A stretch of 64,000 nucleotides of DNA from Isoetes taiwanensis (taxonomy: Eukaryota; Streptophyta; Lycopodiopsida; Isoetales; Isoetaceae). Every line of letters starts with the position of its first letter. Positions within the stretch are counted from its first letter, which is position 1. The position numbers and the translations under genes were made by a program. This document shows positions 1-64,000 of the stretch, one piece after another. The stretch is from NCBI GenBank assembly GCA_021234155.1, contig JAJEKV010000057.1, positions 6,417,821 to 6,481,820 on the forward strand, given 5' to 3'. The notes under the pieces were generated by a model, which was not told the DNA's origin, ran no database searches, and saw nothing but the letters and a program-made list of their open reading frames with translations.

Positions 1-70
1 TGCACTGTTTGATCCTACTAACCCCCTTTTATGTTATTGCGTCAATCCTTCTTCCATTATTTTCAAATTT

Positions 71-223
71 GAATTTCAAATGGCTCGACTTTTTTGGAGA
101 TCCCCAGTATCTAAAGCCCATGTGATTTCAATTGAATAGCTGACAGGGTCGTGCCACTCTACCAGCATTTCGAACAAATTTGGATTTCAAATGACCCGAC
201 TTTTTTGGAGATCCCCAGTATCT
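71..223 (+). repeat. Short direct repeat, two copies of about 42 bp
   Basis: The block around TTTTTTGGAGATCCCCAGTA occurs at 71-113 and again at 183-223 with a few differences. The bases in between are unrelated. Confidence 0.75.
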
Positions 224-335
224 AGTATAATTGAAAAGCCTCTATAAGTTGAATTTAATATCTGCCACTCTACCAGCTTATTTTTCGAACTTTGATGATA
301 CCTATGGTGATATGATCACAAATTCAAATTCAAAA

Positions 336-378
336 GGGGAGGGGAGGGGAGGGGCTAGGGAGGGAGGAAGGAAGGGGG
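336..378 (+). other. G-rich purine tract, possible G-quadruplex
   Basis: Consecutive GGGGA units are followed by GGGAGG and GGAAGG units, giving more than four G-runs on one strand. This is compatible with a G-quadruplex or triplex-forming tract. No gene is close enough to assign a role. Confidence 0.45.
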
Positions 379-685
379 GCTGATGAGGCTGAGCCTATCT
401 AATAGCCGCCCTTGAATGTTGGATTTTTTTTGTCACCTGTGGGACCATGTAGATATGTCGAAGTTGGCAGGGCAAAACTGCTCTAACAACCCTAACAAGA
501 CCTCCCTTAGCAAAAACTGACGGGCTGAGCCACTAACAGTTTTCGTTCATTTTAGCTTGACATCGGGGTTTAACACCTCAGTGTCGTGTATAGCTGACGA
601 GACTGAGCCACTCTAAGAGCCTTAGTAAAATCAACTAAATTTGGCAAAAGCTGACGAGGCTGAGCCACCCTAACAACCTTAGTAG
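379..685 (+). repeat. Degenerate interspersed motif GCTGACGAGGCTGAGCCAC
   Basis: Diverged copies are seen near 379, 515, 591 and 647. Three of them are followed by a short CTAA-containing segment. Spacing is irregular, so this is a decayed cluster rather than a clean satellite. Confidence 0.5.
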
Positions 686-3600
686 ATATTTTGCCACTCA
701 AGAATACGTAATCCTTTACATTCTTAGATAGCCTACTTCAATTCTATTACTTACATATTTATGTATCTTTCATTGAGCCGGTTCTATATTACTAAGGGTG
801 GAATCATCAAGATGTCTCCTTTTCTAGTTCTGCAATTAGCGGTATTTTTCCTTTAGTAAGTTAATATTGAAACCTCATCAATTCAGTAACCATTATACCA
901 TTTATATTCCACAAAATGGGGCCACAGCCATTGGATTACAGTATGTATCAAACTAGTCACAGCAAATTAAGACTTAAAGAAAGATATTAATATATCAACA
1001 ATTTCAAGCCTTCTGCCCGACAACTTACACACCTCCCTGCAGCCTGAAGCATGCAATAAGGCCATAGTGCAGCGTCGAGCAGGGGACCCCTGATCCCTCC
1101 TAACTATTCCCCTAAATCTTTTACTTGATTTTCCTACCTAGGATCATCATAGAAACAAAAGAAACCAAATATAACAAAAAGTGAAGCAACACCACCATCA
1201 CCCCGGGGGATTCACCTTTGATCTGCGTATAACCCAGTTAGGGGTTAGGGGTGTTTTTAGGCACTGATCTAGAGCAATATCTATACACAGAGGGGTCAAA
1301 TTGCCTTTTAAAATATGTATACAAGGGGGGTTTTTTGCTATCCTCCGAACGCAGATGCCATACCCCCTTTATGTATAAGTGCATTGATCCCCAGGCATCA
1401 TCAAACCCACCACACCCCTACTGTTCCTCAAAACATGTCACCTTCGGAACCCGAATGATGCATTGCAGGTGCCATCCATGGGATTGATGTCCCGCATAAC
1501 GTACGAACCACCCCTTTGTTGCATGGCAGGAACATATGTGTGCTGAACTGATACCTCTGTTTCATTAACCAGTTGAACCTCATGCATTCTTTTAAACAGT
1601 CCCTCTCCTTATCGGCCTATTCCTTATCTTCCTCTTCCTTACTAGTCTTGAAACCTATCCAGCTCCATCCTAAGAATGATTTAAGAATGCAATTATTTCG
1701 AATTCTTAGTTTTGCTTTAAATTGCATTTTCTTTGAATTCCTAGTTTATTTCCTAGTATTTCCACATAACAATATTTCCATTATCCACAAGTATTCAAAT
1801 AGAAAGACTCCAACAAGTCAAGGAACACATGGAACATACATTTGGTTCCAAAAGTAGGCATTTTGACAGTTATGTAGGACAATAACACAATCAAACCTAT
1901 ACCATTGGGTTTCTAGCGCAATTATCTTTATTTGATCCATGAGGGATCTTTGACACCCAAATTGAAGGGTGGGCTGAGGTATTGTTAATAGGTGGAAAAA
2001 ATCATGAACGGGCTATAGTATCTGCTGCATGTTGGGAAGAAGCTGGGCCTGAGTGTCCGCGTGGTAGAGAAGATGTAGAGCTCTGGTTTTAGTACTAAGT
2101 TAGTTAATGCTTCCCTCTCCCTTGAATTTGGGTGTGGGGCAAATATTTCCTATCTAGCCTTTTGAGGGGCTTATAAATAAGGTTGTATACAATACTTATT
2201 ATATAATAAAATATCCTACCTTCAACGAAAAAAAAACCTATACCATCAATAAAAACGTAATATAAAATGGCTATTGTATAATGTACGATGACATATACAA
2301 CATATAGTGAATAAGAGCAAGGGTAGCAACTTAAGAGCACTATTGCGGTTGTGCGTGTGCTCATCTATTAAGTTTTTGACCAAAAATCTCATGCTTGTGG
2401 AGAGATTGTATACTCCATAACACATTTAACTTGCGTTGTGCACTTTCTTAAAAACGCATCTTCATGGAGAGATTGCATAGCCCATAATACTATTATACCA
2501 ATGGCACCAAGTGCACTACACAAGTCTGAACGTTATGAGATTTGTTGCCTCTAGCATTCGCATTGGGGCAATCCGTAGTGCCTTTGCAACCCCCTTCTTT
2601 TTTCTAAAGGTTAAGGCAAGAGTCAAAATTCAAATGCTGCTGAAGTGTTGGGGTTTGAGAGAGCAAGGTGTTTGACATTTTACCTCGGAACATTGTATTT
2701 TAAGATTTTCTTTTCTTTGCTTTGTTCACCCTAGATTCAACTGATAACCATCGCGGATTTGGCCTAACCTGCTTGAAAAGGTACATTTTCTCTTTCCAGA
2801 ATTTTATTCATACGATAGCAATATTGTGGACTATTGTCTCCTAGTTACGGACGTCTTCTTCCTCACGACTATCAGCTCGCGTTGATTATTTAAGTGAGTT
2901 TCAAATTCGCCTCCATTTGTATGCTACGATTTCAATTTGACACATGCTTCGTAAATTCATCATGCATTCGACAATGTGCATAGTTAAGAAAGAATTATCA
3001 TTAGTCTCAAGTACTAATGAAGGTATTTATAGCTGACAAATACTGTTGTAGAAGCAATGCACTTGATGGCCATAGAGCTGCTGATTTTTTGTCCTTTGGC
3101 ACAAAGAAATAAGTTATTTCCTTTTAAAATTCAATATATAGAAATGATAAATGTGAACAAAATTTTGATCACAACCTATTCATGCCAACAAAGTGAAATA
3201 CAAATATCATCTGGACTTCGAATTGGCAGAGTCCTGAATCATTACAGATGAAATGCGATAGTCATGTTTAGTTATATTTTTCTAAGCATGATAATAAACC
3301 CAATTAACTGATTTGGTTGGCATGATGTGAATGTGCAGGTATGTCAAAGATCTTATCGAGTTTAGGGCTCTACATTATGCTTCTACGACTTCCAACACAG
3401 ACGACTAAATCTATATGCAAACTCAGTTCCGCTAAATTTGTATTCATATAAGTGTGTAAGTTAGTTCCACTATCTTATTAAGTACATACAGTAGGTGCTA
3501 GAAGGCGTACAAAGGACTATTCCCGGTAGGAATTCTTTTTTGATTTTTAATAAACCCCTAGGTGTGATTGTGAGTTGTTTTTTGGCATGCAATGCCAAAT

Positions 3601-5968
3601 AAGATAGTTTTGTCCTTATAGATTCATATTCAGGTAGCATCATCGTGCAGAATCATATTGGTGTCTGCACCTCTTGTTTTACAGAGGCTTTTCCCATTGT
3701 TATCCACCCATAAATGTGGCTAGTAGGAGTTCTTATTCCCCAAGCTATTTATGCCTCCTGTTTTGTAGGCTTACAATGGTAATTATAATTTTTCTGCTTT
3801 GTGTTATTGTTGCAAAATATAAAGTCTTTATTTTATAACTTTACAACATGTCTAAAGGTTGTCTTCACTTATGAAATTGCCTTGTGGTCTAAAGGTTGAC
3901 TTATCACTTATGAAAGAGCCTAGGAAAGTGAGATGTTCTACTTTGGCCTTTGCAGCAGCACCCATTTCCTTGGGGAAAAATATGTCATTTCATGCACCTT
4001 TATACTTTTCCTCTGCAATCCTTAGTAATGGTACAGAATACTCTCCAAAGCCATTATGATGAATTTATTAACTATTATATTGTAATTGGTATCAACTCTC
4101 CTCTTCCTTCCTCTCCTAGTTAATAATGTTTCTATGAAGTAACCATCTTATGGACCTGATGGTCTAATAAAGACGTAGTAAAGCCCTTCAGTTCACTTCA
4201 CTTTTCCAAAAAATTTACTTCACCTCAGGTTCGTAGGAGATCATGGCTATTTCATTTCATTTCGAATGCCAAAACTTTGCAAACACTGCTAGTTAGTCGG
4301 TATAGTTTTGCCAATTAAAAATCTCTGAAGTTGATAAACATTTTCCTGTCACCCCACAGAATGGCCAGATATAAGAGTAAGCCCTCTATTTTGCAGTATG
4401 GCACCTTGGATAATAATGTGGAGTTGAAAGGGGAATAATTACCAAGGCAGGTATGGGACATGTCTGAGTTTCATTATTAGCAAGGAATACCATCGGTTGC
4501 CAACTGTTTACTTTACTGTGTGACATCCTCCGGTGTGAACCAACATTGCTATCAGTGAGGTCAGTTGTGATAAATGATTTCCTGCCAATGCAAAGCAGAC
4601 TTATGCATGCATCTGGAATGTGATCCTTTTCACTTCATAAATTGTTTTCTTCCCTGAACAAACTAGAAGTAGTACGTTCGCAGCTTTTTTCGGTTGAGAT
4701 ACTTTCAATATCACGACACATAAATACAAGATAAGCTTTCGAATGAGCAACATTTTTAGTTTTATGCCTCCTGTTGCTCTAGATTTTTAGCTGCAAATGA
4801 TAATCTGTTCAAAGTGCGACTACTTCTAAAATTTCTAAGTAATTATGAATATATCCTCTATCGAGCATGCTTCTTTTTGACATCATATTATTTATCTTTT
4901 GAGTGCTTAAAGTCTTTCAGAATACCATAAGCCAGGGGCTGGAACCTATGTACAGTGAAGATATTTGACTGTGAACAACTCCCTCAGCTCTCTGAGGCCA
5001 CGCAAAGAAATATTGTCTTTGCATTTGTGGTTGGCCGGACGCATGCATGAGGTATCTACGGTGGTGCCATGATTAAAAAAGGCAATTTCAGCAGCATTAG
5101 GTTCTCGTCTCCTTAGTCACATTATCTTGTTAGGAATATGAAAGCTAAACAAGGAAAATGAGAAAACACAAGACTTTTCCCACAAGACACTTCAATTCAT
5201 TCAATATGAGATACCAAAGATGCATAAGGCTAGAGATGGACAAGCTGGATGCACAAGGCTAGAGATGTGTGCATTCAGCTGCATTGAAATGCAGGAAGAT
5301 GATGGGATGTGATTAAAACTGATAAAAACTCTCATCTTGTGAGATCCTACTTATATTGATTGGTTTTATTAGAAGGAAGAAAACACAGATGATTTGATCA
5401 ACAGTAGAAGGGAAGATTAGCTGTTGACTGTTATAGTATGCCTTGTACTATTGACAATGTCCTGCTGAGGATGTCAAAAGTTGGTATTCGCTGGTCTAGC
5501 GAGTATGAAATGAGAGAAAGAGTAAGTGAAAAGAATGAGATTTGTCCACTGTTTTAGCATAGTACTATGTTATATAGCAGAAGAAAGATAATAACGATTC
5601 CTTTGACCTGCCATTGGTGTGTCGTTGTGGCTATGCAAATATGATTGTGATAAATCCGTTAATAAGTAATATGGCCTAAAGGATAAGTGAAAATGCTAAG
5701 ATAGATAACAAAGGGCCAGTTGTATTGGTCCATGTTGTCTTATGTTTGTTATTGAAAATAATGGGGTCCCTTTTTCCTGAAAATTTCCCTGTTTCCAAGG
5801 GACTTCGTCCACCATGCTATAAAAAGGAATGTTGGAAAGGCATAATTTCTATTCTCAATCTGGTCCAGGATTGCAAGATTGAATACCAAGAATGCAGAAC
5901 AGCAACATGAAGCTAGGATCATATTGGAAGCTGAGCCCCAAAAGAGGCAAGATTAAGAGACAAATTTT

Positions 5969-6160
5969 CTCGCAGTTGATCTGGGCATGCATACATTTCT
6001 GCTGCAAATAATCAAGCATATAAAACCCTTACATGTTGAAGGATCATTTAGATGATCCAACTGTCTCGCAGTTGATCTGGGCATGCACACGTTTCTGCTG
6101 CAAATAATGAAGCATATAATACGCTTACACATTGAAGGATCATTTAGATGATCCAACTGT
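5969..6160 (+). repeat. Tandem duplication, 96 bp x 2
   Basis: Copies at 5969-6064 and 6065-6160 begin CTCGCAGTTGATCTGGGCAT and end GATGATCCAACTGT, differing at only a few positions. The period is a multiple of three, which creates a spurious repetitive open frame on the minus strand. I do not regard that frame as a gene. Confidence 0.9.
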
Positions 6161-8093
6161 ATGGTAGTCTCAAGGGATTTGCTACGATGGTCTTCTGTAA
6201 TCTCACGGTTTCAAGAGATTGCAGGCTCTTCTTTCTGCTCAATCTAATATGTAATTCCACATTTTGTTTGTTTTCAAACGTCTGTTCCTTCACCATCTAA
6301 TATTCTAAAAGCATTGGATGGGAATTTTTTGTGTTTTTCATTCTTGTCAATTTCAGAATCATTCTCATGGCCTCCTTTGATCTTCATGGATGTTAAAATT
6401 TTCTATTATAATCTCGTGGATGCTCAACGTGCATGCTTAGGCGGAATGATCAGGTTCAGAAAGGATTTACTTCTTGCATGTCAAAGATGGTCTGGCTGGT
6501 TACTAGAATATTGTAAACAAATAAAATGCGTTTCAAAGCAATAACAACAAGATCGCACAAGTTTGAAGAGTGGGACAAGTTTAAAAGGATTTACAACAAG
6601 ATGGAAGAATTGGAAGAGCAAAACCGCACTAGAACTCTATAGAAAGGAAGAAAATGCATTTCAAAGCGATAATAACAAGATTTGAAGAGCAAAAACGCAT
6701 CTTCCCCAAGAGAAAAAACATTAAACAAGCAGTAATGACAAGAAGAAAATGTTCTCTGTTCCCAAAATCTTCTGCTCATAACCACAACGAGTTCATATTT
6801 TACTGCACCAAAAAAGGAATTTAAGCGAAAAAGAGCAATATATCCATTTTGGGCAAAATAGCAGACATATTTCATAAAATCTTAGATTAAATCACAACAA
6901 GAACATATTTCACGTCCGAGATAAGAACGTAATCCACTGCACCAAAACAGTTAGCTTTGCTTTACAAGGGAAAGCTTGAAATAGATAAAGAATATAAGTG
7001 AACAACAACTAGTTATGGACAAATTCACTAAAACTCCGCAAGAAGCGTCGACTTTCTGATAATTCTCAATACAACGACAACATTACTGTTTTGACCAAAG
7101 TTCAGACAGATCTGGAAAAAGGGAGACAAAACAGGGTCAAAAGAATCAAATGTATACACACAACAAACTAGTTAATCGCATCCAAATGTCCGCTCTGACA
7201 AGTGCCAAGCATTAAAAACAGCTAGTTCACTCCATAATTTGCTTCACAACAAAAAGCTTCGACATAAGCTAATTAATAGACAAATTCACGAAAAACTGGG
7301 CAAAAAGCGTAGATTTTTTCATAAATTCTCAATACAACGACAACGGTATTAGTCCGAGCAAAGAAATCTGTCAAATATAAATAGAAAGTTTACAGATTTG
7401 CAAAGACAATGAAAATGCATCCACATAAACTATAAACTAGTTAGAAACTTCGCTTGTTCGCTCCGACAAGCGCGAATCCGACAAAGCAAATAGATGGAAG
7501 TTCAAGTTTGTCTTTGTTTCCAAAGTGTCACATTTTCAACGCGGAAATATGGACAGCGTGGCATCTGAGTCCATATTATGACCAGATTTTGATCTTATTG
7601 CTTAAAAAAACGCGCATAGTTTTACCCACAGCATATTCTTTTTGCTCTAGGTGGCATAGCACGTCATATGCATTTTCTAGTCATAACACCTCAATTCCGA
7701 GGCCATTAGGGATGGCCGCATGATCTTTTTTTTTGCCTTCAACGGCAAATTTTGATGCAAAAAATGGAGATGGAGGCCTCCATCTTGAAGTCGGAGGCCA
7801 GTTTTCAATCATTCACTCTGACAGGGGGAGCATCCACAAAAACTAGTTCAATCTGATGGTCCCCCTTTCTTCTTATGCTCTTCCCCCTTTATTCTGCCAC
7901 TCTTCACTCTCTGGTATCCGCTCTCGTATCAAATTGAGATACGGAGGTGGAGGCAACAAAGATTGCATGTGGCCACCCCTATTGGTTCCCATGAACCAAT
8001 TTGCCATCTTATCCTTAGCCCGAACACAAATTCCACTAACTCCGTTGTCTGTGTGGCAAGAACTAATGTGCTATCGCCAACAAAATAAGGCTT
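6161..8093. other. Non-coding AT-rich stretch
   Basis: No recognisable coding sequence. It includes the diverged tandem repeat at 7017-7480. A 108-codon minus frame at 7929-8255 has no family I recognise. Confidence 0.45.
7017..7480 (+). repeat. Diverged tandem repeat, period about 264 bp
   Basis: The block ending CTCAATACAACGACAAC occurs near 7064-7080 and again near 7326-7342. Downstream blocks around AACTAGTTA and CTCYGACAAG recur with the same spacing (about 7166 and 7432). Two old copies are visible. Confidence 0.65.
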
Positions 8094-8996
8094 CATTCCT
8101 AGGATGTGTCCTACAACACACATATTCGGCCAAAGTGAAGTGGAGTTCTCATTGAACTTGAAGTTGCTGAATACAGTACCCCAATATGATAGGAAAAAAG
8201 GACTGAAATTATTGTCCCAAAAACATGCTCCGACATAGACAATCATCGAGAGCATAGAATATTATAGCATCATATAGTCCTACGTGAACAATTGAATTGG
8301 TTACTGAGTTGCTTTCCAATATCAAGGACCAACCGTAATAGACGACCTCGACTCCATGCTAAAACAAGATCTGCTGAAGAATCCGATAGATCTATTATGA
8401 ACCTAGAATGCCGCTAACTCCAGACCAACCTGCAAAAATTGAGACAGCCACACGTTAGGTGGTTAGGTGTCCTTAGTAGGGACAAAATATACTAATGATA
8501 CACAGCTGAAATAGATAAAAGGGGAGGACCGGAGGTCGCAAGACCATGCCGGATTGAAAAACGGGAAAGGAGAAAACCAGTCAACCAATTTGGTGCAAAC
8601 TGTATAGAGATGCATGGGAGACCACCAAATGGTACTGCCTCGGAGGCTACGTTGCCACGCCGAGAGAAAGAAAAAAGGTCAAATATCCTTAGAAGTCACA
8701 AGACTTCGCTAGAGATACAAAGCACAACATACCACTATTGAAAGCTCTAGGCAAAGAAAAACTATTATAGGGAGGGTGAGGTGGGAGACTGGATGAATAA
8801 GTGCAAGTCCAACAGCAGTTCAAGAGAACGCCGATGAAAAGGCTAGAGAGAAGCATGAACCTATAAATAGAGGAAAACTGAAGAGGGAAGGTGGAAAGAC
8901 TTCCCCATCCTAGAAATACCATGGTTCTATATGCTAATGCAATAGAACCATGGCATTCCTAGGATGGGTCCTACGACACACATATTCGACCGACAG
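8094..8996 (+). repeat. Direct repeat pair flanking about 0.8 kb at the 3' edge of the DIRS-like element
   Basis: CATTCCTAGGATG begins two copies of about 42 bp, at 8094-8135 and 8954-8996, which both continue to CACACATATTCG with about five mismatches. The second copy sits directly beyond the recombinase gene and next to a palindrome. Split repeats at element ends are typical of DIRS-type retrotransposons, so this may mark the element's terminal region; that is inference. Confidence 0.5.
8905..8967. repeat. 26-bp inverted repeat with 11-nt loop
   Basis: Left arm 8905-8930 and right arm 8942-8967 pair with two mismatches around the shared core CCATGGTTCTAT. It lies just downstream, in minus-strand sense, of the recombinase catalytic tyrosine segment. 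This is the place where a terminal or internal complementary repeat of a DIRS element could be. Confidence 0.8.
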
Positions 8997-9010
8997 AATA
9001 GGAACCTACC

Positions 9011-9940
9011 TCAAAGACCAAGATTGCGTGATACCATGAGACAACCTTGGATGTCAGGACGAATGTAGTGCGAGTGGGAAGATACCGAGTGCCATCGCCT
9101 ATGAGAGCGAACAACCTCTGAAGGGATAGATGCAGCTGCAGCAGCTGTGGCACCACCACGTCGACCTACATGGGTGCCAAGACTATGGGGATCCAAGCCG
9201 ATGAGGCTTACGGACTCAAACCATCAGGAGCGGGCAGTGGAATAAGATAATGGGTGAGGAGATGACAAACATGAGCGGAAAAGATGGATCATTAATGCCC
9301 CCCCACAGATGGATCAATAGTACGAAAGCAACAACTAATTAGCAAACGCTGCAATAGCGCAACTGGACAGAAGGGAGAGGAAGTACGGGCAATTACGACT
9401 TCCTGACCTCTAGTAGCTTGATCACATTTAGATTTCCGAATGGTTAAATGGACATGGTCAGGAAAAAAGGTGAGATCACGCCAATTTAAGTGAAGGGCCT
9501 CAGAAATACGAAGAAAACTCGCAAAGCAAATTGTGACCAGAGAGGCTTTCATGAGGCTACGCCAATCGGCATGCGGATGGGCAAGCAATGTGATGATTTG
9601 GCGAACATGGGATGCTGCAAGAGGTAAGTGAGACTATGTGGTTGACTGCGTGCATGGTGCTGTTTGGCGGGCTAACATAGAAAGCGGGGTTGCACAAGGG
9701 GAAGGAACATTGATCAGGTTGTGAAAGAATGCAATATGCAGCGGCAACTCCCACCGAGGCTGAGCTATGTCGACTAGAGACTAAGGTGGAAAGAAAGGCA
9801 GCCACATGCAAGGAGGACGCTGGCAAAATTGGAACCCCATGAGACACACACCACCCCCGAAACTGCAGCCAGGCAAAGAAGTAACTTAACAAAGTAGAAG
9901 TAGCACGAGACTGAAGGATAGAGACCAAGACCAAGCCCAT
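9011..9940 (-). pseudogene. Tyrosine recombinase (DIRS-type), frameshifted
   Basis: Site-specific recombinase of the lambda-integrase superfamily, which would integrate the circular cDNA. Three frames carry its parts. An N-terminal DNA-binding segment is at 9940-9600 (pattern LLSYFFAWLQFRGWC, then LPASSLHVAAFL). Box I is at 9588-9292 with the catalytic arginine in FLRISEALHLNWRDL. Box II is at 9196-9011 with RRGGATAAAAAS, then RRW and HYIR, matching HxxR...RW...Y. The family's usual box II is H-x-x-R; here a histidine and an arginine lie near the start of the box but the register is unclear. At least two frame breaks separate the pieces. The family assignment is firm; exact gene ends are not. 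Confidence 0.8.
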
Positions 9941-10533
9941 AAAGGATGAAGAGGACTGATCGTAACATGGGAAAATATCTGAAAAGCCATCAAAGAAACA
10001 TCAGAAAGATGAATAAGATCGACTCCAAAATGCACAACATGGACTCTTACAAGCATCCAACATTAGCAGATGTGTTTTATACTCCAAAAATAATGTTTTA
10101 TGCTAGAACATATGTCAAAAACTATCGCAACAAACTAAACCAACCATCAGAACCTAACGAAAAACTCCTCCTATAAGATAATATCTATAATGAAGCATCA
10201 ATAAAAATATAAATGTCATGAAGATAAATGGTCATTAAGAGAAAAATCACACCGCAGGGCGCATAATGCCACATGGCAGCCGGAGCTAGCAATACAAGAG
10301 GATGTAGAGGGTAGCAGAGCATAGGAGAACTCAGAAAAGAAGAGAGCGTCACGAACAAAAGGCTGCCATGTGGAAGAGTCCTTACCTAATAAAGGCCACC
10401 ACGGGGCAGAGGGCCATGAAAATACAATCAATGTGAGCTTGGCGTGACAAAGGTGAGCATGATGTAACACTTCTGGAACCAAGGCGGGAGAAGGAAAACA
10501 ATAGTTATTGAATAACCGCCAATTATTGGAGAA

Positions 10534-10587
10534 AGCATCTGGGATGATGCGATAGGGATAAGCATCTGGGGTGATGCGATGGGGATA
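10534..10587 (-). repeat. 27-bp tandem duplication inside DIRS pol
   Basis: Two 27-bp copies (10534-10560 and 10561-10587) encode a repeated DAYPxRIxP unit in the C-terminal segment of the RNase H frame. The reading frame is kept. Confidence 0.85.
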
Positions 10588-11584
10588 AGCATCTTTCGTG
10601 TTAAAGATGGGTAGAAGAGCATTGGAGGGACTAGCAAATCGGTCAACATGGTGGGCACCCCACCGCAGCTCCAAGCACTGAAATACTGCAGGAGAAAGGG
10701 AAAACTCATCAAAGCTGCGGACCTTAGATAAGTAATCTGCCCATTCATTTTTAGAACGTGGGATCCATACAGGTTCCAGGCAGATATGATGCTGATAACA
10801 AAAAATGAGAACTTCCAACAATAGAACATGTAACACTGGAGAACGGGAGCCATCATTCTGCAAAAGAAAGAACACGTTCTGGCTGTCACCACGGGCGATT
10901 ACCAAAGAATTGACTAATAAGTCGATACATCTTTGGAGAACTTGAAAGAAGGCAAATAATTCCCGCCAAGTTGAAGACTGGCAGCGTTTTTCCTCAGAGA
11001 AGACTCCAAAAAAGGATAGCATCTCGGAACCAGGCACTAAGAGCCAACCACCCCATCCTTCATCGCTGGCATCAAAACCCAAGGTAGACTTGGCAACAAC
11101 AGGGGGCCATAACGGGGATCTATCAAAGTGAAGAACAACTGTCTGCCATAAGAGGAGTTCTTGACGCGCAAGTGATGACAAGGCAAATGGGATGTCCCAT
11201 AGGTCAGCATTGCGAAGGTCAAGATGAAGGCCGTATGTCAGGGCAGCACATAAGTGACTAGGCGCAAATATTGGATGAATCCCAAGAATTGACCAACTCT
11301 ACGAGCAGTGACCTGAGTTGACATAAGAAGATCAGCACAGATGGATAGGACCCTATTCTTTTTTGCAGCCGAGATGCGAAACAACCCCTCATGAGAGTCA
11401 ACAATGAAAGCTAAGAAAGTGTTGCAATGGGGAAAGACGAAAACGACACTTTTTCCAGGCCAAGACGAAGCCAGCCTGCTGCAAATCGGCGATGATATGA
11501 GATTGAAGAGAAATTGGAAATGACTGGCAAAGGAATAAGATGACATCTACATAAGGTAGGCAACGAATGCCTTAGGCACGCCAA

Positions 11585-11746
11585 AGCCAAACTAATTGTC
11601 TGACGAGTTTGGTAAACACAAAAGGGGCTATAGCTAAATCAAAGGGAAGGACCCTGAAATTAAAGAGCCAAACTAATTGTCTGACGAGTTTGGTAAACAC
11701 AAAAGGGGCCATAGCTAAATCAAAGGGAAGGACCCTAAAATTAAAG
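11585..11746 (-). repeat. 81-bp tandem duplication inside the RT domain
   Basis: Copies at 11585-11665 and 11666-11746 are nearly identical and duplicate 27 residues of an RT core motif (FNFRVLPFDLA...LVRQLVWL). The frame is kept, but an RT with this motif doubled would not fold normally. It is a late lesion, since the copies differ at only two or three bases. Confidence 0.92.
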
Positions 11747-12458
11747 AATTGACCGTCTAGCTCGAACCCCAAGAAAGTGCAATGGGGAGGCCAAATGGCA
11801 ATATGATGATAGCCGGCTTTCAGGTCAATTGCAAAGAGGAAGTCATCTTATTCACGTAAATGGGGAAGCAATTCTAAGGACTCATAACGAAAGGAGGGCA
11901 TCAGCAAGAAGGTGTTCAGAACTCGCAGATCTAAGATAAGGCAAAATTTATCAGGACCTTTAGGGACCACCCCCAAGAGGGAACAGAAAAAGGGGCGGAA
12001 AGGGATCAAGGACGCAGCACATGTTTTAAGAGGGTCACCGACAGCAGAGCGGGTAAATTCTATATGGCCGGGAACAGATGAATGGTTGGATGCTAAAAAG
12101 GGAACTGTGGGAGACTCGGAGGACCATGGGAGACGATAACCGAATTGGATCCAACTCAAAACTTATTGTGAAGAGCAGAATGATTGCCAAAATGGTAAGG
12201 CTGCAAGAAGACGACCTAAAACGATAGATGAGGAGGCTAAATCATCGGAGGTAACTGGGTTGATGCCAAGATGAGGGATGATGGAGGAAAAGGGGTATGA
12301 ATGATTTAGCTGTTCATGTTTAGTGCTTTTTTGTTTCTGACATCTCTGGTCATGTTTTTAGAATGTACGCCTAAACAAACTTCCACCAAATGCTCTAAGG
12401 GACCCAATTAGGACAGAAATAGAAGCAACGAAGCATGTCTCATAAACTAGATGCTTAT

Positions 12459-12487
12459 GGGTCTAAGTTAGATATTGGGGTACAAAA
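12459..12487 (+). repeat. Left terminal inverted repeat of the 10.3-kb transposon
   Basis: 29 bases identical to the reverse complement of 22738-22766. They are followed by GC-rich subterminal DNA with repeated AAGCG-type motifs, also present in diverged form at the other end (GGACGC, AGCAGCGC). TTAT directly precedes it. Confidence 0.95.
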
Positions 12488-12755
12488 AAGCGCGAGAAGC
12501 GGAAGCGGAGAAAGCACGCTAAGCAGCGCCCGGACGCACCTTTTCGATTTCCGCGCGCCTTTTCGGCGAACAATGATTTTGATTGTTAGAGGTGTAATTA
12601 TTCGCGCCCATTGTTACTAATTGAATTGTACAGGCCAATTTGCTCCTCGATTGCACTTCGATTCCTGCATTTTACAAATTGAATCATCCTCTTCAAGGCG
12701 CTTGCTCCGACCTCTTTGTTTCTTGCTGCTTTTTTTTAAAGTATCTTCTTTTCCC

Positions 12756-14612
12756 ATGGCTGGTGAAGGAATCATCCCACAGCAAAAGCTGAAATGGCTG
12801 GCGGAAAATGTCACTGCAGATGACTGGAACAGTGTTTGGTCTGAGCCAATGGTTTCAGGCAAAATCAAAATCTACTATGTTCGCCCTCATTTGAAGCAGA
12901 AATTGGACGGCTTGATCGATTTCTTGTATGGAGATGGAGGTGTCCCGAATAATGAATTGAGGAAGCTAGTAGCATTATCATTTGCATGGGAAAACTCAGT
13001 AGTCGGGCAGCATAATCCACGAGGCTCATAGGGTTGATTGGGATGCTTACAAGAAACAGGTTAATGTTTGGTCCAGGAGAAAAAGGGATGACATTGATGT
13101 TAAAAAAGAAGATGTTAAAAGGATCAAAACTACAGTTCCTTCATGCCAAAGTACACATGTAGCTTCAAGCAGATCAACACCTCAACTTGAATTTAAGGGG
13201 AAAGGTGTCGGACTTCGAAGTTTTACGTTTCCAATTTAAGTTTCAACATTTCTTTGATTGAAGAGGAGGTTAGTAAGTTGGAAACAGATTTAGACAACTG
13301 TACAACTGATCTGGTAAAAATAATTAGTACCATTGAGGTAGATAAGAACTCTTTAGCAAGGGAAGAGAAGATGATTGAGCTTGGAAGGAACGAGATAGCA
13401 AGAATGGAGAATGAGTTGTCTGCTTTGAATGCCAAAGCGCACAAGAATGATGGAGACCTGCGATTGAAGAGTTAAAGGCAAAAATAAGTGGTGAAATATA
13501 TTTTTGCTCTAAACTGAGGCTTGCCTTCCAAAGGTTAGTGTTGAAGCATTACGGGAGAAGGAAAAGAAGGAAAGATTAAAAAAACTTCACCGGAATTCGG
13601 ATTCACGAGAAAGCAGGGAAATATTTAGAAGCCGGTAGACAATTGATGGACTCCAGATATATCAAAAATGTCTATCATAACTATGAAAAGCGGGTTGCCC
13701 TGGTTTCATGGAAGATGCATGTCTTTGCATGTGGATTGGTCTTCAATCCAAAATATAAATTGAGTATGGCATTACCATGTGAACATGTCTATCATTTGGC
13801 ATGTTTGCATGCTTTTGTATGAAAAAGAAGACATGCTTCGGTGTTTGAAGGAAGTTCCTAGGGAAGTTTTTGTGGAACTTGGTCTAGAGGTTGCAGGTGA
13901 AGAAGACTTGCAGATTCAGGCAGGCAGTGCATTTGAGGTAGGCACTAGTAGTGCATTTGCTTCACCTGATAAGTTTCCCGGTCGTGTTACACCTGTGGCT
14001 TCACCTCGGCTTTCACCTTTATTTTATTTAATAAAGCACACCGTGGCACCCGCTGCTTCACCGCTTACGAGTCACCAAAAAATGTTGTATCTACTGCATC
14101 AGCTCAAGTGTCACCAAGTCCAGTAAGGAAAGCTGTAGAAGCTTTGCAGAAGGTAAGACTTTGATATTTCTTATTTGTGTTTTAACTAACTTAATCTCAT
14201 TTAAATTGATTTGTGTTCTAAGCGAAAAAGTTTTGTAATTCAAAGTAGTAAGGGCCAGCAAAAAAAAAAGGATAAAAACGTTCACGTGTTGTTGAGAGCG
14301 ATTCGAGGAAGAATATTATGAACAACCTGCACACAAAAGGTTCCTGCAATTGGCATAAAGACCAGGTTGAGGAGTGCAACTGCAGGAGAAAGTTCTACTG
14401 CTGCACATGTAGATGTTCACGTAAGCAGTGATGAAGAACAAGCAAATGAAGATGATGTTCCTGCTGAAGTTGGAGAAGATGCTGTTGAGAAAGGTACGGG
14501 TAAGGGTGAAGCAGCAGTTGAAATGGAGGTAGCAACAACAAAAGTCAAAAAGAAGATTGGGAGACCCTCAAAGGAGCTGCCGCACCTCCAAAGACCAAAA
14601 GCAAATAGGTGA
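12756..14612 (+). pseudogene. Transposon cargo: coiled-coil, zinc-finger-like, AT-hook protein
   Basis: I do not recognise the family. The open start at 12756 gives a conserved-looking N-terminal domain (WLAENVTADDWNSVWSEP, then KLDGLIDFLYGDGGVPNNE). A frame break near 13010 is followed by a basic stretch and a heptad-rich coiled coil at 13254-13450. At 13700-13880, across another shift, is a RING-like C-x-H-x2-H-x2-C cluster (LPCEHVYHLACLHAF). An intron-like GTAAGA...TCTAAG lies at 14152-14221. The last exon is acidic and ends in an AT-hook (KKIGRPSK). The domains suggest a chromatin or DNA-bound accessory protein. At least three frame breaks make it a pseudogene. AT-rich, 3'UTR-like DNA separates it from the next gene. 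Confidence 0.6.
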
Positions 14613-14883
14613 TCAAGTTGAAACTATTTTGAAAATGTTAAATGGTAGTTCGGGTTACGTTTCTCGATATATCAAGTCATTGAGTTAGTTTGAACATAAC
14701 ATATTGTGGTGTATGTGAAATACTGTTTTACTTGTTTTATGTTGTTTGAGAACATTGTTTGAATGTAATTTGGTTTTCTTTAATTAATCACTTTGTTTTC
14801 TTTTAATTACGTTTTTTCGTTTTAATATTGTAATTTCGTAATTCTTTAATTGTTGTCATGTTGATGTTTAAGATTCTTTTCTT

Positions 14884-15792
14884 ATGAATGTTGCGGAGGA
14901 TTTAGAAAAGAAAAAAAAACTTGTCATCTTAGACATTAATGGAGTTTTGGTCAACACCTTCCAAAAAGGAGCAAGATTAAAGATTCCACCCGGGGCTCAA
15001 GAAGCATTACACGCCGAGGGAAAGTGGTTATTTGCGAGACCTTTTTACAAGAGTTCTTGGATTGGAGTTTTGAAAGATTTGAAGTTGGGATTTGGTCTAG
15101 CATGATGAAGCACAACATCATACAAATCCTAACAAAGATTCTCACAAAGACACACTACATTGCTAAATTCAAATTCATATGGGGTCGAGAATGAGTGTGA
15201 GGCAATGCCTTTTATGTTTCCAGCAATGCAACCAAACCAAAGATTTATGAAGCCAATTGTCAAAGTTTACACAGCTTTTAATGATGTACAGGATGTTGTG
15301 CTTGTGGATGACTCTTTGTACAAGACTTTCTTGTCCCCACCAGACACATGTTTAATAGTTCAGAGCTTTGACAATGAAGAAAATGATAAGGTATTCAACT
15401 ACATAAAAGCATGTTTGCACACTTGGCTTCATTCAAAGAATCCTCAAAAGTGGTTGCACCAGCAGCTTCATGTTGATGTGGTCAAGGAAGTAGACATCAA
15501 CATACTCAATCTTACTGTTGACCACTTGAAAGAACTTGCAAGATGGAGAGTAGCAATTGAGGGAAGCATGCAATTGGTGAAAGATATTGTTGGTGTTGAA
15601 AAATTGGATGAACCTGCAAAAGAAGACACAACACAGATTCTCCATACTGATACTGAACACATTGAAGCTACTGATCAGACCAACATTGAAGATACCGATA
15701 AACAGGAGGAAACTGCAAGAGAAGAAATAACACAAGATCAGACCCACATTGAAGATGCTGACTTTGAGAACATTGAAGATACTGAACTTTAA
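14884..15792 (+). pseudogene. FCP1/NIF-like HAD phosphatase domain carried by the transposon
   Basis: HAD-superfamily phosphatase of the FCP1/TIM50 type, a family that removes phosphate from proteins such as the RNA polymerase II tail. Motif I is KLVILDINGVLV, with the nucleophile Asp followed by Asn where most members have Asp; plant HAD members with a DLNG-type motif are familiar to me from memory. RPFY follows. In a shifted frame near 15080-15190 come EVGIWSSMMKHN and KFKFIWGRE, the usual WSS motif and the W-x-x-x-C/E region. Then VVLVDDSLYKTFLSPPDT gives the late acidic motif. The C-terminus (after about 15600) is an acidic Thr/Glu/Asp repeat tail (IEDTDKQEE-like). Two frame changes (about 15085 and 15185) break it. 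Confidence 0.75.
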
Positions 15793-16172
15793 GAACTTCA
15801 TGTAACTTAAGATGTAACTTAAGTTATAACAACTGTTTTTTTGTGAATACTGGATATGAGTACATAGCTGTACACTTTTGTAACAGAAACGGATATTAAT
15901 GTAAATCCAATGTTTCAGGCATTTACCTACACTTGTGTACACTTGTAAACTTTCAATCTGTTTTCCATGTCCATCAAGTCTGTTTTCCAGAAGTTCATCA
16001 AGTCTGTAATAGTTAACTGAAAACAGAAAGCATGTAAGCAGACAAAGCATAAGTATGAAAAGCAGACCCATCTGAGCTTTTCTTTTAAAGCTGTGAGGAC
16101 AAGGAACATTTGTGCAGCAAAGAATTTGTTAGTTTTCATTGATAACGAATTATAAAGAATATAAGAAAGAAT

Positions 16173-16740
16173 TGTTTGGGGTTTGGGTTCGGGAACTCCT
16201 GGAAGACAGCCCTCTGTGAGGACCCGTGGATCTAACAGGAGAGTCCGGGGGACTATGTCACGCGGGATTTGCTGAAAGAGAAGAAAAAGAAGAGAACAGA
16301 ACAAATGAAAGAAAGATGATAAGCTTCCTTGATATCAATGATGAAAATACATGAGCTCTCGCAATAGAGAGAAAACTGAAAGGAGACAAGACTCAAAACT
16401 CATCTAAAAACTTATGAGCTAACTCTACTCATATATATAGTACAATGGCCTTGGGCCCAATATAGACACTCTGACTGATCTCGGTGCCGACTCCTGGAAG
16501 GAGGCCTGATTTGCAGGAATGTTGGCGGTGCCTCTTGAAGTGCCTAGAATCACGCTGACGCTGACGGGCCGTCACTTGTCTGAGCGGCGCCTCTTGACCG
16601 CCAAAGGCTTTGACTGCGTGGCCTGCTTAGTCTTCTGTGGAGGCTTGGATGTCTGACCCGTGGTTGACTGAGGATCTTTGAGCTTGACCTGGTCTGACGT
16701 ATGCATGAATAGTCCTGTACCAGGAGGCACAGGACTAACA
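16173..16740 (-). repeat. LTR (3' in element sense)
   Basis: 568 bp, TG...CA ends, mostly identical to 18264-18828, with clustered differences around 16460-16520 and in the first 80 bases. A run of pseudo-tandem AGAAGAAAAAGAAG lies inside. Confidence 0.93.
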
Positions 16741-16752
16741 CTCCCCCCCACC

Positions 16753-18200
16753 AAACGACACTCAGAGTGAAGAAAAGGAGGAAGCGTTTCGGAGGGCGGG
16801 AAGCCATCAGTCTGAAAGTGATCCTCACGGGAGTGAGGACGGGCCCCATTATGGTACTGGCTGATGAGATCTTGGCGTGATTGAAGAGCTTGAGGTGTGT
16901 CTTGGCCAAGGGCAGGATCAGCATCAATAAGAAAACGAGAGCGTACCATGTCTTCAAGTGCGCTGCGGGCGCCTCAAGAAATGTAATCGACACTCCATGA
17001 GGAGACAGTCCGGCCAAAAAGCACCGGACGCCGTGGATTAGCGTGTTGAGGTTGAACGGCCGTTTGTGGAACCATGACGGGTGGAATGAACGGGAGCTCT
17101 TGAAGAGCCACGCCTCGGGAGGAAACATTGACGGAGTGATTGACAAGGTCGATAGCCCTGCTCCAAAGTTTTTGGACGCAGTATTCATCATGAGTCGAAT
17201 AGCAGGAGGAAGTCCTTGGAGAAACCGCACCAAAATCGCTCGTGTAGGGTACTCCTTGAGCTTATCGAGCAGAATGTGAAGTCGATCCGCAAAAATCCCG
17301 GCGGACTCCATTGGGCTCTTGTTGAAGTTCATTGAGTTGCTTGAGATGAAGTTGATCATCATCCGTGGTCCCGTAATGAGACGTAAAAAAAGCGGTCGCA
17401 TTTCGGACCAGTCTTGTTTCCAATGGCTTTTGTTGGACATGAGCCATTGATGAGGAGAGCCCCAAGAGCAGTGGTGGAAAAGATGTGAAATTTCAGTTGA
17501 GGTTGCGCTGCGTGCCCATTTAGGACAGCTAGAGCCTCAAATTCTTCCATGTGGGCCCGAGCACTTTGGTCTAACGGTTTGCCTTCGTGTTGCCAAAGGT
17601 GGGATAAGTCGGCCGTAGTCCGAAAGGTAGATGTGAAAGTGCCGGGCTGGACAGAAATCGTGATAGTGAGGATATTGAGGTTGAGGTGGATTTGGCATTG
17701 GCCCCCGGACCCCCCCGATGAAGGGGTGACCGCGGTTGAGAAACCGGGCGCAAGGAGCATTGGTTTTGAGATCCGTAAGGTTGTAAAATGGAAGAGCAAA
17801 GGGGAAACGTAGGGAAAGGATATTCCGGGCAGGCGCAGCGAGACATGTGGATAGCCGCGGCCCACCCGGGAGATGATGGTTATGGCGAAGTGGCGTATGG
17901 CCCGAAGAATGATGGATGTAGGCATGTTCGGGGGTATGAAAGTATCGTTGAGAAGGTTGAGCCGGATAAGGCTCCCCGATAATGATGAGGGGACTGAGGT
18001 TGTGAGCAATGTTTGCACGCTTTGGGGCGGGAACTGGGACGAGATCGACACGAGGGGGTGGGTGGCGCGGATCAGCCCTAGACCGGCGATGGCCTCCCTC
18101 TATGTCATAAGCGGATCCATACATGTCGCCACAAGCTTCGACAAATGATGGCGCCCAAGCGAGATGCCGCCTGAGAAAGGAGTTCTTTTCCGGGCGTGAA
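16753..18200 (-). pseudogene. Gag-like gene of the nested LTR element
   Basis: Minus-strand pieces in different frames give gag-like patterns. HLWQHEGKPLDQSARAHMEE and FEALAVLNG lie at about 17600-17480. ESAGIFADRLHILLDKLKEYPTRA and FLQGLPPAIRLMMNT lie at about 17310-17170; they resemble the capsid region of plant retrotransposon gag proteins. Upstream sequence is Pro/His-rich. Several frame breaks are present, and no zinc knuckle, protease or RT was found. Confidence 0.6.
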
Positions 18201-18263
18201 ATTGCGGACGCATACGGCGATGGAAGAAAGTAGGAGAAAATCAGACCCGCGGCAAATGCATGG

Positions 18264-18828
18264 TGTTTGGGGTCCGGGTTCTGAACTCCCCGAAGACACC
18301 CTGTGGAGGACCCGTGGATCTAACAGAGAGTCCGTGGGACTATGTCACGCGGGATTTGGCCGAAAAAGAGAAGAAAAAGAAGAGAATAAACAAATGAAAG
18401 AAAGATGATAAGCTTCCTTGATATCAATGATGAAAATACATGAGCTCTCGCAATAGAGAGAAAAACTGAAAGGAGACAAGACTCAAAACTCATCTAAAAA
18501 CTTATGAGCTAACTCTACTCATATATATAGTACAATGGCCTTGGGCCCAATATAGACACTCCGGGATCTCTAATGCCGCTCACGAAGGAGGCCCTGATTT
18601 GGTGAATGTTGGCGGTGCCTCTTGAAGTGCCTAGAATCACGCCCGACGCTGACGGGCCGTCACTTGTCTGAGCGGCGCCTCTTGACCGCCAAAGGCTTTG
18701 ACTGCGTGGCCTGCTTAGTCTTCTGTGGAGGCTTGGATGTCTGACCCGTGGTTGACTGAGGATCTTTGAGCTTGACCTGGTCTGACGTATGCATGAATAG
18801 TCCTGTACCAGGAGGCACAGGACTAACA
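18264..18828 (-). repeat. LTR (5' in element sense)
   Basis: 565 bp partner of 16173-16740. The several indels and substitutions between the two copies show that the insertion is not recent. Confidence 0.93.
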
Positions 18829-18908
18829 AGAATATGCCGTGAAAGAGCGGTTGTACATCTAAAACTCAACTTTTCCTTCTTCGGGCAAAAGGAAAAAAAC
18901 GGGCGCGA

Positions 18909-21900
18909 GAATTAGCACTCTACTGGAAGGGATGCCATAACTTTTTGGCATGTCTCTTCACTCATCTTGAAAATGTTGTTACCAAGATTCTCCATATCAA
19001 ACTTCACCTGTCTGACAAGGTGGCTATACAAACTAGCAACTGGCTTGTCCAATAGCAACTCAAATTGGAGTGCATCTGTTTGCTTGTAGTAATGGCCGAA
19101 ACTATAACTTCTCCTACACCAAATGCAAGACCCCAAGCATCTTCATATGCATCTAACAATGTGTGTTTAGTCTCCTCAGACACCTAAGAACATAAAAGTC
19201 AACTCCCTCTTCATCTTCTGGATGTGCATTTACAAAGAAGTTATCTCCAACTTCTAGAAGAGAACTAAGGTAATCTACTTCTTCATCTTCTTCTTCTTCC
19301 TCCCCCGACTAATTGTCGTGGATGTTTCTTCAAAGAACCTTTGGTTTCGGCCACAGGAGCCATGCTCCCAAACGCGTGCTTTGTTAGATGCGGTAATCCC
19401 TTTTACCATGAAAGCAATAGGAACAATAGCAAGAGAGGCACCGTAAAGCAACTTTTTGCGGGGTTCTTTTTGTCACATGGTCTGATCGCGATGAAGTTTA
19501 GAGCTCCCACATAGCGTTTTCCACTCCTTCCTTTCAGATTTGTCTACACTTTGGGGATCAATATGCCAAAAGAACCCCGCAATATAAAAACAGATTCATG
19601 CAACTTCAAATCTAAGAAAAATATAAGAAAAACAAGAATTTACCTTCTTATATGAGGGTCTGGTGGATTGTTCATCATGTACCGGTTCATGAAATCGACA
19701 ATGTCTTTGCACGCCCAATTTCCGGACTCATACTTCAATTGCTCTCTTGCCAAAACCCTTTTCAATATTGCACCTTGTCCATCATGTTCTCCTTTGCCAT
19801 GAGAACTGGCAAAGAAATTCCACTCATACTCAATTCCTTCACTACACACATAGTTCCTTCCTAAATACCAGAAAGGCCTTGCTCCTTTAAACTGGGATGT
19901 GCAACCATCACTCAAAAAAATATGTTTCTTGTACTCAATGTTCTGTGCTCTAAGCCAGTCAGCATGTACTTTCAAGCAATGTTGTACCATTAGGGATTTT
20001 TTGAGATCATAAAAGGGCCTTCTAAGAACTGCTGACTAAGCTATATGAACTACCAATCGAAAAAAAGAGGCGGTAATCCGTCAAAAAAGCGATTATAACT
20101 AACTCACTGGATCACATTTTCTAGCATAAGTGTTGATAGAAAAGTCCAAATGAGCTCTTGTTTGGTGCAATAGATAGATCTCATTGAGATCTTTCCAACC
20201 TTAGGTGGTTTGCATATCTTTTAGCCCCGTAAGATAGTAAAACAATGGTAAAACCCATATTTTTTGGAGTTTTGACAATCATAAGTGGTTAAAATATATG
20301 CAAAGCACCTAAGGTTGGAAAGATCTCAACGAAATCTATCTATTGCACTAAACGAGAGCTCATTTGGACTTTTCTATCAATAGTTATGCTAGAAAATGTG
20401 ATCCAGTGAGTTAGTTATAACAGTTTTGCTGACTGGACCCGTCAGGCTCTGATTTCTGATTGGTAGTTCATTTATCTGCATTTGGCTTAGTTGGCATGTT
20501 TTGAAGGCCCTTTTTAATCTCAAAAAAACCCTAATGAAACTCAGGGCTATGCTCCCTGTCATCTGAAATATAAAATTGCACTTCCTTTATAATTCTCCTC
20601 TGATTGGTGCTGATGATCTCCTGACTTGTCTTCTTCTTTCTTTTCAGCTTATCCCGCTCTGCTTCTCTTTGCTCTGCCTCTTTAACTTCCATCTCCTCTA
20701 TCTCAGCTTGGGTTGCATGTCTATATGTGATATGAACCAGAATTGAGGCCTGGTCCGTGTGCCAGTGGCAAGATTGTGCCTCCCTCTGAATTTTAAAACT
20801 GTAATTTTCAGCAAAGTCAATTACAGAGACAATTGCATCTTCAGGAAAGATATCCAAACACGTCCCCGAATTGCTTTTTGTTCGCCAAGTGCCACATAAT
20901 TGTGTGTGACAAATTGTATCATTGTCTTGTTGGCATGCTTCATGAACTCGGGCATTCTCTCTTCTTGTATGCAAGTCTTGTTACTTTGGCTGGTTTCCTC
21001 CCTCCCATTTTTTCTTGGTAGTCTCCTTCATGTATCCAACTTCTTGCTGATTTCGCACCATGAACATTTCTCCGGGCTTGCGCTTGTTTAAAAAGAATGT
21101 TAAACGAGCACAATTTAATTAAGCCAAACAGAATACCTTTTCAAACTGTTTCCACTCCACCTTGTAATCAGTTTCCATCTTCTCCTTAGGACAAAAAGCA
21201 AACCTGTTTATAACACCACAATTAAAGTTACTGAGCAGTAATATCTTTAAACATCATAACATTGAAGAGACAAACTTAAGAGTACCTTTTCAGCCCACAA
21301 TCTTTGCATGCCAACTGCAGACATTGATGTTTGTGCCATTCTTCATCTTCTTCTTTAGGGCAGACCATTTGCCTCCAAAAATCACTAGTGGATTTATAAA
21401 CATGGTTCTTGGCACTACAGAAGTTACCATCACCACAAACAGCACAATTACAATTGCATTCTTTGTGCACCCCATTTGGATCTGTTCTGATTTTGTTGAG
21501 TGCTTGCATCACATACTCAAAGTGCATGTGATATTGGCAGCAACAGGTCTCTCTTTCTTTTAAACGCCTCACAAAAGATGGCTTCAGCAATTCAAATGTG
21601 CGCTGTGAAATCTTCATTTCATTGAATTCCTTTTTGAATGCCATGTAAAATTGCAACTATAAACAAAGCAGAAATACAGAGTTCCAAAAAAAAATAAAAG
21701 CAGCAATATAGTAAAGCAGAACAAGCGGTAAAACATATAAAGCATAATAATTACCTGAGAAATTTCAAGCAGTTGTATTGGATGATCAATTTTTTCACCA
21801 TCTTTTGTAACAAACTTTCTCACATGCTTCCTGTATGGTGAGACTCTTGTGTTTTCTGTCCAGAACTTGTAAACAGAATTCTTAACCTCATCAGTTATTG

Positions 21901-22468
21901 CATCTGATCTCTTTTTCCTTGAAAACATTGACCACGGACCACATTCTTGTTCTGCCATTACTCTTCTTCTGGTTGCTGCAACAACAGATTTTCTTGATAC
22001 ATGAAGGAGGCGTGCAACTGCAGACTGGTTGGTTTTGTTTGCTGTTGAAGATACCATTTGCAATGTGGACTTTCTTGCTTGCATTATATCTGTCTTCCTT
22101 AGTTTCTTTTGCTGATTGAGTGTCTCTTGAACATTTCTAATTACATTCTTCATGACCTTGCTTTGATCATGATCAACAACCTCCAGTGGCAATTTCTTCT
22201 TCACTCTCTTCACAAATCTGTGCACCACCAGTGCCTTATCCCCTTCTTTCAAAGGCTTTGTGATATTATTGAAATAATCGTCCAAATTCTTGGACAATTC
22301 TTGAAGCCTTCTCGCACTCAAGCCGCTGTCAACTTGAGGCTGGATATTTTCTTTCTCCCTCTCTCTATCTCTTTTCCTCTGTCTAGATTGCCTTCTTCTC
22401 TCGGCTTGAATTTCCCGGAAAATTTGAAGTCACTTTTCTTCATCTAAATCTGATGCTGATTGATCCAT
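18909..22468 (-). pseudogene. DDE-like transposase of the 10.3-kb transposon, multi-exon, interrupted
   Basis: Minus-strand gene starting at an ATG at 22468. Residues in order: a basic N-terminus, an HTH-like segment (NQSAVARLLHVSRKSVVAATRRR, about 22050), VSPYRKHVRKFV, Cys-rich exons (CNCNCAVCGDGNFC; HKHQCLQLACKDCG), a Lys/Glu coiled region, then IFLSDGCTSQFKGARPFW and EWNFFASSHGKGEHDG in a DDE-style core. GT-AG introns are visible at about 21755-21660, 21285-21204 and 21138-21080. Lesions: an in-frame TGA at codon 13 (22430-22432), the foldback insertion at 19991-20533, and scattered breaks after 19640. SDGC-SQFK...SHGKG patterns resemble transposase-like genes in animals and plants; the family is unassigned. 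Confidence 0.68.
19991..20533. mobile_element. 543-bp foldback MITE inside the transposase gene
   Basis: The two halves are inverted copies: GGGATTTTTTGAGATCATAA at the left pairs with the right end around CTCAAAAAAACCC, and the arms continue through AAGGGCCTTC and GTGATCCAGTGAGTTAGTTA. TA flanks GGG...CCC at both ends, as in Tc1/mariner-type MITEs. Deleting exactly 19991-20533 joins the two transposase pieces in frame (…SPEFH to MVQHCL…), so the insertion is younger than the gene. Confidence 0.85.
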
Positions 22469-22737
22469 TTAGAATCGTGTTGTGCAGAGAATTGTGTTGT
22501 ACAGAGAAACCGTGCTGCACAAAGAAAATTCTGTTCAGGGGTACAACACCGGATCATGCTTCCCGCCATTGCCAAATCTATTCACTCTCCATGCCATCTC
22601 ACAACAACCCCGCCAAATTGATTCTGTACCGAATTTGATTTTGCGGGTAGCTAAAAACGGATCATCGCGTTCCCGCTCTCCAAGCACCTCCAAGCACAGC
22701 GGACCAAGCACGAAAAGCAGCGCGTCCGGACGGGTGC

Positions 22738-22766
22738 TTTTGTACCCCAATATCTAACTTAGACCC
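22738..22766 (-). repeat. Right terminal inverted repeat of the 10.3-kb transposon
   Basis: Perfect 29-base partner of 12459-12487, followed by TTAT (22767-22770). The neighbouring 22660-22735 segment is GC-rich with repeated AAGCAC/GCTT motifs, like the left subterminal region. Confidence 0.95.
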
Positions 22767-22770
22767 TTAT

Positions 22771-23102
22771 CCTTCCTAACAAGAAGCTATAAAAACCCCA
22801 TAAAAACAAACGGACCTGATGCCTCTTAAGGAGATGACCAATAAACAAATTCTATTTATGCATAGACCAAATAGAAAAACCATTACAAGAGCTTCTATCT
22901 AACCTATAGAGCAACCCAAGACATAGGCATAGCTTCAGTCATCATCAAACTTCCAAGACTAGCCATGCTCAACATAGATATGGAAAATTAACAACATGAA
23001 ATAAAGTAGTCTAGATGCGAGACAAAGAACATCATTAGTAAAAACTTGAAACCACACCCAAAGCACCAAGTTTGCAATTCTCAAAGCAACAACACTATCG
23101 CA
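22771..23102 (-). other. Spacer or intron between DIRS gag and pol
   Basis: On the minus strand this is T-rich, stop-filled DNA following the gag stop. With 12301-12454 on the far side of the transposon it forms a spacer of about 490 bp before pol, which may be an intron or an intergenic gap. Confidence 0.4.
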
Positions 23103-24181
23103 TCACATATTTGGGCGCGGGAACCCTGGCGCCGGGGCTGGGACTAGGGGTCCTGTTCGAGGGACTCCAGACGGGAAATTAGCAAAAGGGACTCCGGCAT
23201 TCATGCGTGCAAAGCATCTCTCAATGGAATGGTTGCCGCGCCCACAAAAAGTGCAAGATGGTAGCTGTCCCCGATGTGATGAAGGAAATTGTGATTGAGG
23301 AGTAGCAGAACTAGCAGGTATAAGAGTAGCCGTAGGCTTAGAAGAGGTGGGCCGTCGTTCCCGGTGCATCTGACTTGCCAACTTCAGCTTGAGAGAGTCA
23401 TCAGCAGAAAGAGCAAGGCCAGAGTGGTCATCGAAATCAAAGGCAACATCATATGCTTCTCGGTCAGCAATGACTAAAAATTTCATGCGCTGTTGGGTGG
23501 CCACTTTACCTTTCTCAATGATCTGGAGTACTGCATCTGGAACCAAGGAGATAATGCCATCAAACGTGAATGCAATTTGCAAAATCTGTTCTCAGTAGCA
23601 CATAGAAACTCATATTGATGACGAGAAGACTCCCGCTTAAAATTTGGCATCGAACGTGCAGTACGCTCCCGCACCTCCAACCGCAGGGCCTCAATTTGTT
23701 CATGGACAGAAGACTGGGCAGATAAAGATGTTTGCAAGTCCTGGATCTGAGACATCTGAAGGTGTAAGGTTTGAAGTAATTGCGGTAAGAGGTCTTGGGA
23801 GGGCGAAGGTGTTGGATTCCCAATAAAGGCAAAGGGTGACTTACACCAATGGAGGGACCGGCCATGGCATGAGAGAATATTGGAGGAGAAGGCATGGAAA
23901 CTGATGCAAATGAGACAGGGGGAGCAACTCGAGAAGGCCTAGCAGCTGCAAACATGTGGGAGAAACTCGAGGAACTCAAGCTTGTAGCAGCGAAACCAAA
24001 GGCAGAGTGAGTCCAATGGGGGTGGGGTTGAGATGGCAGAAGCATTAGGAGTTTTAGGTGCAAAGGATATGCGGGTGTGGCGAGAAGGAGGTGCAGGAAG
24101 CGGCCCATCAGTAGCAACCCGTTTCCCTCTGCGACCGCGGAGGGAAGTGCGGGCCTCATTCGAGGTGGCTTGATCTGCCAT
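23103..24181 (-). pseudogene. Gag-like gene of the DIRS-like element, frameshifted
   Basis: Starts with a basic MADQATSNEARTSLRGRRGK segment. A Ser/Pro-rich region follows, then a coiled coil (SQIQDLQTSLSAQSSVHEQ, about 23750) and SSRHQYEFLCATENRF. The second half is an intact frame at 23582-23103 with KVATQQRMKFLVIADREAYD and a CCHC knuckle (CTFCGRGNHSIERC). The RHQYEFL segment recalls the NK-QYEF pattern of DIRS gag proteins, from memory. It lies directly upstream, in minus sense, of the DIRS pol once the inserted transposon is removed. At least two frameshifts (about 24000 and 23590). Confidence 0.65.
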
Positions 24182-24761
24182 AAGAACTGAAAGAACTTCG
24201 TACCATCAAAACATCCATTAGTGAGATCCGCGAGAAGCGATGTGGCTATAGAAACTAATACAGTGAATGAAACAAAACCAAAACATTTGAGCTACCAACG
24301 AATGAACAAACCCTTACTGCCCAATTTCACCTAGGTTAAGGAAGTAAAACAAAGGACTTATATGTATTACCTGTAAATCCCTAGGAACAACTGATAACTA
24401 AAACCGTACCCCTACCCTTCTAAAGCAACTAAAGTAAAAACCTCTCCTAAACACACAAAGATTTAAGGTTTAACCAGTTCGATGGAAATATTCCAGCAAG
24501 CCTTGCAAGTTCTTATCTACAAACCCTGTTTTTGGGGCACGACCAATTGCAAGGCTCAATTCCTGTGACTTTTGAAACCTCAAAAGCCTAGTAAGATAGG
24601 ACGTCTTTCACAACTCTTTGGCAGGGTTCAACAACAAAACCTGCCGGTGTTGATAAATTTATTATTATTTTGAACCAGAGGAAGAGGATCATAATTATGA
24701 ATGATACGAGAGAAAGAAGCTTATTGCAAAAAAATATGCGACTCATAGTTTCAACAGAATT
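24182..24761. other. Non-coding, possibly the 5' end of the DIRS-like element
   Basis: AT-rich with no open frame of note. It should contain the DIRS 5' terminal repeat, but I could not match any segment to 8.1-9.0 kb in either orientation. Confidence 0.35.
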
Positions 24762-24992
24762 TCAATGTAAAGGGCAAGAATCCGAGATATTTCCATTTCT
24801 TCTAGTTATGAAGTCAAGGCTACTCAAATTGTCTTGAGCAAGGAGCCAAACGAAGTGAACGATTTTAGCAGGACAGTATGAGTTCCATATATTTGAGAAT
24901 AAAGATTTGGATTGATTCATGTCGATGGACCATTTCAGCATGGCCTTGTTAGGTTTGTCGGTAAAGGCAAGAGACCTGTAAGCACATTTCAC
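24762..24992 (-). pseudogene. LINE fragment: zinc-binding domain of a non-LTR reverse transcriptase
   Basis: The segment WNSYCPAKIVHFVWLLAQDN followed by NISDSCPLH matches the zf-RVT region found at the C-terminus of plant LINE polyproteins (W-x4-P-x-K-x2-F-x-W ... C-P-x-C). The final Cys is replaced by His at the frame end. No RT or endonuclease part is adjacent, so it is a short relic. Confidence 0.65.
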
Positions 24993-25032
24993 TTTGTAAT
25001 GCCTGAAGATTGAGGGGATACAAGGCTGTCTG

Positions 25033-25641
25033 TGTAACGTTCATAACCGATATGCCCTTAATCAACTGGGTAAAACCGTCTAGACGTTTTTATGAGTAGT
25101 TGCTTCTACCCATTTATGCCGGTGTCTCGGGAACGTGACATCAAGATCTACTCAAGCAGTCTCCCGGGTCCTTTACAATCTCTCCCACTAGAACTATGCT
25201 CGTCCTTGAGCATCACAAGATCATGAACCACACCATCCCATGGTGTCTAAGACCAAGTCATGACCTACCGTCCAACGGTATTCCGGGTCATACTTGCCCC
25301 CATGGAGACTCGAACTCGAGCCCTGCTCTGATACCAAATGTAACATTTCTACCGGATTCGAACCTTCAGAAGCAGATTCGAGCTTCCTTATCTCCAAATC
25401 GGCTCTTCTCAGCCAGTTTCCACTTCTTTCTACTAGATTTGGATATGAGGCAGTTGGGTCGCCTCCGGGTATTTCTAAAAGGTTAATCAGACCCCTAAAT
25501 CTGTCTTGATTCCTTCATTTCGACCCATTAGCATGCCAAATCAGCCTGTTCCAGGTCATATTAGAATGTTTCCAGAAATTCTATCTCCTTCTGTAACGAC
25601 TCTGTTGCATGGAAAAACCATTGTTGCAGCACATACTTAGC
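25033..25641 (-). repeat. LTR (3' in element sense)
   Basis: Starts TGTAAC in + sense and shares more than 500 aligned bases with the split right copy, ending near CCATTGTTGCA. It has 24 extra bases after TGTAAC relative to the other copy. Confidence 0.8.
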
Positions 25642-26366
25642 AGTCCGATTCATCATGGTTACTTTTGGCTTACTCTAGACCTTCTCATAGCAATCTTATC
25701 CACATAATTTCTTACTCTCAGTCCACAAATTTAACAGTAGCATAGTAGCATGTGCAAATCAAATCCATTCCTCGCAGCGTATGCAATCTCATCCAATCAA
25801 TTGAAACCAAACCCCACCTGATAAGAGAAATTGATGTAGTACTAGGCTCTGGCATTTTCAACTGATCTCTCCGGTGCAATCCAGCCTCCTCCGACTCCTC
25901 AGCAACTCAAAATTCCTTTTGGTGCTCCTCTCTTGCAAAATTTCTCACGTACTAAAAAGCCCTCTTCCAAAATTTTCCTTTTTATACCTTTGCTTATGTG
26001 GATATATGCCCAGTATATATGTCAATTTATGAGATAAATGCTTTATGTGCAATTATTGTACCAATGCTGGCATCTTAGTGCCTAGGATCTTTACAATCTT
26101 CCCTTGTAAAATTCAACCCATGTCCTCATGGGCCGATCCTAGGAGATGTCATGCTTACTGACAATTTGCGCTAACAATCTAAAGCAAGATACACAAACTG
26201 CTACAGACAATGAGACAAAAGCGAAACCATCATGAATCTTACCTGGAATTTGCACTACAGAAGCTTCTTGAGCTCCATCACGTGGAGCGTCGGCGGCATA
26301 CACAAACATTTGGTGTTGTGGGAGATCCATTATTGGGGCAGCTCTAGACTCACCACCTTGTTGTCT

Positions 26367-26900
26367 TCATTCAATAACTCTATCACCTGTATCCCGTCTT
26401 TGCTCAGGCTGATGCTCCCTTTGATTCCATAGATGTTCTCCACGGCCTCTGCCCCTATCAGCATCTAAATATTGATTGTAATCTGCTACTGTGCCAGTCT
26501 GTATACAATCGAAGAACACATTCATCTTCTCAACCTTGTACCCTGGAGGTGTAAAATGGCCCTCCAAAGCAATCTTAAAATCAGCCCATGTAGTCTTTAC
26601 AGGAGTCTTCCCTAGATCAATCAGGCATGTCTCCCACCAAACTCTTGCAAAGCCTCCTAACATTGCCTGAGCAAGGAGAGCCTTTACAGAATCCTACGCT
26701 TTGATCAAATCAAAATAGAACTCTACTCCACGGAGCCAGGCATCAACATCATCCCTTGTTGTGTTCTCACCTGTGAACACTTCTCTTTTGGTGTCCTTCA
26801 ACACCTTATATGAATTGCTTTCTCAGCCTCACTCTTCTGTTGTGATGCACTTTACTGCAGAGCTTGCTAGATAGCTTGCAGGATACTTTTTACGTCTTGA
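26367..26900 (-). pseudogene. Ty3-type gag fragment
   Basis: The frame at 26663-26367 reads ARVWWETCLIDLG, then TTWADFKIALEGHFTPPGYK and TGTVADYNQYL, the W-x-x-F-x2-L-x3-F-x-P...Y pattern of retrotransposon capsid proteins. Its second half becomes Arg/Gln-rich with no zinc knuckle. Upstream gag-like text is present to about 26900 in broken frames. Confidence 0.7.
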
Positions 26901-27034
26901 ACTCCATCTTCCCCACACTACTAGCACCACCAGCATCCATGATCTCCTAACACTCTGCATATAGACAATAGGAGCATTAACAAATTTCTTCAGAAGTACT
27001 AATCATTCCCAAACTCCCTCTAAGATCCAACATC

Positions 27035-27046
27035 GCTCTGATACCA
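27035..27046 (-). other. Primer-binding site, initiator tRNA-Met type
   Basis: GCTCTGATACCA on the + strand is the complement of TGGTATCAGAGC. It is separated from the LTR end by two bases. Minus-strand DNA synthesis of the element would start here. Confidence 0.85.
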
Positions 27047-27048
27047 AC

Positions 27049-27354
27049 TGTAACCAACTGGGCAAAAACCGTCTAGACGTTTTTATGAGTAGTCGCTTCT
27101 ACCCATTTATGTCGGTGTCTCGGGAACGTGACACCAAGATCCACTCGAGTGGTCTCCCATGGGTCCTTTATAATCTCTCCCACTAGAACTATGCTCGTCC
27201 TCGAGCATCACAAGACCATGGACCACACCATCCCATGGTGTCCAAGACCAAGTCATGACCTACCGTCCAACGGTATTTCAGGTCATACTTGCCCCCATGG
27301 AGACCCGAACTCGAGCCCTGCTTAAACATTCCTACCAGATTCGAACCTTCAGAA
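27049..27354 (-). repeat. LTR (5' in element sense), first part before the hAT-like insertion
   Basis: TGTAACCAACTGGGC... up to CTTCAGAA. The rest resumes at 29867 with the duplicated CTTCAGAA and ends near 30150. Next to it lies the primer site. Confidence 0.85.
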
Positions 27355-29866
27355 CAGTGTAGTCACGTACGTAGTGTACGATTCGCGTATTGTACGTCCG
27401 CTAACGTACTATACATTTTTCGGACCTTAAGCCTTTTCGTACTTTAAGTACGTAATTTGTGTGTTGTTTTTTTGCGGGTACAGTACATAGTGTACGTTAC
27501 GGACGTACACTACTTATAGTACTTCAAGCTTTAAAACAAAATAATACTTTAGATTTTCTGTAACCTGTTCTTTAATTTTCGGTTGTTTTATGTTATTACT
27601 TGTGTAGGCAAATTGTAAAAGAACATAAATATATTACACAACTTCAAAAGCTATAGAAATTAATTAATTGAAGTCGATTTCTTGTATGCATGATTAAGTT
27701 AACAGACATCTTTGTTCAAATAAAGTGGAAACCTTAAAACATTATACAATTATGTTTCTCAAGATTACCTCCTGGCAGATTTGCTCTTATTGCTGTTGCT
27801 CATAGGAAGCCAAATACCCTGTCCTTTTTTGCACCGAATTTCTCTTCCCTTTATCCCTAAAAAAGTAGTGCCATACATAAACCACTTACTTTTGTTCGAT
27901 GCATGCAAACCTGGATTGGACCAACCAAGATGTAAGATTTCTTACCAAACTGGAACTTTCTAGGATCTAAGTTGAGCCTGTCGTCTACCAGCAGACAAAA
28001 AAGATAATGTAATGGTCAAGATAGCATCTTTCTGCTTGCATTAAGAATTAGGCACTTAGAGTTTATACCTTGCTTTTTCAGTCAAAAGCGATGTTTGAAC
28101 TTGGAAAGTTGCACTGGAGCTACACTGAGGCGAACAAATTAACCTCTCTTCCCATCAAATTTTGAAGATCCGTGGGCTGCAACAGTATAACTGCAACATA
28201 TGTCAGATGTCTATTCCAGCCATATGCCTATTCCAGCCATATGCCTATTCCAGCTAGCATGATGGAAGAAAATACTTCCCTTCTATGTTTAGCCCAGAGT
28301 AGTGTAACTCTATTATGGAAAACTGGAATCAGATCTTCACCTTTCTCAAATGAAAACAAATCCATCTAGGAGATCCTTTACTAGTAATAGATACTTAAAT
28401 CTGCAGCTTTTCCAGACATGCTGTTTTATTGCTGCAAAGCATTTCGCGTGCATCCAGATCCACCAATTATTGCACAATCCATATTATACCCATCTAGCAT
28501 GTCAAATGATAACTTGGAACAATTCTGGCATTATGCATCCCCAATATAGTGGCTCCAATCACTAGTTTCCTTATGGCGATAAGCACAACAAACTATAATT
28601 CATTAAACCTAGAGCCCTTGAAAGGCAAGTTAATTGCAGCCCTAAAGCAGGAGAACAGATATTTAACTGTAAGGAGAAACTGTGGGCATCAGGTCAATAG
28701 CTGAATATCATGGGCAAACCTTATAAACCTGAACATCTAGTCTTATAAAGGCTGACCCAACTCAAGCCTTTAAGCATTAAGTTTTATCGTATGTAGAAGC
28801 CAAAGCAAAAGCAAAACCTAATCCTCAGATCTCTGCATCTTGAAGTAGGCGGTCTTTAAACAACAACAGGATTAGTGAAGCAGATGGAGAGCCGGAAATG
28901 CCAGCTTGACAGCATACCCTTGCACTGGAAGCAGGCCCCAAGTTTCAGATATCATGTTATGTAGCTGCAGCCAGACTATAATGCATAGAGATGGATATAT
29001 TATATGGCTGGTAACGGTCTACATAAGTGACTAGCGTATCATTTTTATACAGGAATGATAAACTTCTGGAGCATGCAATATGAAAGTTAACTATTATTTG
29101 CAATTATATAAACAGATCAGGGAGACTAAGCAACAGCACAAAGACATGAAAAATAATAAACTACAATAGAATGAAATTGCAGTAAATAATGGTTTTGAAC
29201 AATTTTGGATTGATTACTTGCCATAGAGTTTGTCCTGTTGAAGAAGACGATAAACTTTATCGGGATTATCTGCATATGGCATGTAATAAGTCTGAGAAAT
29301 CAATTCTTGGCCATTCTTTGGCAAAATGGAAATGAATGAGCTTTGTCATTGCGGAACCAGCTATTTATAATGATGAAGGTAGCATTCATAGGAATAGCAT
29401 AGAACTTACTGCTTATAATCTATACACAAAATCCGGACTGTCAAAGATATCCTCCATGTTTTGGCAGCTCCAACAACCTGAAAACGGGCCAATTTAGCTA
29501 TCAGAGACGAATGGGAATGATAAGAAAAGCTAAAAATTCATCAAAACCTTCCAAGAGCTCCGTTCAAAGGATCTTTGCATCAAAAATTAGTCTAACTTCA
29601 CTCCAAACCACCAGAATATTGCATCAAGAACTCTTTAAGTGCCCAGCAGCATGTGCGATCGATTCTCCTTGTGAAGCGGCGGTGAGGACGGTCGTTTTAG
29701 GGTTCATGGTGCTCAAAATTAGCATTAGGGCATAGGGCTAAGGTAAACCCCGCCAAAAAAAAAAATATTATTTTTGACCTTATTTTGTAACGTACCAGAC
29801 GTACTGTATAAAAAATAAGGTACTATACGCCCCAATTTATTTCGTACGCGTACGAAAACAACACTG
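27355..29866. mobile_element. Non-autonomous hAT-like element, 2,512 bp
   Basis: Ends CAGTGTAGT... and ...ACAACACTG form a short imperfect terminal inverted repeat of hAT type. The 8-bp target duplication CTTCAGAA lies at 27347-27354 and 29867-29874. Both subterminal regions are dense in GTACG/CGTAC motifs (27366-27510 and 29800-29855). No transposase frame is present. The interior is AT-rich with exon-like blocks on the minus strand. Its insertion point splits an LTR, so it is younger than that LTR element. Confidence 0.88.
29225..29740 (-). other. Exon-like blocks inside the hAT-like element (possible captured gene)
   Basis: Minus strand: an ATG near 29717 opens MNPKTTVLTAASQGESIAHA. A CAG|GTTGTTGGAG-type boundary lies near 29480. 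At 29325-29222 an open block (NGQELISQTYYMPYADNPDK, ending KLYGK) is followed directly by GTAATC, a plausible splice donor. The amino acid composition looks like real protein, unlike the surrounding DNA. I do not recognise the source gene. Confidence 0.4.
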
Positions 29867-30240
29867 CTTCAGAAGCAGATTTGAGCTTCCTTATCCCCAA
29901 ATCGGCTCTTCTCAGCCAGTTTCCACCTCTTTCTACTAGATTTGGATCAGATTTGGGGCAGTTGGGTCGCCTCTGGGTATTTCTGAAGGCCAATCAGACC
30001 CCTAATTCAATTAACTTTGTCTTGATTCCTTCATTTTGGCCCATTAGCATGCCAAATCATCCTGTTCCAGGTCATATTAGGATGTTTCCAGAAGTTCTAG
30101 CTCCTTCTGTGACGACTCTGTTGCATGGAAAAACCGTTGTTGCAGCTGTTAAAGGATAGCAACTCATTTTTTTCATGAATTAATCTACCCATGAACTTGG
30201 AAAATAGCAACACAAACTACAGCAGAAATCACAAACATAC

Positions 30241-30328
30241 CATAGTATCTGCAAGCCATGCATCAAAAGTTTCGTAATCAGTTATTTCCAAGGACTTGGT
30301 GGCTGTCATCTCCGCATCCATAAGGAAC
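30241..30328 (-). other. Isolated exon-like block
   Basis: Bounded on the minus strand by TTCTTACAG and GTATGT, so it has good splice sites at both ends. It opens with an ATG and reads MDAEMTATKSLEITDYETFD then AWLADTM in one frame. It could be the first coding exon of a minus-strand gene that was disrupted by the LTR element starting 90 bp further on. No family recognised. Confidence 0.4.
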
Positions 30329-31539
30329 CTGTAAGAATTATTTGTATGCTTCTAAGTGAACAAGAATCAAAGGGAAATCATGGAAGAATTGCACATTGTT
30401 GCCTTGTTTGCCTTAGAATATACATTGCAAAAATAAAGCTAACATAATCGTTAAAACAAAGGATGCTTTGCATGTGAAGGAATGGATGAATACGACTCAG
30501 TAAGCATCACAAACGAAATGAGAGCCAATGAATCTTCCATTGATTTCAATTCATGAATACAAAAGATAATCATTGAAGAACAGATCATACAAATCTTAAG
30601 GCCAGAATCGAATTGCAAGAGAGCTTTTTCCTCCAAATCCTCACCTTAAACAGACACGTGCTCTTAATCCAGATTAGCTAACTGACCACGCTCTGAGATG
30701 TTCGCTTCTTGCTTTGTGTTCCCAAATCCTTGTTGGTAAGGCAAACCTTAACCGTTTCAACGTGACTAGGAATAATTTTCTTTTTTTTTTTTTGTCTTTT
30801 TGGATAATGGTAATATTTTTGTATTTTTCATAATGAGAACGATAAACACACAATGTTTCTTTTTTGTCGTTTTTTTTTTAATAATCAAAAACTATAGAAA
30901 TATTTTTTTTGTATTTTCAACAATAATGGAAATTAACTCAAGATTTATCGTCTTGATCTCTTGTAATGGTCACAATACTCTGATTCTTCGTCAGAGTTAT
31001 CTCCTTCGCTGGCTTGTGCACGATCATCTGCAATGGGGTCAATAACTGGGTCAACTATGTCACATTCTTGCCCCCCATTTTTTGTGTGGAGCAAGGGCTC
31101 CACACAACTCTTCTTCATAGAGATGTGATGTTTCCTGTAATGCTTGTAGAAGACATAGAACTGCTTCTTGCATTGTCCTTGAAGTGCAAGCTATAAACCA
31201 TAATAAACTTTGGAAGTTTGAATTAAAAATTCTTGTGAGCCATTTCCTCAAATAAGTGCATACATTGTGAAGGAAAATGGTTTAACTTTAAGAATAGAGC
31301 GGTATCCATGAGCGTTGCTTTGCATGACCTGTTGGGATCTATATTGATCAAAGGCTCTCTAGTAGTACTAGTAGATTCAATAGTGAGGTATAATAGCTTG
31401 GAATATTTAGCTTGTTGATAGATGACAAAATCTGGACTAAGTTGGGCAACATCAATGAAAGATTTCAGATTTTAAAAATCTCCTTTTGGCTGGTCCAAGA
31501 ATCTCCCAAAATAATTCCCAATTTATAAGGTGTTGACGT
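30329..31539. other. AT-rich non-coding stretch
   Basis: No coding sequence recognised. T-rich runs lie at 30775-30910. A perfect hairpin GTGTGGAGC/GCTCCACAC with a 4-nt loop lies near 31084-31105. Minus-strand DNA at 30600-30750 resembles a 5' UTR with a GTGAGG donor, possibly belonging to the exon at 30241-30328. Confidence 0.35.
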
Positions 31540-32432
31540 TCAGCTGCTCACCACTCCAACCTGCGTTGAAAGCGTGGATCAAAATTTGGTGAGTCCTGGA
31601 GAGATTGAGGTGCCTGTAAGAAATTCTTTTGCACAAGTTGGTCTTCAAGAAAGGGTTTTCGCCATTCATCTAAAATAGTTGGTTTATAAGGAGAAAGCTG
31701 CAAAAGTTCATAATCATCATGATTTGTACTCTGTTTGTAATAACTGAACTGAGTAATTAATTGCTAATTTTCAGAGACCAGAGTCTGCATCCGTTTGAAA
31801 ATTGGTTTGGTATTCTGTTTGATTAGGTCTTTGTGCTTATTAAAAGAAATATGTTGCGCAGTTGCCTTCCGCTTTTGAAGATTATAATGCTCCACCACCA
31901 AGGAGTCATATTTTTGGAGCAATTGAGTGTATTCAGAAACTTTGCGTTCTAAATCTACACTAAGGGCAGAATTTTCCAACTCCACTTGTGAGACACGTGC
32001 TGCAAAGTCATTAACCCTTTGATCTCTATGGTGAATTGCTGCCAACATGTCTTGATAAAGCTTGCACAATCCACCCATAATGGTCAAGTTTCTGTCATCA
32101 AATGCAAGGCTGGAATATGTTGGAATCATAGTACTAGTAGTGAGATTCTTTTTGTCCATTAAAATGTCGAGTTGATTGTTTGAATCAAAATTGTTGTTGG
32201 AATCTGTTTGCACATCTAGAATTAATTAATTGTTGTTGGAATCTGTAATTAATGGTTGAAGATTGACCTGTTCAAAAGTAACATAATTGATTAGTAATTG
32301 TAAGTGAATACCAAAGGCGAACTCATGTAAAGTATATTGTTTAATGTCATGTAATTGCTGCAATATTTTATCGGTAATCATAGTAGCCCAGAGGACTATA
32401 AATCCTTGTGTTGCCAAGATGGTATAGACCAA
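31540..32432 (-). pseudogene. Unknown coiled-coil protein, broken
   Basis: The main frame (32213-31764) has a Asn/Asp-rich start, then LTIMGGLCKLYQDMLAAIHH and heptads (VSQVELENSALSVDLERKVS, LLQKYDSLVVEHYNLQKRK). It continues past a TAG at 31764 in the same frame (LLQLSPYKPTILDEWRKPF) to about 31540, so the stop looks like a point mutation in a longer protein. An upstream piece (32432-32226) is in another frame. No family recognised; it may be a retroelement or transposon accessory protein. Confidence 0.4.
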
Positions 32433-32544
32433 AAATCACTTAGACAAGTGTTACATGTGTGGGAAAAAAGTTTTTATGAATATGAAGAAGAATTTTGGCT
32501 TGAAATTAAGGAACACTCTCACCTCTGACGTTATAGCAAATTGT

Positions 32545-32706
32545 ATATGAGAACTTCCACCTCTAGAAAGAACGAGTTCTGCTCCACCTCCCATTTAGAG
32601 CCTCTCTGTGTAATATAACCTAGCAAAAACACTAAGTGACATTGGCACAGAGAGTCTCTAAAAGAGAGCGAGAGCAAAGCTCGCTCTTTCTAAAGGAGGT
32701 AACAAG
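32545..32706. repeat. Foldback repeat with about 60-nt arms
   Basis: The left arm (CTAGAAAGAACGAG...TTTAGAGCCTCTCTGTG) pairs imperfectly with the right arm (CACAGAGAGTCTCTAAA...CTCGCTCTTTCTAAAGG) around a loop of about 30 nt. The right arm contains its own hairpin AAAGAGAGCGAG/CTCGCTCTTT. Probably a small MITE remnant. Confidence 0.6.
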
Positions 32707-33109
32707 AATTCCGAGAAATCTACATTGTTTGCCATGGACAATACAAGCCTGGTTAGTCGACAGTCATTCCGAAGGGTGTGGACAAAGACTAAGCCAAAGT
32801 CGCACTCCAAGCTTACTCCTTTTTCGATTTTCCTATTTGACTAATCTAAAGTGCCACTCAAAATGAGTCGGCGAACTCATCCTAGGAGGCACTTTAGATA
32901 CATCAAACTGGACAAACAAAAAAAAATTAAGCCGAGGTGAAAGAGATGGCAGTTGATCCAAGGAGTTTCAGAGTGAAAGATTTTAGAATACCCAATGCTT
33001 GCTTTGATGCTTCCTTGAACAATGGAGTTCATTTGAAATAATATCATTCACCTTACACGTCCATCCGCAAAATGTTAAGACAAAATTTAATCTCTGTCTC
33101 ATTATACGT

Positions 33110-34515
33110 CACTCGACATTATTTTCATTGGTCTCGGTTGGATCAACCCAATCACCCTGCGGCCCTGGAGGTGGAGGTAGGAACTAGTTAATGTCTGGCA
33201 CTACCTCTCCTTCGTGCGGATCCTCCACTCCTCTCCACAATTCCATCTCGCGATAACTTTCAAAAGTATACATTTGCCCATCTCTCCTGTGAGCGACTAG
33301 TTGTGGCAAAGCTGGCATGCGACCTTGCATATTTAATATGGCATATTTCAATTATTCAGGAAAAATCCATCCGTCTTGTATTGGACAAAAGCGGCTTTGC
33401 AACATCCAATCGAGAATACATCGCATGTGCATACGATGCCCACATCCTAGAGTGTACCAGCCCACCCGTGTCAAGTTGTCCGCACATCACACGCAATGTC
33501 TATAATCAGCAGCCTTTCACTCTTCCCATTGGCTCTCATACAAGTACTCGCGAGGGAGATATACAATTGACTGCTCCAAAGTCACCCTAAAAGGGTCAGA
33601 GTCCAACGATCTTATTAGGTTGCGTAAGTGATCGTTGTTTTCCCTGAGGACCGCTGCCTCTCTGTTCGATGCCGCTAGTTGCCGTTTAGTGTCCTCTAAT
33701 TCGGTTGCCATCTTCTCATACCCATCGGCACGGTCCTTTAAGCGAATATTCTCTTCAGAAAGGATTAGGTTCCGACTTCTCTCATTCTCTAATTGGGCTC
33801 GAATATCTACAAGCTCATCGACGGATCCAGCTGCGGCTACCCCTGCCACTTGGTACGTAATGGTGACAGGCTCACCATGCACCCCACTCTCGCTATCTTC
33901 CGATAGCTTAACCCTCTTGGTGCTACCACTACCGCTTCCTTGACTCTATTTTCTACTGGCATAATTTACAGGCACTTCCTTCACAAGCTCATAGTATACT
34001 TGTTGTGCAAAACTCTTACTGAACTCACTATTGTGGGATAGGTGTCCCTTCACTTGGACATGCCGCTCCACTGCTTTTGCTCGCACCATAGCAATCTTGC
34101 ACTCATGAGCTTTGTACTTGCCCCTCTTATTGGGCCAATCTCTTTCAAACTCATTCTTGTCCAAATTTGTTATCACATCCTCGTAGTCTGCTCCCTGCAG
34201 ACAATAGCCTGGCCCTGTCTCGCCAGCTACATTATGCACCTCTGTGATGGTGCAATTTTCTCTTTTAGATACGTCTTCCATCGCACGCAGTCTTCATAAC
34301 TCGACCGTGCGATACTCATTCGCTTTTGCATGTTCTGCTACTCTCTCCACTTGCCGAGCAGTTGACAATTCAAGCTCGTTCTCCATGCTTTGCAAGAATG
34401 GAGAGGGGGTCCTCAAATGCGAAGGCACTGAAAAGTCATGCGAATCCGGAGGCATTTCCTGCTGCTGCGATGTGCCCACATTGGGAGGAGATTGGTCATG
34501 CTGTTCATGAGACAT
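33110..34515 (-). pseudogene. Coiled-coil/RING-type protein, one frame with six stops
   Basis: One minus-strand frame stays readable from MSHEQHDQSPP at 34515 to about 33110 with no frameshift but with in-frame stops (34294, 33946, 33517, 33487 and two more downstream). Order: Pro/Ser-rich N-terminus, a conserved-looking domain (TEVHNVAGETGPGYCLQGAD, NEFERDWPNKRGKYKAHE), a basic SGSGSTKRVKLSEDSES link, a long coiled coil (33880-33620), then a RING-type cluster C-x2-C-x13-C-x-H-x2-H-x2-C-x10-C-P (33495-33382) in which the last Cys is Gln. It could be an E3-like or scaffold protein. It is adjacent to the kinase-like gene on the same strand. Confidence 0.6.
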
Positions 34516-34772
34516 AATGGTGCTGACTTGTCAAGGTGTGTTTTGACTTCTTGTCTTTATAATTTTTGTTAGCTGCGACATAATAGAAAAACAGACAATA
34601 AGTAACTTTTGCACGCAATTTCACAATTCCAAAGTACGAAAAGGACAATAATTTTCTCAATATTGTCAAATAAACAAGCGTTCAATGAATTTCTTTTAAA
34701 TATTATATGTAAGAATGTTTGAATGTAAATTTAGATGTCGTGTGAATAACAGGATATGCACGCTAAACGTGA

Positions 34773-36136
34773 CTAGGACCAGCTTGGTCTACTGCGTCGT
34801 CCCCACCATGGCCAAGTTGAAGAATCCAATCTGATTCCAATTTGTGGCCTCGTGCCTGGAATTGGAAAGCAATGAAAACTGCTCTGCATGGTGTCAAGTA
34901 GCTGGGCAAATTTTCGTGTTTTGTCTTTCATTGGTGACTCAACGCAATGCTTCAAATAGTCGCACATTCTCCGATGCTTGCCTTGCTGCTCCAGGCTTTC
35001 TATGACTCCATGTAGGAGTGCTTACTAGCAAAATCAGCCAAGTAATAGACAACATACGCTGCCTCATGCAAGTCAAAGTCAAGCCTTGCAGCCACTGTCT
35101 TTGAGCCACTACCAAAATAAAGATCATCGTGCATATATGGATGCCTGGCCCTTTCAATCTCAATTCTTTTCTTACCCTCACCATCCAAACCCTTGTAATG
35201 CCACTGCTTTAGCTCCACTGTCTCGCCCACCCCAATCACAAATGCCAATATATACAACCTGAGGATCAATGCATCCCTTCTCCTTTCTATACTCAAAATG
35301 GAGCTGCACATTGCCCGGATGCCAGTCCATATGCAAATACCTTTCTTGATGAAGTTTTCGCAGGCCACTACAGAATGGCATAGCCAAGTCCCCAACCCTA
35401 GAGGCAACAAATAATTTTTCTTCTGCGCTCCTCAAGGCGCATAAAGTCTATCTCAACTCTGGGGACAACTCCTAACTTTTTAAATGCAAGCTCAGCAAAA
35501 GCATTGCACCCATGACTTGTAAAAAAGGTTGCCAACGAACCTCCATTCCAAAAAGGAAAAATTAAGCCTTGCCTTTCTAAGCCGGTTGTGCTACCAATGC
35601 AGTGTATTATATATCCATGCCTAACTTGCATCCCAAAATCCCTCATGTTCTTCAACATAGCTTCCACTAACTTATTAGGATCTGTGCCCGGCTGAAAATT
35701 ATTGTTTTGAAATTTTACACAATATGGTTCATCCTTAATAACATTAGAGTCTAAAATATTGCATTTATGCACCGTGCCATATGAACCAGAACCAATTCTT
35801 TGTCTATTTATTATCAGCGATGAATCTCATTTGCAAACCAGGTTGTCTTAGCATCCGCTCTTCTACGAACTTCCCACTCCCTGTCTGTCTGTCTTTCTTC
35901 AACTTTCTGTTGCTCCAAGCCGCATTCCATATGATGGCTTTTTCTTTCAACTCTAGCCTCAAGCGATGACTATTCAAATTTGCAACTTCCGTAATCATAT
36001 TCCCAGTATTGCGGCTAAAAGCCCTTTTGGCACCTTTAACAAGCCCTACATGGTAGTCTAGCCACCCTTCCTCGCTGTTGATAATCAATTCCAAATCCTG
36101 GGCTGAGGCATTGCAAAGACGATTACACAACCAGTT
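34773..36136 (-). pseudogene. Protein-kinase-like gene, C-terminal part
   Basis: Continues the frame begun at 49490-49282; the chromovirus interrupts it. Motifs in order: glycine loop RIGSGSYGTVHKC (about 35790) with YCVKF as the candidate Lys strand, hinge-like LIFPFWNGGSL, catalytic loop LHMDWHPGN in place of HRDxKxxN, and ICDWG in place of DFG. GETVELKQWHYKG and HDDLYFGSGSKT follow. The D-W-x-P-x-N and D-W-G variants keep the two catalytic Asp residues, so the ancestor may have been active. Frameshifts lie near 35800, 35425 and 35235. Family beyond kinase fold not recognised. Confidence 0.65.
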
Positions 36137-37710
36137 TGTGACGTTCCAAGTATTTATACGGCATATGTATAAATACATTGACACGTCACCCAGTATAGAT
36201 ACGCCACCATGGGGTATGGTAACCTAGGGGGTTGACCTAAAAGGGATTTAGTTAGCTATGTTAATTAAAACATTAAGGATAATAACCTATGATTTAGGAA
36301 ATTAATAATAATTAAGCTAATTATGGTTTGGGAAGGCACCACCTGGCCAAACTCGATTGGCCAGCATGGGGATTGCTAATTGGATCCAATAAGGTGGATC
36401 ACCACCCCCTTATCAGCCAGTAACCAACCATTTGAGCCAAGGGAGCAAAATACCGAGGCAAGGACCGCGGGAGACTTCACCAAATACACTAAATCACCAC
36501 TAGCTGTTGCTGCCACCCTACTTGCAGCATCATGGAAGCCCCTCTCGATAACGGTTCCAGCCGAAACACGGGTTAGTAGTAGTTTAGCTTGTGTTTTGTA
36601 AGATAGTACTGTAGTACTCTCTGTGCTGATTGCCTTGTGGAAGTTAACCCTTGTGCTCTGTTAAGGAATTGGTTGATGTATCTATGAAGTTTTCGGGTAG
36701 CTTCCATTAAACAGGGGTTTAAAGGGGGGGTAGAGACCTCTGAGCTCAAATATGATAGTATGCTCCTAGATATAGCCCTGTAATATTCCCACTAATGCGG
36801 CCTGTGTACAAGAGACCACCGGGTCATAGATGCTATGGTCTGGCTTAGCACCAGATAAAGGACACAGTGGTGAAGTGGGGATGGGGTCTTGCACGAACAT
36901 AAAAGGCTCCTGAGACTCCTACAGTGGGCTAGGCCTGATAGCCGGTCACGTAGAGGGCCGGGTATGGGTCTGACACTCCCTGGGTGTAGAGGTGTGATCC
37001 GTATGGAGCATCTTGCACTTTGAGTAGATTTAGGGTGAGTAAGTTGAGTACGGATGCGGGGGTCGCTGATGCGGCACGTATTCTCTAGCTCACCCATGGA
37101 ACCACTGTGATCCTGGAAGGGGATGCCTCCCTGACCTGCCTCATCGGACCGGGGTGTCATGAACCCTGGAGTAGACTCAAACGGGTGATTCCTTGAGTTT
37201 GCGTCTCCGGAAGGCTATAGCGAAGCCATAGCGTGAATCGACCCATCTGCAAAGTGTGCACAGGAGGGGCGGATGGAGTGGACAACCCTAGCCGATGTTC
37301 TATGCTAGCCAACGCCATGCCAAGACTCGGTCTGCTGATCTCTTGAGGCCTAGCCGTCAGTCGATCCTCACTAGAGTCTGAGCCGGGGTAGAACCTGAGG
37401 TTTGGGGTGTTCTCTTAGTTTTAGATGTATATTCTTTGCCGTTGTCAATTGGATGGTTGCGCCACCCTTCGTGGTGGTTATTTATATCTGATTTTTGCTG
37501 TGTGCTAACCCTTGTATTCATGCTTCCGCGACGTAGGCGCCCATCGAAGGCGTGGGTCGAATGACACCTCCGTGTCCTTCACCCGAGCCTCCTCACGTAG
37601 ATGGCCCGGGTTAGACGGAGGGCCCTGCTCATGGCGAGATGGTCGCCATGGGAGGGGAAAGTCCCCGTATGTATACGGCCGGGGGTCGTATATATTCAGG
37701 GAGCGTCACA
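36137..37710 (+). repeat. 5' LTR of the chromovirus
   Basis: 1,574 bp. Opens with a nested palindrome: GTGACGT...ACGTCAC enclosing GTATTTATAC/GTATAAATAC (36138-36188). Differs from the 3' copy by scattered substitutions and two clustered differences near 36440-36470 and 36650. Confidence 0.96.
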
Positions 37711-37711
37711 G

Positions 37712-37723
37712 TGGTATCAGAGC
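37712..37723 (+). other. Primer-binding site, initiator tRNA-Met type
   Basis: TGGTATCAGAGC starts one base after the 5' LTR, the standard plant Ty3/copia primer site. Confidence 0.95.
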
Positions 37724-38502
37724 CGTGATTTCGGTTGCACGAAATCATAGCACTGACCAAACACTAACTCGTTAGCCTGGTAGTTAGGAGGAGGCTAAGT
37801 TAATGTGTTGTTAGTCCTCTTTGATGTTTGGTTCTGTGTTAGGTTAAATCAAGAAATTATAAGTTACAAGAAGTTAGGGCGACTGGAGTGCCCAAGGTTG
37901 GAAGGAATTATAAAATTTTATAGGTAGCTCAAATGAAGGAGAAAGTGGTTCCATTGGATCGGGCGTACCCCAAATACCCTAGGACAGTCGTCGCTGGCGG
38001 AAAAATGGTCAAGGGAAGGCCCGAAAGTCAACTCGGGGGCCGCTTGAATTTTGTCGCCTTGCAGTTGACGTGGGAGAGTCAAAAATGCAGTCGGCGCCCG
38101 ACCACACCGAGCGAGTCAACGCGGCCCCGAAAGTCAACTCGGGTGCCGCTTGCTTTTCGTCGACCCCCAGTCGCGGTGGGAGCGCGTATAATGCAGCCGG
38201 CGCCCGACCGTATGCGCCGCGTATTTCCGTCGTATAAATTATTTTATAATAATAAAATTAAAAAGTTAATAAGGAAAAAATTTAAATTTTAAAAGTTAAC
38301 TGGCCGTTAAAGTTTCTTTTTGGTTATTTTGTTTTCGCCTTGCCTTCAGCGCCTTCGGCCGCCGGAATCGACGACCGCCATCGCCACCAGACTTGACTCT
38401 GCTTTCTCGCCCTTGTTCCTTGCGACCCCTAGCGCCTTCCTCCCCGCTTCTCTAGCTGCAAGCGCCTTACCGTCTGCTCTCTTAGACCTTAGTGCTACCG
38501 CT

Positions 38503-39795
38503 ATGGCCAACACCAAGAGCGCCCCGGACCCCTCTACCCTTACCATAGCCGAGATCTATACCATGATCGCCCGGTATATGGCTACTGACCCGGCTTTCAT
38601 TGACATACTTCTAGACGAGCTAGTAAACAGGTTTGACAACAATGATAGGATCCCCTATCCCATCTACCACTTCTCGGAGCCATTCTTGATCCGGCTGAAC
38701 CTTCGCCAGCTTTCCTACACCATGGTCGAGCAACATGACATGGTCATGATGCTGATTAAGTTCTATCCTCCCGAATGCAAGGGACACACCGAGGAGGAGG
38801 ACATCAGGACAGAGGCCGATCGTATCAGAGGCTTGGCAAGGGAAGATGACCATCGGGAAGTGGAGCGAGCTGATACGGCGGCTCGGGGAAGGGAGTACCG
38901 GTACTTAGGGGACGGACTTGCCGTCATAGATGGCAGGGCAATTGAGGTTCCCCCGTACCAATGGCATGAAGCTTCCCAGAGCTTCATGTGGGGAACCCCG
39001 ATCCCTGATATCAGTCTGGATTACCTAACGACGATCCAGATTGATATGAGCCAGCGACCCAATCGGTACCATGCTGAACTTCTTCGCCGTAGCGCAGCAC
39101 ACCATTTCGCTCAGGTTGAAGAAGATCTGAGGAGAGCCCGGGAGTTCCGGGAAGAGCAGGAGAGGAACGAACGAGCGGAGAAGGCTCGGCAGGACCAGCT
39201 GAACCCACAGGACGAAGGGGGATCAGGGAGTGGGCCGGGCCCAATACCGACCGAGCACACCACCATTAAGCACCGGAAGAAGGCCGTGGCCCGGAAATCC
39301 GGCAGTCAATACAATGAGAAACTAAGGACTGTCGGAGCTTTTGGGAAGAATACGAGCTCCAGCCGGAGGCAGGAGCGAGTGGACGCGTCCCGGCCAGCCG
39401 TAGGGGCCAAGACGGTGCCAGCATCAAGGGTGCCGCCTACCAACCCTGCCCCACAAAGGAAACCCCATCGGTACCGACCCGGTACTGTTGCCATATGGGA
39501 GATCCGTAAGTTTCAGAAGTCGACCCAACTTCTGATACGAAAGCTTCCTTTCCAGAGGTTGGTCCGGGAGATTGCACAGGAGTTTAAGACCGACCTCCGT
39601 TTCCAGACATTCGCTATTTTGGCACTCCAAGAGGCTGCGGAGGCCTATCTGGTGGCACTCTTTGGCGACGCCAACCTTTGCGTGATTCACACAAAGAAAG
39701 GATTTAGCCCTCGCCCGCAGGATTCGGGGCGAGCGTCCTTAGCATTTTTGTTGTTGCAAGCGTTTTCCATTGTAAATACTCTTTTTGATAATTGA
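38503..39795 (+). CDS. Chromovirus ORF1 with C-terminal histone H3 fold
   Basis: About 430 aa from the ATG at 38503 ([11 protein letters not shown]); the frame is open further, to 38320. Residues 1-210 are unlike any family I know. A charged coiled stretch follows ([20 protein letters not shown]) and a Gly/Pro linker. Residues about 258-320 resemble a histone tail, with [13 protein letters not shown] containing ARKS as around H3 Lys9. Residues 320-401 are a clear H3 core: [73 protein letters not shown]. Similarity ends at the position of H3 residue 116, so the last helix segment is replaced. Loop 1 has canonical H3 length, unlike CENH3; the long tail is CENH3-like. No stops or shifts. Role unknown; chromatin targeting is inference. 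Confidence 0.9.
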
Positions 39796-39963
39796 TAAAA
39801 ACTTTTTTTTATATATTCGAAATTGTATAAAGGACTTTTTTTTATTTTGTGACAAATACGAAATTGCTGACGTCAGCATAATAAAAAGGGTTAAAAAAGG
39901 AATTTCAGAGTTCATTTCAATTGTTCTCTCTGTTTTTCTTGCATCCTCCTCCCTTCTAGCGCC
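39796..39963 (+). promoter_or_regulatory. Inter-ORF region: possible internal promoter or intron
   Basis: AT-rich with a perfect TGACGTCA (39868-39875), the core bound by plant bZIP factors, and AT-rich TATA-like DNA 10-20 bases after it. It ends in a pyrimidine tract and CCTTCTAG, a good splice acceptor, four bases before the ORF2 start codon. A GTAAATAC donor-like site lies at about 39771. Either a separate promoter for ORF2 or splicing from ORF1 is possible. Confidence 0.4.
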
Positions 39964-41364
39964 ATGGCAGCCACCGACCTTCTCGCATGGTATCAAGACG
40001 AAGAGCATTGGGATCCGCAAGTGCCCTTCAACCTGTTGTGGCCCTTGCTATGCCAGCGCCTAGACCTCATCACCAATATGCAGCGGCACCCAGATTATGC
40101 CGGGTTTTTAGACTTCTACATGGAGGAGATGCTTCCTTTGTGTATCCCTCTTGGGGATCCTCCCCAATTGTATCTCGAGCGGGAGGTAGTCCGGGAGATG
40201 TTAGGGGGCGACACCCATGCATATGATGTGCTGAAGGGAAAGCTCAGATGGGGCAAACACCTGCCCGTTGTGCAGCATCAGGGGCGGCAATATCTTGAGG
40301 TTGCCTTCGCCCTAGCCATCCTCATGGATCAATACGTTGAGGATGAAACCTTGCCTGTAGAGCAAGGCAAACTCCCTGAATCTTCTGAGGAGGGAGATGA
40401 TGAGCATATAGGTATGGGCGACTTCGCCCGTTGGAAGCAATTGGCCGAGGAGATGCCACCACGCCGGGAGCAAGCTGCACACTTGTCAGGGCTAGATGCC
40501 CTTCCAGTTATTTATCACCAAGGGCAAGAATATCTTCTCTTGGATGATATTATCTGGACTTACCACATGATAGTCGGGTTTAAGCGCCGGCGAAAGGATC
40601 ATGTGCTTTATGAGCTAGCGGAGTATTGCATGGATGATTTCATCGACTTCGCTCCTATTGAGCTTCCCCCGGAGATGCAGCAGCTACTTCAGTTCCGCCA
40701 AGAGACCATAGAGACGGCTGAGACTCTGCTACGTCTTCGGGAACTGGTAATGCAGGAACCGACCTCTCAACCCTCACCGGATGCCTTTACAGCTATGGGA
40801 CCCCATGTCCCCAACATTAATATGGTTGAGGTCCCCTCCGATTCGGATGAGGAAGGAGAGGATTTATACCATAATCCTGCTCATTTGAGGGAAGAGCAGC
40901 AGGAACTCAAGGAAGAGGAAGTCCCTATGGACTTAGACAAGGAGGTGGCCACGTCAGAGACCCCACAAGGGAAGGTATTGGGAAACCACCTTACCCGCTT
41001 CTTCTTATCAGCCTTCCGGCAGGGGCAAGTTCTTTTTATAGCCCGAGATTTAGGGCCGGAGGCTGAAGCTTCATGGTGGACCCTCCGTGCTCTCTCCACA
41101 TTGGCCAGGCACAAGAAGCTTTCATATCGTACGTTCACTTATGTACTCGTGCGACGGGATCTTGCTCTGACGGCCTTGGGCCAAGATATTGCACCCTGGA
41201 TGAGCATAAAGCTCCTTACCGCAGCCCCATTGGTTGTTGCCTATCCGCCAGAGGTTGCATCCATTGCGGCTGCCACAGTAGACCCCGGGGTGACTCTGCT
41301 GCGACACCGACCGCCGCCACCACCTCCTAGGTCTACAAATGAAGAGGGAGGACCTAGTTCTTAA
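39964..41364 (+). CDS. Chromovirus ORF2, unknown 466-aa protein
   Basis: Intact frame starting CC-ATGG-C, a good plant start context. No known family recognised. Visible features are a duplicated motif, HLPVVQHQGRQYLEVA (about residues 100-115) and ALPVIYHQGQEYLLLD (about 179-195), suggesting two related domains. A strongly acidic stretch occupies residues about 280-330 (PSDSDEEGEDLYH, EEQQELKEEEVPMDLDKE), and the tail is Pro-rich (RPPPPPPR). Acidic stretches are common in histone chaperones, and its neighbour encodes a histone fold; a link is speculation. Codon use matches ORF1 and gag, so it is a settled part of the element. Confidence 0.8.
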   Translation: MAATDLLAWYQDEEHWDPQVPFNLLWPLLCQRLDLITNMQRHPDYAGFLDFYMEEMLPLCIPLGDPPQLYLEREVVREMLGGDTHAYDVLKGKLRWGKHLPVVQHQGRQYLEVAFALAILMDQYVEDETLPVEQGKLPESSEEGDDEHIGMGDFARWKQLAEEMPPRREQAAHLSGLDALPVIYHQGQEYLLLDDIIWTYHMIVGFKRRRKDHVLYELAEYCMDDFIDFAPIELPPEMQQLLQFRQETIETAETLLRLRELVMQEPTSQPSPDAFTAMGPHVPNINMVEVPSDSDEEGEDLYHNPAHLREEQQELKEEEVPMDLDKEVATSETPQGKVLGNHLTRFFLSAFRQGQVLFIARDLGPEAEASWWTLRALSTLARHKKLSYRTFTYVLVRRDLALTALGQDIAPWMSIKLLTAAPLVVAYPPEVASIAAATVDPGVTLLRHRPPPPPPRSTNEEGGPSS

Positions 41365-41622
41365 ATAATTGTACTACGTTTTTTTTTGTATTGCGTATGA
41401 TTTGTATTGGCAAATTCTTTAGCCATTCTATAATGTGATACACCCCTTTCCTGATCGATTGTGATTATTGTGTTGAGGAATACAATTAAAAATTGTTCTT
41501 TTCCATGATGTGTTCTTCAAATTATTGGAGTTAGAGTATAATGAACATATGCAACGCTCTATATTCATTTCCATTGTCTTGCAGAAGAGACCCTTTGGGA
41601 ATATGAGGAGAGGATTACAGAC
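41365..41622 (+). other. Inter-ORF region with splice-acceptor-like end
   Basis: T-rich and AT-rich, ending TTGTCTTGCAG at about 41583. The reading frame of ORF3 is open upstream of its ATG as far as this AG (EETLWEYEERITD), which suggests that ORF3 is an exon joined to an upstream one. Confidence 0.4.
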
Positions 41623-42042
41623 ATGATCAGGAGGGATGATCCAGGGCCACCCGACCAGGACTATGGCCAAAGATATGGGGAATATCCAGAATGGGACGAA
41701 GGTTATGAGATGGAACCCCCGCCACCAGGAGAACCCTATGATCCAGCAAAAGGGTTGGAGATAGTTAATATCCTCAGGGACAGAGCTTTCGAGGACCTGA
41801 AGCAGACTCTGTGCCGCTCGTGGGACTATTGGAGCATGTCCAGGCACGAAGCCTTCGAGGACGCCAACGACCACCTGTGGCAACTCTTCTATGCTTTAAG
41901 GAGGCTTTTCAATCTCCTCATTATTAGCCCAACGTGGGAATACCAACCAGTCATTGTCCAGGCCTGGGCACGCTACAAGCTCGTTAGGGCTGTGCGTGAG
42001 AGTGTTCGCTACTCGATCCTGTACCCCTTCGCGAACCCCTAG
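41623..42042 (+). CDS. Chromovirus ORF3, unknown 139-aa protein
   Basis: Acidic, Pro-rich N-terminus (DDPGPPDQDYGQRYGEYPEW) followed by a helical, Trp/Arg-rich domain (RDRAFEDLKQTLCRSWDYW, LWQLFYALRRLFNLL). No family recognised. Its frame extends to an AG at 41583. A GTGAGAG donor-like site near the end (about 41993) could join in frame to the AG at about 42300 before gag. It may therefore be an N-terminal exon of gag or a separate product. Confidence 0.6.
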   Translation: MIRRDDPGPPDQDYGQRYGEYPEWDEGYEMEPPPPGEPYDPAKGLEIVNILRDRAFEDLKQTLCRSWDYWSMSRHEAFEDANDHLWQLFYALRRLFNLLIISPTWEYQPVIVQAWARYKLVRAVRESVRYSILYPFANP

Positions 42043-42258
42043 ACCGGGTCTTTCCAGTTTTGTTTTTTTTATGCTGTATGTGAGTTCAACTTCAAGTTTC
42101 AGCTGTATCATGTTTGTCCTTGTGTAATACTCCTGTATCAACTTCTGGTAGTACTAAGGTGTGGAACTGTAATGGAAAAGTTTTCCTCTTATAATAATAA
42201 ATTTTCTTTATATTCTCTCTCTACACTCTATCCGACATGATAAAATTTGTAAGAATTT
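42043..42258 (+). other. Region between ORF3 and gag
   Basis: AT-rich, with TATAATAATAAA at about 42190 and a CT-rich tract after it. Could be a promoter/leader for gag or part of an intron ending at GATTTAG (about 42300). Confidence 0.4.
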
Positions 42259-43167
42259 ATGTGCTGTAATTATGCTTATACCTTTTTCATGCTCGATTTA
42301 GACGGTGTACGCAACGTCGCCTGGCAGACGCCCTCCAACGCCAGTAGGCTGACACCTGAACAGGAACTGATGTTAATGAAAAGACAATTAGTCGAATTAC
42401 AGGCTTATGTCTTGCATGCCAACCCACCACAGCAAACACAGGAAGACGGACCGGAGTTACCTCCGCTACCGCCAAGCCCACCTGCACAACAACCATCTCC
42501 ACCTGGACCCAGTCCTATATCTGCACAGAGGGGACCTCGTTCTAAGCGCCGTCGGAGTTCCTCTAAGGATAGCGCCACCTCCTCACACTCAACCACTTCG
42601 GTGTCTTCTGAGTCATCGGTATCAGCTGGTGACCATGCAAAGCGCTGGGATAAGGAATACCGTAAAACGGTTGATACCGCTATAACTAGTATATGGAAGA
42701 ATAGGAAACTGGCCCAGTTTGATGGGAAATCTAGAGGCGGACTGAATGCAGAGTCCTGGTTGGACGAAATGAAGGAGTTTGGCAAGTCCTATGGCATGAC
42801 GGAAAAGCATACAGGAAAGGTTTCCACCACAAATCTTACAGGAGCTGCCCGTATTTGGTGGAAGGGCTATGCTAGAGCCAAGCATCTGGATAGAAGCAGG
42901 TGCAAGTTCAAGAAGTTTGCTAAAGCTTTTAAGTCGCATTATGTGCCTCGTGCGCACAAATGCCAGCAAATTTAGACCTTTTATAGGTTAGAACAGAAAA
43001 GTATGTCAGTTCAGACTTATACTGATGAATTTATGCGCCTGAGGCTGTATGTACCAGGTATGAATGAGAAGAGGGCAGTGGAGGGTTACATTGAAGGTTT
43101 GGCCCCATCAATTAAACGAATGGTGAAGGCCATAGATCTGAAATCGGTTGCGGAAGCTGAAGGCTAA
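42259..43167 (+). pseudogene. Chromovirus gag
   Basis: Capsid-type protein. Pro/Ser-rich N-terminus (PPLPPSPPAQQPSPPGPSP) and a Ser-rich stretch, then the retrotransposon gag domain (LAQFDGKSRGGLNAESWLDE, AARIWWKGYARAKH, KAFKSHYVP). A TAG at 42973-42975 interrupts the domain; the frame then stays open (SVQTYTDEFMRLRLYVPG, VEGYIEGLAPSIKRMV) to about 43167. There a one-base shift moves into the pol frame, as if gag-pol were originally one polyprotein. Confidence 0.88.
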
Positions 43168-45814
43168 AGCATTGGGCCTCGAAGAGGAGACACCAAGGAT
43201 CCAGTATCCGCGTCCTGCTCCTTACTCGCAGCCACGGCCGTCCACACCCTACAAACCCCGCTCGCCAAGTCCGGGGCCCTCTCAGCAGAACACTTATGGC
43301 CGCCAGGAAAAGAAAGTCACCTTCAGCACGCCAGATAAACAGAGAAATGTCGGTAAGGAAGTTCGAAACCTCTTACAGTCTATTCCTAAAGAGGCACGAG
43401 AACAGCTCCGCCGAGATAAGGCATGCTACAGGTGTATGCGGCCAGGACACTTTATGCACAATTGTCCTTATGTTACGCAGACTGCCCAGCTGGCCATGGC
43501 CGACCTCGATTGGGACGATCTAGAGTCGACTTTACCTGTCGAAGAGGAGGCTCCCGAGTATATTCACGGTGCGTCTCATATCCTTGCAGCTATAGAAACC
43601 GGCAATGCTGAAAGTCAGCCTGCTGTCATTTCTACCATAGGTCAAGTAGACAGTAAGCCTTTTGTAATTCTTATGGATACGGGAAGTACACATAATTTTG
43701 CTTCTCCTAGAATGGCCCAGGTCTTACAGCTGGAAACATTGAGGTCCCGACTAAGACCTGTCACTCTAGCCAGTGGTAAGATCAGACATACTCATGGCCG
43801 TCGCATCAACCTCAAGATGCAGTTGCCGGGTGCACCAGTTGCTATGGGTGCCGAGTTGATGGATATCGGTAAATACGACCTCATTGTCGGTATGGAATTC
43901 TTGGCATCTGCAAAAGCCAACATAGACTGCGAGAAACGGGAAGTTACCGTTAACGCAGCTAATGGAGCCCGCATAACTATAAAAGGTGAACCATTCAACC
44001 CTATCATGCAGTCTATGTCCATCAGGCAGTTAGATAAAGCTATACGCAAGGAAAAGCTCCTCTGCGTCATTAGGCTTGCTTCCATAGAGTCAGGTGCTAA
44101 ACAGAAGCAAGTAATAGATACCTTGCCAGAGGGGATTGCTCATCTTCTCCGGGAATTTGGTGATCTTTTCCCAGATGAGATCCAGAAGCTCCCTCTTTTT
44201 AGAGGGGTGGAATGTGAAATAGCTTTAGAGCCAGGTACCAAGCCTACCAGCAAGGCCCCATACCGTATGAGTCCTCTAGAATTGGCAGAACTTAAGAAGC
44301 AACTTCAGGAGTTACTAAACCTAGGTTTCATCCGACCTAGCGTTTCGCCTTTTGGCGCTCCTATTCTCTTCGTTAAGAAAAAGGACGGCTCGCTGAGGAT
44401 GTGTATTGATTATCGTCAACTCAACAAGCATACCATCAAGAATCGTTATGCTTTGCCTAGAGCAGATGACCTAATGGATCAGTTGCAAGGGGCTAAGTAT
44501 TTCTCAAAGATTGATCTACGCTCCGGATACCATCAGATAAGGATTAAAGAGGAGGACATCCATAAATCTGCTTTTCGCACTAGGTATGGGCATTATGAAT
44601 TTTCAGTTATGCCTTTTGGATTAACTAATGCCCCAGCAACTTTCATGCGACTAATGAATGATGTCTTCCGACAATACTTGGATGATTTTGTTGTTATTTT
44701 CTTTGACGACATTCTCATCTATAGTAAGACCCTAGAGGAGCATCAGACGCATCTTAGATTGGCCCTACAAAAGCTAAGGCGTCATCAACTCTATGCCAAG
44801 TTCTCTAAGTGCAACTTTGCCACTCCGAAGGTCGATTATTTGGGCCATGTCATTTCAGCAGAGGGAATTGCTACAGATCCGGCAAAGATAGAAGCCGTAA
44901 GGGAATGGCCTATTCCAGGAAATGTTTCCGAGGTCCGAAGTTTCTTGGGATTAGCAGGATATTATCGAAAATTTGTAAAGGATTTTGCAAGGATTGCAGC
45001 ACCTCTTACAAATCTTACAAAGCATGAGAAGGTGAAAGATTGGATGGAGCACTGGAAGGCAAAGGTTCAGGAAAGTTTCCAGCAGCTTAAGGATGCCTTA
45101 ACGTCAGCACCAGTTCTCACATTGCCTGATCCTGAAAAGGATAAACTAGTGGCAACGGATGCCAGTAAGATTGCCACCGGTGGAGTCCTAATGCAGGAGG
45201 GGAGGGTTATTGCCTATGATTCAAAGAAAATGAATGAGAGGGAGCAGCGATACCCTACCCATGACCAGGAATTGTTAGCCATTGTCCGCGCCCTGCGGAT
45301 ATGGAGACACTATCTTCTTGGTAGAAGATTCCAATTGGATACGGATCATCAAAGCCTCCGTTATTTATCCACCCAGCTAAATCTCAATCTCTGTCAGAGA
45401 AGATGGATGGAATTCCTGGAGGAATATGATTTTGAGATTATGTATAAACCTGGCAAGCACAATGTGGTTGCGGATGCGTTGTCACGCCATCCCTTGGTCA
45501 CCCGAACCCATTGTAACGCAATTTCTACACTCACCAGTGAGTTTGGGAAACAGATAGAACGGACCTTGGCCACGGATCCCGAGTTCTGTGAAGTTTGGGA
45601 TAGCTTGACTAAGGAAGCTCGAACAGATAAGGAACGTGAAGCTTTCCGTTCGTATAAGAAAGAAGGCAACTTGTTATATTACAAGGATAAGTTGTGTGTA
45701 CCTGAGATTTCAGGAGTACGTAAGCTCATTCTCCATGATACACACAATAGCCCTATAGCTGGACACGCAGGGTTTATGAAAACCTACTTTAAGATTCGAT
45801 CCAGCTATTTCTGA
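43148..45814 (+). pseudogene. Chromovirus pol: zinc knuckle, protease, RT, RNase H
   Basis: 888-codon frame. CCHC knuckle [14 protein letters not shown] (about residue 94), aspartic protease [16 protein letters not shown] from [20 protein letters not shown] through [13 protein letters not shown] and [11 protein letters not shown] to [10 protein letters not shown] (a variant of the usual F/Y-I/V-DD box with both Asp kept). RNase H starts [13 protein letters not shown] and ends [10 protein letters not shown]. The frame stops at TGA 45812-45814 inside the HHCC zinc domain of integrase ([14 protein letters not shown], then SYF-stop). A Trp codon is the family's normal residue at this place, so it is a nonsense change. 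Confidence 0.93.
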
Positions 45815-45820
45815 CCTTCT

Positions 45821-47080
45821 ATGAAAAAGGACATTGCTAGGTACATTAAGCAGTGTCAGGTGTGTCAGCAAACGAAAGCTGAGCAGTTGAGGATTCCAGG
45901 CGAGTTGCAACCTTTGGATGTGCCCAACGCCAAATGGGAAGTGATAACCATGGATTTCATTGTGGGCCTTCCACGTACTCTCCGTGGGTATGACGCGTTA
46001 ATGGTAGTGGTCGACAAATTGTCCAAAATGGCTCATTTCTTGCCATGTCGGACCACGGATACAGCTTTTGATACTGCTCTGCTATTTGCAAAGGAGATCT
46101 TCAGATTACACGGAATGCCACGGGTTATTATTTCCGACAGGGATCCCAAATTTGTAAGTGCATTCTGGAAAGATTTCTTTCCCACCATCCAAACCAAGCT
46201 TGCTATGAGTATGGCATATCATCCTCAAACAGATGGTCAGACAGAGCGTACCAATCGCATTATAGAGGACATGCTGCGAAGTTATGTGTGGAGTAGGCAG
46301 TCACAATGGGCTGATTATATCTATCTCGTCGAGTTTGCCTATAACAGCATGAAACAGGAGTCTTCCAGAATGTCTCCCTTCATGATAAATTATGGTTATC
46401 AATGTCTTACTCCAGACACATGGCATAACCCCGTTTCTAAGGTGGAGGTTTCTCAACAACTCCTCTTGGAGATGCAAGCTCTAGTCGAAGAAGTTCGTGG
46501 CTACTTATTAGCTGCACGCAGTCGTCAGAAGAGTGTAGCTGATAAGCACAGACCCCCACGCATTTTTCAGGTGGGCGAATCAGTTTGGCTTAAGATTAAG
46601 GTGAAGCAAGCCAAGCTTAAGATTGGCAACTGCAAAAAGTTGGCCCCCAGATGGGCTGGACCGTTCAAAATTATTGACCGTGTTGGAGAACAGGCATATC
46701 GTTTGGATTTGTCGCCCCGCTTGAAGATCCACAAGGTCTTTCACGTGAGTCTTCTGAAACAACACACCCCTGATCCAGAGGAGGTTTTGGATACCCCAAC
46801 CCTCCTAGAAATGATAGAAGAGCAGCTAGAAATAGTGCCTGAAGCTCTTCTTGATCGAGCTTATAAACAAACTAGAAGGACTCAAATGTTGCAATATTTG
46901 GTTAAATGGAAGCACTTACCAGTTGAGGATGCTACTTGGGTGATGAAGATAGACCTTGACAAGCATTATCCGGACTTCATGCGGGAATCTCAAGGCCGCA
47001 CCATCAACGATGCTATCAACCCCGCAGCCGGCGGTAAGCTTGGAAGCTTGATTGCCAAGGGTAGCGCCTTAGAGGGGTAG
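45821..47080 (+). pseudogene. Chromovirus integrase core and chromodomain
   Basis: Same frame as pol after the TGA. CQVCQQTK completes the HHCC zinc domain. The catalytic core shows MDFIVGLP, IISDRDPKFVSAFW and YHPQTDGQTERTNRIIEDML (D, D, E). The GPY-type segment is KLAPRWAGPFKIIDRVG and KIHKVFHVSLLKQH. The C-terminus (about 46890-46990) is a chromodomain of the variant retroelement type, YLVKWKHLPVEDATW, expected to steer integration to marked chromatin. Confidence 0.93.
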
Positions 47081-47671
47081 ATGCATCCTAAATAATAGTT
47101 ACCGATGATGACATCACCTTGTATTCTCTAGGACGTGGTGTACTGTCAATGTTGACCTGATCACGACTTGCTTGGACAGCATATAGTAATAGGTCGCGTT
47201 CATCTCGGCTATAATGGGAACTTCACCATTCCCTATGCTGCAATGAATTGCAAACCATAGACATGATAGGTTCCCTGGGAGATAGACTTTTCTTTTATTT
47301 AATTTAAGGGGGTGGCCCCTTCAACCACAATCTAATTATATATACTGATATACCGACATGTGCAGGCCAGTGAGCAGTACGTGACCTACCCATGTTAGAG
47401 GGTTGCTGATGGCCCGCTTTCTTCAGTTCTATTTTGTCTACACGTCATGTTTTGTTGTTACTCTCATGTTGGTATTGGACTTAGGTCCTTGAACTTTTGG
47501 TTATGATAATCATGTAAAATGCACCTTGGTGCTTAAACTGTTTTCAACTTCAAAGTTTTCATATATATATTACCTTTGAAAATATGGGATTACCTTCCTT
47601 CATAATGTCATATCCTATAAATGTAGCTAACCCTAATGCTGAGGACAGCATTAGTTCTAAGGGGAGGAGAA
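47081..47671 (+). other. 3' untranslated part of the chromovirus
   Basis: Between the integrase stop and the 3' LTR. AT-rich, no open frame of note, ends in the polypurine tract. Confidence 0.7.
47659..47671 (+). other. Polypurine tract
   Basis: AAGGGGAGGAGAA directly precedes the 3' LTR and would prime plus-strand DNA synthesis. Confidence 0.9.
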
Positions 47672-49281
47672 TGTGACGTTCCAAGTATTTATACGGCATA
47701 TGTATAAATACATTGACACGTCACCCAGTATAGATACGCCACCATGGGGTATGGTAACCTAGGGGGTTGACCTAAAAGGGATTTAGTTAGCTATGTTAAT
47801 TAAAACATTAAGGATAATAACCTATGATTTAGGAAATTAATAATAATTAAGCTAATTATGGTTTGGGAAGGCACCACCTGGCCAAACTCAATTGGCCAGC
47901 ATGGGGATTGCTAATTGGATCCAATAAGGTGGATCACCACCCCCTTATCAGCCAGTAACCAACCATTTGAGCGCCCAAGGAGCAGCTGAGCGCCCAAGGA
48001 CTGTTGCAGACTTCACCAAATACACTAAATCACCACTAGCTGTTGCTGCCACCCTACTTGCGGCATCATGGAAGCCCCTCTCGATAACGGTTCCAGCCGA
48101 AACACGGGTTAGTAGTAGTTTAGCTTGTGTTTTGTAAGATAGTACTGTAGTACTCTCTTTGTTGATTGCCTTGTGGAAATTAACCCTTCTGTGGTAAGTA
48201 GGATTACATTTCAATTATGAATGGTGCTCTGTTAAGGAATTGGTTGATGTATCTATGAAGTTTTCGGGTAGCTTCCATTAAACAGGGGTTTAAAGGGGGG
48301 GTAGAGACCTCTGAGCTCAAATATGATAGTATGCTCCTAGATATAGCCCTGTAATATTCCCACTAGTGCGGCCTGTATACAAGAGACCACCGGGTCATAG
48401 ATGCTATGGTCTGGCTTAGCACCAGATAAAGGACACAGTGGTGAAGTGGGGGTGGGGTCTTGCACGAACATAAAAGGCTCCTGAGACTCCTACAGTGGGC
48501 TAGGCCTGATAGCCGGTCACGTAGAGGGCCGGGTATGGGTCTGACACTCCCTGGGTGTAGAGGTGTGATCCGTATGGAGCATCTTGCACTTTGAGTAGAT
48601 TTAGGGTGAGTAAGTTGAGTACGGATGCGGGGGTCGCTGATGCGGCACGTATTCTCTAGCTCACCCATGGAACCACTATGATCCTAGAAGGGGATGCCTC
48701 CCTGGCCTGCCTCATCGGACCGGGGTGTCATGAACCCTGGAGTAGACTCAAACAGGTGATTCCTTGAGTTTGCGTCTCCGGAAGGCTATAGCGAAGCCAT
48801 AGCGTGAATCGACCCATCTGCAAAGTGTGCACAGGAGGGGCGGATGGAGTGGACAACCCTAGCCGATGTTCTATGCCAGCCAACGCCATGCCAAGACTCG
48901 GTCTGCTGATCTCTTGAGGCCTAGCCGTCAGTCGATCCTCACTAGAGTCTGAGCCGGGGTAGAACCTGAGGTTTGGGGTGTTCTCTTAGTTTTAGATGTA
49001 TATTCTTTGCCGTTGTTAATTGGATGGTTGCGCCACCCTTCGTGGTGGTTATTTATATCTGATTTTTGCTGTGTGCTAACCCTTGTATTCATGCTTCCGC
49101 GACGTAGGCGCCCATCGAAGGCGTGGGCCGAATGACACCTCTGTGTCCTTCACCCGAGCCTCCTCACGTAGATGGCCCAGGTTAGACGGAGGGCCCTGCT
49201 CATGGCGAGATGGTCGCCATGGGAGGGGAAAGTCCCCGTATGTATACGGCCGGGGGTCGTATATATTCAGGGAGCGTCACA
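47672..49281 (+). repeat. 3' LTR of the chromovirus
   Basis: 1,610 bp. It has an extra segment of about 36 bp near 48190-48225 and a different short block near 47970-48010 (GAGCGCCCAAGGA, present twice) compared with the 5' LTR. Confidence 0.96.
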
Positions 49282-49490
49282 CAGTTCATGAAAACTGGTC
49301 TCAAAGTAGACCATGCTTGTTGTGGTCTACTTATTTTTCTACGCGGTGGTGGTGCGGAAGATGACTCAGGTTGCAGCTCTGTTTGAGACACCAATGCCTC
49401 TGCTGGTTGTGGCTCTACTTGCGGCTCTATCTGAGACACTAATGCCTCTGCTGCCACTAAGTTAACTTCTGCTCTCTCTTCTGAAGCCAT
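49282..49490 (-). pseudogene. Protein-kinase-like gene, N-terminal part
   Basis: Starts MASEERAEVNLVAAEALVSQ with a repeated AEALVSQ-E-Q unit, followed by PPPRRKISRP. Removing the chromovirus with one CAGTT copy joins …RPVFMN to WLCNRLC… in frame at 36136. This shows that the two parts were one coding exon. Confidence 0.7.
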
Positions 49491-50400
49491 GCTGCTTCTT
49501 TAATGAGCAAAATGTAACTCCACGACAATATGCAAATGACAGCAACAACACCTATAGGGTCAAGCAAAGATAAATCCTTCAATTTCGTGCTTAGCAAGAG
49601 CGTAAATCAACTCACTTTAACTAAAATAAAACGTTAAGTTTTAAGCCAACACGTCACGACCCTAACATCCTATCCTAATACTACTAAATGAATTTTGATT
49701 GGTTGATATCTACGTGCAAGGATGGGGGAACACATGAAATGACCCAGGTCGTGCTTTTCCATAAGACAAGACCAATCGAATACTTACTAAAACATACGCC
49801 AATCCCTATATTTTTGTCGGACTTTCATCAACAACACCATCAGGAACTAGGGTATATGTTAGTAAGACATACTCGTAACCTTCTATAAGAGTAAAACACA
49901 CACCTTTTGACACTCTGTGGCCAAAGCCAACAACCGCATCAAGCGAGGGCTATACTTCTCAAAAAAGGAAAGACCCTAGTTGCCTTAAACTTCAGCAATG
50001 CCACCCACCCTCGGCATGGCGCAAATAACTGTTGCAATACCAGGCAAGAGACACTACCTATGCTATTGGCAACACGAAACCCTATGGCACTATACCTAAT
50101 TGGCACTTCTACAGTTGTCCTTTGATAAGGGAGGGCAACAAAAATTTCCTTTTTTCTTTGTGCCCCCCCCTTTTTTTTCCCCTAAAAATAGGCCAAGCTC
50201 AGTCCACAGAACAAGGCATTCACCATCGTCATGCCCCTTGGACAGGAGGGCAACAGGCGAGGGCCTAACTGAGGACCTTGCCTGATCTAACTATCAAAAA
50301 CAACACTAACTACTTTTTGCCAAAAAACTAAGAGAAACAAAAAAAATTAGTTTTTGAGGGGCAGGTTGGAAGGTTTGGCGCAGAAGATACTTCTTTACGG
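49491..50400. other. Non-coding stretch upstream of the kinase-like gene
   Basis: No coding sequence recognised on either strand. In minus sense it would hold the 5' flank of the kinase-like gene. A C8/T8 tract lies near 50162. Confidence 0.4.
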
Positions 50401-50444
50401 CGCAAAAACTGAAAAATCGCATTGCAAATATATAAAAAAACTTT

Positions 50445-50808
50445 GCGTACGCGGATTTCTCAGTTTCGCGTACGCGGAAACTTTTTCACGTATGCAAAAC
50501 CATATAAACAGCATATGTGAAACCCTCGAGAGATCCGCGTACGCGAAATATTCAGTTTCGCATACGCGAAAGCTACATTTTTGCGTACGTGAGACTCAGA
50601 TTCAAATTTTGCACAACAAATTCGTTCATTTTGCGTACGCGAAAATGTTTTTGCGTACGTGTTTCTGAAGGTTTCTCGTACGCGAAATTTTTCTTTTCTC
50701 GGCCGACGACCTAAAAATACGTGAAATGTGTTTTTTTCCAAAAAAATACGTATTTTTTAACTTTATATGTTAGGAATTTGGATTTCGTACGTACAGAACC
50801 CGTCCCTG
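50445..50808. mobile_element. Orphan transposon end with GCGTACGCGAAA subterminal repeats
   Basis: About nine GCGTACG(C/T)G or related motifs in both orientations occur between 50445 and 50695. They are followed by TTTCGTACGTACAGAACCCG and an end ...GTCCCTG at 50808. Read inward, the end is CAGGGACGGG, a hAT-like terminus. A candidate 8-bp duplication would be GCTTCGCC (50809-50816). The partner end was not found in the window. Confidence 0.5.
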
Positions 50809-50816
50809 GCTTCGCC

Positions 50817-52587
50817 ACACTACATGGCTTGGAAGTGGTCCTCTAAGGCTGGACACATGCTAAGAGAGTGTACAACATGAGGCATACATCAACTCTATCA
50901 GCTGCAAGGCCTAATCAGCTCGAGTGGCATTCATAGAACTGGAGTGGGCACTGCATGCTTATGGATATCTCATGGTTATTTCAAGGTTTCTCAGGGTCTC
51001 GTGGTTATCTCATGGTTATTGTAAAGCTGTGACATGTGCATTTACAACTTATTTGGATGACTTAATGATGTTCTGGTATTTCCCATAATGTTCTAATATT
51101 TCTCATAATGTGGCTCTTGTTATCATTGTTCATGTCATGTGCTAATATTGCATTGCTAGTTTCTAGCATAGAGGGATTCTCTAGTGAGGCATCTAAGTCT
51201 AAGAACGATTCTTGTGATTGGTACATCATGCATTTCTCTTGTTGATTATGCCAACATTTTCTAAATGCCTCAAACCCCCCACTTAGTCTTTATGACTTAT
51301 CCCACGTGTTCATAGTGTAAGCACATAGAGGCTTGAAGGATCGTCATGCAGTTGCAAGCCTCAATTGAGTTAGGAGCCTGAGAGATCATTGTGAGCCTTT
51401 AGCATGGTCTTGTTATTGCTTTATAAACTTAGCCTTGTGGATTCGGAGAAAGTGCATATTGTCATTTATATCGCATGATATGTTATAGATCTATGTGAGT
51501 TGTTCTCATATGTGTTCTTGGAAATAATTCGGTATAAAGATTAAATTCTTTATCTTGAGAATTTGGCTAAAGAATGATGTTGCAGTACGTTATTCAATAT
51601 ATGCATACCAACTCAAGTAATGTTCATATGTATGATGGGATCTCGAGTTACTTGGAGGTTAACCCGGCAGGCCCATTACAAATTCTAGTATAAAGTGCTG
51701 CCATACTATATTCACTAACCAGAAGTAGTATATTACGATTGATATTTTGATGGCCAATCACCCTCTCAAGCACCAAGAGAAGGAGCCACCCTCACCTTCT
51801 AGCCAAAGGTTTCTTGATCTCCAAGAAGTCTGTCAAGGGCTTCCCGACCACAAGAAATCCTAGTTCCTCCATTCCACGTCGATGTTTAAAGCTCTAAAAC
51901 TATCGTTGTAGCCTTTGAACTTCCTAACATGATAAAGAATATAGAGATTGAGTAGCAAATATACCTTTTATCTCAAGACTCTGAAAGACGTGGAAGACAA
52001 AGCAATAGATATCTCATGAAACAACTCCATTCTCCTGACAAAAGCAGCTAACCATGGATGCCATTGGCTAAAAGAGAACATTCGAGGCATATTCTAGCAT
52101 ATCTATAGAATGCAAATCCATCACCATCAGGGTTTGGGAGGTTCCTCCCCTAAATTTCAAGTTGAAATTGAAAAATTTCGAATTAAATGTGTAGATGCAG
52201 GAAAAAACTCTAGTAAAAATGAATGGGTTTTCATACAATATCTGATAAGTTTGTATAGGATTTGATGTAAAATCCATTTGAGGCTAACTTTTGCAGGCGA
52301 ACTTGTTGGCTAGCCCAATTTTCAATTTTAAACCCTAATCAGCACAGCAAGGGTTTATCCTTAGAGCAACAAAGAATACCAATCCATCATCATAACAAGG
52401 GTTTGTCTTTAGGGCAAAAAAAAAAAGAACTGCTAACGCATTATAGGTTGCCCTAAAAAATATTTAACAACAGTTACAGCTAATTGCTATTTATGTGGCA
52501 TATGAAACAACTAGTCCTCTGCATCTATTGTATTGTATTGGGTCCCAAAGACCTTTGGTCTCCGTGGACGTTAAAAATTAGCCCAAT
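50817..52587. other. AT-rich region without a gene
   Basis: No recognisable coding sequence or terminal repeats; only short spurious frames. Confidence 0.45.
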
Positions 52588-53037
52588 TTAATTAGGAAAA
52601 ATTCTAAATATACCCCTCAAGTTTATAAATATTCCAAAAATACCCCTAGAAATAGGTTTTTAGCTCAAATGGCAATAACTTTGTTGAGGTCAACCAACTA
52701 GAAAGGTGTCCTTCATGAAACTTATAGTTATGAGTGAGAGCTATCCAATAGCAGTAGAATCATCCAAAACGGAGTTGGAATCTTCAAGTTATAGTGTTTT
52801 AAGTAAGTGCTATAAAAATGACATAAATGAGCATAACTTATGAATTTCAACTCCAATTTCGATGAATTTAATGTTGTTCGGAAGATCTTATCCTAATTTA
52901 TGATGTTTGTGAGGACAACTTTTCCATTTGAGGAGCAAAAAAAACTCTATTACCTTTTTTTCCAAAAATGCGCTTCATTTAGAGGGTATTTTTGGAATTT
53001 TCACAAAATTGAGGGGTATGATTGGAATTTTCCCTTT
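52588..53037. mobile_element. MITE, about 450 bp
   Basis: Arms of about 57 bp are inverted: the left contains ATACCCCTCAA and TTCCAAAAATACCCCT, the right AGAGGGTATTTTTGGAATTT and TTGAGGGGTATGATTGGAAT. TTTAATT flanks both sides (about 52580-52587 and 53036-53042), a possible target duplication. The GGGAAAATTCCAA-type end is common among plant Mutator- or hAT-derived MITEs. Confidence 0.75.
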
Positions 53038-53550
53038 AATTTATAATGGTAACGTATATAGAATAGAATAGAATAGAATATGATTTTATAATGGTAACGT
53101 ATATGGAACTAGTCTTCTGAAAGACTACCATCCGACTCGCCCATACATTCGAGGCCTCATCTCACCTAACCATCATGGGTTATTCTATGGTTTATGCCAC
53201 CCCCCAAGGGTTTGCCCGGAAACCCGATATGCAATGTAGATAATTTAGGGCAATTTCACCACTTATTACATGTGCATCTATGACCATTTAGTCCCAAAAA
53301 TATTACTTACCATCAACAAAGGAAAAGCCGTTGAGGCAGCGGAAAGATAGCCGTTGCTTTTTTTCACCTCTCCGGCGGTGCGAAGGCCGAAATATTCTCG
53401 CTGGCAAATTGCTGAAATACTGGCGCTGATTTGTTCCCTCGAATTTTATCTCTTTTGATGCAAATCAGTCACTGATTCCGCTGAATCTGGTTAGAATTTG
53501 TAAACTTCTTTTCTGAAGCATTTAGTCATCTGTCTAGGTCTGATCTGTCG
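53038..53550 (+). other. 5' flank of the ERG2/sigma-1-like gene
   Basis: A short GAATA tandem (53060-53080) is followed by C/T-rich DNA and a leader-like segment (53340-53550) with no upstream frame of note. The promoter presumably lies here; no clear TATA box was picked. Confidence 0.4.
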
Positions 53551-55121
53551 ATGGTCGTTCGATCCACACCCACAAGCATCAAGACGGAAATGGTGGGCAG
53601 AGCACGCAATAGGCAGCACAATGAATATTATCCCAAGTGTAGGAAAGATGCCCAATGTAGTTGCAGTATGTGTGAAGCAAGCATGGATGCAACAAAGGAT
53701 CTTAGACCTCCAGGAAGCAGCATTCTTAAGCAGATCAATAATAACAGTAATCATCCTGTTCATTGCAGAATTTCTTCGCCCCTCTCAAGAGGGTTCTTAT
53801 CTTTATCTCCATCTCCAGGGAACAAGGAAAACTTTAACATGTTTCCTAATTTTGATAGCCAAGAAGGAATAGAGGCATTTGTGGCCGCAGCTATGTCTCC
53901 ACCACATAAGGTTTTCAACCAATCTTCTGCTGACTGCCTATCTGAAAAGCCTCTTAGAAGGAAATCCTTCATGGAATGGTCGAAAAGGATATGGGTTGTA
54001 ATTGTATTAGTTTTCATAATAGAATTTGCCGCACCTGTTTTGTTAAGGGCTTTTCTCAAGCCTGAACTAGATGCAGAGAAGATCAGGGCATTTGGTGAAG
54101 ATTCTATGTCAAGGATTAAGCTTGAAGACAGATTGGATTTATTGCAGCGGCGGATTTCGAGAGTTGTATCAGGGAAAGAGGTCAGAAATTGCACAGGAGG
54201 TAGTGGAAAGTGGTTTTTGACAGAGGTATGTGCTTGATTCGTATGGTCCAATTGTGTCAATGTTGGTTGTTTATAGTATGTCATCTATATAACAATAAAA
54301 GATTTGCACTACTGTCCTATGTGGATTTGCACTGTTTGAGCTAGGCACTTAGATTGACAACCATATCATTTAGTACTATAACAGATGCTTTAAGCATCAA
54401 TCAATGTGATTGAATCAAAATAAATGTTTTAAGAATACTGAATTTGCTTAAAAACTGGTCTTGTTCTTTTTCATCTGATAGAAGCTGCTGCACCATATAT
54501 CTGTAATGTCAGAAAGTTTTAGCATGTGAAGACATGTTGATGCAATGTCTAGTTTCAAATAAAAAAGGTTTGTATACATTTGGGATGTGAAAAATTAGCT
54601 TGTATTTTCTGTGCAGGCCAGTTTGGTTCATTCCTCTTGCAACCTCTATTCAACAATGTCAGAAGTTGTTTCAATTTGGGGGTATCCAATGAAGACTTCT
54701 GGAATGATAGGTCGTAGCTTTACCGATAAATCATTTACAGTTCTTTCTGGTCGTGTTATTGAGGTGAGAAATTCAAATTGCATTTTCTATTTCACAACAA
54801 ATTGCCAATCTAAAAGGGGGTTTGAATTATGCTGTATATCAGTGGCCAGAAGGGGGGCTGAAGTATATAGTACGGAATGAAGGAGAATCCTGGGTCCATC
54901 CAAGGTGGGCTGCATCCACACTTCAATTAGATCAGAATACATGGATATTAGAGTATCAACCTGGAATGTTTTCAAGGTGTCTTGGAGGATTTTCTGCCCT
55001 GTCATATGCTCTCAGAAACGTAGCAAAGAGCCTTCTTATGAGGTTAAAGTTTGCTATTGACTCTGCTGCATTTGTGTCCCAAGTGCCTTGGCCACGTGAG
55101 GTCATTCCACTTCCTACATGA
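53551..55121 (+). CDS. ERG2/sigma-1-receptor-like membrane protein, three exons
   Basis: Exons 53551-54225, 54617-54763 and 54843-55121 with GT-AG introns give about 366 aa in frame. ERG2 of fungi is the sterol C-8 isomerase; the animal sigma-1 receptor shares the fold in the ER membrane. A transmembrane helix WVVIVLVFIIEFAAPVLL lies at about residues 147-166. After it come SLVHSSCNLYSTMSEVVSIW, GMIGRSFTDKSFTVLSGRV, WPEGG, and AASTLQLDQNTWILEYQPGM, which follow the sigma-1 order (…GRYWAEI…SGT…W-EG…NTWMVEYGRG). The roughly 145-residue N-terminal extension (Cys-rich, Ser/Pro-rich) is unusual for the family. I placed the third exon at TGTATATCAG|TGG because an earlier AG gives a stop. No lesions seen. 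Confidence 0.75.
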
Positions 55122-55409
55122 TCTTCCCAACTTCCAAGGTTTTGTATTTGTCTAGGTTGACTACCCAATGTACAGTCACTTCAATGTACATGTCTTCTGT
55201 CCAGGTACAACTCTGATGCAGTAACATAACATCTTTTGACTTTTGTATGGCGTGAACCTTCATGACTGCAGGCTATTATCATTCTTCCATGTACTGCGAG
55301 CTTTTAGTAACTTGAAGCATCCAAAACAAACTACTTTCTCCCCCAATTTGCTTTTGCAAATAATAGCCTGGTATCTGTAATTATGTTTCTTGATATATAA
55401 TATGAAGGT
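55122..55409 (+). other. 3' flank of the ERG2/sigma-1-like gene
   Basis: Presumed 3' UTR and downstream DNA; no other signal recognised. Confidence 0.4.
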
Positions 55410-55600
55410 GGTGATGATATGCTAGCTAATTATGCTGAATCATATGAACACCTTTGTTTTTGGTGGCGAGAGCCTTCAGACTATCTTCTACCTACAAGTG
55501 AAGTGCTTGTTGATGTGCTTGCAATTGACAAGGGTTAATGGATGAGATATGAGATTCTAGTTAAGCTTATTTTGCAGAGAGTACGTGAAAACAAATTGCC
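55410..55600 (+). other. Exon-like fragment
   Basis: One frame reads EGGDDMLANYAESYEHLCFW, then WREPSDYLLPTSEVLVDVLA and, after a TAA, RYEILVKLILQRVRENKLP. The composition is protein-like and unlike the flanks. No clean start is visible, so it may be a pseudogene fragment or an exon captured from another gene. Family not recognised. Confidence 0.35.
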
Positions 55601-56092
55601 TTAGTTATTAAACACCATCGGTGGCATATCACATTTTTACGGAATTGTAGAGAGTTTTTCCTTTACCAACTGATATTGATTTGGAGGAAAACCTGGAGAA
55701 AAAGTCGTTTGATCCTGAGGTTGTTAAATTATAGTTCTTTTCCTTTGCTGCCAAATACTGGGGATTGAATGCATCTCATGTCCAAGATTTGCAAAGAAAT
55801 AAAAGAAGTTAGTCTTTTTATTACTAAAATTGTACTAGGCAAACTCATTAAGGCCTGTGAAAAGAAGATAGTCCGTTTATTCCAAGAATTGTACTCATTA
55901 AGGCTGGTGAGATTTATATATGTTTGAAACAGAACAAGCCCAAATTCTGATAACGTTCCTAAGAAGCACTGCACAAAAGTAGTCCTGAAATCTTACTAGA
56001 ACACAGAACAAGAACAAGCGGTTACTGAACAATAACAAGAACAAGAACAGAACAACTGGTTACTGGAAATTTTAAAGCAATATTTGAAAATA
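55601..56092. other. Non-coding spacer
   Basis: AT-rich; includes ACAAGAACA-type short repeats near 55990-56060. No gene seen. Confidence 0.4.
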
Positions 56093-56749
56093 GGGAAATT
56101 TATCAAAATAACCTTAATTATTCATTTAATTCCCCAAAAGCCCTTTGCATTCTTTAAATACCTAAAATGCCCTTAATTCTTCAGTATTTTTTCAATTAGC
56201 CCTTTGTATTGTAAAAATCACCAAAAAATGTGTTTTCAAAATAGATGATCATTCTTTATATGGGGAAGTGTTTTTATATACCACAACAATTTGGAAACCA
56301 ATCTAGGTTACTTGTTGAGCTCATTTTGCTATTCATATGCTGGAGCTGTTTATCCACCAAATATTGAACGTCTCGAAAATAATGAAATGCCTCCTCCTGG
56401 CAGGCCTGAAAAATAGGACAGAAGACAGGGATAGAGAGTGTTACAAGTGCACACATTGTGATACTGAGGCGATAACGAACGCAGTTGCAGAAATCCTATT
56501 TGATATTTCCATTGTATACTTTGTCTTAATGTGATGTCTAAAATATATTTTCCAAATTGTTGTGATCTATAAGAAACACTTCCATGTGTAAAGAATGATT
56601 TGTTGTGAAAACATGTTTTTTTATGATTTTTAAAATACAAAGGGTTATATGGGAAAATACTTAAGAATTAAGGGCATTTTGGGAACTTAAAGAATACAAA
56701 GGGCTTTTTGGGAATTAAATTAATAATTAAGGTTATTTTGGTAACCTCC
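56093..56749. mobile_element. MITE with about 195-bp inverted arms
   Basis: Left arm 56093-56290 and right arm about 56550-56749 are reverse complements over nearly their whole length (AAAATAACCTTAATTATT, AATGCCCTTAATTCTT, GGAAGTGTTT, CACAACAATTTGG). A central segment of about 260 bp is unrelated. Very long arms suggest a Mutator-type MITE or a foldback element; the target duplication is unclear. Confidence 0.82.
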
Positions 56750-57448
56750 AAAGGCATTGTTTGGTGGAAGTGGTAAATAGACTTTTTATATAGTCCTATG
56801 CGCTGCCATTATCAGTAGATATATAAGTCAGTTTCATTTTATGTTTGAAGACAATATTTCTCCACCAGGAAAAAGCGTGAGCACGACATGTGCTCTATAA
56901 AAACTTTTGGCAAGGTTAAACTTGTTAATATCTAAGCGCACTGTCATTAGACCGAAGATGCTTGTTAGATACTAAGCGTGGTGTCATTAGACAATGGTAA
57001 TTAGCAACATGCTTTATGTATTATGTAATTTCACATTTGTAGTAATTTATTTGATTTGAAGACTAATTCTGTATATAGTATTCTTTTTCCCTTTGTATTT
57101 CATTTGAGGAAGCTTGGCTTTGCTCAACCTGTCTTATTTTATTTTGAATACAAAACTTATTACAAGTTGGAAAAGCATGACTAGGCATAGATAGATCCGA
57201 GATAGATGCTGGGGCTTGTGCAGAAGGCTGCACATAGGGAAAATATTCAAATTCTATGAATCTAAAGACAAGAGCTAGAAAACGGAGATATCAGAGGAGA
57301 AATAAAAATCGTAGAACCGTTTGAGACCACCACTAATAGACTTTGTGTCACCAAAGAACCGGTTTTCTTCTGCAAGGCTTCTGGCAGTTTCCGTAGGAAA
57401 AATTTCTATTGATCAACCTCCTATTCAATACTCACTTTGTCAACCACG
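56750..57448. other. Non-coding spacer
   Basis: AT-rich; no coding sequence or repeats recognised. Confidence 0.4.
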
Positions 57449-57825
57449 TGTAACATTCAAATATACAAAATATCAATGCTTCTAATGTCGAAATCCTAAT
57501 GAAGAGTACTTCAACTACAAGACCAAATGAACCAAAGAGATTCGCTTCACTATTTCGGCAGGCTTCGGCTCCCCTGTATCCGGCAGACTTTTTATTGATT
57601 GCAGGTGAATCCACCATATATCTCATTCAATCCGATTCAGATTACCTGTCCATTCCACCGATTCCATCTGTATTCTATATCTGGTTTGCACTTGGTCCAA
57701 CCACAGCTAACTTACTATTTTTCTTAACCAAAGAACGGCCATTGAAATCTAGGCAATATTCTGAACCTTTGTACAATAAAATATGTTAAGACATTACCCC
57801 ATTATTTCACATGCAATTTCCAACA
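57449..57825 (-). repeat. 3' LTR of the copia element
   Basis: Bounded by TGTAAC and CCAACA in + sense and adjacent to a polypurine tract. No second LTR exists in the window, so the left boundary rests on the TG dinucleotide only. Confidence 0.6.
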
Positions 57826-58000
57826 CTCCCCTTAATGTCTTAACCTGTGAACCTATAACTTTCTGCAGCGTGCAAGTTTTTCTGCTGTACCATCAGATCT
57901 AGACTGAGTGCACTGTAACTTTCTGCAGCTTGCAAAGTTTTCTGCTGTACCAGCAGATTTAGACTGAGTGCAACTACATAAGTGCTTGGGCTGCGCTGTA

Positions 58001-60792
58001 CTACAACTGGAATGCATTCACACCTAGTTTTGATTTTAACTCATGAAGCCTGTTTTCTCTTAAAGCCTTTGTGAATATATCTGCAACTTGAATGCCTGTA
58101 TAAAGATATTCTACAGATATGATCTTCTCTACAACATCCCTGACAAAGTGCATTTGTAATTCGATATATTTTGTTCTTTCGTGTAATACAGGGTTTCTTG
58201 TAAGAGCTATACAGCTCATGTTATCACAGTATAAAGTTGTAGGTTTTTCTTGTGCTTCACCCAACTCATGCAACAATCTTCTGAGCCATATGATTTCCTT
58301 AGTTGCAAGCGCAGTGGCTGCATATTCTGCTTCAGCAGATGATAATGCTATAGCTATCTGTTTCTTGCTTTTCCATGCAATGGTTGCATTTTCTACAATC
58401 ATGGCATATCCTGATGTAGATTGCCTTGTATCTACGTCTCCTCCCCAATCAGCATCTGTGAATCCTTGCAATGTCAAATCCTTTGAATCATAAATTAAAC
58501 CATGATCTGCAGTACCTTTTAGATATCTAATTATACGTTTTGCAGCTATCCAATGGCCTTTGCCAGGGTTATTGCAAAATCTACTGAGCATATTCACCGC
58601 ATATGTTATATCTGGTCTTGTTCCATTTGCTAAGTAAATTAGACAGCCAATTAACTGTTTATATGGAATGTTCGCCATCTCTTCTATTTCAGCTTTTGTT
58701 TGCGGACACATGTCTTTGCTGATCCTTTGTCCTGGCACTATGGGAGTCTTGGCAGGTTTGCAATCACTCATGTTGAACCTTTTTAACAGACTTTGAATAT
58801 TTCTTGACTAACACAGTATCCCTTTTTGCTTATCCCTTGTAACTTCAATTCCTAAGAAGCTTTTCAGCTCATTTAAGTCTGTCATTTTAAACTTCCTTTT
58901 CAAGACATTTTTGCAATGTTCCAAACATTGTAAGCTATTAGCTGCCATAATGCAATCGTCCACATATAAGGCAATCATGCAGCACTCCTTTTCTACTTTG
59001 TAAATATAGATATTTCCATCTGTATTTAGCTTCGAAAAACCATGTTTCCTCAAATACTCATCCATACATTTATACCACTGTCTGGGTGATTGCCTAAGTC
59101 CATATACTACTTTCCGTAGCTTCCATATTTTACCTTCACCTTTTTCAAAGCCATTTCTTCATCTAAGTCAGCATTTAAAAACGCCGTAGACACATCCATG
59201 TGATGTAAGTGCATACTTTTTGCATTTGCAAGTGCTAATAGCAATCTGATACTTGTTAATTTGACTATCGGAGCAAAAGTTTCATCAAAGTCAAGTCCCT
59301 TCTTCTGAGAATATCCCTGTGCTACAAGCCTTGCTTTGAACCTTTTCGTCTTGCCATCTGGTCCAGTTTTAAGCCTGTAAATCCATTTACAGCCTACAAT
59401 ATTTTTCCCCTCTGGCTTAGTAACTACTTCATATGTTTTATTATCATGGAAAGACTTCATTTCAGTCCTCATTGCATCTTTCCATTCTCTACTATTTTCA
59501 GATTCAACAGCCTGCTCAAACGTTTGTGGGACATCATCTAGTATAGCCAAGACATTAAGTAATCCTTCTTCCTTTTGTAATCTCTTGCTTCTCCCCGTAT
59601 CCAACCTCCCATAATCATCAATGTTCTGTTTTGCTTCATCTCTCAACTTTTCAATTTCAGTTTTTCTCTTTTTCTGCATTTTGATCTCAACTTGTTGTGA
59701 CTTGCCTTCAATTTGGGCAACTTGGTTTGGCATGTCTCCTTGCATTTCAGCCGGTACAACATCATTTTTTCCTTCTCCATCATTGTCATTGTCACTATCA
59801 TCATCAATGTAAGTAAGCTCACCTCCTTTATTATTTCTGTTGTAGGTAGACTCACTTGCCTTATTACAAACAGTCTTTGTTGTCTTGTACTCTCTATACA
59901 GCATAGATTCTTCAAATATTACATCTCTACTTATTAATATAGTCTTTTCCTTTGGCTCAAACATTCTAAATGCTTTACTTTCAGTATCATAACCTACTAG
60001 AAAAGCCACTTGCGCTCTATCATCTAATTTCTTTCTATTTTCCTTATGCACATGAACATAGCCAAGACACCCAAACACTTTGAATTTTGCAAAGTCTATT
60101 TGAGCATTTGGGTTCCACAGTTCTTCCGGTAATTTACCTGAAACACTGCTACTTGGAAGTCTATTTTGAATGTAGATGGCAGTATTTACAACCTCTTCCC
60201 ATAAATAATTAGGCAAGCCTGTATGTTTCAGCATTGCTCTGGCAGCATTCAAGATCGTCCTATTTTTCCTTTCGTTCACGCCATTTTGTTGCGGACTATG
60301 AGAGCATGTCAACTGTCTGGCAATTCCACATAATTTACAAAATGCTTTAAATTTGCCGGATAAGTATTCCCCTCCTCTATCACTCCTTAAACATTTCAGC
60401 TTTCTTCCGGTTTCTCTCCCACTTTCAGCTAAGAAATCTTTAAAAGCATCAAAGGTCTCACTTTTCTTTCTTAGTAGGTAACATCTGCATCTTCTACTAT
60501 AATCGTCTACAAATATCAAAAAATACCTCTTTCCACTTCTACCTGTCACATTAATAGGGCCGCATAAATCTGAATGCACTAATTCCAAGACATCGTTAGC
60601 TCTCTTCCCATGCTTTGCGAATGGCAGCCTTGAATGCTTGCCCAACATGCATCCATAGCAGAATTTTCTGTTACAAACATCACTTATTTTTCCTTTGATC
60701 CTTTTTTCTTTAAACAACCGACTGATATTCTTCATGTGTGTGTGAGCGAGCCTTTCATGCCACAATTCAGCAGAGTTCTTATCCACGAGCAC
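58001..60792 (-). pseudogene. Copia pol: integrase, reverse transcriptase, RNase H
   Basis: Integrase: zinc domain WHERLAHTHMKN...CYGCMLGK, core DYSRRCRCYLLRKK, SDRGGEYLSGKF and NGVNERKNRTILN. RT: EGKNIVGCKWIYRLKTGPDG, VAQGYSQKKGLDFDETFAPI, then intact ALYVDDCIMAA. RNase H: FTDADWGGDVDTRQSTSGY, ALSSAEAEYAATALA, LYCDNMSCIAL and HVADIFTK-like VADIFTKAL. Breaks: a frameshift near 59130 before KVVYGLRQSPRQWY and a TAG at about 58808. The gene start is lost through truncation. Confidence 0.93.
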
Positions 60793-60822
60793 ATTATTTA
60801 CACAATACTCATGCTAAACAAG

Positions 60823-63800
60823 TACTCCATTATTTTTTTAGGATTAGCCAAACTATTTTCCCCCTTTCCTTAACAAAAAAGGGGATTAGCCTTTCTTTAA
60901 GCCAAACAAAATGAATTCTTATTAACAATTTTTACAAGTCGCCACCTACCATCATCGGTGATAGTAGTTTTTCAAATTATGAATTTCTATTACATATACC
61001 ACATATATATCTTAAAAAAGGAGTTGTAAGAGATGACTATTATCATCTAGATGCCCGAGATGGTTGCAAAACTTCCTTGAAGGGTTAGAGATAAATGCAA
61101 TTTGATCACCATATCTAGAAGGATGCCGTTGCATTGAATGTAGTTCAGACTATAGATGCTATAAGCTATGCTGTGAGCTTCTACTAAAAGTTTTTTAATA
61201 TCATCGTATATTCCTTGATTGTTGATTATTATTTGTAATTATAGTACAATATGTCTAAAACTATAGAATTTATATTAACGGAATACTTAATTCAAAAGTT
61301 TTGGCAAGTCCAAATATATATATTAAACGTAATGATAATAATAAATTTAGCCAAATATATATCATAAAATACGGTAAGATTTTGAAAAATAGCCAAACCA
61401 TTTTTTATGAAAAAATATATACTGTGCTTAATTTTTTCCCTGGTTGAAAGCCATCTGAAATGGTGATCATGAATTGATTATCACCAAATGTTTAAAAAAA
61501 ATTCGTAACCATCACGCCCATTGGTAATATAATGACTTTCTATGTTCAAGGTGCACATTCACACTTAATTAAATGGACGACAATAATCATATTCTAGATA
61601 GTTGTGTTGTTGCTCGTCCTTGGCCTCATGCGACCTCTTATCACTATTCACCCTCCCAAGAAATTCTAATATCATCAATATGGGGGGAAGGGGTTTTCCC
61701 GTTCTTTCTTTTTATTTTTTATTTGTTAAGGGCAAGATTCAAACCCCCTCATATTGCTAGAAGGAGAGGGATCTAACCATCCCAACTACGGCTAAAAAAT
61801 AATCTTACCTTGATAGTTGTCCTACCGTCTATCCTCCTGCATGTGTGGACTTCAGGTATGGAAACTTGCAGTACAATGGTTGATAAATGGGGGCGATATC
61901 ACGATGGATGTATCACAACAATCCATTATGTGTGTCTCTCATAGTCTCTCACAGACATATCATGGTTGTCCACCTATGGTTGATAATTGCAGGCAATATT
62001 ATCATGATTAAAATGCTAACTTGATTTAGTATGCACATGTATACATGGTAGCTTATTAGAATCTTAACATAGGTCTTGACCAAATTAATGCAGCCAATGC
62101 AACATCACAATAATAATAGTGCAATTTGATTCATTAGACCAACTAGCACATCCCAACTATACTAGTAAGCCTACGATCGAGCTACCAACATCCTTCTAAG
62201 TCAATTAAATCATGCTATCTAAATGAGCACCTCATTAATCATTTATCAACCATGGACATGTTTGAACCAGCCTTTAAAAAAAAAAAAAAAAAAAACTCTA
62301 TGTGTTTTTTCTTTCGCTATGGCTTTAAAATGATAATACAGAAACAATTGGCGAAGTCCACAAAAACCCTGTGTATTTTTCTTGGTTCAAACATGACCGT
62401 GGTTGATAAATAAGGCCCTTGCCGTTCTAAAGGGCAATCCTTCTTACCATCCCTGAATAATTAAAAAGTTGGTTTACTTCTATCATATGGATTGGTCTGA
62501 AAAATTGTTTCTGTTTTATCATATAGAATTAGTTTTCTAGTAAAAGTTGTTTCTCTTCTATCATCTACAATTGGTTTTCCAGCGAAAAGTTGTTTCTCTT
62601 CTCTATTATATGCAATTGGCTTTCCAAGAAGACAGAGACATATTCTCCCTTCCCTTGGATCCAATTCAATTCAATTTTAAAACAAGCACATATTATCCCT
62701 TCCATCAAATTTAGTTATTTGAATATGCAATTGGTCCCATAAATGTCTAAATAGAAATGACATTATGCATTGGCCATTATAGGCCCTTAAAAAAAATGTA
62801 ATGACATATATATTTATGACATGACATGTACATCTAGAGTATAAAAACTAATATATTTTTTATCGGGAAAGCAAAGAATTGCCATGAATTGACATACTCA
62901 TGTCCAACGGACTACCTACCACTAAAAGGCCAATGTTAAAATTGATTATGTCATTAGTCCAAACGGAAGTCAAAATGAGGGCCTTTAATGAAACAGGAAA
63001 TTCCGGCACAGAATGGTTTCTCTTCTTTGAAGACAGGTAATGTAGCACTTTGCCTTTGAAATTTGGCCGCAAAAAAACAGGCATTCAGATATCAAATGTA
63101 CATTGCAGGATATGCAGCAATCAATTTCCGAAGTAAAAACGGGAGCATCTGCACAAGGGGCAAATGCATCTGATTAAATCAGAAAATATTTTCTTCTTGA
63201 TCTTGCCTCTTTTGGGTCTCTCAGGCCGATGCTGAGGCTTTGAATGTGATAAAGGGCAAATTTTAGCCTTCTGCATGGTGCAAATGTATGAGCTCCAAAT
63301 GCAAATTTGAGATTATATGAAGAAAGCAAGCATTTATAGAGCAAGGCAGTCAAATGTTTTGAAAGACACGCTTTCTCATCGACGAATAGGGTCAAACCAA
63401 CAATATATGTTTGACTGTCCTTCAATGTATCAAGATAATAGAATAATATTTTCTTGGTATCATGTCATATATCTACCAAAACTTAGACATCAAAACATAA
63501 GGCAAAAAAACAAAAGTGTCACTTTCCCTGACATGCCAAGGACACTTTAATTAAAAAATACGGGGTAAATAAAAGTAGCCATTTGGACCTATCAATAAGA
63601 TTCAATTCATAACACCGTTTTACCAAAGTGTTTCCTCGTCATATGTCATATGCCTCTATGGAATGCTGTCATGTGGCATTATTTAAAATGATTTAAGGTA
63701 TTTTATCTATTTATTTATCCTAATGCTTTTGTACCCTCTCCTTTTCCAACTTTTGTACCCTTTCTAAATGGCTTGCCATTATTGGCTAGGGTTTCCAATT

Positions 63801-64000
63801 ATCCCCTTTAGGCATGTGGGATAATTGGGAATGGACCCACTTGCCTTTAATGGCTGTGAAACAAAAACGTGTCTGGCGTGAAATGTGTCCACATTAACGC
63901 GCAGACATTGGAAAATGTGCACATTAATTGCACACTGGGTATGTGCTGGCATCGTTGTCCATACTTTAAAACGTGCCCACATTAATGTGATGCGTTGGAA
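60823..64000. other. AT-rich region without a gene
   Basis: No coding sequence recognised. It contains an A21 tract (about 62277-62297), the degenerate minisatellite at 62475-62632, and short repeats of (T/C)CCACATTAA near 63888, 63909 and 63971. Confidence 0.45.
62475..62632. repeat. Degenerate minisatellite, period about 43-45 bp
   Basis: Three or four units built on TTGTTTCT(C/G)TT(C/T)TATCAT...AATTGGTTTTCCAG follow one another with 70-85 percent similarity by eye. The spurious minus frame shows the same repeat as GKPI-x(10) units. Confidence 0.65.

Follow-up and report, generated by a model that had tools for sequence, protein, structure and literature searches.

The locus described here raises the question of whether a plant retrotransposon can take over a host core histone and, if so, what such a protein would be doing for the element that encodes it. 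The window (the whole stretch of Isoetes taiwanensis DNA that was analysed, 64,000 nucleotides in length) had been described from its letters as holding a Ty3/gypsy chromovirus with a histone H3 fold in an intact extra ORF. We found a complete LTR element of 13.1 kb at 36132-49286, a Ty3/gypsy chromovirus with the following features.

36132-36136, unstranded: target-site duplication CAGTT, left copy, 5 bp, matching the right copy
36137-37710, plus strand: 5' LTR with TG..CA ends
37712-37724, plus strand: primer-binding site TGGTATCAGAGCC, 3' of the 5' LTR, whose tRNA we take to be iMet
38503-39795, plus strand: ORF1, an open frame of 430 aa, 319 element-specific residues followed by the histone H3 core
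39460-39693, plus strand: H3 residues 37-114, in frame, identical to host H3 gene L089 at 66 of 78 positions
39698-39742, plus strand: rest of the H3 C-terminus, beginning with K122 and ending at the usual stop, in a different frame (that of 39641), placed by alignment with six open copies
39915-39959, plus strand: pyrimidine tract and YAG, probable 3' splice site, just 5' of ORF2
39964-41364, plus strand: ORF2, 466 aa, without known domain
41623-42042, plus strand: ORF3, 139 aa, without known domain
42304-43166, plus strand: gag; stop codon TAG at 42973, change of frame to pol near 43150
43148-45814, plus strand: pol, with zinc knuckle (weak), protease, RT, RNase H and the start of integrase; TGA at 45812
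45821-47080, plus strand: remainder of integrase, with C-terminal chromodomain at 46835-46981
47659-47671, plus strand: polypurine tract AAGGGGAGGAGAA, 5' of the 3' LTR
47672-49281, plus strand: 3' LTR
49282-49286, unstranded: target-site duplication CAGTT, right copy

Two TG..CA LTRs, the target-site duplication, primer-binding site and polypurine tract, together with Pfam matches (RVP_2, RVT_1, RT_RNaseH and rve) in the order PR-RT-RH-INT, identify a Ty3/gypsy element, with the rve match, at 27.7 bits, lying under its Pfam cut-off of 32.6. The chromodomain at the integrase C-terminus (PF00385, E 2.7e-8, 34 bits, cut-off 25.1) makes it a chromovirus, and the preliminary description was right on both counts. 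Among the best 120 matches to the RT-RH region, full-query alignments include ones of 64-68% identity to seed-plant proteins and plant-like contigs, and from its RT motifs we judge the clade to be probably Tekay/Del-like. Both LTRs are bounded by TGTGACG..CGTCACA and carry 30 mismatches across 1573 aligned sites (K2P 0.019, or 0.014 without a dense cluster of 9), which at borrowed rates of 4e-9 to 1.3e-8 dates the insertion to approximately 0.5-2.4 million years ago. Outside a 35-nt gap and the dense mismatch cluster the pair is nearly identical; slippage, gene conversion or a chimeric reverse transcript may account for both. Elsewhere in the window, the minus strand carries a degenerate retroelement at 9557-11181 (RVT_3, E 2.4e-4, just under cut-off), in which a stretch resembles a tyrosine recombinase by eye and which is possibly DIRS-like, and a Ty1/copia element at 58001-60792, with gag_pre-integrs, rve, SH3_retrovirus and RVT_2 matches at 59107-60792 and a stretch without Pfam match at 58001-58771 that by eye continues it in another frame. 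Inspection by eye of a 228-aa ORF at 53551-54237, which has no Pfam match and is perhaps an exon of a plant gene, suggests a cysteine motif and, at the C-terminus, a membrane helix.

The histone core at the end of ORF1, previously recognized by eye, is borne out by homology searches: residues 303-399 match Pfam Histone (E 2.4e-28), the sole Pfam match in the ORF, and residues 296-400 match chain 7ux9_E, named Histone H3.3 and presumably of plant origin, as the best hit among solved structures (E 3.3e-40). KPHRYRPG lies at 39460, where the preliminary description had put it, and the core starts at ORF1 residue 320, such that in window numbering 319 element residues stand in place of the H3 N-terminal tail. 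Replacement of the tail had likewise been proposed; where the canonical tail (ARTKQTARKST..) would be, we find element sequence. Searched whole against the protein database, ORF1 matched 3284 proteins at E 0.001, and the four examined among the best 120 were tandem or repeated H3s. A search that requires shared 5-residue words yielded 3161 candidates for residues 1-290 among 5.8 billion proteins, none of which reached E 0.001, and the best match of the N-terminus to solved structures had E 0.14. Viral contigs held no homologues of ORF1 or ORF2. AlphaFold, given ORF1 as a single sequence, produced a model of low quality (mean pLDDT 43); confidence was high only around residues 210-230, inside a long predicted helix at 186-233. 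Two other ideas about ORF1 were discarded: that it and ORF2 are duplicates of each other, given that they share no similarity (best E 0.72), and that a histone-mimic motif, ARKS (H3K9/K27-like), is a general feature of the linker, given that only 27 of 58 open copies have it (ARKT 8, ARKA 1, none 22).

In the window, H3 is in frame to residue 114 only. Just before the H3 C-terminus, 17 nt are missing that are present in six of the six nearest open copies, and in the frame starting at 39641 the C-terminus reads to its stop with three changes from canonical H3. Because this deletion shifts the frame, ORF1 reads unrelated codons up to 39795, and the early end of the H3 similarity therefore reflects decay of one copy and not design. 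ORF1 had been called intact, and the loss of similarity before the last helix had been taken as a property of the protein; neither holds, as the C-terminus at 39698-39742 sits in another frame and 58 of 88 copies are open to the normal H3 end. Gag (TAG at 42973) and integrase (TGA at 45812) are also broken in this copy, and the different frames of gag and pol near 43150 could be normal frameshifting. Within residues 37-114, the window H3 departs from the commonest family residue at positions 48, 49 (W), 111 and 114.

To ask how far the fusion extends, we searched the window's own assembly (1,658,258,908 bases in 1110 sequences). ORF1 returned at least 98 scored places, window included, from 9333 first-look candidates, at 78-100% identity; the match extends to residue 400 or beyond at 97 of the 98 and to residue 371 at one. 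A search with canonical H3 returned at least 150 scored places from 9041 candidates, of which 15 are host H3 genes over their full length (97-99%) and the other 135 have identities of 71-87%. All 15 places examined among the 135 (L104-L118) were element-type H3. Of the 135, 42 fall on ORF1 places by position and 93 lie elsewhere. Eight of the 93 were read; for the remaining 85, sequence identity is the sole basis of classification, and a few of them could be H3-like genes of another kind. In total, at least 106 places were recognized as ORF1 or proved on reading to be element H3, and the full count is at least 191. We read 88 ORF1 loci, window included, the remaining 10 of the 98 places lying outside this set; in 72 a reading frame stays open for roughly 330 codons or longer, and 58 of the 72 run through to the H3 stop, three of these 58 being shorter than the whole ORF1 (open stretches of 356, 367 and 402). 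The entire H3 core, residue 37 to stop (99 residues), is present in 56 of the 58. The segment might have proved absent from every other copy of the element, or to be a host gene fragment inserted in the window copy only; its occurrence at 98 or more places, in a clade separate from host H3, disposes of both possibilities.

The fusion is also associated with the retroelement machinery beyond the window. A search with RT gave at least 106 scored places (38,355 candidates, window included), at 21 of which an ORF1 or H3 match is listed upstream in the same orientation, 4.7-5.8 kb away in 20 cases and 8.9 kb away in the last, compared to a mean of 0 in four shifted controls; counting ORF2 as well, 30 of the 106 have a listed match upstream and 76 have none. 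For ORF1 or H3 alone, 85 of the 106 have nothing at 3-9 kb upstream among the matches listed. Neither count shows or excludes copies without H3. At two loci fetched at the place expected for RT, one (L119) holds RT at 95% identity and one (L120) only a 26-aa piece.

ORF2 travels with ORF1. It returned at least 91 scored places in the genome, 90 besides the window at 88-95% identity, and in 45 of the 91 matches (window included) it lies 131-280 nt downstream of a listed ORF1 or H3. Compared with solved structures its best E was 0.12, and its single-sequence AlphaFold model has a mean pLDDT of 35; it is, on sequence conservation, a second conserved element protein without known domain. By eye, it contains an internal repeat-like motif, HLPVVQHQGRQYLE / ALPVIYHQGQEYLL. 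An AG..ATGGC motif precedes ORF2 in 52 of 58 copies, 51 of them YAG, with a mean pyrimidine content of 96% (lowest 29%). Because this pyrimidine tract and YAG are conserved just before its ATG, ORF2 is probably made from spliced RNA. ORF3 and gag-pol are possibly made from spliced RNAs as well, and alternative splicing may express the element's ORFs; no splice donor was found in the element. Several further observations concern this arrangement. In the leader 5' of ORF1 (38340-38460), two acceptor-like YAG sites, at 38348 and 38454, pass the scan. By eye, an acceptor-like YAG precedes ORF3 (41560-41584; YAG 41583-41584) and does not pass it, and a weaker one precedes gag (42270-42301). The leader also holds a 119-aa ORF with an ATG at 37933-38292, between the 5' LTR and ORF1, which may be due to chance.

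We next consider the origin of the histone part. After removal of 7 duplicates from 71 H3 sequences, the 64 distinct element sequences form one clade (UFBoot 100, stem 0.655) apart from the 15 host genes, and a split with support of 97 unites this clade with L099 and L103, two of the host genes, in a tree whose root is arbitrary. A tree including CENH3 had been suggested at the outset; ours separates the element H3s from 15 intronless host H3s, and leaves outside it host CENH3 and host H3 genes with introns, which the search would not find whole. In host-element comparisons, each of the 960 pairs is saturated at synonymous sites (pS 0.92); pN is 0.113, and GC3 is 0.62 in the host genes against 0.45 in the element. 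Tree and saturation fit one old capture. E77 and L90 occur in 15 of 15 host H3s read; among the element sequences, E is the commonest residue at 77 (33 of 56, with Q in 21) and L90 is present in 55 of 56, a sharing that fits an H3 source in this plant lineage. As for the host genes themselves (L089-L103), the 15 are intronless and all have E77, D77 being found in the Closterium query sequence; three have T87, one has H87 and T31, and one has K42. We favour a history in which, long ago, the coding sequence of a host H3 would have been taken up by a chromovirus family and now forms the 3' end of that family's first long ORF, the core from residue 37 to the stop being fused in frame to 319 element residues in a protein that the family appears still to use.

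A captured host sequence could also be a functionless passenger amplified along with the element. Transposons often pick up genes, the copy in the window is broken, and in the fungus Pseudocercospora fijiensis the H3 copies of a hAT element are reported to be all inactivated (PMC6710886). We compared rates of substitution across ORF1. Over the 1653 pairs of the 58 open copies, which are not independent, dN/dS (Nei-Gojobori, NG86) was 0.033 for H3 (mean dS 0.67), 0.112 for the N-terminus and 0.223 for the linker. Restricting the comparison to 29 disjoint nearest pairs, with intervals from a column bootstrap and a slightly different rule for the border between N-terminus and linker, gave values of 0.067 (0.045-0.089), 0.180 (0.153-0.208) and 0.249 (0.179-0.336), respectively. 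The H3 value drops with depth, from 0.108 at dS 0.02-0.1 (20 pairs) to 0.031 at dS 0.5-1 (897 pairs), as expected if young differences are decay and old ones have passed selection. These estimates leave out the 30 of 88 copies not open to the H3 stop, and picking open copies biases against stops but not against a contrast between parts of one ORF. Judged by these ratios, purifying selection is holding the ORF1-H3 fusion and acts more strongly on H3 than on the rest of ORF1. An H3 dN/dS of 0.03-0.07, below that of the remainder of the ORF and falling with depth, and the fact that 58 of 88 copies keep the frame open as far as the H3 end already contradict the passenger reading, to which we give almost no credence. 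The histone part could have been evolving neutrally in all copies, and it is not; the proposed capture of H3 by a plant chromovirus, in a retroelement-specific ORF1, stands as one that spread through the family and has been kept by selection.

What selection has kept may indicate what the protein does. Across the 99 H3 columns, tallied in 56 copies (2 of the 58 carry deletions), 85 positions retain the host residue in at least 90% of copies, positions 41, 77 and 134 are variable, and 11 changes are fixed, with the host residue under 10%: Y54F, E59Q/D, S86T, S87F, V89I, G102A, E105G, T107A, I124L, Q125A and A135P. On lists of positions taken as background from nucleosome work, conservation extends to 22 of 24 positions that contact DNA and to 11 of 11 in the H3-H3' bundle. 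The preliminary description considered a normal nucleosomal H3 unlikely on account of the missing end; the intact bundle, and the full 99 residues in 56 of 58 open copies, point the other way. Because surfaces that are needed only inside a nucleosome are kept, we favour entry into nucleosomes as a tail-swapped H3 as the selected role, at a probability of roughly 0.55. The step in which we have most confidence is that ORF1-H3 would pair with host H4 and enter nucleosomes in this form; with less confidence, the retroelement part would sit in place of the H3 tail, and because it replaces the tail such nucleosomes would be without the K4, K9, K14, K27 and K36 sites. The changed patches at 86-89 and 102-107 may alter which chaperone deposits the protein.

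These same patches bear on a different role, that of a decoy which occupies H4 or the H3-H4 chaperones (ASF1, CAF-1, HIRA), is itself not deposited, and would lower host nucleosome assembly on new element DNA. Positions 86, 87 and 89 belong to what we take to be a chaperone-reading patch, 87-90 presumably being where chaperones tell replacement from replicative H3s, and 105, 107, 124 and 125 lie near the H3-H3'/ASF1 side; fixed changes at all of these, and a bulky fusion that could trap chaperones, are what a decoy might show. Yet a soluble decoy has no need of the DNA-contact positions, 22 of 24 of which are kept, and an apparent clustering of changes at 86-90 was rejected as not significant (p 0.079, from 14 positions differing from Closterium H3). 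We consider a decoy improbable, though worth keeping in mind.

N-terminally divergent H3s are typical of CENH3, and CRM relatives of this element target centromeres, so the fusion might be a CENH3 mimic that steers insertions there. CENH3 has a divergent, longer loop 1. The element H3 has loop 1 FKTDLRFQ, as in host H3 and of canonical length, along with host residues at 85 of 99 positions. Its copies are also dispersed: among 148 of 237 loci, on 35 contigs, we saw no clustering of insertions, with a median nearest-neighbour distance of 1.38 Mb against 1.55 Mb simulated (p 0.22). A centromeric route is accordingly very unlikely.

A role inside the particle is somewhat less remote. With its basic linker, its histone core and a predicted helix at 186-233 that could oligomerise (in a low-confidence model), ORF1-H3 might condense element cDNA or RNA in the particle or pre-integration complex, in the manner of a nucleoprotein. 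Against this, the element is already equipped with gag and a zinc knuckle (weak match), the H3-H3' bundle is kept by selection, and it is well established that H3 without H4 folds or wraps DNA poorly; we regard packaging as quite unlikely.

Returning to the nucleosomal reading, its last step is the one we hold least firmly: element chromatin containing the fusion might escape silencing based on the H3 tail, or the fusion might serve as a chromatin adaptor for the pre-integration complex. That ORF1-H3 replaces host H3 on element chromatin, leading to silencing escape or to the marking of sites for integrase, seems to us somewhat less than an even bet. The preliminary description offered function as conjecture, a grading we retain. 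It also took the chromodomain to be a reader of modified H3, and here the evidence is unfavourable. The best solved match is Chromo domain protein 1 (2dy8, E 1.5e-6), which we take to be the second chromodomain of yeast Chd1, and, by eye, one of the three aromatic cage residues is kept while the first and third are replaced; it is thus not a type I (HP1-like) chromodomain. Because the methyl-lysine cage is, by eye, lacking, we do not propose a loop in which the element reads the H3 it supplies. Cage-less chromodomains have been placed in type or group II, with partner or mechanism described as unknown (PMC6317226; PMC12786077), and Neumann et al. 2019 list the type II domains of retroelements without an identified partner (PMC6317226).

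We know of no earlier LTR retrotransposon encoding a core histone, and the titles and abstract openings of open-licence PMC papers, a set outside which lie most subscription papers and all preprints, named none. The nearest precedent is a fungal hAT DNA transposon with an H3-like gene (H3L) in Pyrenophora tritici-repentis (PMC3538342), with related captures in P. fijiensis and five further fungal genomes (PMC6710886). The likeness lies in a mobile element that carries and multiplies an H3-like coding sequence (PMC3538342; PMC6710886). In Pyrenophora, according to that account, H3L is a separate ORF in a DNA transposon, with 26 very similar genes (PMC3538342), and the amplified copies of P. fijiensis are described as RIP-inactivated (PMC6710886). 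The Isoetes element, by contrast, is a plant LTR retrotransposon in which H3 is fused to an element protein and old, diverged copies are under purifying selection; it has LTRs and RT instead of the terminal inverted repeats (TIR) and transposase of a hAT element.

Viruses provide a second parallel, in that the genome of a parasite again specifies a core histone whose N-terminal tail has been altered; the viruses reported are DNA viruses, and include CpBV-H4 of Cotesia plutellae bracovirus and H3-like proteins with orphan N-terminal extensions of about 170 residues in two 'late phycodnavirus' MAGs (PMC9145170), with a further report of viral histones elsewhere (PMC5423620). The main text of the former source is free of the words retrotransposon, retrovirus and reverse transcri- (PMC9145170). 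Among plant Gypsy elements, those of Phalaenopsis are alike in having an extra ORF with a host-like domain, but theirs is an AlkB-type RNA demethylase, and section 12 of the same paper, in which 121 angiosperm genomes were screened for additional domains, mentions no histone domain (PMC9289625). A survey of plant LTR elements sorted Ty3/gypsy extra-ORF proteins into 314 groups and, over all extra-ORF proteins, found 21.4% to be similar to known domains (PMC6317226), and the word histone is absent from the main text of the I. taiwanensis genome paper (PMC8566536). With other plant chromoviruses the Isoetes element shares the domain order PR-RT-RH-INT-chromodomain, and it differs from them in its three extra ORFs 5' of gag, the first of which ends in H3.

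Plants silence transposons largely via marks on the H3 tail and through the choice of which H3 variant is deposited. A tail-less H3 maintained by selection across many copies would amount to a direct natural experiment on this control and, if the nucleosomal reading is true, a parasite would be altering the substrate of silencing rather than its enzymes. ORF1-H3 would also provide a testable partner for the type II retroelement chromodomains, whose target is given as not identified (PMC6317226). Collectively, the near-unchanged state of the H3 part suggests that this element uses a home-made histone on plant chromatin.
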